Assembly (NCBI GenBank): GCA_030425485.1
Contig: JAUIAM010000028.1
Span: forward strand, 1 to 46,099
Source of the DNA: Verrucomicrobiia bacterium
GTDB lineage: Bacteria > Verrucomicrobiota > Verrucomicrobiia > Opitutales > Cerasicoccaceae
Length of the DNA stretch: 46,099 nucleotides
Direction: 5' to 3'
A program made the position numbers and the translations under genes. How positions within the stretch are numbered: the first letter of the stretch is position 1; each line of letters opens with the position of its first letter. The notes under the pieces are model-generated. The model did no database searches. It saw only the letters and a program-made list of their open reading frames with translations, and was not told where the DNA came from. Of the stretch, positions 1 through 46,099 are shown one piece after another.

Positions 1-551
1 AGGGCATCGACGCCGCCGTCCACGAGACCACGGACTTGCTCCGTGTAGGCCTCGACGAGCTCGTCAAAGGTGACGTTGCGGTACTCGGGGCGCTCGACAT
101 CGGGCGAGAGCGAGCAGGTGCGGTTGGTAGGTCCGATAGCACCAGCCACGAAGCAGGGGCGTCCGTGCTCGGCGGCGAAGTCATCGGCGGTCTTGCGGGC
201 GAGCTCTGAGGCGACCTTGTTCAAGTCGTAAACGATGTCCTCCAGACCGTAGTCGGCCTGGGCGATGCTGGTGCCAGAGAAGGTGTTGGTCTCGATGATG
301 TCACTGCCCGCTGTGAGAAAAGCACGGTGGATGTCAGCGATAATCTCGGGACGGGTGAAGACGAGGAGGTCGTTATTGCCCTTGAGGGCTTTTTCGGCGT
401 CTTTAAATTTGTCCCCGCGAAAGTCTTCTTCTTCGAGCTTGTGCTGCTGGATCATGGTGCCCATTGCGCCGTCCAGAAAGACGATGCGCTGCTCAATCAG
501 GCGGAGGAGCTCCTGGCCACGTGCGGAAAGAGGTTTTTCTGTTATTTGCAT
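1..551 (-). CDS. metH: Methionine synthase (cobalamin-dependent), N-terminal part, cut by window edge
   Basis: The reverse strand from an ATG at 551 stays open to the window edge, giving about 183 residues. They match the homocysteine-binding methyltransferase domain that begins cobalamin-dependent methionine synthase. Visible landmarks are [11 protein letters not shown] near residue 25, a [12 protein letters not shown] block, [11 protein letters not shown], and [20 protein letters not shown] near residue 140. The enzyme moves a methyl group from methyltetrahydrofolate through methylcobalamin to homocysteine in the cytosol. The zinc-binding cysteines, folate, B12 and activation domains would lie beyond base 1. 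A single-domain BHMT-like or MetH-1 split protein cannot be excluded because the 3' part is missing. There is no clear ribosome binding site before the ATG. A good sigma70-type promoter lies just upstream. Confidence 0.9.
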
Positions 552-571
552 AGGAATGTCAGTTACGTATC

Positions 572-601
572 ATAATATCAGGATGCGTTGATGCGTTACA
601 A
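572..601 (-). promoter_or_regulatory. Predicted metH promoter with tandem 8-mers in the spacer
   Basis: Read on the minus strand there is TTGTAA (596-601), an 18-base spacer and TATTAT (572-577), about 20 bases before the metH ATG. On the plus strand the spacer region holds two abutting copies of GATGCGTT (582-589 and 590-597). These sit where a repressor would block RNA polymerase, so they are a candidate operator. No protein is assigned to it. Confidence 0.5.
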
Positions 602-677
602 GGGAAAAGTGGAAATTTGTGGGTGAACTTTGTCCTGTGCTTGATGTGGGGCGGGATTACTTGCAGATTGTAAGTTT

Positions 678-2444
678 ATGGTAATTCGGGTCGTAGCGAT
701 CATCATTTTTCTGCTCGGGCTGGCTGTAGGCGGTTATGTGATCTGGCAGGATCGTCAGGACCAAAAGCAGCCCCGATTGCTTGAGCGCGCCCAGCAGGCC
801 TATCAGGAGGGCGAAAATGACCTCATGGTCATGTTGATCGAAGAGGCAGTCGCGCTCGACTCCGATAATGTCGAAGCGCACATCGCTGCGGCGAAGCTGC
901 TGGAGGCCGTCGGTGATCCGCGTGTGGTGATGAACTATGGATCGATTGCTTTTCTAAGCCCGGAGGATTACCAGGCCTTTATGGACTGGATGCTTGCGGT
1001 GGAAAAATACGAGTCCCCGCGCAGCGCTTACAACGCGTACCTGAACTATGAGCAGCAAGGCTTTGGCAAATTAGAGCAGGGAGCGACGTTGGCCAGATTT
1101 GGGGCAACGCTCGCGTTAAAAGTCGAGGACTTTCCCGCGGCTTTGGCCTACCTGCGACGAGCAGTCGAGCTGGAGCCGGAGAATCAACGCTACGCGCTCG
1201 ACTTGGCGGAGTTGGAAGCCGAGGTGCTCCCGGTGGCAGAGCTGGCCCCGACGGTGACTCGCCTGCAGGAGCTTATCGAAGACGAGCAACTGCGCAGCGA
1301 GGCTGCCATCGCTTTACTCGGTCTGTACGAGCGTACGGGGAACGAGTCCGGATTGCGCGAGACAGCGGTGCAGCTCTGGAAGTACGGCGAATACGATCTG
1401 AGTTCGCGCCTGCATGCTCTGGATGCGCTTTACGAGGTGGACAGGGAGGCCTATGCGGCCAAACTCGCCCTTTTACTGGAGGAGCAGGAGCGGCGTCCGG
1501 TTGCCCTTGCTCGCATCCTGAGCTGGCTCAATGAGCACGGGGAGTACGATGCCGTGGTTGCCGCGGCGACTGCCCCGGACGCCCGCTTGCACTTTAAACG
1601 CCCCCCGCTTTCTCCATTGGTGGCGGAGGCCATGGTGCATGCCAATGAGCTCAATGCCTTGGCCGAGTACTATCCGCAGGCGGATTGGACCGGAGAGGAA
1701 GGTTTTGGCTTCTTGCTCTACCCGCTGACGGAGACACGCAACCGCGAGCGGCAGGCGACATTTCCCAACCCGCGGCTAAACCGGTGGCTGCGCTCGGCCC
1801 GTCCGGATGATTTGCGGGAGCTACTGGAGGCGGCGCGACGGATGGATTTTGTGCAGGAACAGGAGTGGATACTGGAAAATATTATCGAGCGTGAGCCTTG
1901 GGAGCGGGAAGCCTACGATGAGCTGATTGCGCTTCTGTCAGCGAAGAAAGCCTCCGTAGCCGAGTACAAGGTGCTGGCCCGGGCGCGGCAGAACTTTCCC
2001 CGCGACCGCGAACTGGCCAATGAGTACGCCTACCTCTCGCTGGTGCTCGATATGGGGCGACTGGAGGCGGTGGAGATCAGCGAAGATAATTTTAACCACG
2101 ATCCGGATAACCGCGACTACCGGGACACGCAGGCCATGGCGTTGTGCATGCTGCGCCGTCCGGCCAAAGCGATCGATCTCCTCTACGGCTATGAGCCGCT
2201 CTCGCCGCGCGGGATGGTGACAAAGGCACTGGCGCATCGCATGCTGGCCGAGTCGGAGGCGCAGAAAGAGCTTATCATGCAGCTTGATCCGGAGGTCATG
2301 TTGCCTGAAGAATGGAAGTTGGTCCTGGGCTCGCAGCAGTATGTGCCCACGATGGCCATCGAGCGGAAACTGGCCAAGCCGGCTGAAAACAAAGCCAGAA
2401 TCCAGGACCGTATGCAAAGAAGTACAGAGGAGACAGATAAATGA
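678..2444 (+). CDS. Membrane-anchored tetratricopeptide-repeat protein
   Basis: A 588-aa protein. Residues 3-24 form one hydrophobic segment (VIRVVAIIIFLLGLAVGGYVIW), most likely an uncleaved signal anchor. The rest is Glu/Leu/Ala-rich helical sequence with TPR-like pairs, for example around residues 35-75 (AQQAYQEGENDLMVMLIEEA) and 145-185 (FPAALAYLRRAVELEPENQRYALDLAELEAE). There is no catalytic motif. TPR proteins serve as protein-binding scaffolds, and the anchor places this one on the periplasmic face of the inner membrane. The stop codon overlaps the start of rsmG (ATGA), so the two genes are translationally coupled. The link to ribosome modification is positional only. The start has no evident ribosome binding site. 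Confidence 0.75.
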   Translation: MVIRVVAIIIFLLGLAVGGYVIWQDRQDQKQPRLLERAQQAYQEGENDLMVMLIEEAVALDSDNVEAHIAAAKLLEAVGDPRVVMNYGSIAFLSPEDYQAFMDWMLAVEKYESPRSAYNAYLNYEQQGFGKLEQGATLARFGATLALKVEDFPAALAYLRRAVELEPENQRYALDLAELEAEVLPVAELAPTVTRLQELIEDEQLRSEAAIALLGLYERTGNESGLRETAVQLWKYGEYDLSSRLHALDALYEVDREAYAAKLALLLEEQERRPVALARILSWLNEHGEYDAVVAAATAPDARLHFKRPPLSPLVAEAMVHANELNALAEYYPQADWTGEEGFGFLLYPLTETRNRERQATFPNPRLNRWLRSARPDDLRELLEAARRMDFVQEQEWILENIIEREPWEREAYDELIALLSAKKASVAEYKVLARARQNFPRDRELANEYAYLSLVLDMGRLEAVEISEDNFNHDPDNRDYRDTQAMALCMLRRPAKAIDLLYGYEPLSPRGMVTKALAHRMLAESEAQKELIMQLDPEVMLPEEWKLVLGSQQYVPTMAIERKLAKPAENKARIQDRMQRSTEETDK

Positions 2445-3103
2445 GTATGCCTGAAGAGATGCGCGCGCGCCTGACCGGGGTAAGCCCCGAGGCTTGGGAA
2501 AAACTTGCTGCGTGGGGAGCGCTGATGCGCGAGTGGAACGCGAAAGTGAACCTTGTGTCCCGCAAGGATATTGACCTGCTGGAGGTGCATCACCTTTCGC
2601 CCTGCCTGGCGATCACGGGCACGCTGAAGCTGATGGCAGGGGCACGTGTGCTGGATGTCGGCACCGGGGGCGGTCTGCCGGGCTTGCCCATGGCGATCTG
2701 CTACCCGCAGGCCCGTTTTCTGCTCGTCGACTCGGTGGGGAAGAAAATTCGCGTGGTTGAAGACATCGCCAAACGGCTGGACCTGAAAAACGTCGAAGTG
2801 CGTCACGCGCGCGTAGAGTCGCTCAAGGGCGGGTACGATTTCGTAACCGGTCGCGCCGTGACCGATATTGCTGTATTCATAAACTGGATACGTCCCTTCG
2901 TCCGCAAAGGGCAGAAGCATTCCATCCCAAACGGGCTGCTCTATTGGCGTGGAGGCGATGTTGACTCCGAAGTAGCGGGGCTGCGCTCACGCCTGCACGG
3001 TCGCATTTCGCTGGAAGAGCGTCTGGGCGATCCGTACTTTCAGCAAAAGTACATCCTGCACTTTCGGGCAGAGGAATTGTATCGGGAGCAAACGGAGAAC
3101 TAG
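2441..3103 (+). CDS. rsmG: 16S rRNA (guanine-N7) methyltransferase RsmG
   Basis: A 220-aa protein of normal size for RsmG (GidB), which uses SAM to methylate N7 of G527 in 16S rRNA. The family N-terminus is present (WNAKVNLVSRKDIDLLEVHHLS), followed by the SAM-binding glycine loop VLDVGTGGGLPGLPMAI at about residues 69-86, LLVDSVGKKIRVV, and the TGRAVTDI segment near residue 145. The ATG at 2441 overlaps the TGA of the TPR gene by four bases, and AGAGGAGA lies just upstream inside that gene as a good ribosome binding site. In many bacteria gidB sits beside gidA or parA. Neither is next to it here. Confidence 0.93.
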   Translation: MSMPEEMRARLTGVSPEAWEKLAAWGALMREWNAKVNLVSRKDIDLLEVHHLSPCLAITGTLKLMAGARVLDVGTGGGLPGLPMAICYPQARFLLVDSVGKKIRVVEDIAKRLDLKNVEVRHARVESLKGGYDFVTGRAVTDIAVFINWIRPFVRKGQKHSIPNGLLYWRGGDVDSEVAGLRSRLHGRISLEERLGDPYFQQKYILHFRAEELYREQTEN

Positions 3104-3136
3104 GCTGTGTTAGCTTAGTTCTTGTCTAAACGATTT

Positions 3137-3224
3137 CACCGCAGAGACGCAAAGTCGCAAAGAGCTTCAGATATGAGCTTTATCTTAGGCAATGCCTAAT
3201 GCTCTTTTGTGTTTTTTGTGCCAT
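3137..3224. repeat. Inverted pair of periodic intergenic repeat with central hairpin
   Basis: A forward copy of the dispersed repeat (CACCGCAGAGACGCAAAGTC and onward to 3164) is followed by a degenerate reverse copy at about 3201-3224 rich in TTTGTG words. Between them is a perfect hairpin, TTAGGC-AAT-GCCTAA, at 3185-3199. It lies between the ends of the convergent rsmG and ABC exporter genes. Confidence 0.6.
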
Positions 3225-3267
3225 TTTTCGGCTATTAACTTATTCAATGAACTTGGCTAGGGCGCTG

Positions 3268-5022
3268 TTAGCTGGGTGTGTTTTGACTGGCGAGCAGGTG
3301 GGCAAAGGCACCGTCGAGTTTGGCGAGTTCCTCGAAGCTGCCGACTTCCTTGATGTGGCCCTTGTGCAGGACGACGATGCGGTCGGCGTTTTTGACCGTG
3401 CTCAAACGGTGGGCGATGGTGATGACCGTGCGCCCCTTGGAGAGGTTGTTCAGCGCGGCCTGGACCTGGCGCTCGCTCTCGTAGTCGAGGGCGGAGGTGG
3501 CTTCGTCAAGAATGAGGATGCTCGGGTTACGCAGGAGGGCGCGGGCAATGGCAATGCGCTGGCGTTGGCCGCCTGAGAGGGCTACCCCGCGTTCGCCGAC
3601 CACGGTGTCAAACCCGTCATCGAGCTCGTCGATAAAGTCCTCGGCGTAGGCCAGGCGGGCGGCTTCGCGGACTTGCTCCATGTTTGCCTCGGGCTGACCG
3701 AAACGGATGTTCTCGGTGATGGTGCCTGAGAGGAGCATGCTGTCCTGCATGACGATGGCGCAGCGGCGGCGGAACTGCCGCATGGCAAGGCGCTCCTGCG
3801 GCATGCCGTCGACGAGGATGCGTCCCTTGCGCGGGGCGTAGAGGCCAAGGATCAGGCTGACCAGGGTGCTCTTGCCGGAACCGGATGGACCGACGAAGGC
3901 CACGTGCTCGCCCGCGTTGACCTTGAGGGTAAAGTCGTGAAGCACGTCGGGCTTTTTCTCGTCGTAGGTAAAGCAGACGTGTTCGAAGTTAATCTCGCCC
4001 CGGATGTGCTGCGGGATGTAGTCGCCATTCCAGCGTTCGACGTAGCCGCTGTCCAGCAGCTCGCGGATGCTGCGGTAGCTCTCCTGCCCGAGGAAGTACT
4101 GCTGGCTGAACGAGGTGATGGATTGAATCGGCATGAGGATGACGGGCAGGGCGACGAGGAAGGCCATGAGCACGCCGTAGCTGGCATAACCGTGTACGAC
4201 CATGATGGCCCCGACGCCGACGATGAGGATGGAGAGGAATTCCTTGGCCGAAAAGGTGAAGACGCCGAGCGAGGTATTGAGCATGATCTGCTTTTGGCGA
4301 CCTGCCCGGAAGCCCTCACTGTGGCTGTCCAGATGGGAGCTGACGGCTTTTTCTTCGCCCAGGCTGCGCACGAGGCGCAGGGCGGAGATGTACTCGCTGG
4401 CGGTGCCGGTCAGGCGTTCGCGGGCCAGACGCACCTGGCGGTTATTCTGCGTGATGCGATTGATGAAGAACATGCGTACAGCGGCGATAATGGGCAGCAT
4501 GAGTACGATGACGACGGTCAGGAGGGGATTCATCGTGGTGATGACCACGATCATGCAGATAGAGTAGGTGAGGGTCGGAATGATGTCGTGGATGATTGGC
4601 ACCAGAGTGCCCTCGACCTGTTGGGTGTCGAAGGCGTACTTGGAGAGCAGACGTCCGGCCTTGGTCCTGTCCAGGAAACCGAAGTTCATGAACTGGAGCT
4701 TGTGGAAAATGCGCGCGCGCAGGTCCAGGACCATGTTGGGAATATTGCGGGAGAGCTCTCGGTTTCCCACTACGGTAAAGATGACATGGAGCCCGATCAG
4801 GCCGAGCACGATGAGCATCATTTGAATGACCCCAAAAATGCTCCCGCCCTTGACCTCGTGGTCGACGATCTGCCGGGTGATGATAGGGATGGGGGCCAGC
4901 ACCATGGTGCGCAGCATGACGAACACAGTGACCTTCTTCAGGCGGGAGCGCTCGCTCCAGATAAACTCCAGGAGCCCTGATTGCTTATGCGTTTGGTATT
5001 CGGTGCTTGTTTTCTTCCCCAT
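3268..5022 (-). CDS. MsbA-type ABC exporter (permease fused to ATPase)
   Basis: A 584-aa half transporter. The first ~320 residues form a six-helix ABC membrane domain, beginning near VFVMLRTMVLAPIPIITRQI. The nucleotide-binding domain follows, with Walker A GPSGSGKST, Q-loop region CAIVMQDSMLLSG, signature LSGGQRQRIAIARALL, Walker B ILILDEATSALD and switch TIAHRLSTV. It should work as a homodimer, pumping a lipid, lipopeptide or drug across the inner membrane. The substrate cannot be read from sequence, so MsbA (lipid A flippase) is possible but not proven. I start at the ATG at 5022 because GGGGTGAG lies just before it. An in-frame GTG at 5061 would add 13 residues. Confidence 0.88.
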   Translation of the reverse strand: MGKKTSTEYQTHKQSGLLEFIWSERSRLKKVTVFVMLRTMVLAPIPIITRQIVDHEVKGGSIFGVIQMMLIVLGLIGLHVIFTVVGNRELSRNIPNMVLDLRARIFHKLQFMNFGFLDRTKAGRLLSKYAFDTQQVEGTLVPIIHDIIPTLTYSICMIVVITTMNPLLTVVIVLMLPIIAAVRMFFINRITQNNRQVRLARERLTGTASEYISALRLVRSLGEEKAVSSHLDSHSEGFRAGRQKQIMLNTSLGVFTFSAKEFLSILIVGVGAIMVVHGYASYGVLMAFLVALPVILMPIQSITSFSQQYFLGQESYRSIRELLDSGYVERWNGDYIPQHIRGEINFEHVCFTYDEKKPDVLHDFTLKVNAGEHVAFVGPSGSGKSTLVSLILGLYAPRKGRILVDGMPQERLAMRQFRRRCAIVMQDSMLLSGTITENIRFGQPEANMEQVREAARLAYAEDFIDELDDGFDTVVGERGVALSGGQRQRIAIARALLRNPSILILDEATSALDYESERQVQAALNNLSKGRTVITIAHRLSTVKNADRIVVLHKGHIKEVGSFEELAKLDGAFAHLLASQNTPS

Positions 5023-5060
5023 GATTCTCACCCCGTTTTGTGCGAAAAAGACGACCCGCA

Positions 5061-5096
5061 CGGCGGGATGCCTTAGCGTTACAGATTATCCCGCCG
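5061..5096. promoter_or_regulatory. Perfect 9-bp inverted repeat between divergent genes
   Basis: CGGCGGGAT (5061-5069) and ATCCCGCCG (5088-5096) are perfect reverse complements separated by 18 bases. They lie in the 145-bp gap between the divergent ABC exporter and carbonic anhydrase genes. This could be an operator or a hairpin in the exporter's leader. Confidence 0.45.
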
Positions 5097-5167
5097 CCTG
5101 GCCACTGCATGCAAGCGCAAAGTATCGCATTGCCTGCATGGGGTGCAGGTGTCCATGATAGCAGGCT

Positions 5168-5716
5168 ATGACTACGCAGCAACGTCTGGACCGTCACTTG
5201 AGCTGTGAGCCGAATATTGATCCTTCGGCTTACGTACACCCGCGCGCCGTCGTGATCGGCGATGTCACCCTGGGGCCAAAGACGAGCGTCTGGCCCTGTG
5301 TGGTCATGCGCGGAGACATCAACAGCATCGAAGTGGGCGAGGGCAGCAACATTCAGGACGGCTCGGTGGTGCACCTGGCCGACGATTATGGCGTAAAGAT
5401 AGGTCGCTACACCACGGTAGGGCACATGGCTATGATCCATGCTTGCACGATCGGTGACGAGTGTCTGATCGGCATGCACTCCACGGTGCTGGACGGGGCC
5501 GTCATTGGTGATCGCGCGGTGATTGGGGCCGGGGCACTCGTGACCAAGGGGATGCAGGTGCCTTCGGGCGCGGTGGTCATGGGCGTGCCGGGAAAGATCG
5601 TCAAGACGATGAGCCCGGAGGAGCAGGCCGAGCTCAGGCACTGGGCCACGAAGTACGTCGAGGTCGCCGCGGGCTTTAAGAAACGCGAGGAGACGAGCGA
5701 AAGCTATTCGTATTAG
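5168..5716 (+). CDS. Gamma-class carbonic anhydrase family protein (left-handed beta helix)
   Basis: A 182-aa protein of the YrdA/CaiE/Cam-like family. It is built of hexapeptide repeats that form a left-handed beta helix, seen as steps such as VVIGDVTLGPKTSVWP, IGDECLIGMHSTVLDGAVI and IGDRAVIGAGALV. The family's active-site residues are present: the MRGDINSIEVGEGSNIQDGSVVH stretch (Arg, Asp, Gln, His) and GHMAMIHACTI, which supplies two more zinc-binding histidines. Homologues trimerise and bind zinc or iron. Some hydrate CO2 and many have no shown activity. The acidic loop with the proton-shuttle Glu of Methanosarcina Cam is not evident, so activity is uncertain. The gene stands alone. Confidence 0.87.
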   Translation: MTTQQRLDRHLSCEPNIDPSAYVHPRAVVIGDVTLGPKTSVWPCVVMRGDINSIEVGEGSNIQDGSVVHLADDYGVKIGRYTTVGHMAMIHACTIGDECLIGMHSTVLDGAVIGDRAVIGAGALVTKGMQVPSGAVVMGVPGKIVKTMSPEEQAELRHWATKYVEVAAGFKKREETSESYSY

Positions 5717-5728
5717 ACTACGCTAAGA

Positions 5729-5788
5729 GGATTTTAACCGCAGGGACGCAGCGCTCTTGCGCTCTGCTTCCTTAGGGTTAAAAAATCC
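5729..5788. repeat. 60-bp imperfect palindrome of the periodic repeat; possible bidirectional terminator
   Basis: Outer arms GGATTTTAACC (5729-5739) and GGTTAAAAAATCC (5776-5788) enclose a second hairpin made from GGACGCAGCGC and GCGCTCTGCTTCC. A forward copy of the dispersed repeat (AACCGCAGGGACGCAG) is thus followed at once by a reverse copy. The element lies between the convergent carbonic anhydrase and M14 genes and could stop transcription both ways. Confidence 0.55.
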
Positions 5789-5813
5789 TTACCCTGAGGC
5801 TTGCCTGCGCAGC

Positions 5814-6569
5814 CTAAAAGACCTGCATGGACACTTCCAGTGCGGCGGTGTGAGCGGCGACGCGGGTCTCCAGCTCACGTCCGCTGGGAGCCTCCAGGGT
5901 ATAGACCATGTCGGTATAGTGTTCCCCGAGGAAGAGGGCTTCGGGCCAGCCGCCGATTTCATCCGGATCAATGTCCGATATGTCGCGGTTGATGAGGCCA
6001 CGGTCGGCTTCGATGCCTTCGATCTCGGCGTTCATGTCGATGCCGCAGATAGGTTCGACGGCGGCGAGGATCTCCCGCCCGATGCTTTTCATGGGACCGG
6101 GGATGTGCTCGTAGAGGTAATAGCCGGTGCTCTCCCAGTCCTCGTGGAGGCAGACCGAGAGGCGAAAATGCCAGTCGAGCTGCTTGAGGAAGCTGCGCTG
6201 GGCCCGGATGTGAGGCGAAGCAAAGGCGTGGTAGTCGCGGTTGAGGTCTCCAAAGCTCGGGTGCTCGCGGGTCTTGGCTGCGAGGGCCTCGGGGTTGAGC
6301 AGAGGCATGAGTACGAGGCCGATGTGTTCGGGGAAGCGGCCTTCCTGCAAGAAACGCAGCAGCGCGAGTGGTCCGGCGGGCTCGTCCCCGTGGATGCCGG
6401 CAGAGATGAAGAGGCTGGGAGCTCCGGGCGCTGGCTGGCGCAGGGCACAGGGCAGGCTGATGCCTTCGTCCTGCCCAAAACTAAGGTCTTCTAACTGGTT
6501 TGCGCGCACGGCGTCCTGCCAGTCGTGTTGAAAGGTTTCGAGCTTGAGTCCTGGGCCGAGGTAAGACAT
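5814..6569 (-). CDS. M14-family zinc carboxypeptidase / succinylglutamate desuccinylase-like protein
   Basis: A 251-aa cytosolic protein (no signal peptide seen). It carries the M14 zinc site: FISAGIHGDEPAGP near residues 54-67 supplies HxxE, and SVCLHEDWES near residue 138 supplies the second histidine. A likely catalytic Glu lies in VYTLEAPSG near residue 225, and an Arg/Asn-type substrate loop (FGDLNRDY) near residue 108. This family includes peptidases that trim cell-wall peptides and deacylases that act on acylated amino acids. The short length and HGDEPAG form favour the desuccinylase/aspartoacylase side. The substrate is unknown. It diverges from the 460-aa gene, with only 50 bp between starts. 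Confidence 0.78.
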   Translation of the reverse strand: MSYLGPGLKLETFQHDWQDAVRANQLEDLSFGQDEGISLPCALRQPAPGAPSLFISAGIHGDEPAGPLALLRFLQEGRFPEHIGLVLMPLLNPEALAAKTREHPSFGDLNRDYHAFASPHIRAQRSFLKQLDWHFRLSVCLHEDWESTGYYLYEHIPGPMKSIGREILAAVEPICGIDMNAEIEGIEADRGLINRDISDIDPDEIGGWPEALFLGEHYTDMVYTLEAPSGRELETRVAAHTAALEVSMQVF

Positions 6570-6619
6570 GAGTTCACTGGTTAATCCCGTTTATCGATTA
6601 GCTAGGGGAAATTTCGCGT

Positions 6620-8002
6620 ATGCGCAACGTTCACGCCATTATTTTTGTCCAGAAGCTCGCCTTGGCGCTCGGCCTGAGCGCTGTGGTGTCTGTCCCGGCT
6701 GCGGGGCACCTGCTCAGTGCCCAGGAGAAGTTGGCCAATAAGCATGAGGAGGAACGCAACGAGGACTTTGTCGACAGCCTCGGTGAACTGGCCCAGGACA
6801 CCCGCGAGGTGAAGTCGATTGCGACGAAAGAGGCCCGCGTTACGGACAGCCAACTCTACGACCTGCTGCAGGAGTACTCCACACGCTTTCCCGGGCTGGT
6901 GGCCTTTGGCGGGAACATGATGATGGGCAAGACCGAGGCCTCCTACGAGTACAAGCGCAACTTCATCACCTGGAAGTACTCCATGGTCTCGGCGGTCAAC
7001 AACATCATCATTCAACCCAATCCCCGCGTTGCGCTGGTCGATCTGGTGACCTTTACCAGTCGCTCGGCAGAGTTTGCCAAGGGTAAGAAGGGCAAGGCAT
7101 TTTTGGGGCCGTTCCAGCCCGAGGTGAGCGAAGCCATCTCCACTGCGGACGAGTGGTCGTGGTGGCTGGCAGATGTCGTGCTCGATGAGGCCGACTACGA
7201 TAAGCTCCGCGAGACGGTGATGGCCTGGTGTGCCAAGAACCCCATGGACAGCTTTTATGGGCCGGATCGCATGGGCTCGCTGGCGGGGGACCGCTACTCG
7301 CCTCCGCCCTCGGAGACCCTGAGCGGTGGCTTGTTCTTTGGAGGGATGGAAGAGGGCATCAACAGCACGGTGAACCAGATGCAGCAGGCAAACCGCAACT
7401 TGCAGAATTTTTATAACCTCATCGACTGGATGCCCGTCTACGCCTACTGGATGACGGAGATCGCTGCCTTTAACTTCCTCAACTCACCCGAGGGTAAGTC
7501 GCTGATCGATTTCGCCCATAAGGTGGGTGAAAATCAGATGAAGCTTGGTCAGTTGGTTGACTACTTTTCCCAGATTAACCGCATCGTGCAGCCGCTGCTG
7601 GATAAAATGGAGGAACCGGAGTATCAGGACTGGCCCGTTCAGGCTTTGGATAGCATCGAGCGCATCAATGAACTCAGTGAGCGGATGATTACGCTGGAGC
7701 AGACCCTGACGAACCTCATCAACGATGTCGAAGGCAAGCCACTGACCGAGCGTTGGGCCAGCATCGACGAGAACATCGCCAAGCTCAGCACCTTGACTGA
7801 AGAGCTCCGTCCGGGCGTGCTTGCCCTACAGGAGATGGGCGACTATAAGAAGGAAGTCTCGCTGCTGATCGAGCAGCTCAAGTGGATGGCAGTGTTCGTC
7901 GGACTATCGTTGTTTGTCTGCCTGCTGGCCTATCGGTTCTTCTCGCACTGGCTGGAGCGTAAGGTTTTTGCGAAAAGCGAATTGCCGCATAAAGAGAGCT
8001 AA
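6620..8002 (+). CDS. Unrecognised secreted protein with C-terminal membrane anchor
   Basis: A 460-aa protein I do not recognise. Residues 8-28 form a signal sequence (FVQKLALALGLSAVVSVPAAG). The body is mostly predicted helix, with a run of Gln/Asn-rich helices at about 245-265 (GGMEEGINSTVNQMQQANRN) and heptad-like sequence at 345-405 (DSIERINELSERMITLEQTL), which suggests a coiled coil. A strong transmembrane segment follows near 417-437 (LKWMAVFVGLSLFVCLLAYRF), with a short basic tail outside it. The layout suggests a periplasmic helical domain tethered to the inner membrane, somewhat like a chemoreceptor sensor without the signalling part. AGGGG lies 12 bases before the start. It is followed 57 bp later by a SYLF-domain gene, perhaps co-transcribed. 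Confidence 0.7.
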   Translation: MRNVHAIIFVQKLALALGLSAVVSVPAAGHLLSAQEKLANKHEEERNEDFVDSLGELAQDTREVKSIATKEARVTDSQLYDLLQEYSTRFPGLVAFGGNMMMGKTEASYEYKRNFITWKYSMVSAVNNIIIQPNPRVALVDLVTFTSRSAEFAKGKKGKAFLGPFQPEVSEAISTADEWSWWLADVVLDEADYDKLRETVMAWCAKNPMDSFYGPDRMGSLAGDRYSPPPSETLSGGLFFGGMEEGINSTVNQMQQANRNLQNFYNLIDWMPVYAYWMTEIAAFNFLNSPEGKSLIDFAHKVGENQMKLGQLVDYFSQINRIVQPLLDKMEEPEYQDWPVQALDSIERINELSERMITLEQTLTNLINDVEGKPLTERWASIDENIAKLSTLTEELRPGVLALQEMGDYKKEVSLLIEQLKWMAVFVGLSLFVCLLAYRFFSHWLERKVFAKSELPHKES

Positions 8003-8059
8003 CCGCCTCTACCTTTGGCATTGACGGCAGTGGATTATGGGCAGAATCTATCCAGCATT

Positions 8060-8755
8060 ATGAAACTACCTGTCGTATTGTTGACATTATTCGTTCCATT
8101 TCTGCTCCAGGCAGAATCCCAGCTCGAGACCGAGCTCGCCAAGGTAAAGACGGCCATCTCCGAGGCCGACGATATTCTGGCCGCCAATCAGAAGGACCCG
8201 AAGACCGCCATCCCTCACGAGGTGCTGGCTGAATCCGAGGCCGTCCTCATCGTAAAGCTCGAAGGTGCTGCTATTGGCATCGGCGGTTATGGTGGCACGG
8301 GTATTGCCATGGTGAACAACATCGATAACTGGAGCCCGCCCGCGGTCTACAGCGTTACCGGTGGTAGCCTCGGCATCGAGATCGGTGGCACGGAAACGGA
8401 CCTGATCGCCGTTTACATGAACAAGAAGTCGCTCAAGTCCCTCTACGACAAGTCCATCAAGTGGGGCGTTGGCCTGAGCGTTAAGGCTGGCCCGATCGGC
8501 GGCACCGCATCTGCTAACCAGTGGAAGGACGCCGACATCCTCGTTTACCGCGTCTACAAGGGCATCAAGCTGGGTGTCTCCTTCAGTGGTGGCAGCCTTG
8601 ACTTCAATGAAGAGCTCAACGCTGCTCTCTACGAAGAGCCGAGCATCACGGCTAACGACATCTTTGGCCTGCGCGTGCCGATGCCTGCCGAGGCCAAGGA
8701 CATCACCGATGAGCTGCGCAAGCTCTCCTACGAAGACAGCTCCCTGTCCAAGTAG
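8060..8755 (+). CDS. Secreted SYLF-domain (Ysc84-like) lipid-binding protein
   Basis: A 231-aa protein with an N-terminal signal peptide ([20 protein letters not shown]). The rest matches the SYLF/Ysc84 fold: a helical lead-in ([18 protein letters not shown]), then [25 protein letters not shown] and a glycine-rich beta domain through [24 protein letters not shown] proteins bind phosphoinositides in eukaryotes. In bacteria they are secreted or periplasmic and their role is unsettled, with membrane association or phospholipid binding the usual proposal. I start at the ATG at 8060 because upstream in-frame codons would precede the signal peptide with polar sequence. A strong terminator follows the stop. 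Confidence 0.85.
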
Positions 8756-8781
8756 TAAGCGGCTCAAAAGCACTTTTTACG

Positions 8782-8809
8782 ACCCGTCGGTACTCCCGGC
8801 GGGTTTTTT
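8782..8809 (+). terminator. Rho-independent terminator after the SYLF gene
   Basis: ACCCGTCGG (8782-8790) pairs with CCGGCGGGT (8796-8804) through nine pairs including one G-U, around a five-base loop. A run of six T follows. It lies 27 bases after the SYLF stop and separates that gene from gltX. Confidence 0.85.
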
Positions 8810-8921
8810 ATTTGAAGTTCCTCCCGGTTGGGATGAAGTAGTTGCCTTTGGAGATGCAGGCGTGGTTGCCATTGCCGCCACATCAGCATCCCGTCTGAAT
8901 AGTTTTAACCGAATAGCACCC

Positions 8922-10286
8922 ATGTCCCAAGTCCGCGTCCGATTCGCTCCCAGCCCCACCGGTTTCTTCCACATCGGCAGTGCCCGCACGGCTCTGTTTA
9001 ACTGGCTGTACGCCCGCCATACTGGTGGCGCCTTTGTCCTGCGTATCGAGGATACGGATACAGAGCGCAACACGCCCGAGGCCCTCCAGGCTCTGCTCGA
9101 CGGTATGCGCTGGCTCGGGCTCGATTGGGACGAAGGCCCGGAGGTCGGTGGCGACTACGGCCCGTATTTCCAGAGTGAGCGTCAGGCGATTTACGAAGAG
9201 TATCTGGCCAAGCTGACCGCGGCGGGGCGTACTTACGAAAAAGACGGGGCGGTTTACTTTAAGCTGATCGGTGAGCGTTACACCGAGTTTGACAAGTACA
9301 AGAACGCCGAGCTGGAGAAGGTTCGCACCGAGCCTGTCGTGGTGGAGGATGCTATCCGCGGTCGGGTCGAGCGTGCAGTGGAGCAGGACTTCGTCATCCG
9401 CCGCAGTAACGGCGACTTTGGTTTCCACTTCGTCAACGTGGTGGACGATATCTGTATGGCCATCACGCACGTCATCCGGGGCGAGGATCACCTCTCTAAC
9501 ACCGCGCGCCACGTCGAGCTCTACCGCGCTTTCGGCGTCACCCCGCCCGTGTTTGCCCACATCCCGCTCATCCTGAAGAGCGACGGCAAGGGCAAGATGT
9601 CCAAGCGCGAATCCGGTGCCTTGATCGAGGAGTACGTCAGCCGCCACTTCCTGGCTCAGGCCGTGCGCAACTACCTTTGCCTGCTGGGCTGGAATCCGAA
9701 GGACGACAGCGAGGTCATGCCCATTGCGGAGATCATCGAGCGCTTTGACTTTCCGGGAATCAACAAGGACGGCGCCCGCTTTGACGAGCAGAAGCTGGCC
9801 CACATCAACACCGAGTACCTGCGCGCGTTGCCGATCGAGACCTTTACCCACCTGGCCGCGCCGGTGTTGGTCAGTGCCGGGCTCATCGACGAGTCCACGG
9901 ATGAGGATTACCTGCAAAGCGTGCTCGCGCTCTGCCAGCCCAAGGCCCGCGACCTCGCGTCCATGCCGGAGCTGGTGGCGACGTTCTTCTCCGACACGGT
10001 AGAAGTCGACGCGGCTGCCCGCGAGCGGGTTTACAAGAAGGGCGACCCGGCGGCACGCCTGGGCGAGCTCTTGCCTGCGCTGGAAGCCCTCGATGACTGG
10101 TCCGAGGCCGGGCTGGAAGCCACCTTTGGCCAAGTGGCCGAAACCAACGGGCAGAAGCCGACCGCGTACTTCCCGATTACCCGACTGGCCGTCAGCGGTC
10201 AGGGTGGGGGCGTCCCGCTCTTCGGGCTGCTCGCAGTGCTGGGTAAGGAAAAGGTACTCTCGCGCGCTAAGGCGCACGGTGCTTGA
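8922..10286 (+). CDS. gltX: Glutamate--tRNA ligase
   Basis: A 454-aa class I aminoacyl-tRNA synthetase that charges tRNA-Glu with glutamate. The HIGH signature is in [20 protein letters not shown] (His17), followed by [12 protein letters not shown]. The KMSKS loop is [10 protein letters not shown] at about residues 222-231. [12 protein letters not shown] and [14 protein letters not shown] fit the junction with the helical anticodon-binding domain. The length is near the lower end of the family. A distinct glnS is also in this window, so this GluRS is probably discriminating, though that is an inference. I start at the ATG at 8922, which places the HIGH motif at the usual distance. The reading frame is open much further upstream, but that part overlaps the SYLF gene and its terminator. 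Confidence 0.95.
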
Positions 10287-10299
10287 GCTTGCATTTGAT

Positions 10300-10324
10300 C
10301 ACGCAAAGACGCGAAGGCGCAAAG
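10300..10324 (+). repeat. Single forward copy of the periodic intergenic repeat
   Basis: CACGCAAAGACGCGAAGGCG followed by CAAAG, 14 bases after the gltX stop. It matches the copies at 3137, 20651 and elsewhere. No clear reverse partner was found in this gap. Confidence 0.6.
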
Positions 10325-10414
10325 TCAATGAGGTAGGGTTGATGCTTGTATTAATCAGCGGCAAAAAAATATGCCTTTCATCAAGAAAGGGATCCAGATG
10401 CGCAGCATTTAGGG

Positions 10415-10433
10415 TAAAGGGCTGCGCCCTTTA
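10415..10433. terminator. Perfect hairpin between convergent gltX and antiporter genes
   Basis: TAAAGGGC (10415-10422), loop TGC, GCCCTTTA (10426-10433). The right arm contains the stop codon of the minus-strand antiporter gene. There is no long T run, so it may instead belong to the short three-base-loop hairpins seen in other gaps. Confidence 0.5.
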
Positions 10434-11573
10434 GTCGAAGATGAGCATGAGGTAGGCGAAGAAGAGGACGAGGTGCACGGCGCCCTGGAGGAGGTTTGTG
10501 CGTACGCTGGAGAAGTTGATCGCAGCGACGAGGATGGAGAGCGAGAGCAGGACTATTTCCGGTGTCTCCAGGCCGAGGTCGAGTCGCTTGCCGGTGGCCA
10601 GGCTAACCACGAGCACGGCGGGAATGGTCAGCCCAATGGTGGCCAGGGCGGAGCCGAGGGAGATGTTTACGGTGCGCTGGAGGTTGTTGGAGAGCGCGGC
10701 CTTGATCGCGCCCATGCCCTCCGGTGAGAGCACGAGGATGGCCACGAGGAAACCGCCGAGGGCCTGCGGGGCGTTGAGTACGGAGATGCCGTGGTCGACC
10801 AGTCCGGCCATTTTTTTCGAAAGCAGCACGATGGGCAGCATGCTTAGAAATAAGAAGAGGGCGTGAAAGCCGGTTGAGCGGATGGTCAGGCTGCCGTGGT
10901 CGTCGTGGCCGCCGGGGGCTTCGCCTACGCCGGGCTGGGTAAAGAACTTCCGGTGGCGGGTGCTCTGCATGGCCAGAAAAATACCGTAGAGCCCGAGCGA
11001 CATGACGGTAAGAAAGATGGCCATGAGGGGAGTCACGGCGCCGCCGGGGGCGGAGTTGGTAAAGCGGGGCAGGATGAGCCCGAGTCCGGCCAGGGGCACG
11101 ATGACAGAGAGGTAGGTGTTGGCTCCTTGCAGGTTGTACTCCTGTTCCCGGTGTTTCCAGCCGCCCGCCAGCAGGGTGATGCCGAGCATGCCGTTGAGCA
11201 CGATCATGAGCACGGAGAACATCGTGTCGCGGGCGAGGGCGGGATTCTCGCCCCCGGTGAGCATGACCGCGGTAATCATGACGACCTCAATGCTGATGAC
11301 GGAGAGGGTCAGGATGAGCGTGCCGTAGGGCTCGCCGAGCTTGATGGCGAGGCAGTCGGCGTGTTTGACCACTCCGAAGGCCAGCCAAAGCATGATGGCA
11401 AAGAGCCAGAGAAAGAGGCCGCCGAAGATCAGCGGGTTATGCAGCCGTTCAAGCCAACCGCTGCCAAAGGCCAGGAACAGCACCGTGGTTGCAGCACCGA
11501 AGAGGAGCGATTTTTCTTCGCGCAGGATGCTGCGGGGTGGTGTCGCGTGGTGGGCTTCGTGCGTGTCACTCAT
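10431..11573 (-). CDS. ChaA-like calcium/sodium:proton antiporter
   Basis: A 380-aa inner-membrane protein with about 11 hydrophobic segments and a His-rich N-terminus (SDTHEAHHATPP). The sequence VVKHADCLAIKLGEPYGTLILTLSVISIEVVMI, near residues 65-97, closely matches the first alpha repeat of ChaA-type Ca2+:cation antiporters, including the GEPYGT motif and the Glu in the membrane. A second, related stretch (VAILVLSPEGMGAIKAALSNNLQRTVNISLGSALATIGLTIP), near 280-320, carries the matching acidic residue. Such proteins extrude Ca2+, Na+ or K+ in exchange for protons. The ion cannot be told from sequence. I use the ATG at 11573. A TTG at 11612 would add 13 polar residues. Confidence 0.85.
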   Translation of the reverse strand: MSDTHEAHHATPPRSILREEKSLLFGAATTVLFLAFGSGWLERLHNPLIFGGLFLWLFAIMLWLAFGVVKHADCLAIKLGEPYGTLILTLSVISIEVVMITAVMLTGGENPALARDTMFSVLMIVLNGMLGITLLAGGWKHREQEYNLQGANTYLSVIVPLAGLGLILPRFTNSAPGGAVTPLMAIFLTVMSLGLYGIFLAMQSTRHRKFFTQPGVGEAPGGHDDHGSLTIRSTGFHALFLFLSMLPIVLLSKKMAGLVDHGISVLNAPQALGGFLVAILVLSPEGMGAIKAALSNNLQRTVNISLGSALATIGLTIPAVLVVSLATGKRLDLGLETPEIVLLSLSILVAAINFSSVRTNLLQGAVHLVLFFAYLMLIFD

Positions 11574-11660
11574 GTTGTGAGGGAAGGCTAAGCGAGGATA
11601 TTGACACCTCAAGCTTCAATCGGGCTTGCGCACGCGTTACTGAGCAATAGTCTGCGAGGT

Positions 11661-12353
11661 ATGCAACGTTTTCTCCTCTCCACCCGTTCCCTGACTCTCG
11701 GCTTACTGTTTTCGCTCACACCGCTGCTTTCGCAAGCCAAGCCCAACGACGCATCCGTCTACCTGAATACGGATAAGATCAACGTGGAGCGCATCATGCC
11801 CGCTGCGCCTCTAGCTGATTCTCAGACTCAGGCAGAGGACATGGCAGTCATGCTCTGGATACAGCAGGTGCGCACGCCAGAGCAGATCGCCACAGCCTAC
11901 CAGTACTCCGACTTAAGCATCGAGCTGTACATCGACATCATCGCGGCTGATCTGGAAAAAGATTGGAAGCCCGAGACGGTTAGGCACATGTTTGACGAGG
12001 TCACGACCTTGATCTACCCGCTGGTCATGGAGGCGAAGGACAAATACGGGCGTGTTCGTCCCTACGGAGAAAACCTCGCCATCCAGCCCTGTGTACCGCT
12101 GGAGGAGACGACTTCTTACCCGAGTGGTCACTCCACCTATGGCCTGCTCTTTGCCTATCTGTTGGCTGACATGATGCCCCAGCATAAGGAGGCACTGATC
12201 GAGCGCGGCAAGCTGATCGGCACCTGCCGGGTGATCAGTGGTGTCCATTATCCCAGCGACGTCCTGGCCGGGCAGCGACTGGGCACGGCCCTGTCGGAGG
12301 AAATCCTCGCGGGCAAGAAGTGGGAGTACTGGAAGCAGTTGGCCAAGAAGTAG
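11661..12353 (+). CDS. Secreted PAP2-family acid phosphatase (class A-like)
   Basis: A 230-aa protein with a signal peptide (MQRFLLSTRSLTLGLLFSLTPLLSQAK). The three-part PAP2 phosphatase signature is present: KDKYGRVRPYGE (Lys, Arg, Pro), SYPSGHSTYG, and CRVISGVHYPSDVLAG (Arg, nucleophile His, Asp). The Ser that normally comes just before the Arg of the third motif is replaced by Cys. The resemblance to PhoN-type non-specific acid phosphatases points to periplasmic release of phosphate from organic phosphoesters. Lipid phosphatases of the same superfamily are membrane proteins, and this one has no transmembrane helices beyond the signal. It diverges from the antiporter gene, with 87 bp between starts. 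Confidence 0.87.
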   Translation: MQRFLLSTRSLTLGLLFSLTPLLSQAKPNDASVYLNTDKINVERIMPAAPLADSQTQAEDMAVMLWIQQVRTPEQIATAYQYSDLSIELYIDIIAADLEKDWKPETVRHMFDEVTTLIYPLVMEAKDKYGRVRPYGENLAIQPCVPLEETTSYPSGHSTYGLLFAYLLADMMPQHKEALIERGKLIGTCRVISGVHYPSDVLAGQRLGTALSEEILAGKKWEYWKQLAKK

Positions 12354-12423
12354 GGCGATCGGGCTCTGATTGTGAAATGGGTTGGACATCGCGGCGGCTT
12401 TGTTACTGAGTAAACGTTTTGCC

Positions 12424-14100
12424 ATGAGCGAGACGACCGAACAGGAAAACAAGCCCCTCGATTTTATCCGTCAAATGATCGCCGACGACGTTGCGGCGGG
12501 CAAGCACGACGGACGCGTCCACACGCGCTTTCCCCCGGAGCCCAACGGCTACCTGCAGATCGGTCACGCCAAGGCGGTGTGCCTGAACTTCGGCATCGCG
12601 GAGGAGTTTGGCGGCAAGTGCAACCTGCGCTTTGACGATACCAACCCGGAGAAGGAGAGCGACGAATTTGTCCGCGCCATCCAGGAGGACATCCAGTGGC
12701 TGGGCTTTAAGTGGGACAAGCTCTGCTTCGCCAGTGAGTACTTTGAACAGCTCTACACCTGGGCCGAACAACTGATCGAAAAAGGCCTGGCCTACGTCGA
12801 CCAGCAATCTCCCGAGGAGATGAAGCTCAATCGCGGCACGCTGACTGAGCCGGGCACAAACAGCCCCTACCGTGGGCGTCCAGCCGAGGAAAGTCTCGAT
12901 CTGTTTCGCCGTATGCGGGCGGGGGAGTTTGACGACGGAGCGATGGTCCTGCGGGCCAAGATCGACATGGCCGCCCCCAACATGAACCTGCGCGACCCGG
13001 TCATGTACCGCATCAAGCGCATGCATCACCACCGCACGGGCGACAAGTGGTGCATTTACCCAAGCTACGACTTTACCCACGGCCAGAGCGATTCGCTGGA
13101 GGGCATCACGCACTCGCTGTGCTCGCTGGAGTTCGAAGATCACCGTCCGCTTTACGACTGGTTTATCGAAAAGCTCGGAATCTTCCCTTCCAAGCAAACC
13201 GAGTTCGCCCGCCTGAACCTCAACTATACCGTCGTTAGCAAGCGGAAGCTGCGCACGCTGGTCGAGGAGGGGTTCGTCTCCGGTTGGGATGACCCGCGCA
13301 TGCCGACGCTCTCCGGCATGCGTCGCCGGGGCGTCCCTGCTGCCGCTGTCCGCAACTTTATCGACAAGGTCGGCTTGACCAAGTTTAACTCCACCAGCGA
13401 CCTGGCCCTGCTGGAACACGCCGTGCGCGATGTGCTCAACCGCACGGCCCCGCGCCGTATGGCGGTGCTCGACCCGATCGAGCTCGTCATCACCAACTGG
13501 CCCGAGGGTGAAGTCGTCGAAGTCGATGCGGTCAACAACCCCGAGGACGATTCCGCAGGGACGCGCAAGGTACCCTTCAGCGGGCGCCTCTACATCGAAC
13601 GCGAGGACTTCCGCGAGGAGGCCAACAAGAAGTATTTCCGCCTGAAGCTAGGGGGCGAGGTGCGCCTGCGCTACGCCTATATTATCAAAGCCGAATCGGT
13701 CGAAAAGGACGCTGAGGGGAACGTCGCCCGTGTGCTCTGCACGGCCGACCTTGACACGTTGGGCAAGCAGCCGACCGACCGTAAGGTCAAGGGCGTGATC
13801 CACTGGTTAAGTGCCGAGCATGCGGCCAAGGCCGAGGTGCGGCTCTTCGATCGCCTTTTTTCCGTAGAAAAGCCTGACGGGGACAAGGAGCGGCCCTTCA
13901 CGGATTTCGTCAACCCCGAGTCGCTCACCACGACCGAGGCATATATCGAGCCCGGGCTGGCCACGGCCGAAGCCGGGGAAACGGTGCAGTTTGAGCGTAC
14001 GGGCTACTTCTGCCCGGATAGCAAGGACCACGTCCCGGGCCAACAGCCAGTCTATAACCGCACGGTCACACTCCGCGACTCCTGGGCCAAAAAAGACTAG
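12424..14100 (+). CDS. glnS: Glutamine--tRNA ligase
   Basis: A 558-aa class I synthetase, close to the 554 residues of the E. coli enzyme. The signature [20 protein letters not shown] carries the HIGH motif, [10 protein letters not shown] follows, and the KMSKS-equivalent is [11 protein letters not shown] near residue 268. The long C-terminal beta-barrel anticodon domain (from about 340) is intact through [18 protein letters not shown] and [10 protein letters not shown]. The enzyme charges tRNA-Gln directly, so this organism need not depend only on the GatCAB amidation route for Gln-tRNA. An earlier in-frame start at 12382 is possible, but the ATG at 12424 fits the family. Confidence 0.95.
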
Positions 14101-14432
14101 AAGGGCATAGCCCTCACCCGTGATTCTGCGGATCACTATTTTAGGTCTGGGCCCAGGCCGCAGCGGACGGCCCCAGGCAGCCGTCCCTACCAACATCTCA
14201 TCAATCATAGATGGAAACGGTATTAGTTGCGCTTGTAGAGCGGCGGAGGCTTAGCCTCGCGGGCGGATTCAATACCGTGTGACTTTTGGTGGAGGGACCT
14301 TGTAGAGACGAGGCACTGTGGGCTAATCCGGACTGCTTCTGTCGGAATAAAATTTGATAGTGAAACTCACTCTCAGGGGTTAGGGTTGCGAATCAATCTC
14401 ATTAGCAAATGCGTTTAAACCCGCATTATTGC
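14101..14432. other. Non-coding gap with several small hairpins
   Basis: I see no gene in this gap after glnS. It holds short perfect hairpins: AGGGC-ATA-GCCCT (14102-14114), GTGAT with ATCAC (14120-14136), GGACGGC with GCCGTCC (14165-14186) and GAGGC-TTA-GCCTC (14246-14258). The one at 14120-14136 is followed by an AT-rich stretch and could end glnS transcription. From about 14340 the sequence becomes AT-rich and leads into the promoter of the small Cys-rich gene. Confidence 0.5.
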
Positions 14433-14460
14433 TTGGAAAGTGGGATTTCTGTGCTAGATT
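14433..14460 (+). promoter_or_regulatory. Predicted promoter of the small Cys-rich protein
   Basis: TTGGAA (14433-14438), a 16-base spacer and TAGATT (14455-14460) with an upstream TG, i.e. an extended -10. The 12-mer CTGTGCTAGATT here recurs exactly in front of the PEP-CTERM-like gene at 20826-20837. Confidence 0.5.
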
Positions 14461-14487
14461 AGTCTCATTAAAGAAAAGGAAAGGATC

Positions 14488-14688
14488 ATGACTATGGAAA
14501 CCCAAACAATTGCTAAAACAGCCGCTTGTGCTAAGTGTGCTTACTGGAATAAACAGAGTGACAGTGAAGGTGAATGCCGTCGCAATGCCCCTCAATCGGT
14601 GGTCTTCGCCGTTGACGAAGATACCAAGTTCGAGACGCGCTTCCCGGTAACCGCCGCAAATGACTGGTGCGGTGAGTTCAAGGCCTAA
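14488..14688 (+). CDS. Small cysteine-rich protein, 66 aa
   Basis: A 66-aa protein without a signal peptide. Its four cysteines are arranged as CAKC near residues 14-17, GECR near 30 and DWCGEF near the C-terminus. The pattern, with FPVTAANDWCGEF at the end, recalls short bacterial proteins of unknown function that probably bind a metal or iron-sulfur cluster. That role is an inference from the cysteines. It has its own predicted promoter, a strong ribosome binding site (AAAGGAAAGGATC before the ATG) and a strong terminator, so it is a free-standing and probably well-expressed gene. An ATG two codons later is an alternative start. Confidence 0.8.
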   Translation: MTMETQTIAKTAACAKCAYWNKQSDSEGECRRNAPQSVVFAVDEDTKFETRFPVTAANDWCGEFKA

Positions 14689-14706
14689 CTGGCCCGTTAC
14701 TCTCAT

Positions 14707-14735
14707 AGGGGCTCACGCAAGTGGGCCTCTTTTTT
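14707..14735 (+). terminator. Rho-independent terminator with GNRA tetraloop
   Basis: A 10-pair stem (two G-U pairs) runs from A14707-C14716 to G14721-T14730 around the loop GCAA, followed by a run of T to 14735. It starts 19 bases after the stop of the small Cys-rich gene. Confidence 0.87.
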
Positions 14736-14785
14736 ACGGATTTTACTTGCGATTGCGTCTCAAATGCATTCTTGTGCGCATCGAT

Positions 14786-15178
14786 ATGGACGAGCACTTC
14801 GAAAATGACATCCTGGGCCCGCTTAGCCGCTCCTTTTACCGGCAGGCCGATGAGCTCCTGGATCTGCGCGAAGCCGCGCTGACTAAAGCCCATCCGGGGC
14901 GCTGTGTGTCCTGCTACTTTAAGCTCTTTAGTTCGGCTGACGGTATGTCGGTAGCCAAGCTCGACGCCCTGCGTCGCTGGCTGGAGCGGAACCTCATCAT
15001 CGAGGCGCGCGATGATTCCGATCAGGTGCTGGAGAAAATGCCGGTTTGCCTGGACGAGGAAGGTGATCTCGAAGATTACTGCCGCCGCCTGTCCATGGAG
15101 GTGCTGAACAACCGCGTGTACCCGGCGGAGCGCATTGAGTTGCGTTTCAATTTCAAGGACGCCACGTTGGCGGCCTAA
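14786..15178 (+). CDS. Unknown 130-aa cytosolic protein upstream of a Fur-family gene
   Basis: I do not recognise this 130-aa acidic, mostly helical protein. It begins MDEHFENDILGPLSRSFYRQ and includes a GRCVSCYFKLFSS segment with two cysteines near residues 38-41, then KLDALRRWLERNLIIEARDD and YCRRLSMEVLNNRVYPAERIELRF. There is no signal peptide or membrane segment. I chose the ATG at 14786 because sequence further upstream runs through the terminator of the preceding gene. The TAA stop is nine bases before the Fur-family start and forms part of its ribosome binding site (TAAGGAG). The two are therefore an operon, and a role linked to metal or peroxide response is a guess by association. Confidence 0.65.
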   Translation: MDEHFENDILGPLSRSFYRQADELLDLREAALTKAHPGRCVSCYFKLFSSADGMSVAKLDALRRWLERNLIIEARDDSDQVLEKMPVCLDEEGDLEDYCRRLSMEVLNNRVYPAERIELRFNFKDATLAA

Positions 15179-15187
15179 GGAGCGTCT

Positions 15188-15682
15188 ATGAGCGCGACTT
15201 CGGACACAAACGATAGCCTGAAAGAGCAGGCCTTCGACTACTGGCGCTCGAAAGGGCGGGGCATTACCGCCGTGCGCAAAATCATGTGTGACGTCATTTT
15301 CGAGACGAACGAGACCTTTAACGCGGATCAACTGCTGGCCCGCGTCCGGGCGGTGGATAAGGCCGTTTCGCTTTCAACCGTTTACCGAAACCTGCACGAT
15401 CTCGTGGAGGCCGAGGTGCTCTATGAGCTGGAGGGAGCCGACGACAAGCGTGTCTTTGCCGTGGCCAGCAGCGATAACAACGGCTCTAGCCACATCGTCT
15501 GTCGGGATTGCAAGCAGGTCATCCCGATTGAAAACCCCTGCCTGAGCATTCGCGAGAGCGCATTGGCCCGCCAGAAGGGATTTAGTCCCAAGCGGATCAG
15601 CCTGCGTCTGGAAGCCAGCTGCGACGAGCTCGGTGCGACTGGCCACTGTAAAAACCACGAGGCCAAAGACAAGGTGGAGTAG
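15188..15682 (+). CDS. Fur/PerR-family transcriptional regulator
   Basis: A 164-aa protein with the Fur layout. The N-terminal winged helix holds KGRGITAVRKIMCDVIFE and the recognition helix SLSTVYRNLHDLVEAEVLYEL near residues 62-82. A dimerisation/metal domain follows with SHIVCRDCKQVIPIENPCL near 101-119, giving one CxxC. A second cysteine pair (SCDELGATGHC) lies near the C-terminus, so a structural zinc site is likely. The usual HHDH run is reduced to a single SH before the CxxC, so the regulatory site differs from classic Fur. Iron, zinc or peroxide sensing cannot be decided. An excellent AAGGAG lies six bases before the ATG. Confidence 0.86.
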   Translation: MSATSDTNDSLKEQAFDYWRSKGRGITAVRKIMCDVIFETNETFNADQLLARVRAVDKAVSLSTVYRNLHDLVEAEVLYELEGADDKRVFAVASSDNNGSSHIVCRDCKQVIPIENPCLSIRESALARQKGFSPKRISLRLEASCDELGATGHCKNHEAKDKVE

Positions 15683-15710
15683 GTATCGCCTTCGGTCTGG
15701 GCCGTGTATC

Positions 15711-15799
15711 CAAACCGCGAAACGAGGAGACGAAGGGCATTTTAGATCTATTCTGTCCGTGTGTGGCGCAGACCTATTGCGCTCAGCGTCCTGCGGTTA
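15711..15799. repeat. Inverted pair of degenerate periodic repeats
   Basis: A degenerate forward copy (CAAACCGCGAAACGAGGAGA, continuing to about 15737) is followed by a reverse copy at 15779-15799 (GCGCTCAGCGTCCTGCGGTTA). The latter is nearly the reverse complement of the copy at 5736. It lies between the convergent Fur-family gene and the CNB-kinase gene. Confidence 0.5.
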
Positions 15800-15878
15800 G
15801 AGAAGACTATGCAAACCTCCTCAAAGTCAGATACTCGGGCCTTTCTTGCTCCAAAACCGTTTCCTCCCCTCTGCCCGC

Positions 15879-16973
15879 CTAGCTGGCTTTGGGGAGGGTG
15901 ATGGTAAAGGTGGTGCCTGCGCCGGTGGCGGTTTCAAACTCGATCGTGCCCTGGTGGGCGTCGATGATCGACTTTACGATCGCTGTGCCCAGGCCAGTGC
16001 CGCCGCTCTTGCCGTAGGTGACAAAGGGGGTGAAGAGGTTGTGGCGAATCTCCTCGGGGATGCCTTTGCCGTTGTCGCTGATAACGATCTCGGCGTGGTC
16101 GTCCCGGTCGTGGATGTAGATTTGGACCTGTCCGTTGGCGTCCGCGTCAAAGGCTTCGATGGCGTTACCGACGAGGTTCTGCATGACGCGCAGGAGCTTG
16201 TTTTCCTCGGCCATGACGGTGACGGAGGTTGAGCGCATCTCGATCACGACGTTGTCGCGCTGGAAGAAGGGCTCGTTCATCTCGCGGAACTTATCGCACA
16301 GGGCGGCGAGGTCGACCCGGGTCAGGTCGAGGTTTTGCTTGCCCTTGGAGAATTCGCCCAGTTCGTTGGCCATTTCGACCATGCGTTGCACTTGAGCCTC
16401 GATGTTGTTGCATATGCGGGCCGTCTTGGGGTCGTCGTGGCGGCTGCGGAGCATCTGTGCGCCGAGGCTGATGAGGGTAAAGGGATTTTTAAAGTCGTGG
16501 ATGATCGTATTCACCATGGTGCCCACGAGGGACATTTTCTCCTGCTGGAGCATGTCGTCGATGTAGTGCCGGGTGGTGGCGTGGAGGTGGTTTACGATGC
16601 TGCCCAGAATCTGCTCGATGGGGCCCGGGGTGCTTTTGATAAAATCGACCAGGCTGTCGCGGTTGATCTTGGCAATGCGCACGGGAGTCGTTTTTGCGCG
16701 TGCGCTGAGGGAGCGCGGAGCCCCGGTAAAGATGCCGATTTCGCCGAAAAAGTTGCCTGCTTCGCTGTAGCTGATGATGCGCTCTTCTTCGCCCGGGATC
16801 ACTTTGACGAAGGCGACGGTGCCCTCGAGTACGAGGCAGAGGCTGTCTGAAGGGCTGCCCTCCGTGAAGATGAGGTCGTCCGTTTTGTACTCATCAATAC
16901 GTGTCCGCTCTGCCAGTGGCCGGATGTCTTCTGCCGCCGTGGATTGAAAAAACGGATGGTTCTCAATATTCAT
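15879..16973 (-). CDS. Histidine kinase with N-terminal cyclic-nucleotide-binding domain
   Basis: A 364-aa soluble protein. Residues 1-130 are a CRP-like cNMP-binding domain (DDLIFTEGSPSDSLCLVLEG, then GNFFGEIGIFTGAPRSLSARA, where the phosphate-binding Arg-Ser region lies). A histidine kinase core follows: H-box IIHDFKNPFTLISLG (His near 159), N-box NLVGNAIEAF near 266, G1 DNGKGIP and G2 GGTGLGTAIV near 333. There is no membrane segment and no receiver domain. The likely role is to sense cAMP, c-di-GMP or another ligand in the cytosol and phosphorylate an unlinked regulator. None is adjacent. The HDFKNP form of the H-box places it with kinases that resemble NtrB/Che-associated types. Confidence 0.87.
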   Translation of the reverse strand: MNIENHPFFQSTAAEDIRPLAERTRIDEYKTDDLIFTEGSPSDSLCLVLEGTVAFVKVIPGEEERIISYSEAGNFFGEIGIFTGAPRSLSARAKTTPVRIAKINRDSLVDFIKSTPGPIEQILGSIVNHLHATTRHYIDDMLQQEKMSLVGTMVNTIIHDFKNPFTLISLGAQMLRSRHDDPKTARICNNIEAQVQRMVEMANELGEFSKGKQNLDLTRVDLAALCDKFREMNEPFFQRDNVVIEMRSTSVTVMAEENKLLRVMQNLVGNAIEAFDADANGQVQIYIHDRDDHAEIVISDNGKGIPEEIRHNLFTPFVTYGKSGGTGLGTAIVKSIIDAHQGTIEFETATGAGTTFTITLPKAS

Positions 16974-16998
16974 GAAGTCGATGCGATGTTACTGCCCA

Positions 16999-17017
16999 GT
17001 GAACCAGCAACGTTCAC
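16999..17017. promoter_or_regulatory. Inverted repeat upstream of the CNB-kinase gene
   Basis: GTGAAC (16999-17004) and GTTCAC (17012-17017) are perfect reverse complements seven bases apart, about 26 bases upstream of the kinase ATG. The form is that of a dimeric regulator's operator. No protein can be named. Confidence 0.35.
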
Positions 17018-17091
17018 AATAAACAGCATTCCGGTGATTTGGTCTAGCTGAAAGATACGTAAAGAGCTGACAAATCAGGGCATGGGGCATG

Positions 17092-18486
17092 CTACCTATT
17101 TGTCTCCAAAAGAGACTGGAGAAATGTCAGGCCAGCTTCTAGCTCATCGAAGACGCCGTCGAGCTGGGCTTCGTAGCACGCATCGAGCAGGGGCTTGAAA
17201 TGCGGGCCGGGTTTGAGCCCCGCATCGATGAGGTGGCGTCCCTGCACGATGGGCTCGGGGGCGGCGTCTTTCACAGCGAGTGTTTCAGCGCGCTCGAGCA
17301 GCCAGTCCCCGGCGGGAAAGTCCGCGCTGAGGGGCGGACGTCCTCCCATGTCGGCCTGGGCGACACGGACAAGGCGGTCGATGCGTCCGACCTTGCGGGC
17401 GAGGCGGCGCACGGCGGTATCACTGGCCTGGGCCTCGTGGAGCATGGCCGGGCGCATGTGGGTTTCTACCAAAATAAGCACATCCTCGATGAGTTGCTGG
17501 TGTCGGGTGAGGCGGCGCAAAAAGGTCTCGGCGGGTACGATGCCCTCGACCTCATGCCGCGGTGAGCGGATGCGTCCGTCCTCGTCGGTATAGGTGGTGG
17601 CGGGCTTGCCCAGGTCGTGGCAGAGCACGGCGAGCCCGATCACGAGGTCCTCGTAGTCATCGCCAATGCGCTGACGTGCGAAGGCGTCCATGCAGTGCAG
17701 GGTATGGACCCAGACGTCGCCCTCTGGGTGCCACTTGGGGTCTTGGTGGCAGCCATCGAGCGCGGCTAGCTCGGGGTAGTACTGGAGCCAGCCGGAGTTT
17801 TTTAGAAAGTGCAAACCGCGGGAGGGGGTCTTACCCTTGCGTATGAGTTTGCTCCACTCCTCGAAGAGGCGTTCGGCGGGAAGGTTTTCCGGGGTGATGC
17901 GCTGGCAGAGGGTGAGGGTTTCCGGGGCTATCTCCAGGTCGAAGCGCGCGAGGAACTGCATGGCGCGCAGCACGCGCAGGGGGTCTTCGCTGAACTTGTC
18001 CGAGGTGTGGCGCAGGATGCGTTTTTCGAGGTCACGTTGGCCGCCAAAGGGATCGATGAGCTCGTGAGTGAGGGGGTCGTAGGAGAGGGCGTTGAGGGTA
18101 AAGTCCCGGCGCGAGGCAGCTTCGGTAGGAGACATCAAGGGGTCGCCCGTGACCGCGAATCCGCCGTGCCCGGTGCCGACTTTCGACTCGCGGCGGGGCA
18201 GGCTGACGTCCAGGTCGAGCCCGCGCAGCTTGTAGACCCCGAAAGCGCGGCCCACAGCGTTGACGCGGAAGTGCTGCTTGAGGAGCGAAGATAGCTGCTG
18301 TTCGGGCAGGCCGTAGATTTCCATGTCGGCATCCTTTGAGGGAAGACCGAGGAGGGCGTCGCGCACACATCCTCCGACAAAGACAGCCCTGCCGCCGGCC
18401 TTGCGTACCCATTGCGCCAGCTCGCACCCGGCGCGAAACTCATCACTGTGCAGGGTTTTATCGAGGTTGAGGGGAGAGGCTGGCAT
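17092..18486 (-). CDS. CCA-adding enzyme / poly(A) polymerase-type nucleotidyltransferase with HD domain
   Basis: A 464-aa class II tRNA nucleotidyltransferase family protein. The head domain has AVFVGGCVRDALLGLPSKDADMEIYGL (GG motif and catalytic DxD near residues 35-60), DLDVSLPR and RRDFTLNALSYD near 127-138. RVLRAMQFLARF follows in the neck. A C-terminal HD domain (VLCHDLGKPATTY near 290) suggests extra phosphohydrolase activity, as in E. coli CCA. The enzyme adds or repairs the CCA end of tRNAs. An A-adding or poly(A) polymerase role cannot be excluded by eye, so I leave the symbol empty. It diverges from cysH, with about 95 bp between starts. Confidence 0.88.
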   Translation of the reverse strand: MPASPLNLDKTLHSDEFRAGCELAQWVRKAGGRAVFVGGCVRDALLGLPSKDADMEIYGLPEQQLSSLLKQHFRVNAVGRAFGVYKLRGLDLDVSLPRRESKVGTGHGGFAVTGDPLMSPTEAASRRDFTLNALSYDPLTHELIDPFGGQRDLEKRILRHTSDKFSEDPLRVLRAMQFLARFDLEIAPETLTLCQRITPENLPAERLFEEWSKLIRKGKTPSRGLHFLKNSGWLQYYPELAALDGCHQDPKWHPEGDVWVHTLHCMDAFARQRIGDDYEDLVIGLAVLCHDLGKPATTYTDEDGRIRSPRHEVEGIVPAETFLRRLTRHQQLIEDVLILVETHMRPAMLHEAQASDTAVRRLARKVGRIDRLVRVAQADMGGRPPLSADFPAGDWLLERAETLAVKDAAPEPIVQGRHLIDAGLKPGPHFKPLLDACYEAQLDGVFDELEAGLTFLQSLLETNR

Positions 18487-18580
18487 ATTGGCTGGTGGCT
18501 TGCTAAACTAAACTTTACTAATTTACCTATAAAAGTAAGGATTGCTTGCTTTTTACGTCTACTCAAGCATGATGCTAACC

Positions 18581-19291
18581 ATGGATTTAGACCTCAAGCG
18601 GGAAAATGAGCGCCTCAGCGAACTGTCTGCAGCCGAGCGGATACGCTGGGCGCATCAGCAGTGGGGTGACAAGCTTGTCATGAGCACGAGCTTTGGCGTG
18701 CAGTCCGCCGTCCTCCTGCATATGGCTAACTCCGTCGTTCCAGGTATCCCGATCATCTTTGTCGATACGGGTTACCTTTTCCCCGAGACCTACCGCTTTG
18801 CCGATGAGCTCACGCGCAACCTCGACCTGAACCTCAAGACCTACTCGGCTCTGCGCACACCTGCCCAGCAGGAGGCTCTGGACGGGAAGCGCTGGGAGAG
18901 TGACATGAAAGCTCTCGAAGCCTACAATTTAGAGAACAAGGTCGAGCCCATGAATCGCGCCCTGCAGGAGCTTGAGGCCGAAGCCTGGATCTCCGGCCTG
19001 CGCCGGGTGCAGAGCTCGACCCGCCAGCATCTGCGTCCGCTGGAGCGGCAGAGCCAGACCTATAAGGCTTATCCCATCATCGACTGGACGGACCGCGATA
19101 TTTACGAATACCTCACGGCCAACAATCTGCCGTATCACCCGCTCTGGGATCAAGGCTATGTCTCGGTGGGCGACTGGCACAGCACCTCGAAGCTGGAAGC
19201 CGGCATGAGCGAGGAGGAAACCCGCTTCAACGGGCGCAAGCGCGAGTGCGGCCTGCACACTGTCAGCGACAAGGTCGACTTCCAAATCTGA
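18581..19291 (+). CDS. cysH: Phosphoadenylyl-sulfate (PAPS) reductase
   Basis: A 236-aa member of the PAPS/APS reductase family, which reduces activated sulfate to sulfite using thioredoxin. The PP-loop-like nucleotide site is [14 protein letters not shown] near residues 34-47. A substrate-binding stretch, [11 protein letters not shown], lies near 139, and the catalytic cysteine is in KRECGLHT near residue 223. The extra CC and CxxC cysteines that bind an Fe4S4 cluster in APS reductases are missing, so PAPS is the expected substrate. No other assimilation genes are adjacent. Start choice: ATG at 18581. Two upstream ATGs (18569, 18572) are possible. The upstream gap holds TTACT and AGTAA arms 14 bases apart, a possible operator. 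Confidence 0.9.
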
Positions 19292-19519
19292 GCGGGTGGC
19301 ACCCGCTGGCAAGGAAGGGCTTCGCCCTTACGGCACTGCGTGCCTATCCCGGGGGCGAGCTAAGTTTCTCGTATACGTTTTGGGGTGCAACCCAGTTTGG
19401 ATGCTCCTCTAGCATTAGGGCCTTCAGCGACGCTGAAGGCCCTAATGCTAGACGCGATGCGGTAGCATCGAAAGTGCAGGCCATGCCTGCTGCGGGGTTT
19501 GGGGGCGCATAGCCCCCAA
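19291..19519. repeat. Hairpin island: a run of perfect short hairpins between cysH and galE
   Basis: Seven or eight perfect hairpins follow one another with little between them: AGCGGGT-GGC-ACCCGCT (19291-19307), AAGGGC-TTC-GCCCTT (19315-19329), GGCAC-TGC-GTGCC (19332-19344), a weak GGGT-GCA-ACCC (19383-19393), the 45-nt palindrome (19408-19452), CGATGC-GGTA-GCATCG (19455-19470), GCAGGC-CAT-GCCTGC (19476-19490), and TTGGGGGC with GCCCCCAA (19499-19519). Most have three-base loops. No gene is evident. Open frames through it on both strands are by-products of the palindromes. Confidence 0.7.
19408..19452. repeat. 45-nt perfect palindrome with single central base
   Basis: Bases 19408-19429 and 19431-19452 are exact reverse complements (22 bp each) around a single A at 19430. 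The arms begin TCTAGCATTAGGG. In RNA it would form a very stable hairpin, and in DNA it could extrude as a cruciform. There is no T run after it. Confidence 0.85.
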
Positions 19520-19550
19520 GATTTATAGCAAGCATTTCGGAGACAGGACA

Positions 19551-20540
19551 CTAGTCGCCGAAGCCGTCCGGGTGGGCGGAGTGCCAGGCCCAGGCGGTTT
19601 CGACGATCTTTTCCACGGAGTCAAATTCGACCTTCCAGCCCAGTTCGGACTTGGCCTTGGAGGAGTCGGCGTAGAGGGCGGGGGGATCGCCCGCGCGGCG
19701 CTCAACTTCGACGATCTTGACCTGCTTGCCGGAGACCTTTTCCACCGCCTCGATGACTTCGCGCACGCTGTAGGGGGTGCCGGTGCCGAGGTTGTAGAAG
19801 CAGCCCGTGCCGGGGGTGGCCAGCTTATCAAAGACGGCGATGTGGGCGCGGGAGAGGTCGTCCACGTGGACGTAGTCACGCAGACAGGTGCCGTCCGGCG
19901 TGTCGTAGTCTGTGCCAAAGATTTTGATGTTCTCGCGCTTGCCGAGGGCGGCATCGATCACGAGCGGGATAAGGTGCGTCTCAGGGTTGTGGTCTTCGCC
20001 GATGGAGCCGTCTGTGGCTGCTCCGGCGGCGTTAAAGTAGCGGAAAGCGGCAAAGCTCAGGCCGTCGGAGTGGGCGAGGGCCTTGAGGGCGTTTTCGACG
20101 TCGAGTTTGGTCTGGCCGTAGGGGTTGATGGGGGCCTGCGGCATGGTCTCGACGATGGGCAGGCTGGGCGGTACGCCGTAGGTGGCGCAGGTGGAGGAGA
20201 AGACGAACTTTTTCACGCCCTCGGCCAGCATGGCTTCGAGCAGGCGCAGGGTGGCAATAAAGTTGTTATCGTAGTACTTGAGCGGCTTTTCGACCGACTC
20301 GCCCACGTAGGCAAAGGCGGCAAAGTGCATGACGAGCTCGATTTTTTCCTCGGAGAGGATCTTGCGCATGGCGTCGACATTGCCCAGATGGTCCGTGTAG
20401 AACGGTATCTCCGGTGCCACGGCCTTGCGGTGGCCAAAGACAAGGTTGTCAACCACGACCGGTTCGTGCCCGGCGGCGACGAGCTGTCGCACGCAGTGAC
20501 TGCCAATGTAACCGGCTCCCCCTACAACGAGTACTTTCAT
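19551..20540 (-). CDS. galE: UDP-glucose 4-epimerase
   Basis: A 329-aa extended short-chain dehydrogenase/reductase that interconverts UDP-glucose and UDP-galactose with bound NAD. The NAD loop is VLVVGGAGYIGSHCVRQL at residues 3-20. The catalytic Ser/Thr lies in FVFSSTCATYG near 115 and the Tyr-Lys pair in INPYGQTKLDVEN near 139. RYFNAAGA, LRDYVHVDDL and the substrate-binding NLGTGTPYSVREVI complete the family pattern. Galactose units for lipopolysaccharide or exopolysaccharide are the likely use, fitting the nucleotidyltransferase further along. I take the ATG at 20540, which puts the NAD loop at the N-terminus. A start 12 codons earlier has no family support. Confidence 0.93.
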   Translation of the reverse strand: MKVLVVGGAGYIGSHCVRQLVAAGHEPVVVDNLVFGHRKAVAPEIPFYTDHLGNVDAMRKILSEEKIELVMHFAAFAYVGESVEKPLKYYDNNFIATLRLLEAMLAEGVKKFVFSSTCATYGVPPSLPIVETMPQAPINPYGQTKLDVENALKALAHSDGLSFAAFRYFNAAGAATDGSIGEDHNPETHLIPLVIDAALGKRENIKIFGTDYDTPDGTCLRDYVHVDDLSRAHIAVFDKLATPGTGCFYNLGTGTPYSVREVIEAVEKVSGKQVKIVEVERRAGDPPALYADSSKAKSELGWKVEFDSVEKIVETAWAWHSAHPDGFGD

Positions 20541-20650
20541 GCGCGGCAGCTTGGCGGGCGAAAAGGACGAGCGCAACCCGGAAGCCGCAGATATTTTATC
20601 GGCCTAGACAGTGTGGGGTGCTTCTCAGCTTTATTTTTGTCTGGAATTTT

Positions 20651-20677
20651 TCACGCAGAGGCGCAAAGCCGCAAAGT
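20651..20677 (+). repeat. Forward copy of the periodic intergenic repeat
   Basis: TCACGCAGAGGCGCAAAGCC then GCAAAGT. It shows the same roughly 9-base period as the copies at 3137 and 10300. Confidence 0.6.
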
Positions 20678-20828
20678 GACTCAAGCTATGGATGTTATAT
20701 GGCCAATGGATTTTTTATCGCGTTTCAGCTCATCTGCTGCCGACGATTTCTTAGCTCTGTGAGATTATGATTTGTGGCAAAATCCGACAACAAATAACGA
20801 ATATTTAATGAGTTTTTAATATGCGCTG

Positions 20829-20837
20829 TGCTAGATT
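20829..20837 (+). promoter_or_regulatory. Extended -10 element close to a start codon
   Basis: TGCTAGATT ends ten bases before the ATG at 20847. Transcription from it would begin at or next to the start codon, giving a leaderless or nearly leaderless mRNA. No good -35 is seen. The same 12-mer (CTGTGCTAGATT) precedes the small Cys-rich gene. Confidence 0.4.
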
Positions 20838-20846
20838 CATGGCGCT

Positions 20847-21470
20847 ATGTTTAAAACGCTCAACCTTACCCTGCGTCTGCCGCTTCTGGTCGCCGTAATG
20901 TTCATTGCTGCGGCAGCTCCGGCTTCCGCCCTTGTCTTGGTCATCAACACGACGGCGCAGACCATCTCGCTCTCGGGTAACGACCTCTTCGTTGACCTGA
21001 CCGGTGATACGGAGTACCCGTATTGGCTGCGCTTTCGCACCAACACGAACACGACCGGGTCCTACGGTGGTGCTTACATCGACGCGGGTTTTGCCACGGT
21101 CAACGGGGTGGGGAATATCGACGACAACGGCGCTGTCGAGTCGGACATCAATATCAAGTCCAATGGTCGCGTGCTGGACCTGACCCTGGCCTTTCCCACC
21201 GATCAGGAAACCTTGGAGGGCTATTTGATCGCGGGCACACCTTTTTACTACGGAGACTGGGGCACTTTTACTAATTATCTCGGTGACGGCTCGCTCGTGA
21301 ACGGTACGACCTTGTCGCCCTACATGCCCAATCCAGAGCAGACGTTTCCGCTGGACGAGAATCCGACCATCACGGTGCAGGTCGTGGTGCCGGAGGTGAA
21401 GTCTGCGGCCCTGCTGCTCGGGCTCGGGGCCGCCGGGGTACTGGCCTTGCGTGGCCGTCGCCGAGTTTAG
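20847..21470 (+). CDS. Secreted protein with PEP-CTERM-like sorting tail
   Basis: A 207-aa exported protein. The signal peptide covers residues 1-29 (ending IAAAAPASA). The mature part is rich in Thr, Asn, Gly and Asp with beta-strand character. The C-terminus has VVVPEVKSAALLLGLGAAGV, then LALRGRRRV: a short VPE motif, a hydrophobic helix and an Arg cluster. This is the tripartite form of PEP-CTERM signals, which exosortase cuts, although the strict V-P-E-P is degenerate here. Such proteins are usually tied to exopolysaccharide production. The function of the mature part is unknown. No exosortase gene is in this window. The start has no ribosome binding site and a strong terminator follows. 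Confidence 0.8.
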   Translation: MFKTLNLTLRLPLLVAVMFIAAAAPASALVLVINTTAQTISLSGNDLFVDLTGDTEYPYWLRFRTNTNTTGSYGGAYIDAGFATVNGVGNIDDNGAVESDINIKSNGRVLDLTLAFPTDQETLEGYLIAGTPFYYGDWGTFTNYLGDGSLVNGTTLSPYMPNPEQTFPLDENPTITVQVVVPEVKSAALLLGLGAAGVLALRGRRRV

Positions 21471-21549
21471 CCTTTTGCGGCAGTTTGCAGGGGACATGTC
21501 CCTTGCTCATAGTGTGCAGTAGTTAGTAGCGATATGCCGCAAAATTGTG

Positions 21550-21583
21550 CAGCCCCTGTGTAGCCAACAGGGGCTGTTTTTTT
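21550..21583 (+). terminator. Rho-independent terminator after the PEP-CTERM-like gene
   Basis: CAGCCCCTG (21550-21558) pairs perfectly with CAGGGGCTG (21568-21576), with one more T-A pair at the loop, followed by seven T. Confidence 0.9.
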
Positions 21584-21672
21584 CGATGAACTCGACTCAA
21601 CTTGGCCCGGTGGGCATTTTCCCCTTTCCCGATGGCAATTTTTCCCTAAGAGTTATCCTTTCTCACGGATAG

Positions 21673-22917
21673 ATGGATACCTCAACCCGCATAGTTATTA
21701 CCGGCATTGGGCTTACAGCCCCCAATGGCAATACCCTGGCCGAGTACCGCAAGAACCTCCTCGACGGCGTGGCCCGCGTGCAGAACATCGAGGTCCGTCA
21801 CATGGGCCAAATGCACGCCGGGGTGTGCGACTTTGACCCGCTCAAGTACCAGAAACGCAAGGAGCTGCGCAACGGCACCCGCGTGGGCAGCGTGTCCATC
21901 TACTGCGCCCGCGAGGCCGTGAACGACTGCGGGATCGACTTTGAGGCGCTGGATAAGAGCCGGATCGGCGTCTACCTCGGCGTGACCGAGCACGGCAACG
22001 TCGAAACGGAGAACGAAATCCACAACATTTCGCAGTTTAACTACGACACGAAGTTCTGGACTCACCACCATAACCCCCGCACCGTGGCCAACAACCCGGC
22101 GGGCGAGGTGACCATGAACATGGGCATCACCGGGCCGCACTACACCATCGGGGCGGCCTGCGCTGCGGGTAATGCCGGGCTCATCCAGGCCGCGCAAATG
22201 CTCATGCTGGGCGATTGCGACTTCGCTCTGGCCGGAGGTGTCAGCGAGAGCATCCACACTTTCGGTATTTTTGCCGGGTTTAAAAACCAGGGCGCACTGG
22301 CCCACCACGAAGACCCGAATCAGGCCAGTCGGCCCTTTGACCAGGACCGCAACGGCATCGTGGTCAGCGAGGGCGGATGTATCTACACCCTTGAGCGGCT
22401 CGAAGACGCCCAGGCTCGCGGGGCGAACATCATCGGCGAGCTGGCCGGATGGTGCATCAACTCCGACGCCACGGACGCCGTGTTGCCCAACCCGGAGCGT
22501 CAGGCCCAGTGTATGAACATGGCCCTGAAGCGTGCCGGCATGCGCCCGCAGGACATCGGCATCGTCAGCACCCACGCCACAGCCACGCCGCAGGGCGACA
22601 TCCAGGAAATCAAGGCCGTGCGCGAAGTTTTTAGCGATTGCCCCAACACTTGGGTGAACAACACCAAGAGCTACATCGGCCACGCCATGGGCGCGGCGGG
22701 CGCGCTCGAGTTGGCTGGGAATTTACCCTCGTTTGAGGACGGAATCGTCCACCCAACGATCAATGTGGATAATCTTGACCCGGCATGCGAATTCCCCACG
22801 CTGGTCCTGAACAAACCGAAATCGGTGGGCAGGGTTGACAGCATCCTCAACAACTCTTTCGGTATGCTCGGAATCAATTCCGCTCTCATCATTAAGCGCT
22901 ACGAGCCCAACACGTAA
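21673..22917 (+). CDS. Beta-ketoacyl-ACP synthase (FabF-like)
   Basis: A 414-aa condensing enzyme with the complete KAS II catalytic triad: Cys163 in TIGAACAAGNAG, His301 in VSTHATATPQGD and His337 in KSYIGHAMGAAGALE. It catalyses the decarboxylating condensation of malonyl-ACP with an acyl chain. It differs from housekeeping FabF in its long middle insert (ETENEIHNISQFNYDTKFWT near 111-130), and it sits with its own ACP and a CrtI-like oxidoreductase rather than with fabD/fabG/acpP. A specialised fatty acid or polyene role is therefore likely. Fifteen bases separate its stop from the ACP start, so they are co-transcribed. The alternative is that this is the cell's ordinary FabF. Confidence 0.88.
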   Translation: MDTSTRIVITGIGLTAPNGNTLAEYRKNLLDGVARVQNIEVRHMGQMHAGVCDFDPLKYQKRKELRNGTRVGSVSIYCAREAVNDCGIDFEALDKSRIGVYLGVTEHGNVETENEIHNISQFNYDTKFWTHHHNPRTVANNPAGEVTMNMGITGPHYTIGAACAAGNAGLIQAAQMLMLGDCDFALAGGVSESIHTFGIFAGFKNQGALAHHEDPNQASRPFDQDRNGIVVSEGGCIYTLERLEDAQARGANIIGELAGWCINSDATDAVLPNPERQAQCMNMALKRAGMRPQDIGIVSTHATATPQGDIQEIKAVREVFSDCPNTWVNNTKSYIGHAMGAAGALELAGNLPSFEDGIVHPTINVDNLDPACEFPTLVLNKPKSVGRVDSILNNSFGMLGINSALIIKRYEPNT

Positions 22918-22932
22918 CTACAACGACGATTT

Positions 22933-23196
22933 ATGACTAAGGACGACATCAAGCAGATCGTGCTCGATATTATCGCGGAGATCGCCCCCGACGAAGATCT
23001 CTCCGACGTAAAGCCCGAGGTACGGCTGCGCGACCAGTTGGAGCTGGATTCGATGGATTTTCTCGACATTGTAATGGAGCTGCGCAAGCAGTATGGCATC
23101 GAAGTGCCCGAAGCCGATTACCCGGAGCTGGCCTCGCTCGATAGCTGTGCCAATTACCTGGAGCCCAAGTTTGCCGCTCTCGGCACCAAGGCCTAA
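22933..23196 (+). CDS. Acyl carrier protein
   Basis: An 87-aa acidic protein with the ACP four-helix pattern. The phosphopantetheine attachment site is Ser40 in QLELDSMDFLDIV (DSM in place of the common DSL). Helix I is KDDIKQIVLDIIAEIAP, and the later part contains IEVPEADYPELASLDSCANYL. It would carry acyl chains for the ketosynthase just upstream and perhaps present them to the oxidoreductase downstream. The spacing to the oxidoreductase is 58 bp. It diverges from housekeeping AcpP sequences (which have DSLDTVELVM), in keeping with a dedicated pathway. Confidence 0.9.
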   Translation: MTKDDIKQIVLDIIAEIAPDEDLSDVKPEVRLRDQLELDSMDFLDIVMELRKQYGIEVPEADYPELASLDSCANYLEPKFAALGTKA

Positions 23197-23254
23197 GCGT
23201 TTTTTCCACATGGCGTGTGTGCAAACGCGCGGTTGTTTCTGAACGGGGTTCATC

Positions 23255-24643
23255 TTGGCCGAGCGTTACGACAGCATTATTATCGGAGCCGGATTTGCCG
23301 GGCTTGCCGCAGGTATTCGTCTGGCCCAGTTTCAGGAGCGGGTGCTTATCCTGGAGTCGCACTTCATCCCCGGCGGGTTGAACTCGTACTACTTTCGCGG
23401 GGGCAAGGATAAGCTCTTTAACACCGGGCTACACACGGTAACGAACTTCAACGCGAAGAACCGACGTTGGGGTTTTGGGCTGATCTGCCGCAACCTCGGT
23501 ATCCCCGCGTCGGAGTTTTCCCTCGTGCCGCCCAGTCGCCCCTCACTGATTGAGGTGCCCGGTGCGGGGCTGGATTTTAACAACGATCTGGATGTCCTGC
23601 GTGGGTCCATAGCGGAGCGTTTTCCGGCTGAAGTGGAGGCCTTCGATCGCTTTTGCACGGACATGAGCCAGCTTGAGGATGTCCAGCGCCTTTACGGCAT
23701 CGGCAGCCGCACCTGGCTGGAGGAGTATTTTCGCGACCCTGTCCTGATGGACCTGTTGGAGCTGCCGGTTTACATCTATGGCGGCTATAGCGAAAAGCAG
23801 ATTGATGCGGCGACGTTCAGCACGGTATTTCGCTCGATTTTCCTCGAAGGCTGTAGTTCGCCGCCGGACATCAAGCACATCCTCGACCTGCTCATCAAGC
23901 GCTTCAAATCGCTCGGGGGCGAACTCAAGATGCGCAAGCGCGTGGCCCGGATCGACTGCGAGGGTGGGGCATTTCGCGCGGTGGAGTTGGCGGACGGCAC
24001 GCGCATTGAGGCGGACCGCTGCCTGTCCTCGGCGGGATTGTGTGAGACGGGCCAGCTCGCCGGAGAAGTCTGGGGCCGCACCTGTCCGCTGTCCGTGTTT
24101 GAGACGGTGGTATCAGTCAACGCCCCCATGACGGACTTGCAGGCCGACTACACGCTGCAGCTCATTTCGGAGCAAGAGCGCTTCGACTGGAAAGCACCGG
24201 ATGAGCGGGGCGCGTTCGACCACCTCACGCTGGCAGCCTCGGCCTTCTACGATTTTGCCGAAGAGCCCCACGCCAAGCACTTCAAGATCGGCTGTTTCCA
24301 AAAAGGCGAGCTCTGGCTCGGGCTGGATGAGGAAACCTATCAGCGTGAAAAAAATCACCTCGAAGAGCGCCTGCTTCAAGTCCTGCTCGCGCGATACCCG
24401 GGGCTGCGAGATGTGGAGGCGGAGCACTGCGAATCGCTGACTCCCCGCACGGTAGTGACTTACACCAGCCATCTCAACGGCGGGATTTATGGTGGGGCAG
24501 AGAAAACTTTTGACGGCACCACAGCCGTACAGGACCTCTTTATCATCGGGAATGACCAGGGCGGCATCGGTATCATGGGTGCGCTGACCAGCGGAGTGGT
24601 TGTGTCCAACTTTCAAGTTATCCTCAAGTCAGCCAGAACCTAG
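23255..24643 (+). CDS. CrtI/CrtISO-like FAD-dependent oxidoreductase
   Basis: A 462-aa flavoprotein of the phytoene desaturase / carotenoid isomerase superfamily. The dinucleotide-binding site is SIIIGAGFAGLAAGIRLAQ at residues 7-25, followed by ESHFIPGGLNSYYFRGG. The C-terminal FAD motif is DLFIIGNDQGGIGIMGALTSG near 430-450. The family desaturates, isomerises or saturates polyene chains and some members act on other lipids. Its place after a ketosynthase and ACP suggests an acyl-chain substrate, which is an inference. The start is TTG at 23255, required because no in-frame ATG lies before the FAD motif, and it gives the usual short N-terminus. Confidence 0.83.
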   Translation: MAERYDSIIIGAGFAGLAAGIRLAQFQERVLILESHFIPGGLNSYYFRGGKDKLFNTGLHTVTNFNAKNRRWGFGLICRNLGIPASEFSLVPPSRPSLIEVPGAGLDFNNDLDVLRGSIAERFPAEVEAFDRFCTDMSQLEDVQRLYGIGSRTWLEEYFRDPVLMDLLELPVYIYGGYSEKQIDAATFSTVFRSIFLEGCSSPPDIKHILDLLIKRFKSLGGELKMRKRVARIDCEGGAFRAVELADGTRIEADRCLSSAGLCETGQLAGEVWGRTCPLSVFETVVSVNAPMTDLQADYTLQLISEQERFDWKAPDERGAFDHLTLAASAFYDFAEEPHAKHFKIGCFQKGELWLGLDEETYQREKNHLEERLLQVLLARYPGLRDVEAEHCESLTPRTVVTYTSHLNGGIYGGAEKTFDGTTAVQDLFIIGNDQGGIGIMGALTSGVVVSNFQVILKSART

Positions 24644-24669
24644 ACGGAATAAAACTGTCTCTACAGGTA

Positions 24670-24783
24670 TCAGGCATTGAGAAGGAGATAAACTTGAAAG
24701 AGTAAGATGAAGATAATGATGGCCATAACGATGTATCGCATAGGCCAAGGCTGCTTTTGCTTGTCATTTGGTTCGTTTTGCAT
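24670..24783 (-). CDS. Candidate 37-aa single-helix membrane microprotein
   Basis: On the reverse strand an ATG at 24783 opens a 37-codon frame ending in TGA at 24670. The protein has a polar, charged start (MQNEPNDKQKQPWPMRY) and then one clear transmembrane helix (IVMAIIIFILLFQVYLLL) ending in NA. That arrangement is typical of small inner-membrane proteins, with the N-terminus probably in the cytosol. It is antisense to the gap after the CrtI-like gene. An ATG one codon earlier (24786) is also possible. No ribosome binding site is seen, but that is common in this window. I cannot assign a function. Confidence 0.42.
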   Translation of the reverse strand: MQNEPNDKQKQPWPMRYIVMAIIIFILLFQVYLLLNA

Positions 24784-24924
24784 CATTAGAAATTATTACT
24801 AAATCCCAGTTGTAGTACGGTCTTTTACCTCTGTAGGTGATCGACTATTTAGGCAATAAAAAGGCTTAATCTGGTTTGAAAATAGGCGATAACTAGGGTA
24901 GTCTACTTAGGCTGCTACCAATTC

Positions 24925-27669
24925 ATGAGTTCTTTTGGCGATAATCAATTGCTAGGTTTGGCAAAAGTCATGCCCTGGCCCTACCTCGTCTGCGACAGAG
25001 AGGGAAATATCGCATATGCAAATCGCCATTTTCAGCGTTTATTGGAGTCTGATCACGCCTTGGTAGAGGGTCCTCCCGTGACGGAGCTTTTCGAGTGTGC
25101 CGATGGTGGTTTGACGGTGACCGAGTCGCTGGAGCAAACGGTTCCCGGGCGCGCAAGCCATGGTAAGTGGCAGTTGGTCAACGCTTACGAAAAGCTGCTC
25201 TTCGAGGTCATGGTCGAGCAAGACCCGGACAATAAGGATTTTCTTTGGGTGATCGTGTTGGAAAACCCGGTGATCAATGACCAGATGGTGCTGGGGAGCC
25301 AGAGCGAGCTGCGCCTGTTGCAGATCCTCATGGACCACACCCTGGATTACGTTTACTTCCAGGACATCCGTGGGCATTTCATCATCGCCAACCGCGCCTT
25401 TCAGCGGCTGATCCGCACGCCGCACCCCGGCTACGAGATTGGCCGCAAGCTCAGCGATTTTGTCGATACGAAGACCGCCACCGCCTCGCAGGAGACGGAC
25501 CACGAGGTGCTCACCGCGCTCCAGCCGGTCATCAACAATGTCAACTACTTTCAGCTCAAGGACGGCCCGGGGCTGTGGCTCCAGTCGACCAAGATGCCGG
25601 TGTTTGACAACAGCCGTAAGCGGCTAGGTGTTGTTTGCGTGAGCCGCAACATCTCCGAGACGGTCGAGCACGAGAAAAAGCTGCGCGATGCCATGACGCG
25701 GGCCGAGCAGGCCAGCCGGGCCAAGAGCGACTTCCTGGCCAACATGAGCCACGAAATCCGCACCCCGATCAACGGCATCATCGGCATGGCCGAGCTTTCC
25801 CTCGATTCGGAGCTCGACCCCGAGCACGAGAAGTACGTGCAGACCATCCTCAATTGCAGCAATACCTTGCTCTCGCTCATTAACGACCTGCTCGATTTTT
25901 CCAAGATCGAGTCCGGTCAACTGGAGCTGGAGGAAATCAATTTCAACCTCGTGTCCACCATCGAGGAAACGCTCGACCAGTTCGTGGGCCAGACCCGCGA
26001 GAAGGGCATCGAGCTGGCCGCGCGGCTCGATCCAAAGCTCCCGGCGCACGTGCGCGGGGACCCTATCCGCTTCCGCCAAATCCTGAGCAACCTTATCAGC
26101 AATGCGGTAAAATTTACCGACGAGGGCGAGATCGTAGTCAGCGTCAATACGCTGCACAAAAAAGACGGCCTCATCCACATCCGGCTCTCCGTTGTCGATA
26201 CGGGGATCGGCATCCCCGAGTCGCGCCAGGCCGCGATATTCGACAGCTTTACTCAGGCCGATTCCTCCACCACACGCAAGTATGGTGGCACCGGACTGGG
26301 GCTTTCCATCTGTCGGCAGTTAGCGGAAAAGATGGGTGGAACGATTACTGTGAGCAGCGAGGTCAACCAGGGGTCGACCTTCCACGTGGAGCTCCCCCTG
26401 CGTGCGCTGCGCAAGCGTGAGATTTTGCCCCATAAGCAGCTCGACCAGCTCAAGGGCATGCGCGTGCTCGTCATCGACGACAACAAAACCAACCGCATGA
26501 TCCTCTCCGAGTTATGTCACAACTGGGGCTTTCAGCCCAGCGTGGCGGAGAGTGGCATGAAGGGCCTGGAAATGCTCGACCGCGCCGCGGCCGACGATGA
26601 GCCGTACCAGCTCGTTATGCTCGACCAGCAAATGCCCAGCCTGAGCGGGCTTGAGGTGGCCAGCTTGATCTTTAACCGCCCCAAGCTGGAAGACGTAAAG
26701 ACGATTTTGCTCTCCTCGTCCCTCAATCAGCAAGAGGCCATGCGTGCGAGCGAGCTGGGCATCGAGCGCTTCCTGTCCAAGCCGATCAAACAGTCGGTTT
26801 TGATGGAGGTGATTTTGGAGATGTTTGACCTGCCCATCCCGGACAGAGGCGGCCGTGTTTCACGCGTGACTGATACGCGCTCGCCCTTCCAGCGCGAAAC
26901 CAAGATCGCCATGACACCGCTCAAGGTGCTTCTGGCCGAGGACAACCCGATCAATCAGGAGGTCACCGTGCGTCGGCTTAAAAAGCTCGGGCACGAGGTC
27001 AGCGTGGTGGAAAACGGGCTGCTCGCCGTCGAGGCTGCCCAGAGCGTGCGCTTTGACCTGATCCTCATGGATGTCCAGATGCCCGAGATGGACGGCATCG
27101 AGGCCACACGGCGCATCCGCCAATTTGAAACCGACAAGAACTACCGGACGACGATTGTGGCCATGACGGCGCGCGCGATGTCCAGCGACGAAGCCCTCTG
27201 TCTGGAAGCGGGCATGGATGGCTACATTGCCAAGCCATTCCGTGCGACGAAGTTGCAGTCCGTTCTTGAGAATATTTCCTGCGCACGCTCAAGTGTGCTC
27301 ATGAGCGAAAGCCAGTCCGGCGATCCCTCTGATCTGGCCGCGCTCTTTGCTGAGGCGGATGAAGACGATCGAGACGACTTGCGCGCGGCGGCAGAGATTT
27401 TCCTGCAAAACTACAAGGCTGATCTGGCGCGCCTGAAAGAAGCCTGGGAATACGGCGAGTTTTCCGAGCTCAACCACCGCGCGCATAGTATCAAGGGTGG
27501 AGCCGCTATTTTCCAGGCCTATCGCCTGCGACATCTGGCCGAAAGCCTAGAACTGGCCGCGCTCAACTCCGAGGCGGAAAATATCTCGCAATTCATCCCG
27601 GCTATCGAGGCGGAGCTGGAGCGCTTTGCCCAGCAATTGCGGGACTTTCTCTCAACGGGAAAAGTTTAA
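24925..27669 (+). CDS. Hybrid histidine kinase: PAS-PAS-HisKA-HATPase-REC-REC-HPt
   Basis: A 914-aa soluble kinase with all parts of a multistep phosphorelay in one chain. Two PAS-like domains come first (about 10-110 and 125-245). The H-box SHEIRTPINGIIG has its His near 276. The ATPase has NLISNAVKF near 389, DTGIGIP and GGTGLGLSI. Receiver 1 (about 515-635) has VIDDN and MLDQQMP (Asp near 567). Receiver 2 (about 670-795) has LAEDNPINQE and LMDVQMPEMDG (Asp near 715). The C-terminal HPt has NHRAHSIKGGAAIF with its His near 853. It resembles ArcB/BarA-type kinases without membrane helices, so it should sense a cytosolic signal such as redox state or a bound cofactor. The output regulator is not adjacent. 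Confidence 0.92.
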   Translation: MSSFGDNQLLGLAKVMPWPYLVCDREGNIAYANRHFQRLLESDHALVEGPPVTELFECADGGLTVTESLEQTVPGRASHGKWQLVNAYEKLLFEVMVEQDPDNKDFLWVIVLENPVINDQMVLGSQSELRLLQILMDHTLDYVYFQDIRGHFIIANRAFQRLIRTPHPGYEIGRKLSDFVDTKTATASQETDHEVLTALQPVINNVNYFQLKDGPGLWLQSTKMPVFDNSRKRLGVVCVSRNISETVEHEKKLRDAMTRAEQASRAKSDFLANMSHEIRTPINGIIGMAELSLDSELDPEHEKYVQTILNCSNTLLSLINDLLDFSKIESGQLELEEINFNLVSTIEETLDQFVGQTREKGIELAARLDPKLPAHVRGDPIRFRQILSNLISNAVKFTDEGEIVVSVNTLHKKDGLIHIRLSVVDTGIGIPESRQAAIFDSFTQADSSTTRKYGGTGLGLSICRQLAEKMGGTITVSSEVNQGSTFHVELPLRALRKREILPHKQLDQLKGMRVLVIDDNKTNRMILSELCHNWGFQPSVAESGMKGLEMLDRAAADDEPYQLVMLDQQMPSLSGLEVASLIFNRPKLEDVKTILLSSSLNQQEAMRASELGIERFLSKPIKQSVLMEVILEMFDLPIPDRGGRVSRVTDTRSPFQRETKIAMTPLKVLLAEDNPINQEVTVRRLKKLGHEVSVVENGLLAVEAAQSVRFDLILMDVQMPEMDGIEATRRIRQFETDKNYRTTIVAMTARAMSSDEALCLEAGMDGYIAKPFRATKLQSVLENISCARSSVLMSESQSGDPSDLAALFAEADEDDRDDLRAAAEIFLQNYKADLARLKEAWEYGEFSELNHRAHSIKGGAAIFQAYRLRHLAESLELAALNSEAENISQFIPAIEAELERFAQQLRDFLSTGKV

Positions 27670-27707
27670 CTTGCGCGTCCGGGGTGCCCTTGCTTGCCTT
27701 GGTGCAT

Positions 27708-28001
27708 ATGGGGCAGAGCGCAAACCCGCTAACACTACCAGAGACCAGTACCGAGACGCAGGAGGAAATGCCCTGGCAGGTCGTGGTGCTCAACGATCCG
27801 GTCAACCTGATGAGTTATGTGGTCATGGTGTTTCGCCGGGTCTTTGGCTATGATGAAGCCCGCGCCCAGCGTCACATGCTCGAAGTCCACGAGGAGGGCC
27901 GATCCATCCTCTGGAGCGGTGAGCGCGAGAAGGCGGAGAACTTTGTCTACCAGTTGCAAGAGTGGCAACTCAACGCACGGCTCCAGCAGGCCACGGAATA
28001 A
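27708..28001 (+). CDS. clpS: ATP-dependent Clp protease adaptor ClpS
   Basis: A 97-aa adaptor that delivers N-degron substrates to ClpA/ClpC. The core matches the family: PWQVVVLNDPVNLMSYVVMVF, where the NDPVN and following Met form the N-degron pocket, then RAQRHMLEVHEEGRSILWSG and EKAENFVYQLQEWQL. ClpS more often has a TPM or TTM in the LNDDxTPM region. Here it is NDPVNLM, the form found in actinobacterial and other ClpS proteins with ClpC. The N-terminal ~30 residues are flexible and Thr/Glu-rich, as expected. I use the ATG at 27708. The DUF2017-like gene begins 33 bp after the stop. Confidence 0.88.
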   Translation: MGQSANPLTLPETSTETQEEMPWQVVVLNDPVNLMSYVVMVFRRVFGYDEARAQRHMLEVHEEGRSILWSGEREKAENFVYQLQEWQLNARLQQATE

Positions 28002-28034
28002 GCCGTTGTTTTCCCGTTGCGCCGGGGCGGGGCA

Positions 28035-28514
28035 ATGGCGTTTAATTTGCACCGGATGCCTACCGTCTACGTTAAGCTCAACCCTGTGTTTTTGCACGTC
28101 TTTACCGAACTGGTGGAGAAGCTCGCCAGCCATGTGTCGCTTCAACTCTCCGTGCCCATGGATGGCCCGGAGCTGGACGATGAGGACATGCTGGCGGCCT
28201 GGCAGGAGGGACTGATCGAGACGGTGCGCGGGGACTGCGATCAGCTCCTGCATCTGCTCAGGGATAGCGGATTGGGCGAGCGCCCGGTTAAGCTGGGCGA
28301 GGACGAGGCCATTCGTGTACTAAGGGCGTGCTCAGCCGTGCGACTAAAAATTCAGCAGCGTTTTCTGCTGAAATTTTCCGACGAGGTGCTGGAGACTATC
28401 GGGCTGGACATCAGCACGCTCAGCCCAGAGCTCCAGCGAGTCTACGGCTGCTACGTCTTCCTGGCTGAGATGCAGGAGACACTCGTCGAGCAATTAGAAT
28501 CGCCGGAAGTGTGA
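28035..28514 (+). CDS. DUF2017-like helical protein, partner of ClpS
   Basis: A 159-aa mostly helical protein. Its N-terminal part (FLHVFTELVEKLASHVSLQL) and C-terminal helices (DEAIRVLRACSAVRLKIQQR, then YVFLAEMQETLVEQLE) resemble DUF2017, a family that in Actinobacteria is very often encoded directly after clpS. Gene order here is the same, with 33 bp between the genes. No catalytic motif is visible. A role in Clp proteolysis, for instance as a regulator of ClpS, is inferred only from neighbourhood. GGGCGGGGC lies before the ATG at 28035 and may serve as a ribosome binding site. Confidence 0.65.
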   Translation: MAFNLHRMPTVYVKLNPVFLHVFTELVEKLASHVSLQLSVPMDGPELDDEDMLAAWQEGLIETVRGDCDQLLHLLRDSGLGERPVKLGEDEAIRVLRACSAVRLKIQQRFLLKFSDEVLETIGLDISTLSPELQRVYGCYVFLAEMQETLVEQLESPEV

Positions 28515-28526
28515 TCCCTGTAAACT

Positions 28527-28545
28527 GTATCGAAAATTTCGATAC
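28527..28545. terminator. Palindrome between convergent genes
   Basis: GTATCGAAA (28527-28535), A, TTTCGATAC (28537-28545): a perfect 19-nt palindrome 13 bases after the DUF2017-like stop and 16 bases before the gcvP stop. Its position fits a bidirectional terminator, though its loop would need to open for RNA folding. A protein-binding site is the alternative. Confidence 0.45.
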
Positions 28546-28560
28546 GGAATGAGTTGCGGC

Positions 28561-31521
28561 TTAAGCGTTGGCCAACTGGCTGCGCAGGGAGTCGGCAATC
28601 TCGGGAATGCTCATCGCGGCAAGCTCGGCCAGCGGGACGCGATCTGCGGGCAGCTCGGGCAGTGTCTCCAGGCGTTCGCTCAGGCAAAGGTCGCGGTTGG
28701 CCGCGACTTCGTCGATACGGGAGGTCGGGGTGGTCATCGGCGCGCGCTTGAGCAGCTCCGGGTCTTCGCGTAGGAGTTCCAGGATGGCCAGGGCGGCTTC
28801 GCCGAGACGGTCCAGCTCTGCGCGGGTGAAGCTCTCGGTCGGTTCAAACATAATGCCAAGCATCTCGGGCCAAGCCACGGTCGGCGCGTGGAAGCCGAAG
28901 TCGAGGAAGAGCTTGCCCAGACTGGGCATGATGGAAGTCTTGCTCAGTCCGGCGGCTTCGACCTTGGCAAAGTCGTCCGCCGTCAGCGTGAGGATAAACT
29001 CGTGCATGCGCGGGATGTTTGCCGTGCCCTTGGGCAGGGTATCGTACTGCCCACGTGTTTTCTCGAAAAGGTAGCGTGCGCTGAGTACGGCCATGGCCGC
29101 CATGCGTTGTACGCCGGGGCCACCGAGTCGCAGGAGATAAGTGTAGCAGCGAATCTTGTGGGCAAAATTACCCCAGTGGCGGTGGAAGGAGCCGATGGAT
29201 TTCTCCGGCGTGGCGGGCTCATAGCTACCGTCGGGACGCTTCAGGATTTGTGCGCCGGGCAGGTAGGGCAGGAGGCGTTCGCTGACGGCCACAATGGCGT
29301 CACCGGGGCCGCCGCCGCCATGCGGAATCGTCCAGGTCTTGTGGAGGTTGTTATGCACGGCGTCTACGCCCAGCTTACCGAGGTTTACCCAGCCGGCGAT
29401 GGCGTTCATGTTGGCGCCGTCCATGTAGACAAGGCCGCCGATGGCGTGGATTTTTTCCGCGATCTCGTGGAAGTGCTCTTCGTAGAGGCCGCTTGTGTTC
29501 GGGTTGGTAATCATGACCCCGGCGATGCGCTCGCCGTAAGTGCTGAGCACTTCCTCAAACTGCGCCATGTCCACCTTGCCGCGGTCATCGGATTCGAGGA
29601 AAACGATGCCGCCCTTGGGGGCGAGGCCGGGCTTGGCCGTGAAGCCTGCCATGGTCGCGGTGGCAAAGTTCGTACCGTGGGAGGAGCGCGGGATGAGGAT
29701 GACGTCGCGCTCGACAGCGGAGTTATCGCGGTGGTAGGCCTGGAAAAGTTTCAGTCCCACGAGCTCGCCCTGGGCTCCGGCCACGGGTTGCGTGGTCAGC
29801 CCGGCCAGCCCGGTGATTTTCTTAAACCACTCCTGAATGTCGTAGAGTACATGGAGGCAGCCCTGCACGTCTTCGACGGGGGCCTGCGGATGCGCCTGGG
29901 TAAAGCCCGGCAGCCCGGCAGCAGCATCGTTGACCAGCGGGTTGTACTTCATGGTGCAGGAGCCGAGCGGGTAGGGGTTGTCGTCCGGGCTCACGTTGAG
30001 GCCACCCAGCTTGTGGTAGTAGGCCAGGAGCTCCTCGTGCGAAAATGCGGGCAGGCCAACACGGTCAGCCCGCAAGAAGGTATCGGCGATTTCTGGCAGC
30101 GATGCCGCTTCACCGGCTTCAAACTGCGCAGCAAAAAAGGCGGTCAGCGCGGAGATGTCTTCGTGGCGATCGCTGAAGGAAAGCTTGAGCAGGTTGTCGT
30201 TACCTTTGACCCGGCCGCTCACGTCGATGCCTAGATGGAGTCCGGCCACGCGGCCTGCGGCGAGCAGGGTCTGTACAGGCTTATTCAGCTTGAGCGTGAA
30301 TTCGTTGTAGAACGCCGTTTGCGGGTAAAGCAGGTCAACGCCATCGAGGGCGCAGAGGGCCTTGGCCGCTTCGACTGCTGAGCTGCGGGCGGTGCGGGCA
30401 CTCGCGCTCATACCGTCTTCGCCACGGTCGAGGATGGCGGCTCCGGCCAGTGTGGCGAGAAAGGCCTGGTTCGAGCAAATGTTGGACGTGGCCTTGTCCT
30501 TGCGGATGTGCTGCTCGCGGGTGGACATGACGGCGACGCGCACGTCGCGTCCATCGTTGTCGCGGGCCTTGCCGATGAAGCGGCCCGGCGTGGCGCGCAC
30601 GTGGTTGGAAATGTCGCTGTTATGGCGTACGGCGAAAAGGCCGAGGCCGGGCCCGCCGAAGTTTGGCCCAATGGCCAGATGCTGGGCTTCGCCCACCAGG
30701 ATGTCTGCGCCCTTGGCCCCGTAGGCGGTCGGTGCCTTGAGTCCGCCCGTGGCCAGCAGCATGGGGTCGACCATGGCGATGACCAGTGCGCCGGAGGCGT
30801 GGATGAGATCGGTCAGGATGTCGACTTCTTCGAGCAGGCCGAGGTCGTTGATCTGGGGGAAGGCTACCGCGGCGAGCGAATCGCCTGCTTCGGTGATGAG
30901 GGCCTGGAGCGCCTCGTGGTCGAGCGTACCCGTCACTGCGCTGCGGGGAGCCCAGACGATCTTGATCTCGGTGTCGGCGATGAGGGTTTCCACCACGCGC
31001 TTGTCACCGGGATAAATGGCTTCGGAGATGATGACGGTGTCGGCCTTGCGCTTGAGGCGGATGGACGCACAGCCGCCTTCAAAGAGAGCGGTGGCGCGGT
31101 CGTAAAGGGAAGCGTTGACGGCCTCGAAGCCGGTCAGCATGTGCATGAGGCACTGGTAAATCCAGTGGCACACGAGCGTGCCCTGACTGCGCTCGGGTTG
31201 GTAGGGGGTGTAGGCGGTGGTCAGGTTACGGATAGCGGCGACCTTGTCCACGATGGGCATTTGCTTAAAGTGCGGCAGCCCGTCGCCGAGGTAGGATTCG
31301 CGGATGTTGTTTTCACCCGCGATCGCGCTCAGGCGCGGCAGGAGATTCTCGTGCGTTTCGGCCTCGGGGAGGTCGAGCGGGCCGTTAAACTTCACCGATT
31401 TCTCGATGTGCTGGTAAAGGCTTTGAAAGCTGTCAACGCCGACGGTGGCCATCATGGCGTCAATGTCAGCCTGGCTGGCGGGGATGTAATCGGGGGCGTG
31501 TTCGCGGTCGGTTTTGGGCAT
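28561..31521 (-). CDS. gcvP: Glycine dehydrogenase (decarboxylating), fused P protein
   Basis: A 986-aa PLP enzyme that decarboxylates glycine and passes the aminomethyl group to lipoyl-GcvH. The N-terminal half corresponds to the GcvPA subunit (YTPYQPERSQGT near 105, FEGGCASIRLKRK). The C-terminal half is GcvPB, with LGSCTMKYNP near 510, GVMITNPNTSGLYE, MDGANMNAI and the PLP lysine in NNLHKTWTIPHGGGGPG near residue 728. Two-subunit organisms encode these halves separately. Here they are fused, and the N-half looks like the two-subunit type. After the usual end (TTPTSRIDEVAANRD) there is an extra tail of about 40 residues. gcvT is divergent and 143 bp away. gcvH and lpd are not in the window. 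Confidence 0.94.
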   Translation of the reverse strand: MPKTDREHAPDYIPASQADIDAMMATVGVDSFQSLYQHIEKSVKFNGPLDLPEAETHENLLPRLSAIAGENNIRESYLGDGLPHFKQMPIVDKVAAIRNLTTAYTPYQPERSQGTLVCHWIYQCLMHMLTGFEAVNASLYDRATALFEGGCASIRLKRKADTVIISEAIYPGDKRVVETLIADTEIKIVWAPRSAVTGTLDHEALQALITEAGDSLAAVAFPQINDLGLLEEVDILTDLIHASGALVIAMVDPMLLATGGLKAPTAYGAKGADILVGEAQHLAIGPNFGGPGLGLFAVRHNSDISNHVRATPGRFIGKARDNDGRDVRVAVMSTREQHIRKDKATSNICSNQAFLATLAGAAILDRGEDGMSASARTARSSAVEAAKALCALDGVDLLYPQTAFYNEFTLKLNKPVQTLLAAGRVAGLHLGIDVSGRVKGNDNLLKLSFSDRHEDISALTAFFAAQFEAGEAASLPEIADTFLRADRVGLPAFSHEELLAYYHKLGGLNVSPDDNPYPLGSCTMKYNPLVNDAAAGLPGFTQAHPQAPVEDVQGCLHVLYDIQEWFKKITGLAGLTTQPVAGAQGELVGLKLFQAYHRDNSAVERDVILIPRSSHGTNFATATMAGFTAKPGLAPKGGIVFLESDDRGKVDMAQFEEVLSTYGERIAGVMITNPNTSGLYEEHFHEIAEKIHAIGGLVYMDGANMNAIAGWVNLGKLGVDAVHNNLHKTWTIPHGGGGPGDAIVAVSERLLPYLPGAQILKRPDGSYEPATPEKSIGSFHRHWGNFAHKIRCYTYLLRLGGPGVQRMAAMAVLSARYLFEKTRGQYDTLPKGTANIPRMHEFILTLTADDFAKVEAAGLSKTSIMPSLGKLFLDFGFHAPTVAWPEMLGIMFEPTESFTRAELDRLGEAALAILELLREDPELLKRAPMTTPTSRIDEVAANRDLCLSERLETLPELPADRVPLAELAAMSIPEIADSLRSQLANA

Positions 31522-31547
31522 TTTATGAGGGAATTGGCGCGGGAAAT

Positions 31548-31568
31548 ATTGTCAGACAATCAGACAAT
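31548..31568. promoter_or_regulatory. Candidate operator between gcvP and gcvT
   Basis: ATTGTC-A-GACAAT (31548-31560) is a perfect palindrome, directly followed by another CAGACAAT (31561-31568), which gives an 8-base direct repeat as well. It lies 27 bases upstream of the gcvP ATG in the divergent intergenic region. Shared control of the two glycine-cleavage genes is a reasonable inference. Confidence 0.45.
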
Positions 31569-31663
31569 CTAAATGGGCTCAGATGGCAACGCGAAAACAC
31601 AAAATGGGGGCAAAAAGCGGCAAGGTATTGCCAAGCGCCGACTTAGCGTCCAACTCTAGCGCC

Positions 31664-32749
31664 ATGTCCGAAATGATGCGCACGCCGTTATACGATTTTC
31701 ACGTTTCCTGCGGGGCCCGCATGGTGCCCTTTGCCGGCTGGGAGATGCCCGTGAGTTATGCTGGGATCATCGAGGAGCACAAAACCGTGCGCGAAGCCTG
31801 CGGGCTGTTCGACGTCTGCCACATGGGTGAATTCGAGGCCGTTGGGCCGCAGGTAGAGGCTTTTCTGGACCACGCGCTGACCAATCGCATCGCGGGTACG
31901 CCGAGCGGCAAGGCCGTCTACTCACCCCTGTGCTACGAGCATGGCGGCACGGTGGACGACCTCATCGTCTACCGCCGCAGCGAGACGGATTTTCTCATCG
32001 TGGTCAACGCCTCGAACATCGACAAGGACTTTGCCCACCTCAGCGCGCTGGCCAAGGACTTTGACGTCACACTCGAAAACCAATCCGACGAGACCGCACT
32101 GCTGGCCGTGCAAGGCCCCAAGGCCGTCGAGCTGCTGACCTCGCTGGCTCCCGCCGGAGCGACGCTGCCCAAGCGTTTCCGCCACACCGAGCTGCCGCTC
32201 GGGGGCATCCTCTGCCGCGTCAGCCGCACCGGTTACACGGGCGAGGACGGATTTGAAATTTTCTGCCCCGCGGTGGAGGCGGTTGCTTTGGCTGAAAAAC
32301 TGACGTCGGCGGGCGAGCCGCTCGGCGCGCAGTGGTGCGGACTCGGTGCGCGGGACAGCCTGCGGCTCGAAGCGGGATTTCCGCTCTACGGGCACGAGCT
32401 GAGCGAGGAGCTGTCGCCGATCCAGGCCGGGCTCGGCTGGGCGGTCAAGCTGGACAAGGCTGCCTTTGTCGGCAAGGACGCGCTCACGGCTCAGGCCGCG
32501 GACGAGGCACTGGAGCGCGTGTCGTTCTACACCCTGGAGGGACGCCGCATCGCCCGCGAAGGCACGCCCGTGCAGGACGCCAGCGGCGTGGAAGTGGGCC
32601 GGGTGCTCTCCGGCACGATGTCGCCCATGCTCGGCCAGCCAATCGGTTCGGCCCTGCTCAAGCCCGGCGGTGCGGAGCCCTACCAGGTCGACCTGCGCAA
32701 GCACACCGCTGAGCTCTCGCTGAAAAAGCCCCCACTGCACAAGGCGTAG
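31664..32749 (+). CDS. gcvT: Aminomethyltransferase (glycine cleavage T protein)
   Basis: A 361-aa protein that transfers the methylene group from aminomethyl-lipoyl-GcvH to tetrahydrofolate and releases ammonia. The N-terminal TPLYDFHVSCGARMVPFAGWEMPV is the family start. FDVCHMGEF, the catalytic Asp region in GGTVDDLIVYR near residue 101, SRTGYTGEDGFEIF near 188 and GLGARDSLRLEAGFPLYGHEL near 226 follow in order. I start at the ATG at 31664, giving the alignment expected for GcvT. The frame is open to an ATG at 31583, which would add 27 polar residues of no family match. The stop is two bases from the inverted-repeat arm beginning at 32752. Confidence 0.93.
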   Translation: MSEMMRTPLYDFHVSCGARMVPFAGWEMPVSYAGIIEEHKTVREACGLFDVCHMGEFEAVGPQVEAFLDHALTNRIAGTPSGKAVYSPLCYEHGGTVDDLIVYRRSETDFLIVVNASNIDKDFAHLSALAKDFDVTLENQSDETALLAVQGPKAVELLTSLAPAGATLPKRFRHTELPLGGILCRVSRTGYTGEDGFEIFCPAVEAVALAEKLTSAGEPLGAQWCGLGARDSLRLEAGFPLYGHELSEELSPIQAGLGWAVKLDKAAFVGKDALTAQAADEALERVSFYTLEGRRIAREGTPVQDASGVEVGRVLSGTMSPMLGQPIGSALLKPGGAEPYQVDLRKHTAELSLKKPPLHKA

Positions 32750-32751
32750 GT

Positions 32752-33293
32752 GGTTTTTTATCTCACACGGAGGCACAGAGGCACGGAAGAGGGGTGTTCT
32801 GCCCTCACTATATTCAGTCAACCAGGTGCGATCGCTTATCCTCAATCATTGCCTTTGAGGTTCGCTTCCAGATACCGCCTTCAAGCTCGTAAAAAATACT
32901 GTCATCTAATGAGACGATGGCATCGCTGGAGGATTGCCATGATATCTCTACTTGCTGCACCTCGTAGCTATCCTCCTGGTATGAAACAGCGCTCCTCAGT
33001 TGCCCATCCGGATCGCGTCTGTATTCGAGACGGTAGAGCTTACTGTCAACCCCGAGCAGACCTTGCAGCGACTGTGGGTGGAGCCCAATTTCTTTCACGC
33101 GAACTTCGCCTGATTGGTCCGAGAATGTGCTTTGGGCAATCGTGCGACCGTTTACCCGATAAGCATAGAGCAGAGATATCGCAAGCACAGCGCAAAGAAA
33201 AACCGCGAGCAATATCTTCTCGCCAGTATGCATGGATGATCTTTTCAGCATGTACGGCTCCGTGCCCCTGTGCCTCCGTGTGAGTAAAAAACC
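32752..33293. repeat. Element with ~37-bp inverted terminal arms enclosing a small gene
   Basis: The left arm (32752-32789) reads GGTTTTTTATCTCACACGGA and continues with periodic GGCACAGAGGCACGGAAG. The right arm (33258-33293) is its reverse complement with about 34 of 38 positions equal: GGTTTTTTACTCACACGGAG when read on the minus strand. The element begins two bases after the gcvT stop and ends at the base before the stop of the nucleotidyltransferase gene. The interior carries one membrane-protein gene on the minus strand. The arms belong to the periodic repeat family. No transposase or clear target duplication is visible. Confidence 0.7.
32814..33233 (-). CDS. Small membrane-anchored protein of unknown function
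   Basis: A 139-aa protein I do not recognise. A single transmembrane helix lies near residues 6-25 (KILLAVFLCAVLAISLLYAY). It is followed by a soluble domain of about 110 residues, likely periplasmic and beta-rich, with charged strands such as GEVRVKEIGLHPQSL, LYRLEYRRDPDGQL and VQQVEISWQSSSDAIVSLDD. It ends KRSHLVD. I start at the ATG at 33233, which places the helix at the N-terminus. An earlier start at 33251 would run into the repeat arm. Reality as a gene is supported by the signal-anchor layout and sensible residue use. It lies inside a pair of inverted repeats. Its base composition is less GC-rich than its neighbours, which hints at transfer. Confidence 0.62.
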   Translation of the reverse strand: MHTGEKILLAVFLCAVLAISLLYAYRVNGRTIAQSTFSDQSGEVRVKEIGLHPQSLQGLLGVDSKLYRLEYRRDPDGQLRSAVSYQEDSYEVQQVEISWQSSSDAIVSLDDSIFYELEGGIWKRTSKAMIEDKRSHLVD

Positions 33294-34205
33294 TCAGCTC
33301 AGCTTGTCGGGGTACTCGCTGGAGTCGACCAGCCCCTGCACGAAGGCCTCCACGCGGGGCTTGTCCTCGCGGAAGGTGATGCCCGTCCACAGGCTGGTGG
33401 TCGAGAGCACGCGGGCGCGGGCCTGGCCCTCGCGGATCAGCTCGTCGATGGCAAAGGGGATGTAGAACTCGCTCTTGAGGTCGATGCCGCGCTCCATGAG
33501 GAAGGCGGTGAAGAGGCGGTCGAGCTGCTCGAAAACATCGGGGCGCAGGCACCAGAGGTTGAGCGAGACAAGTTCTTCGCCTGTAAATTCACGCACCTCG
33601 TCGCTGCCCTTTTGCTTGCCCTGCACGAGGTTGGCGTGGCGCTGGAGGGATTCAATTTCCTCAATGGAGCTGAGCATGCCGTCGGCGTCCTTCTCGCACA
33701 CCGCGCGGGAGACAGCCCCGTGCTCGGAAAGGGTGTTGGCCATGCGGTAGGCCACCAGCGCGTAGTCGCCGGGCTGGGCGTCGTCGCGGGTCAGCTCCTT
33801 GGCTGCCTGGGCAAAGGCGTCGCGCCCGTAAAAATCATCCGCGTTGATGACGGCAAAGGGCGCATCGACAGCCTTGCGGGCGGCGTAGATGGCATGCCCG
33901 GTGCCCCAGGGCTTCTCGCGCTTGGCCGGCGGGGTGAAATCACCCGGCAGGTCGTCGAGCTGCTGGAAGGCGAGCTTGACCGGGAGCTTGCCCTCGTAGC
34001 GCGACACAATCTGCTCGCGAAAGACCTGCTCCATCTCTTTGCGAATGACGAAAACGAGCTGCCCAAAGCCCGCGCGCTGGGCGTCGTAGACGGAGTAGTC
34101 CAGCAGCGTCTCGCCGGAGGGCCCGACGGGGTCGAGCTGCTTGAGGCCGCCGTAGCGGCTGCCCATGCCGGCGGCCAGAATCAGGAGAGTGGGAGAGGTT
34201 GCCAT
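33294..34205 (-). CDS. Sugar-phosphate nucleotidyltransferase
   Basis: A 303-aa cytosolic enzyme of the NTP-transferase (Rossmann-like) family that makes NDP-sugars. The nucleotide-binding signature is LLILAAGMGSRYGGLKQLDPVGPSG at residues 7-31. The metal-binding Asp pair region is APFAVINADDFYGRDAF near 116-132, and a Gly-rich KPWGTGHAIYAAR stretch comes just before it. The sugar and nucleotide cannot be told. Glucose-1-phosphate or mannose-1-phosphate types are both possible. There are no adjacent glycan genes, but galE elsewhere in the window would use a related product. The next gene upstream on the same strand is the dockerin-like protein, 60 bp away. Confidence 0.82.
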   Translation of the reverse strand: MATSPTLLILAAGMGSRYGGLKQLDPVGPSGETLLDYSVYDAQRAGFGQLVFVIRKEMEQVFREQIVSRYEGKLPVKLAFQQLDDLPGDFTPPAKREKPWGTGHAIYAARKAVDAPFAVINADDFYGRDAFAQAAKELTRDDAQPGDYALVAYRMANTLSEHGAVSRAVCEKDADGMLSSIEEIESLQRHANLVQGKQKGSDEVREFTGEELVSLNLWCLRPDVFEQLDRLFTAFLMERGIDLKSEFYIPFAIDELIREGQARARVLSTTSLWTGITFREDKPRVEAFVQGLVDSSEYPDKLS

Positions 34206-34265
34206 AGCTGCCCGTCAGACTGTCAGGCTGGCAAGATGAGGCAAGGGGAAATACAGCACCGCGCT

Positions 34266-35321
34266 TTACTGGAGCCTCTCCAGCTTGGTGCGGTAGAAGA
34301 TGATTCCGTCCGTGACGGGCTTGGTAAAAACGGTCTCAAAGCTGAGTTTATGATAGCCAGTCACGCCGAGGTAGTCCCACTCAACCGGGATGTCGGTCCA
34401 GGCCTGTTCCGCGGGATCAAGCGTGGTCGCGTACTGCACCTTTATCAAAACATCGGAAAAGGTGGCCGATCGGCTGATGGCGACGTGTACGAGATCGTTG
34501 CCAAACTCGTCTTGGAAGGATTCAAAAGTCGGCATCTCGGACTTCTTTTCCGCGTTGTTATAGGGCAACGCCTTGCGCAGAAGTTGGTCGGGCGTCAGGA
34601 TTGCATTCGGATCATCTTCGGGCCCGACAACGACGAGCCACGAGTGTTTCTCCGGCGGCACCGTCGTATGCGATTCAACATCGCTTGTCTCACCGTCGAC
34701 CGAAACAATGCCAGACAGCTCGCTTTCTTGTGGTACTGATAACCCTTCAGTCGAGATGAGTCCGTACTTGATATTTGTATTGCTGGAAGCGGGAAAGGGA
34801 CCCCAACGAATGACGCCTTGGGCCTCGTTTACGGTGAAGCGGGAGAAGGTGATGTCGTTATAGCCGCCAATGTCGGGCTGTACGACAACCCATCCTGCGG
34901 GGATTGTTTCCTCGACGGCGTAGGCTTCGGCCTCGTGGGGGAGATTCAGGTCTACTTCCACGATCGTCGGCGTCCAGGGTGGAGGGCCGATGACGGGGTC
35001 AGGAATTATGGTAACGACTACGCCGCTATAACCACCGCCATAGTTGCCTGGGTCTGAAGGATCGGTACCGGGATCAATATTGTAGTGGCCCTCGAAGCCC
35101 CAGTAAATATAGCCCGCGCGCGTCACGAAGTCGATGGGGATGAGCTCGCCACCGTGTTCAGGCCAGGGATTACCCTGCTGCCAAGCCACTTTGTAGGCGT
35201 TAAATTCGTCTGGGCTGACGAAGTAGTCGGCGGGGTTGTTGTCTGCCGGGAAGTAGTCGCTGGCCCTTGCTGAAGCGGTCAGGCTAAAAGTGGCTAAGAG
35301 TAGGATGGATAGGCGGCGCAT
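34266..35321 (-). CDS. Secreted protein with dockerin-like Ca-binding segment
   Basis: A 351-aa exported protein with a signal peptide (MRRLSILLLATFSLTASARA). Directly after it, residues 22-45 (YFPADNNPADYFVSPDEFNA) look like a dockerin or EF-hand calcium loop with helix: D, N, D and E at suitable spacing. PIDFVTRAGYIYWGFEGHYN follows, a combination I associate with large secreted proteins of Verrucomicrobiota and Lentisphaerota. The middle has a RWGPFPASSNTNIKYGL segment typical of the same proteins. The C-terminal ~100 residues (VQYATTLDPAEQAWTDIPVE onward) resemble the strands that close such proteins. Dockerin-like parts are normally C-terminal, so an N-terminal one is unusual. Role: probably surface or polysaccharide-related, unproven. 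Confidence 0.7.
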   Translation of the reverse strand: MRRLSILLLATFSLTASARASDYFPADNNPADYFVSPDEFNAYKVAWQQGNPWPEHGGELIPIDFVTRAGYIYWGFEGHYNIDPGTDPSDPGNYGGGYSGVVVTIIPDPVIGPPPWTPTIVEVDLNLPHEAEAYAVEETIPAGWVVVQPDIGGYNDITFSRFTVNEAQGVIRWGPFPASSNTNIKYGLISTEGLSVPQESELSGIVSVDGETSDVESHTTVPPEKHSWLVVVGPEDDPNAILTPDQLLRKALPYNNAEKKSEMPTFESFQDEFGNDLVHVAISRSATFSDVLIKVQYATTLDPAEQAWTDIPVEWDYLGVTGYHKLSFETVFTKPVTDGIIFYRTKLERLQ

Positions 35322-35391
35322 TGGGATGAATTTAATTATTAATGCGCCGTGTTACTCAAGGCTTAAGCTGTAACAGTTTTTCGAATATAGG

Positions 35392-36150
35392 CTAAACCAG
35401 CATTGAAAGGGCGGCCACGATGATGAGCGTCCAGACGATGGCGCTGTAGTACTTTTGCGGGATGAGCTTGACGATGCGCGGGGCGATCAGTCCGCCGATG
35501 ACGGCAAACGCCCCGAAGCAAGCGCTGATCTTAAGCGTGGAGAGGTCGAGGTTGTTTGCCGCAGCCTGAAAGGGGATTTTAAACACGTTTATCAGCAGAA
35601 AGAACCAGGCCGCTGTTCCGATAAAGGCGAGCTTGGGCAGGCGCATGGCCATGAGATAAAACGAGGCGATGGGCCCGGCGGCATTGGCCAGCATGGTGGC
35701 GATCCCGGCCAACACGCCCGTGCTGCCGATGAACCACCCTTTATGCGGAATGGGATCGTGGTCATTGGTTTTATTTCGCAGCAGCCACTGGCGAAAAAAG
35801 TGCAGCCCGGTCATGAGCAGGAGCATGATGCCGATCACCCGCCCGAAGATATCCGCCGGAATACGGTCGAAGAGGAAAAAACCGATGAAGACGCCCACGA
35901 TGCTCGGCGGCATGAGTTTCCAGACAAGGCGGAAGTCGGCATGCTTGCGGTAGGCAAAGGTGGCCACGGCATCACCGAAAATCAACACAATGAGCAGGAT
36001 GCCGACAGAGGGCTTGGCCCCGAAGGCGGCGGCATAAAACCAGATCGAGAGGTTACCCAGGCCGGGCAGCCCGCCTTTTCCGAGCCCCATGAGTATTGCC
36101 CCGGTGATGCCGAGCAGCCACTGGGTAAGGGTGAGGTCGGTAATCGCCAT
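35392..36150 (-). CDS. TSUP-family permease (TauE/SafE type)
   Basis: A 252-aa inner-membrane protein with about eight hydrophobic segments in two similar halves. The start TQWLLGITGAILMGLGKGGLPGLGNL contains the Gly-rich loop of TauE/SafE proteins, and the second half repeats it with FIGSTGVLAGIATMLANAAGPIASFYLMAM, whose N-A-G-P is the family signature. TSUP members move organosulfur compounds, sulfite, sulfoacetate or other small anions. The substrate is not inferable. Sulfur metabolism fits loosely with cysH, but that gene is 16 kb away. Confidence 0.85.
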   Translation of the reverse strand: MAITDLTLTQWLLGITGAILMGLGKGGLPGLGNLSIWFYAAAFGAKPSVGILLIVLIFGDAVATFAYRKHADFRLVWKLMPPSIVGVFIGFFLFDRIPADIFGRVIGIMLLLMTGLHFFRQWLLRNKTNDHDPIPHKGWFIGSTGVLAGIATMLANAAGPIASFYLMAMRLPKLAFIGTAAWFFLLINVFKIPFQAAANNLDLSTLKISACFGAFAVIGGLIAPRIVKLIPQKYYSAIVWTLIIVAALSMLV

Positions 36151-36167
36151 GAAAAGCTAAAAGTGTA

Positions 36168-36185
36168 AGCCGCAGAGACGCGGAG
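36168..36185 (+). repeat. Short forward copy of the periodic intergenic repeat
   Basis: AGCCGCAGAGACGCGGAG, in the 69-bp gap between the phosphotransacetylase-associated gene and the permease. It is followed by AACCGG and CCGGTT arms that could form a six-pair hairpin. Confidence 0.5.
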
Positions 36186-36219
36186 CCAACCGGCAGCTCC
36201 CGGTTTTCAAGCCGCCAAC

Positions 36220-37404
36220 TTAGGAGAAGGACTTGATGATTTGCTTCATGTCCACGTTGTCGATCACCAGGTTGTTAATGATGGGGATCTTGTCGTGGTC
36301 CTGCGGCTGGGTTTTGACCGTCATGGCGTTGATGCGGGAGGCTACGGCGTAGCTTTCCTCACTGCAAATGACAGTGGGGATGTTGGTGCGGGCCAGCATC
36401 TCCATCAGCTTGGGGTGGGGCAGGATGTTGCGCGTGAGCACGATGCCCGAGACCACCTTGCGGCCCGAGAGGCCTGCCGTGGCAATGGCGGAGAAAATGA
36501 TGTCGTCGCGGTCGCCGGGGGTGATGATGAGCACGCCGGGCTGGAGATAGTCGATGACGCCCTTGGCCGTCATGGCTCCGATAACCACGCGCAGGATGCG
36601 CTCTCCGGCGGCCTGATCGCGGGCGTTGAGCCAGCGGCCCCCGATCTCGTCCACGATCTGGGAGAGGTTGGGCGCGGCGAGCTGCTTTTGCATGGGCAGG
36701 ACGCCGAGCAGCGGCACGCCAAGGCGCTTCAGCCCGGCCCCGGCATACTCGCGAATGGTGTCGATCTTGTCCGGGTGGACTTTGTTCAAAATGGCTCCGA
36801 TGACCTCGACGCCGTGCTTGTCAAAGAGTGCCTTGTTGATGGCAATCTCGTCCACGGGGCGACCGATGCCGCCCTGGGAGACGATGATGGCCTTGGCGTT
36901 CATGAGCTTGGCCACCTGGGCGTTGGACATGTCAAAGACGGCCCCGACTCCGGCATGGCCGCTGCCTTCGATGATGACGTAGTCCTTCTCGTAGGCCGTG
37001 CGGTCAAAGGCGCGGCTCATCTTGTCGATGATGATTTTCAGGCTCTCGTCGGGGTTCTTGAGGTAGCGGCGGGTGAAGGTGCCGTCCACCGCCACCGGGC
37101 TCATGGCCATGAGCGGCAGCCCGACGTTATAAATGCTCTCCAGCAGGACGGAGTCCTCGTCCACCTTTTGCCCCTCCACCTCGATGAAGCGCTGGCCCAC
37201 CGGCTTGATAAAGCCCACGCGGTCAGAGAATTGCCGCAGCGCGGCAAAGAGCCCGAGGCAAGTCGTCGTCTTGCCGTCGTTCTGCCGGGTGGCGGCGACG
37301 AAGATACGCTTGGTGGTGGTGTTGCGCGGACGCGTAATTAGCTCCGTCTCATCGGGTTCGACGAAGGGAGAGGAGGTCAGGCTCTTTTTAGCCATTTTAG
37401 CCAT
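36220..37404 (-). CDS. BioD-like/DRTGG-domain protein, counterpart of the N-terminal region of fused Pta
   Basis: A 394-aa protein. After a 30-residue leader there is a P-loop RIFVAATRQNDGKTTTCLGL near 33-52, typical of the BioD-like (dethiobiotin synthetase) fold, and a nucleotide-binding VIIEGSGHAGVGAVFD near 150. The C-terminal part (about 260-390, including LIITPGDRDDIIFSAIATAGLSGRKVVSGIVLT) is a DRTGG domain. In E. coli and many proteobacteria these two parts form the N-terminal region of phosphate acetyltransferase and regulate it. Here the gene lies just downstream of the catalytic pta gene, 49 bp apart. It therefore probably binds and regulates Pta. The ATP or nucleotide sensing role is inferred. 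Confidence 0.83.
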   Translation of the reverse strand: MAKMAKKSLTSSPFVEPDETELITRPRNTTTKRIFVAATRQNDGKTTTCLGLFAALRQFSDRVGFIKPVGQRFIEVEGQKVDEDSVLLESIYNVGLPLMAMSPVAVDGTFTRRYLKNPDESLKIIIDKMSRAFDRTAYEKDYVIIEGSGHAGVGAVFDMSNAQVAKLMNAKAIIVSQGGIGRPVDEIAINKALFDKHGVEVIGAILNKVHPDKIDTIREYAGAGLKRLGVPLLGVLPMQKQLAAPNLSQIVDEIGGRWLNARDQAAGERILRVVIGAMTAKGVIDYLQPGVLIITPGDRDDIIFSAIATAGLSGRKVVSGIVLTRNILPHPKLMEMLARTNIPTVICSEESYAVASRINAMTVKTQPQDHDKIPIINNLVIDNVDMKQIIKSFS

Positions 37405-37453
37405 AGGATTTGAAATAGGTGGGCAGTGTGACCTTCGGGAGCGTTAATGTGCG

Positions 37454-38488
37454 TTAGTTGACCGGGTAGAGGTACTTCTTGTCCACGGCCTGGGCGGCGA
37501 CGATGACGCTCGCGCCAAAGATGTCGTGCGCGCTGGCACCACGACTGATCTCGGCCGCGGGCTTGGACAGGCCGGTAATGATCTGTCCGTAGCTGCGGGC
37601 ACCGGAGACGATCTGGGCCATCTTCGAGGCGATGTTGCCGCTGTTCAGGTCGGGAAAGACAAGGACGTTGGCCTGCCCGGCGACCGAGCCGCCGATTTCC
37701 TTCTGCTCGGCCACAAAGGGGTCGAGCGCGGCGTCGGCCTGGAGTTCACCGTCAATTTCCACCGGCATGTCGTGGTCGCGTGCCTTGTCTTTGGCCAGCG
37801 AGGTAGCAGCCTTCATGCGGGCGATGGAGGGATGCTTGTCCTTGTTGGCCTTGGAGGAGAAGGCGAGCATGGCCACGCGGGGACGCTCATTGGTCAGGTG
37901 CCAGGCCAGCCCGGCGGTGGTCACTGCGATGTCTGCCAGTTGGGCGGAGGTTGGCTCGGGGATAACCCCGCAGTCTGACATAAAGAGCGCGCCTTCGATG
38001 CCCATGCGAGAGTCTTCCTGCTCCAGGATAAGCATGGAAGAGGCGGTTTCGACGCCCTCCTGCAACGGGATGATCTGGAAAAGCGGGCGCAGGGCGCTGG
38101 AGGCGGTGTTGGTCGCGCCGGAGACGATGGCGTCGGCGTGGCCGGTGGCCAGCATGAGGGTGGCGAAGTAATTATTGTTGGCCACGTAGTCTGCGGCTTC
38201 CTGCTTGTCGAGGTTGCGGAAGCGGCGCAGGCCCTGGAAGCGGGTCACGAAGTCGTCCAGCTCATCACTGCGTGCGGGCTCGATGATTTTTATCCCGTCG
38301 AGCTTGATGTCGAGGCGGACGGCGTTGACCTTGATGCGGGTGCGGTCGCCGAGAAGAATCGGCACGCCGAGTCCGCGTGTGGCAAACTGACGGGCAGCCT
38401 GGATGATGCGCGGATCGCTGCCTTCGGGGAAGACGACGCGCTTGGGGTGATTCTGCAAGCGGACGGAGAGTCTGTTAATCAGTGACAT
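37454..38488 (-). CDS. pta: Phosphate acetyltransferase, catalytic domain form
   Basis: A 344-aa enzyme that converts acetyl-CoA and phosphate to acetyl phosphate and CoA. It has only the PTA_PTB catalytic domain: RVVFPEGSDPRIIQAA near 17-32, DAIVSGATNTASSALRPLFQII near 130-151, LFMSDCGVIPEPTS near 181, LAFSSKANKDKHPSI near 219, and VLVFPDLNSGNIASKMAQ near 285. This is the short form found in Firmicutes. The accessory BioD/DRTGG part is a separate gene just downstream. The start used is the ATG at 38488. Thirteen more residues are possible upstream. The usual partner ackA is not seen in the window. Confidence 0.9.
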   Translation of the reverse strand: MSLINRLSVRLQNHPKRVVFPEGSDPRIIQAARQFATRGLGVPILLGDRTRIKVNAVRLDIKLDGIKIIEPARSDELDDFVTRFQGLRRFRNLDKQEAADYVANNNYFATLMLATGHADAIVSGATNTASSALRPLFQIIPLQEGVETASSMLILEQEDSRMGIEGALFMSDCGVIPEPTSAQLADIAVTTAGLAWHLTNERPRVAMLAFSSKANKDKHPSIARMKAATSLAKDKARDHDMPVEIDGELQADAALDPFVAEQKEIGGSVAGQANVLVFPDLNSGNIASKMAQIVSGARSYGQIITGLSKPAAEISRGASAHDIFGASVIVAAQAVDKKYLYPVN

Positions 38489-38505
38489 GGGCAAAGTTTT
38501 CTGTT

Positions 38506-38534
38506 TTGAGACAAGAGATAGATTCAAGTATCAC
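38506..38534 (+). promoter_or_regulatory. Possible murJ promoter
   Basis: TTGAGA (38506-38511), a 17-base spacer and TATCAC (38529-38534), about 46 bases before the murJ ATG in the divergent pta/murJ gap. The -10 is only partly like consensus. Confidence 0.35.
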
Positions 38535-38580
38535 TATAGAGGCAAGGTTCTACCACTACGCTGACTCTTTACGCTAATCA

Positions 38581-40167
38581 ATGGCGAAAAACCTGCAAAA
38601 CATTCTTATCGTATCGGTCTCGACACTCGGTTCGCGTCTGCTCGGCTTGCTGCGTGACATTCTCATGATGGCATTCCTCGGGTTGTCGGCCTGGTCTTCG
38701 GCCTTCATTTTTGCATTTACCGTGCCAAACCTCTTCCGACGGCTGCTGGGGGAGGGAGCCCTCAGTTCGGCCCTGATCCCGGTCTTTTCCGAGAGTTTGG
38801 AAAAAAACGGGCGTGAATCCGCCTACGGCTTTGCCAACCGTGTGCTGAGTCGTGCACTGGTCACGCTGCTCGTGTTGACCGGGCTCGGGATGTTCCTCTA
38901 CGGCCTGGGCTGGGTGCTGGTGCGCTACGCTGGGCTGGCCACGCATTTTAAGGCCGAACAAACCCTTTGGGAAAAGGGCTGCGAGATGGGCATCCTGCTC
39001 CTGCCCTACATGGTGCTGGTCTGCATGGCGGCGCTGATGGGCGGCCTGCTCAACGTCCTCCATCGCTTTGCCGTGCACGCCCTGACCGCGGTCTGGCTCA
39101 ACCTGGCCATGATCGCGGCCTTGCTCATCGGCGGTCTGGCCATGGGGCTCAAGGACTACAAATTGGCCGTAGCGCTGTGCATCGGGGTGCTCGTCGGCGG
39201 GGCTGCCCAGTTTGTCATTCCCTATGTGGCCCTGAAGCGCGAACACTGGCGCGGACGGCTGGATTTCAGCCACTCGCAGGAAGTGGCTGAGCTGTGGAAG
39301 ATTTTTATCCCGGCCGTGGCGGGAGCGGCTATTATCCAGGTAAACATCCTCGTCTCGCGGATATTGGCCTTTGGCATAAACGAGACGGGTGTCTCCGCCC
39401 TTTACCTGGCCAACCGCCTGGTCGAGCTCCCTCTGGGGGTCTTTGCCATCGCCGTGACCACGGTCGTTTTCCCCCAACTGAGCCGTCTGGCTGCCGCGCC
39501 GGGGCGGCAAGGGCTGGCCCAGACCTATGGCGAGGGCCTGCGGCTGATTCTGGCCATCACCGTGCCTGCGGCGGTGGGCTTAGCCCTGCTCTCAGAGCCC
39601 GTGCTGGGCTTGCTCTTTCGCTGGGGACGTTTCAGTGCGCTCGATGTCGAAATCACCGCACCTATCCTGCTCGTGTTTGCCCTCGCACTGCCTTTTTACG
39701 GGTTGGCTACCATTGCCACGCGGGGTTTCCATGCCCTGAAGGACACGCGTAGCCCGGTGCGGGTGGCGGTGCTGTCCTTTATCGTCAATCTCGTGCTGAG
39801 CCTGGCCCTGATGTTCCCGCTTGGCACGCTGGGGCTGGCCATCGCCAACGCGGTTTCCGCCGCCGTGCAGGCCCTCGTGTTGGCCTTCCTGCTCGCACGC
39901 GTACACGCGGACTTTGCCGGAGCGCGGGTTTTGGCCGGGCTGGGGAAAATCTGCCTCTCGGCCTGTGTGATGGGGGGCGCGGTCTGGGGGCTGTGGCTGG
40001 CCGTGCGGCATGCCGTGCCCGACCTCAAGCTGGCTAACCTGCTCGCGGTGGTGGTGGTGATCCCCGTGTCGGCGGTCCTGTACTTCGTCGCGCTCTGGCT
40101 GAGCCGCTTCGAAGACCGCCACGCCTTGCTCAACCTCTTTTCGCGCTTCGGGCGGGGGAAGGAGTGA
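38581..40167 (+). CDS. murJ: Lipid II flippase MurJ
   Basis: A 528-aa inner-membrane protein with about 14 transmembrane helices, of the MviN/MurJ family that flips lipid II to the periplasmic face for peptidoglycan synthesis. Family landmarks are present: LRDILMMAFLGLSAWSSAF near 23-41, PNLFRRLLGEGALSSALIPVF near 50-70 (with the conserved RRLxGEGA), then LANRLVELPLGVFAIAVTTVVFPQLSR near 275-301, and RGFHALKDTRSPV near 381. The Arg residues that line the central cavity appear kept. It sits alone, divergent from pta, with the repeat element between it and the next gene. Confidence 0.93.
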   Translation: MAKNLQNILIVSVSTLGSRLLGLLRDILMMAFLGLSAWSSAFIFAFTVPNLFRRLLGEGALSSALIPVFSESLEKNGRESAYGFANRVLSRALVTLLVLTGLGMFLYGLGWVLVRYAGLATHFKAEQTLWEKGCEMGILLLPYMVLVCMAALMGGLLNVLHRFAVHALTAVWLNLAMIAALLIGGLAMGLKDYKLAVALCIGVLVGGAAQFVIPYVALKREHWRGRLDFSHSQEVAELWKIFIPAVAGAAIIQVNILVSRILAFGINETGVSALYLANRLVELPLGVFAIAVTTVVFPQLSRLAAAPGRQGLAQTYGEGLRLILAITVPAAVGLALLSEPVLGLLFRWGRFSALDVEITAPILLVFALALPFYGLATIATRGFHALKDTRSPVRVAVLSFIVNLVLSLALMFPLGTLGLAIANAVSAAVQALVLAFLLARVHADFAGARVLAGLGKICLSACVMGGAVWGLWLAVRHAVPDLKLANLLAVVVVIPVSAVLYFVALWLSRFEDRHALLNLFSRFGRGKE

Positions 40168-40180
40168 GGAGTGGATTTTC

Positions 40181-40376
40181 ATTTTTACCACGAAGGCACC
40201 AAGGGCACAAAGGAAGTCAATTCGGTAAGCGTTATGAATTCGAAAGGACTCTGTTGCGGCGCGAGACATGAACTTTTTACTGAGCTCACAACTATACTTG
40301 AATACAGAAGAAATGGCCTCATGCGGTCTTTACGAAAAAGCTCTTCTTTGTGTCCTTCGTGCCTTCGTGGTTAAAT
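40181..40376. repeat. 196-bp MITE-like element with inverted ~35-bp arms
   Basis: The left arm at 40181-40216 (ATTTTTACCACGAAGGCACC then AAGGGCACAAAGGAAG) is matched in reverse at 40343-40376 (read on the minus strand: ATTTAACCACGAAGGCACGA then AGGACACAAAGAAG). The 125-bp interior carries no convincing gene. The open frame through it (starting MDFHFYHEGTKGTK) is a translation of the repeat. It fills the gap between murJ and the SBF-like gene. It is the same family as the element at 32752-33293, with different arm words. Confidence 0.72.
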
Positions 40377-40383
40377 CTCTCTC

Positions 40384-41382
40384 ATGCTGAAAAATTTAAA
40401 AGGTTTCTGGTTCGTCTACGGGCTGTTCGGAGCGATTGGTCTGGCCTGGCTGCTGCCGGGGTGGGGTGCGCCGGGGGGCTGGTTGCAGGCCTCGTTTACG
40501 ACCAAGCTTGGCGTCTTTGTCATCTTCTTCCTCCAGGGGCTGAGCCTGCCCACAGAGGACCTGGCCCGCGGGCTAAAGCTCTGGCGGCTGCACTGCTTCA
40601 TCCAGACCTTTATTTTTCTGGGTGGGCCGCTGGTAGCCGCGCTCTTGAGCTGGCCCCTGCGCGAAAGCATGGGCGAGGTGCTTTGGCTGGGCTTGATGTT
40701 TCTTGCCGTGTTGCCGTGTACGATTTCGACCTCGGTCGTGTTTTCGACGCAGGCCGGTGGCAATGTCGCTGCGGCGCTCTTTAACACCTCGCTGGCCAAC
40801 GTGGCCGGGATCTTCATCGTGCCCACAGTCATGGTCTGGCTGGCCAGCGCGGAAGGTGGAGACATCCCGCTGCTCCCGCTGCTGGGCAAAGTCCTGATGC
40901 TGCTCTTTCTGCCGCTGGTACTGGGGCAGTTGGCTCGCTTTCTAATCGCTCCACTGCGCATCTGGGCCTTTGCCAACCGCAAACGCTTCAGCACGGTCAA
41001 CAGTTCAATCGTTCTGTTTATCGTCTATTGTTCGTTCTGCGGTTCGTTCCAGAGTCGGTTCTGGGTCGATGTGCCCGTGCCTGCGATGCTGTGGGCCGTG
41101 GTGGTAACGCTGGTGCTGCTCCTTGTCCTGCGCGGCTTGCTTTACGCGATGCTGCGCACGGCAAAGGTTAGTTACGCCGAGGCGGCCACGGCTTTTTTCT
41201 GTGGAGGACAGAAAACCCTGGCCGCCGGGGTGCCGTTGGCGCAGGGGATTTTTGCCGCCGGGGGCTATGACCTCGGGGTTATCCTCCTGCCGTTGATGTG
41301 CTACGCGCCCTTGCAGTTTACCCTCGATGGTGTCATCGTAGGGCTCTTGCAACAAAAGCATGCGGCTTCGACCACAGGCTGA
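40384..41382 (+). CDS. SBF-like (bile acid:sodium symporter fold) transporter
   Basis: A 332-aa inner-membrane protein with about ten hydrophobic segments. The sequence LPCTISTSVVFSTQAGGNVAAALFNTSLANVAGIFIVP near 110-147 is the hallmark of the SBF-like group (YfeH type), as is FFCGGQKTLAAGVPLAQGIF near 275-294, where polar residues in broken helices bind the ion. Members use a sodium gradient to import organic anions. The bacterial substrates are mostly unknown. Start: the ATG at 40384 lies eight bases past the repeat element. Confidence 0.87.
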   Translation: MLKNLKGFWFVYGLFGAIGLAWLLPGWGAPGGWLQASFTTKLGVFVIFFLQGLSLPTEDLARGLKLWRLHCFIQTFIFLGGPLVAALLSWPLRESMGEVLWLGLMFLAVLPCTISTSVVFSTQAGGNVAAALFNTSLANVAGIFIVPTVMVWLASAEGGDIPLLPLLGKVLMLLFLPLVLGQLARFLIAPLRIWAFANRKRFSTVNSSIVLFIVYCSFCGSFQSRFWVDVPVPAMLWAVVVTLVLLLVLRGLLYAMLRTAKVSYAEAATAFFCGGQKTLAAGVPLAQGIFAAGGYDLGVILLPLMCYAPLQFTLDGVIVGLLQQKHAASTTG

Positions 41383-41419
41383 ACTGTCAGGTTGTCGCTA
41401 AGTTCACGACAGATTCACC

Positions 41420-42046
41420 ATGAAGTTATTTCTCACCATTACCGGACTGGCGGCTTTGGCCGTAGCTCTGGGCTTATACCTGACCGCTCCCGACGAACCC
41501 ACACTCTCCCGCGATATGGAAAAATTACCCGATAATACCGAGATCGCCGTTTTTGGCGGTGGCTGCTTCTGGTGCACGGAGGCTGTCTACGAGCGCATTG
41601 ACGGCGTGTTGCGTGTCGAGTCCGGCTACATGGGCGGCACGGCTGAGGAGGCGAACTACGACGCGGTCAGCACGGGCAAAACCGGGCACGCCGAGGTGAT
41701 TAAGGTCAGCTACGACCCCGAACAGGTCAGCTACGAGGAGTTGGTCAACCTGCACTTTATCTCGCACGATCCGACGACCCTGAACCGACAGGGCGCAGAT
41801 GAGGGGCCACAGTACCGCTCAGTCATCTTCACCTTTGGCGATGCCCAGCGCGAAACCGCTGAGCGTGTGCTGGCCGAGGTTGATGCCTCCGAGCAGTTCG
41901 CGGACCCGATCGTGACACAGGTGGTGCCCGCGATGGAGTACTACCCGGCTGAGGACTACCACCAGGATTTTTACTCCAACAACACCAGCTACGGCTACTG
42001 CCGCGTGGTGATTACCCCCAAGCTGAAAAAACTCGGTCTGGAGTAG
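41420..42046 (+). CDS. msrA: Peptide methionine-(S)-sulfoxide reductase MsrA, exported
   Basis: A 208-aa enzyme that repairs oxidised methionine in proteins. The active-site GGGCFWCTEAVYERI is near residues 46-60 (catalytic Cys near 49). The binding loops YMGGTAEEANYDAVSTGKTGHAE and HDPTTLNRQGADEGPQYRS follow, and a possible resolving Cys is in SYGYCRVVI near the end. Residues 4-22 are a hydrophobic segment (FLTITGLAALAVALGLYLTA), absent from cytosolic MsrA, so the enzyme is secreted or anchored and repairs envelope proteins. No msrB is adjacent. Confidence 0.94.
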   Translation: MKLFLTITGLAALAVALGLYLTAPDEPTLSRDMEKLPDNTEIAVFGGGCFWCTEAVYERIDGVLRVESGYMGGTAEEANYDAVSTGKTGHAEVIKVSYDPEQVSYEELVNLHFISHDPTTLNRQGADEGPQYRSVIFTFGDAQRETAERVLAEVDASEQFADPIVTQVVPAMEYYPAEDYHQDFYSNNTSYGYCRVVITPKLKKLGLE

Positions 42047-42088
42047 GGTGGCGGCATGGCCGACCGTGATTGCGCCTTCCACCCACGC

Positions 42089-42116
42089 TTGACCCGGATG
42101 AAATATAATGTATGTT
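42089..42116 (+). promoter_or_regulatory. Predicted promoter of the barrel-YfiR-kinase operon
   Basis: TTGACC (42089-42094), a 16-base spacer and TATGTT (42111-42116). A perfect TATAAT also lies at 42104-42109 but has no -35 at proper spacing. Initiation near 42123 would leave the ATG at 42136 as the first usable start. Confidence 0.4.
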
Positions 42117-42138
42117 CATGGGAACTTCGTTTCCCATG
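42117..42138 (+). promoter_or_regulatory. 8-bp inverted repeat over the operon's first start codon
   Basis: CATGGGAA (42117-42124) and TTCCCATG (42131-42138) are exact reverse complements around CTTCGT. The right arm contains the likely start codon at 42136. It could be an operator or, in RNA, a hairpin that hides the start. Confidence 0.45.
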
Positions 42139-43272
42139 GGTATCTTATTGCGCAACGCTACGGTGGGTTTCGTGCTTTGCACGGCCTCGAACCTGTTTGC
42201 GCAGACGCCTCCCGGGGACTTGGCCAGCATGTCGCTGCAGGACTTGCTTGAGGTCAAAATCGTGCGCCAGCAGACGACCGAGCGCGGGGCGGGGCAGGAT
42301 ACCGCGGGCGAGCCTTACTTCGCTGAACTCGGCGAAGCCAACAGCTTTCATTTAAACATCAGCTATATCTATGTAAGATTCGATGGCTATCTCAACGGTG
42401 ACCAGTCGCTGAGTCCGCAGCAGGTGCTTTGGCAGACCTTTCCCGTGCCGCCCCGGCCACCGGATACCTACCCGATCGTGCCTACGGTGATCGAGCAACA
42501 GGCGGTCACCTTTGACATCACCTACGACCTTACCGAAGAGCTCAGTTTCAGCCTCCAGTTTCCCTACATCTACCAATCGACGGAGCACATCAGCGCGGTG
42601 CCGGGCTTCTCGGACTTCACCATCAGCAGCGAGGGCTTGGGCGATATTTCGGCTGGCGTATCCTGGCAGGCCTGGTCAAACGAGGGCAATACCTTGCTGC
42701 TTGGGGCAGACATCAGCTTCCCCACGGGTGCGATCAACGAGCAGGGGCGTACGCCTCGCAGTGCAACGATGGATAGCCAGCTTCCCTATACCATGCAGTT
42801 GGGTTCGGGCACCTTTGATTACACCCCCGCCATCGCCTACGTCGGCTGGTCGGAGCAGTGGATGTGGGGTGTGGGGGCAGAGGCTACGCTGCGTACGGGC
42901 CGCAACTACCGGGGCTACCGGCTGGGCAATGTTTACGAGGTCAACGCCTGGGTGCGCTTCATCGAGTCAGAATGGATTCAGCCGTCCTTTCGCCTGAGTA
43001 CGCAATTTTGGGATAAGATACTTGGTGACGATTCAGCCTTGCTAATCACGGGCCTCCCCAATAACCCATACCCTGCGCCTGTTACCGACCCGAATGCTTT
43101 CGGTGGTACGAAGATGCTGGCTTTGCCCGGAATCCGCCTGAGTTACCCCGAGGGCGTGTGGCGAGGGCAGTTCCTCGAAATCGAGGGCGGTGTGCCGGTT
43201 TACCAGTACTTAAACGGGCCTCAGCCCAAGGAAGACTGGCGCATTTCTGTTAGCCTATCACTGAATTTTTAG
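42136..43272 (+). CDS. Outer-membrane beta-barrel protein, first gene of a YfiR-type signalling operon
   Basis: A 378-aa exported protein with a signal peptide (MGILLRNATVGFVLCTASNLFA). The mature N-terminus DLASMSLQDLLEVKIV resembles the short segment that precedes the plug in many TonB-dependent receptors. No plug domain follows. From about residue 60 on the sequence is alternating beta strands rich in aromatic residues (FHLNISYIYVRFDGYL, FDITYDLTEELSFSLQFPYIY, WRISVSLSLNF), ending in Phe as barrel proteins do. It recalls the outer-membrane transporter family near phenol or MetA-pathway genes. The next gene starts 12 bp after the stop. I prefer the ATG at 42136, where the signal peptide begins. 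42112 and 42118 are alternatives. Confidence 0.72.
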   Translation: MGILLRNATVGFVLCTASNLFAQTPPGDLASMSLQDLLEVKIVRQQTTERGAGQDTAGEPYFAELGEANSFHLNISYIYVRFDGYLNGDQSLSPQQVLWQTFPVPPRPPDTYPIVPTVIEQQAVTFDITYDLTEELSFSLQFPYIYQSTEHISAVPGFSDFTISSEGLGDISAGVSWQAWSNEGNTLLLGADISFPTGAINEQGRTPRSATMDSQLPYTMQLGSGTFDYTPAIAYVGWSEQWMWGVGAEATLRTGRNYRGYRLGNVYEVNAWVRFIESEWIQPSFRLSTQFWDKILGDDSALLITGLPNNPYPAPVTDPNAFGGTKMLALPGIRLSYPEGVWRGQFLEIEGGVPVYQYLNGPQPKEDWRISVSLSLNF

Positions 43273-43284
43273 ACATCTCACTTC

Positions 43285-43890
43285 ATGTTTTTAAGGGCAA
43301 AAACCATCCGGTTTTGGCGCATAATACCCATGTGCCTGTGTCTGGTTGTGCCCGTTGTGCTGTCCCCCTCAGTGGCCCAGGCCAATGCCAGTAAACCCAG
43401 CCAGTTGGAGGAATTTCAGGCTAAGGCGCTGCTCATCTACAACATCGCCAAGTTCGTCCTCTGGCCAGAGGACGCCTATCAGGAGCAGATGAACGATTTC
43501 GTCATCGACATCGTGGGGGGCAATCCCTTTGGCGGTGCCTTTTACTTCATTCATGACAAGACGATTCAGGGGCGCATGGTGCAGGTCTTTAGCGAACTGA
43601 ACCTGGATGACAGTCCACCCTGCCAGGTGCTCTATACCGACTCGATCAACCCGAGCGAATTCGCCCGACAACTGCCCCTGCTGCAAAAGGAGCACGTCCT
43701 CACCATCACCAGTAACCCCAGCTTGTTCAAGGCCGGCGCAACCGTCCTGCTCAGCGTGGAGGAGGATCGCCTGACTTTTCGGGTGAACCTGGAGGCCGCC
43801 CGGGCCGCAGATTTGGAAATCAGCGGTAATTTGCTTCGCCATGCCGAAGAGGTCATCCTGGCGGAGCACGACGGAGGGCACTGGCCATGA
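43285..43890 (+). CDS. YfiR-family (DUF4154) periplasmic regulator
   Basis: A 201-aa secreted protein with a signal peptide ending near SPSVAQA (residue 33). The mature part shows the YfiR pattern: [24 protein letters not shown] near 42-65, [54 protein letters not shown] and [28 protein letters not shown]. In Pseudomonas, YfiR is a periplasmic inhibitor of the diguanylate cyclase YfiN and is itself released by the outer-membrane protein YfiB. Its TGA overlaps the next start (ATGA), so it is coupled to the kinase. YfiR is regulated by disulfides in Pseudomonas. Here only one Cys remains in the mature domain. Confidence 0.85.
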
Positions 43891-45989
43891 TTCGCATGCG
43901 AAACCGTCCGCTGCGCTCAAAGCTGACCCTGATTATCAGCATCACCTCGCTGTTGGCTGTCACGCTGTCCACTATTGCGATTGCCATCTTTCAGGTGATT
44001 CAGACCACCGAGCGCGTGGAGCACGAGATCGAGACCACCGCACAGGTGCTTTCGGCCAATATCGCAGCTTCGGTCTACTTTTCATCCCCCAGCGAGGCCG
44101 AAGCCACGCTACGCACCCTGCGCTTCAAGGACATCGTGACCGATGCCGGTCTCTTCGATGACAACGGCGCTCTCATCGCTGCCTACCACAAGGGTGGGGA
44201 GTCGCAGGTCGTTACCAACAGGCCCTGGCCAGAGGTTGGCACCTGCGACTTGTTTACCAACTGCCTCGTGGTGGATAATCTGGTGGAGTACGACGGGGAA
44301 ATCATTGGCCGAGTCATGGTCGTCAGCAGTTTGTCGCCCGTTTGGCAGACTCTGGTCCGCACGGCTCTATCCGGGCTTATCGTAGTGTTTGTATGTACCT
44401 TTGTCGCGGTGCAGCTCTCACGCGGTTCGCTGCGCCGGGTGGCCGAGCCGATCGAAGAGCTCGTCCGTGTTTCCTCGGACGTGGCCGATACGCAGGATTA
44501 CAAGTTGCGGGCGCGTAAAACCACCGATGACGAGCTGGGGCGTTTGACCGATGCGTTTAACGATATGCTCGACCATATCTACCGCTCGGACTCCGAACTC
44601 CGGGCGGCGACCCAGACCCTGCGCATGAACCTCCAGCACCTCAACGAGGAGCAGGCCGAGCGCACCAAGGCCCAGCAACGCGAAAAGGCCCTTCAGCAGC
44701 GCCTCGTCGATGCCCAGCGGCAGGAAGCCGAGCGCTTGCGCGAGGCCAAGGAGCTGGCTGAGTCTGCCAACCGCGCGAAGTCGGAGTTTCTCGCCTCCAT
44801 GAGCCATGAGATTCGCACGCCGATGAACGGCGTCATCGGCTTCACTTCGCTCTTGCGCGATACGGAGTTGAGTGAGGAGCAGCGCGACATGCTCGAAGTC
44901 ATCCACTCCAGCGGCAAAACCCTGCTCAAGCTGCTTAACGACATCCTGGACTTTTCCAAAATTGAGTCGGGCAAGCTGGAAATTCAGAAGCAGGCTTTTG
45001 TCCTGAAGGACGTCCTGAAGGAGGTCAGCGCCATTTACCAAAATGAGGCACGTGAGAAGGGCTTGGCCTACGAGATGTCCATCGACCCGGATGTGCCGGA
45101 AACCGTGGAGACAGACCCCTCACGCCTGCGCCAGATACTCTTCAACATCCTCGGCAACGCTATCAAGTTTACCACCAGCGGAAGTGTGTCCCTGCGGGCA
45201 TCTTTTGTAAATAAGGACAATGGCATCAACAGCCAGATCCGACGCTTTGGGGAATGCCAGCTCGTCTTCCAGATCACCGATACAGGTATCGGGATCGCGA
45301 CCAAGGACATGGACAAGCTCTTCAGCCATTTCAGCCAGGTGGATTCCTCGCCTACACGCCGGTTCGAAGGGGCAGGGCTCGGGCTATCCATTTCCCGCCG
45401 TCTGTGCCAGATGCTCGGCGGAGACATTCAGGTCGAGAGTGAGTCGGGCAAGGGTTCGACTTTTCGCGTGCGTATCGCCGCCCGCTACCTCTTTGCTAAT
45501 GCCGATCATGACGCCGGGGAACTGCTGGTAGACCAACTCGATGAAGAGATCGAGGAAGCACAACCCTTTCCCATGAACATCCTCGTGGTGGAGGATAGTG
45601 AGCTCAGCTCGCGCTTGCTGACGGCCTTGCTCGGACGCATCGGCTACAGCTCGACCCTCGTCCGCAACGGCCTGAGCTGCATCGAGGCCGTGCGGCAGGA
45701 CGCCTACGACATCATTATGCTCGACCTTAACATGCCCGGTCTGGACGGTATCGAAGTCACCAGGCGTATTCGGGCAATGGAGGCTGAACGGGGGCTTGGG
45801 CGAGGTGGCAGTCCGCTCTACATTGTGGCTGTTTCAGCCTCAGCCATGAGCGAGACCCGTAAGGAGTGTCTGGCCGCGGGCATGAATGCCTTCCTGGCCA
45901 AACCCGTGACGCTCGATACCATTCGCAAGTCGCTCCACCTCGCCTCACGCTACGTTGAGCATCAGGCCGGCGTTCGTCGCAAGTCCTAG
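43887..45989 (+). CDS. CHASE8-like sensor hybrid histidine kinase of the YfiR operon
   Basis: A 700-aa membrane kinase. TM1 lies at about 12-38. The periplasmic part (40-150) resembles CHASE8, the sensor of Yfi[39 protein letters not shown], then [14 protein letters not shown]. It carries two cysteines, C120 and C126, that could form a disulfide. TM2 is at about 155-177, followed by HAMP (178-232), a coiled coil to about 295, H-box [13 protein letters not shown] (His near 308), ATPase ([26 protein letters not shown]) and a C-terminal receiver (about 565-690) with [19 protein letters not shown] (Asp near 613) and LAKPV. There is no HPt. In the Pseudomonas circuit a GGDEF domain occupies the output position. 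Here it is a phosphorelay. Confidence 0.88.
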
Positions 45990-46099
45990 GCTGTGTCTTC
46001 AAATTAAGAAACGAGGGAAAAAGAGGTAATTTTGAGGATTTTTTCGGCTTTCGAAGTGGTGTGAATCCAGATTCATGAACTGAGAAAACGGAAAAAGAC
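45990..46099. other. Window end, no gene seen
   Basis: The 110 bases after the kinase stop are AT-richer and hold no convincing frame. The stretch GCTGTGTCTTCAAATTAAGA, just after the stop, vaguely recalls insertion-sequence ends, but no transposase is visible before the edge. Confidence 0.3.

Follow-up and report, generated by a model that had tools for sequence, protein, structure and literature searches.

The KS-ACP-CRT1 trio at 21673-24643 of the window (the whole 46,099-nucleotide stretch of Verrucomicrobiia DNA that was analyzed) belongs, as one of two halves, to a larger gene set that is inherited together and that most likely makes special unsaturated fatty chains and passes them to enzymes joining two of them into a long hydrocarbon. 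On the evidence presented below, we consider it likely that these three genes encode the opening half of a freestanding (type II) synthase of acyl chains feeding the Ole hydrocarbon pathway, probably by delivering a polyunsaturated acyl-ACP to OleA for conversion to a long olefin.

The trio encodes a non-housekeeping ketosynthase, its ACP and a CrtI-superfamily protein

The three open reading frames were found in a row on the plus strand, as the original prediction had described. A FabF-type beta-ketoacyl-ACP synthase of 414 aa (KS, 21673-22917; identified by ORF, Pfam and NCBIfam) is followed by an ACP of 87 aa (22933-23196), the gene of which starts 15 bases past the KS end, and by CRT1 (23255-24643), a FAD oxidoreductase of the CrtI/CrtISO superfamily with 462 aa and a TTG start. 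By Pfam analysis, the KS matched the N- and C-terminal ketoacyl-synt families (4.4e-37 and 4.5e-28), the ACP matched PP-binding (1.9e-9), and CRT1 matched Amino_oxidase (2.9e-9) plus further FAD/NAD-binding families.

The KS had been described as complete on the basis of C163, H301 and H337, and by alignment these residues and K332 were all found intact. Its gate loop (residues 397-400) reads GMLG, replacing the GFGG that is kept by the three other KS of the same genome; among 20 aligned KS orthologues, 19 carried GMLG and one carried GMVG. When compared to the NCBIfam fabF model (TIGR03150), the KS scored 311 bits, below the cut-off of 494. The ACP carries its phosphopantetheine serine at S40, in the motif DSMD within LELDSMDFLD, and was 69-93% identical to the ACPs adjoining orthologous KS in the order compared to 28% identical to the housekeeping AcpP of its own genome. 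A separate ACP-FabF (AcpP/FabF) pair was located on contig C28. These results support the proposal that the KS and the ACP are non-housekeeping and belong to a dedicated lipid pathway.

Over the entire genome, four KS were detected, each within a reading frame of 412-420 aa, together with five PP-binding matches. Two candidate assignments were rejected: a housekeeping FabF, based on the sub-threshold score of the KS and the separate location of the genome's own FabF/AcpP, and a Pfa-type PUFA synthase, based on the finding of only these four short KS frames with no PfaA-type multidomain chain.

CRT1 has a FAD motif (GAGFAG, residues 11-16) and is 30-69% identical to the CRT1 proteins of relatives. 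It scored 67 bits against the NCBIfam carotenoid isomerase model TIGR02730 (cut-off 587) and 37 bits against TIGR02734 (cut-off 238). Judged by its sequence, CRT1 is a member of the superfamily, yet outside every curated family, because its 67 bits compare to a cut-off of 587.

The trio is joined to FabZ, FabI and Ole genes in relatives

The second half of the set was found on contig C47, where a second CrtI-like gene, CRT2 (541-2031), adjoins FabZ (2103-2540) and is followed by FabI (2545-3348), OleA (3352-4386) and an OleB-like gene (4390-5259). In the related family f14, all eight genes were present as one row on one strand (KS-ACP-CRT1-CRT2-FabZ-FabI-OleA-OleB) in five of the ten fetched loci (L137, L141, L142, L143 and L149). 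The fetched stretch of another f14 locus, L146, ends inside FabI. By coordinates, the order KS-CRT1-CRT2-OleA was found on one strand within 20 kb in 16 of 25 sampled f14 genomes and within 12 kb in 14 of them. In other relatives the gene set was split into two to four pieces. The trio, originally viewed as a minimal three-gene form, is instead part of this eight-gene set together with OleC- and OleD-like genes. The FabZ and FabI of C47 may be partly housekeeping.

The search for the trio in relatives, as had been proposed, revealed that it recurs: among 49 loci retrieved from the order for carrying CRT1 or KS, 39 kept the KS-ACP-CRT1 row on a single strand, and thus the adjacency of these genes exceeds chance. 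In five of the other ten loci, CRT1 was without KS in the fetched stretch (four of these at a contig end), and in five the genes were apart or turned. In a second class of the phylum, CRT1 was kept beside KS-ACP in just 2 of 22 loci, and a divergent OleA was found next to KS-ACP-CRT1 in two genomes (L123 and L127).

OleA scored 420 bits against NCBIfam NF006720, above the cut-off of 285, and its closest solved chains were 3row and 3s21 (about 1.6e-69). Residues E97, C123, H271 and N301, which we take to be the catalytic Glu/Cys/His/Asn, were conserved. The OleB-like protein was assigned by about 50% similarity to its counterparts and by position, its best curated models being haloalkane dehalogenases that it matched below their cut-offs. 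The OleC-like and OleD-like genes were found on contig C17, with scores of 523 bits for the olefin beta-lactone synthetase model (cut-off 900) and 424 bits for the OleD model (cut-off 580), and the OleC-like protein passed the fatty acid CoA ligase family NF006754. In PMC5673642, oleABCD was detected solely in Opitutae among the verrucomicrobial MAGs of that study.

Among 288 genomes of the phylum, KS, CRT1, CRT2 and OleA were used as markers and detected in 78, 78, 76 and 77 genomes, respectively. All four were present in 70 genomes, none in 205 and a partial set in 13; the 288 genomes are not independent, the co-occurrence tracks a few clades, and the Fisher p-values of the census overstate it and were not used as probabilities. 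Exceptions included G140 (99% complete), with KS, CRT1 and CRT2 but without OleA; G034 (95% complete), with OleA and no CRT1; G079 and G157, with only OleA, at lower scores; and G027 (95%), with KS-ACP and CRT1 broken by a contig end and no OleA.

A proposed route from ACP-bound chains to long olefins

In the pathway we propose, the KS would extend chains on its own ACP, FabZ would dehydrate and FabI would reduce in some rounds, with the ketoreductase probably borrowed from the housekeeping FAS. CRT1 and CRT2 would put in or move double bonds on the ACP-bound chain, although they could also work on the chain once it is released, or be reductases. OleA would take the finished, probably polyunsaturated acyl-ACP and join two chains head to head, and its product would be converted by OleD, OleC and OleB to a long internal olefin, plausibly a C31:9 hydrocarbon or a relative. 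The gene content, the co-occurrence and the contiguity of the eight genes in relatives are observations; the polyunsaturation of the chain, the reaction of CRT1 and CRT2 and the identity of the product are inferences. The more specific proposal, to which we give slightly less than an even chance, is that the module is a freestanding type II PUFA synthase (one KS, one ACP, FabZ, FabI and two CrtI-family flavoenzymes) that would introduce skipped double bonds on an ACP-bound chain without O2, be wired to OleA and be distributed over at least two classes of the phylum.

The closest functional parallel is the Pfa-fed OleABCD system of Shewanella and Photobacterium, for which the available text of PMC6463001 describes a Pfa synthase that passes a predicted 16:4 chain as acyl-ACP to OleA, yielding 31:9. 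Both systems have OleA with OleB-, OleC- and OleD-like genes and a dedicated acyl-ACP source beside FAS, and in both the chain is predicted to be polyunsaturated. By contrast, the source described here is made of single proteins (KS, ACP, FabZ, FabI, CRT1 and CRT2) with no Pfa megasynthase, and the Ole genes are spread over two contigs.

A less probable alternative is that the module feeds OleA saturated, branched or monounsaturated chains of set length, with CRT1 and CRT2 serving as reductases or as cis-trans isomerases adjusting a single double bond instead of building a polyene. Gene context and co-occurrence fit this equally, FabI sits in the operon, and the superfamily includes isomerases, with carotenoid isomerase the best or second-best NCBIfam match for both CRT1 and CRT2. 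It also agrees with the Ole systems of Xanthomonas and Stenotrophomonas, which share the Ole enzymes and the closest solved OleA chains and which are fed by ordinary FAS chains according to the same portion of PMC6463001. Dedicated KS, ACP and CrtI-like genes are, however, not described there, suggesting that FAS-fed Ole pathways need none of their own, and the finding that CRT1 and CRT2 are kept together in 73 of the 288 genomes argues for repeated double-bond chemistry.

It was judged improbable that the trio serves membrane phospholipids by an anaerobic route to unsaturated fatty acids, with its use by OleA secondary. Such a role is compatible with the near-universal, single-copy occurrence of CRT1, which 31 of the order's 36 genomes carry, including genomes of 0.9-2 Mb, and with the retention of KS, CRT1 and CRT2 without OleA in G140 (99% complete), G214 and G312. 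By contrast, OleA was found in 75 of the 78 KS-bearing genomes. Moreover, of the 36 genomes of the order, five lacked CRT1 and six lacked OleA, and both were missing from four genomes representing four families (one-sided Fisher 0.0012).

Comparison to ladderane, carotenoid and aryl polyene systems

The original prediction had linked the trio to ladderanes, subject to phylogeny against anammox homologues, and a ladderane candidate cluster was recovered from anammox genomes for this comparison. The trio KS (100/100) and CRT1 (95/92) each formed a clade of their own with the anammox rows outside, both trees carrying long-branch warnings; in the CrtI-like tree, the anammox join (CRT2 sister versus CrtO-like) was flagged as doubtful, its branches being very long. 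The anammox FabF of locus L261 was no nearer to the trio KS (31% identity) than the housekeeping FabF of the same genome as the trio (33%). By bit score, the L261 CrtI-like protein was closer to CRT1 (77 bits) and CRT2 (112 bits) than was their own CrtI (35 and 27 bits), and these alignments do show a remote tie to the anammox protein.

The anammox stretches were further distinguished by gene content. A non-canonical FabF (FabF2) had V/N/Y/E at the catalytic places in four aligned stretches; no FabF paralogue devoid of Cys-His-His was found beside a canonical FabF in the trio, which has a single KS. In four anammox stretches the CrtI-like gene was followed by a protein of 485-492 aa, one of which matched radical SAM/B12 models below their cut-offs; no radical SAM/B12 gene followed CRT1, where a hybrid histidine kinase is encoded instead. 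OleA, linked in the module described here, was not detected at E <= 1e-3 in nine anammox stretches of 15-20 kb. The sections available of PMC2649909 and PMC4790861 present anammox kuste3603-3608 and syntenic D. psychrophila FASII clusters that resemble the present set in ACP, FabF, FabZ and a CrtI-like protein with proposed acyl-chain action. Ladderanes are described in PMC2649909 as a lipid class known exclusively from anammox bacteria, and expression of anammox kuste3336 and kuste3607 in E. coli gave no lycopene (PMC4790861). Taken together, and despite the shared ACP, FabF and CrtI-like combination, a ladderane-type pathway with the trio as a reduced relative of kuste3603-3608 is very improbable. 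Our literature search returned no paper linking Kiritimatiell- taxa, fatty acid and ladderane.

No carotenoid genes were found near the trio in the scanned part of the window, as predicted; a CrtB-like gene (C43) and a true CrtI over its cut-off (C57; 331 versus 238 bits) lie elsewhere. The original prediction had counted against itself a CRT1 within ordinary carotenoid isomerases, carotenoid genes elsewhere and a KS and ACP that were the only ones of the genome; such carotenoid genes do occur, whereas CRT1 falls below the carotenoid families and the KS and ACP are not the sole ones. That CRT1 is a carotenoid enzyme of CrtISO/CrtI type lying beside KS-ACP by accident is highly unlikely: it shares superfamily, FAD-binding motif and length with CrtI, CrtISO and CrtD in a genome that has CrtB-like and CrtI genes, but it reaches no curated carotenoid family, another protein passes as CrtI, its presence and absence follow KS, CRT2 and OleA, and the genes it is associated with belong to fatty acid and Ole metabolism. 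The view that this CrtI-like enzyme is partnered with an ACP and not with carotenoids is supported.

Aryl polyene clusters are marked by a KS with a chain-length-factor partner and by an adjoining ligase and dehydratases. The suggested aryl polyene link was rejected, as the trio has one KS and its nearest scanned neighbors (GalE, a protein of unknown type and the histidine kinase) included no KS/chain-length-factor pair, ligase or dehydratases. No paper was found that places a phytoene-dehydrogenase-like enzyme in a cinnamoyl-type II polyketide pathway.

Implications

The Ole pathway itself is known; a form of it that comes with a dedicated synthase for its acyl chains would be new. The combination of FabF, ACP and CrtI is by itself no pointer to ladderanes. 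The eight-gene set is compact, co-inherited, contiguous in some relatives and transferable to E. coli for assay. The 2009 ladderane proposal (PMC2649909), in the part available, raised the questions of how polyunsaturated hydrocarbons arise in bacteria without a Pfa megasynthase and of whether CrtI-like enzymes act on ACP-bound acyl chains; it notes that D. psychrophila produces C31:8 and C31:9 without any recognized PUFA pathway and that its FASII clusters contain three phytoene-dehydrogenase-like genes. Because a Pfa-like type I cluster is suggested as the source of such olefins in Deltaproteobacteria and Planctomycetes (PMC3098273, in the part available), the module need not explain them outside the phylum. 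If the proposal of a freestanding synthase is true, a type II PUFA synthase would be one origin of C31:9-type hydrocarbons in bacteria that lack Pfa and would provide a working model for the role of the anammox and D. psychrophila CrtI-like genes.

Organization of the KS, ACP and CrtI-like genes

The three genes were found where the original prediction had placed them on the + strand of the window, with KS at 21673-22917, ACP at 22933-23196 and the CrtI-like gene, CRT1, at 23255-24643, separated by 15 and 58 bases, respectively. Family searches of the window ORFs agreed with the predicted gene calls (CRT1 being a flavoprotein of the CrtI/CrtISO superfamily), and both the completeness of KS (C163, H301, K332 and H337 all in place) and the DSM serine of ACP (residue 40) were borne out. 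None of KS, ACP and CRT1 reached an equivalog cut-off by model search, with KS scoring 311 bits against the fabF model (cut-off 494) and CRT1 scoring 67 bits against the carotenoid isomerase model (cut-off 587). By alignment the gate loop of KS was GMLG in 19 of 20 trio KS proteins and GMVG in one. The three KS proteins that the window's genome has besides that of the trio carry GFGG at this place; the GMLG/GMVG loop would fit an unusual chain in the pocket.

Upstream of the trio are a GalE-type epimerase gene on the - strand (19551-20576; over its NCBIfam cut-off) and a gene for a short secreted-looking protein (20847-21470), which had no match in the family searches and ends in VPEVKSAALLLGLGAAGVLALRGRRRV, an end that we take to be PEP-CTERM-like. 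A hybrid histidine kinase with PAS, HisKA, two receiver and Hpt domains (24925-27669) lies 3' of the trio.

Conservation of the trio in relatives

A search of 36 genomes, the window's own and others from its genus, family and order, detected exactly one CRT1 match (E ≤ 1e-30) in 31; that of G027 was truncated by a contig end. The original prediction had proposed looking for the trio in other Verrucomicrobiota. Among 49 loci fetched from the order for holding CRT1 or KS, 39 had KS, ACP and CRT1 as consecutive genes on one strand. Five of the 49 had CRT1 without KS in the fetched stretch, four of these at a contig end and the fifth from G028, whose KS-ACP pair is another of the 49 loci; in five the trio genes were apart or turned. 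Identity to counterparts was 65-87% for KS, 69-93% for ACP and 30-69% for CRT1. At a threshold of 1e-100, KS orthologues were found in 78 of 288 genomes sampled from the phylum (weakest match E 3.6e-171, far below the threshold). Of these genomes, 43 belong to the window's order and 35 are listed as sharing only the phylum, which places them in one or more other classes; within this sample, the remaining orders of the window's class yielded none.

When relatives' loci were compared, no neighbour besides the trio genes was general around the trio. The hybrid histidine kinase was 3' of the trio in five same-family loci (L055-L058 and L062), and in 15 of 71 loci GalE lay upstream of and divergent from KS, no more than 6 kb away, the distance being within 250 bases in 12 of these. 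In family f52 of another class, the genes next after KS-ACP in seven loci all fall into one group; the sole one scanned (L117:6495-7250) was a ThyX-type thymidylate synthase.

The CRT1 proteins of the window's genus and genus g3 (window, L055 and L058) were far diverged and branched outside CRT1 of the other class (99/98, with a long-branch warning). KS of the same three loci grouped with family members of the order. CRT1 alone appears to have changed fast or been replaced in these two genera, a reading to which the long-branch warning applies.

Linkage to putative olefin biosynthesis genes

Five further genes frequently come after the trio in family f14: CRT2, which is another CrtI-like gene, then FabZ, FabI and the genes for a thiolase resembling OleA and a hydrolase resembling OleB. 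All eight genes occurred in that order on one strand in 5 of 10 fetched f14 loci (L137, L141, L142, L143 and L149), with an extra ORF between CRT1 and CRT2 in L143 and L149; L146 ends within FabI. Sixteen of the 25 f14 genomes in the phylum sample keep the order KS-CRT1-CRT2-OleA on a single strand over at most 20 kb, and 14 of these over at most 12 kb; in the other nine the four genes were further apart or on several contigs.

In the window's genome (3.8 Mb, 62 contigs), the second half lies as consecutive genes at the beginning of contig C47: CRT2 (541-2031), FabZ (2103-2540), FabI (2545-3348), OleA (3352-4386) and an OleB-like gene (4390-5259). OleA scored 420 bits against its NCBIfam model (cut-off 285), and its nearest solved chains were 3row and 3s21, which are Xanthomonas OleA. 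The OleB-like gene owes its name to its place in the row and to a similarity of about 50% with its counterparts; its curated matches were haloalkane dehalogenases under their cut-offs. Two further genes, about 2 kb apart on contig C17, are likely OleC and OleD, though under the cut-offs of their best Ole-specific models (olefin beta-lactone synthetase, 523 bits against 900; OleD, 424 bits against 580); the OleC-like protein passes a fatty acid CoA ligase family model.

Other relatives had the set split into two to four pieces: trio, CRT2 and FabZ-FabI-OleA-OleB in G019; KS-ACP, CRT1, CRT2 and FabZ-FabI-OleA-OleB in G028; and, in G198, the trio as one piece and CRT2, FabZ-FabI and OleA-OleB, all within 15 kb, as another. 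In the other class, KS-ACP, CRT1, CRT2 and OleA were all apart in G116, and G223 and G239 had OleA divergent from and adjoining the trio, with CRT2 apart.

Co-occurrence and joint loss

Four markers were sought in the same 288 genomes of the phylum, and carriers numbered 78 for KS, 77 for OleA, 76 for CRT2 and 78 for CRT1. All four markers were present in 70 genomes, none in 205 and some in 13; the last include G140 (99% complete), with KS, CRT1 and CRT2 without OleA, and G079 and G157, with a lower-scoring OleA alone. Carriers belong to a few clades, so p-values for this co-occurrence should not be taken as probabilities. Losses within the order gave a further test. Among the 36 genomes of the order, CRT1 was missing in five (G013, G015, G016, G025 and G034) and OleA in six (G013, G015, G016, G024, G025 and G027), G024 being 64% complete. 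Both were missing in four genomes from four families (p 0.0012). G034 had OleA without CRT1, and G027 had CRT1 without OleA.

Other ketosynthase and CrtI-like genes of the genome

Profile search detected four KS genes in the window's genome (on C28, the window, C17 and C57) and five PP-binding matches (E ≤ 0.1). The C28 KS adjoins an ACP, and the two were taken as the housekeeping pair. Because all four KS frames are 412-420 aa, the genome has no Pfa-type megasynthase. As a single query, CRT1 had no more than weak relatives in the window's genome (best 2e-5); with a CRT1 profile, the next best match was CRT2 on C47 (5.6e-33). A CrtI on C57 exceeds its cut-off, a CrtB-like gene is on C43, and a hopanoid-type ORF with HpnD- and HpnE-like parts is on C46. 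This 776-aa ORF (L020:7273-9603), whose HpnE half exceeds its cut-off and whose HpnD-like half falls short of its own, represents fused hopanoid genes. The same genome carries a separate type II polyketide-like cluster on C57 (L018, G000:C57:63001-83000, at 7910-15785) with KS, an AMP-binding gene, ACP and two further genes, one for a KS-like partner of 352 aa with no more than a weak match and one for a tryptophan-halogenase-like FAD protein.

Comparison with anammox ladderane clusters

The original prediction had raised a link to ladderane lipids, to be checked by phylogeny of the CrtI-like protein. Ten genomes were obtained with an anammox rRNA probe (four Brocadia, one Kuenenia and five Planctomycetota/Planctomycetia), and all ten had a CrtI-like match (E ≤ 1e-8; best 5e-50). 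Nine stretches were fetched, and the four listed gene by gene read ACP-FabZ-FabF-FabF'-CrtI-like-radical SAM-like. The phylogeny did not bear the link out: CRT1 formed its own clade (95/92) with the anammox proteins outside (14 CRT1 and 8 anammox rows; flagged for long branches). Trio KS likewise formed its own clade (100/100) with the anammox proteins outside (20 trio and 8 anammox rows; same flag). The catalytic places of anammox FabF' were V, N, Y and E in all four aligned, as described for Kuste3606 (PMC2649909). In plain similarity, CRT1 and CRT2 scored 77 and 112 bits against one anammox protein, that of L261, compared with 35 and 27 bits against CrtI of the window's genome, so a remote tie among ACP-linked CrtI-like proteins is possible, of which neither tree, both being flagged for long branches, is proof. 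Expression of kuste3336 and kuste3607 in E. coli gave no lycopene (PMC4790861).

A proposed pathway

Gene content, linkage, co-inheritance and intact KS catalytic residues were observed for the module. In the pathway that we propose from these genes, KS and its ACP would elongate a chain, with FabZ and FabI completing the rounds and CRT1 and CRT2 placing or shifting double bonds; OleA would then join two chains, and OleD, OleC and OleB would finish the olefin. Sukovich and others (2010) tested Verrucomicrobia for olefins and reportedly found C31:9 to be the commonest product. A precedent is the Pfa synthase ACP, described as handing a predicted 16:4 acyl chain to OleA to yield a 31:9 product (PMC6463001). 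D. psychrophila, for which no PUFA pathway is known, makes C31:8 and C31:9, and its FASII clusters contain three phytoene-dehydrogenase-like genes (PMC2649909). For the same hydrocarbon in Geobacter bemidjiensis, the suggested source is a Pfa-like type I cluster (PMC3098273).

Among the matches listed, which mostly leave out subscription journals, no paper connected KS-ACP-CrtI genes with oleA within this phylum. Reports describe oleABCD from Opitutae MAGs (PMC5673642), oleC from PVC MAGs (PMC10176705) and antiSMASH 'ladderane' calls in Verrucomicrobia (PMC8692599), calls that may cover sets like the trio. We rate the module as, most likely, the known Ole pathway with a new element, its own freestanding acyl-chain synthase.
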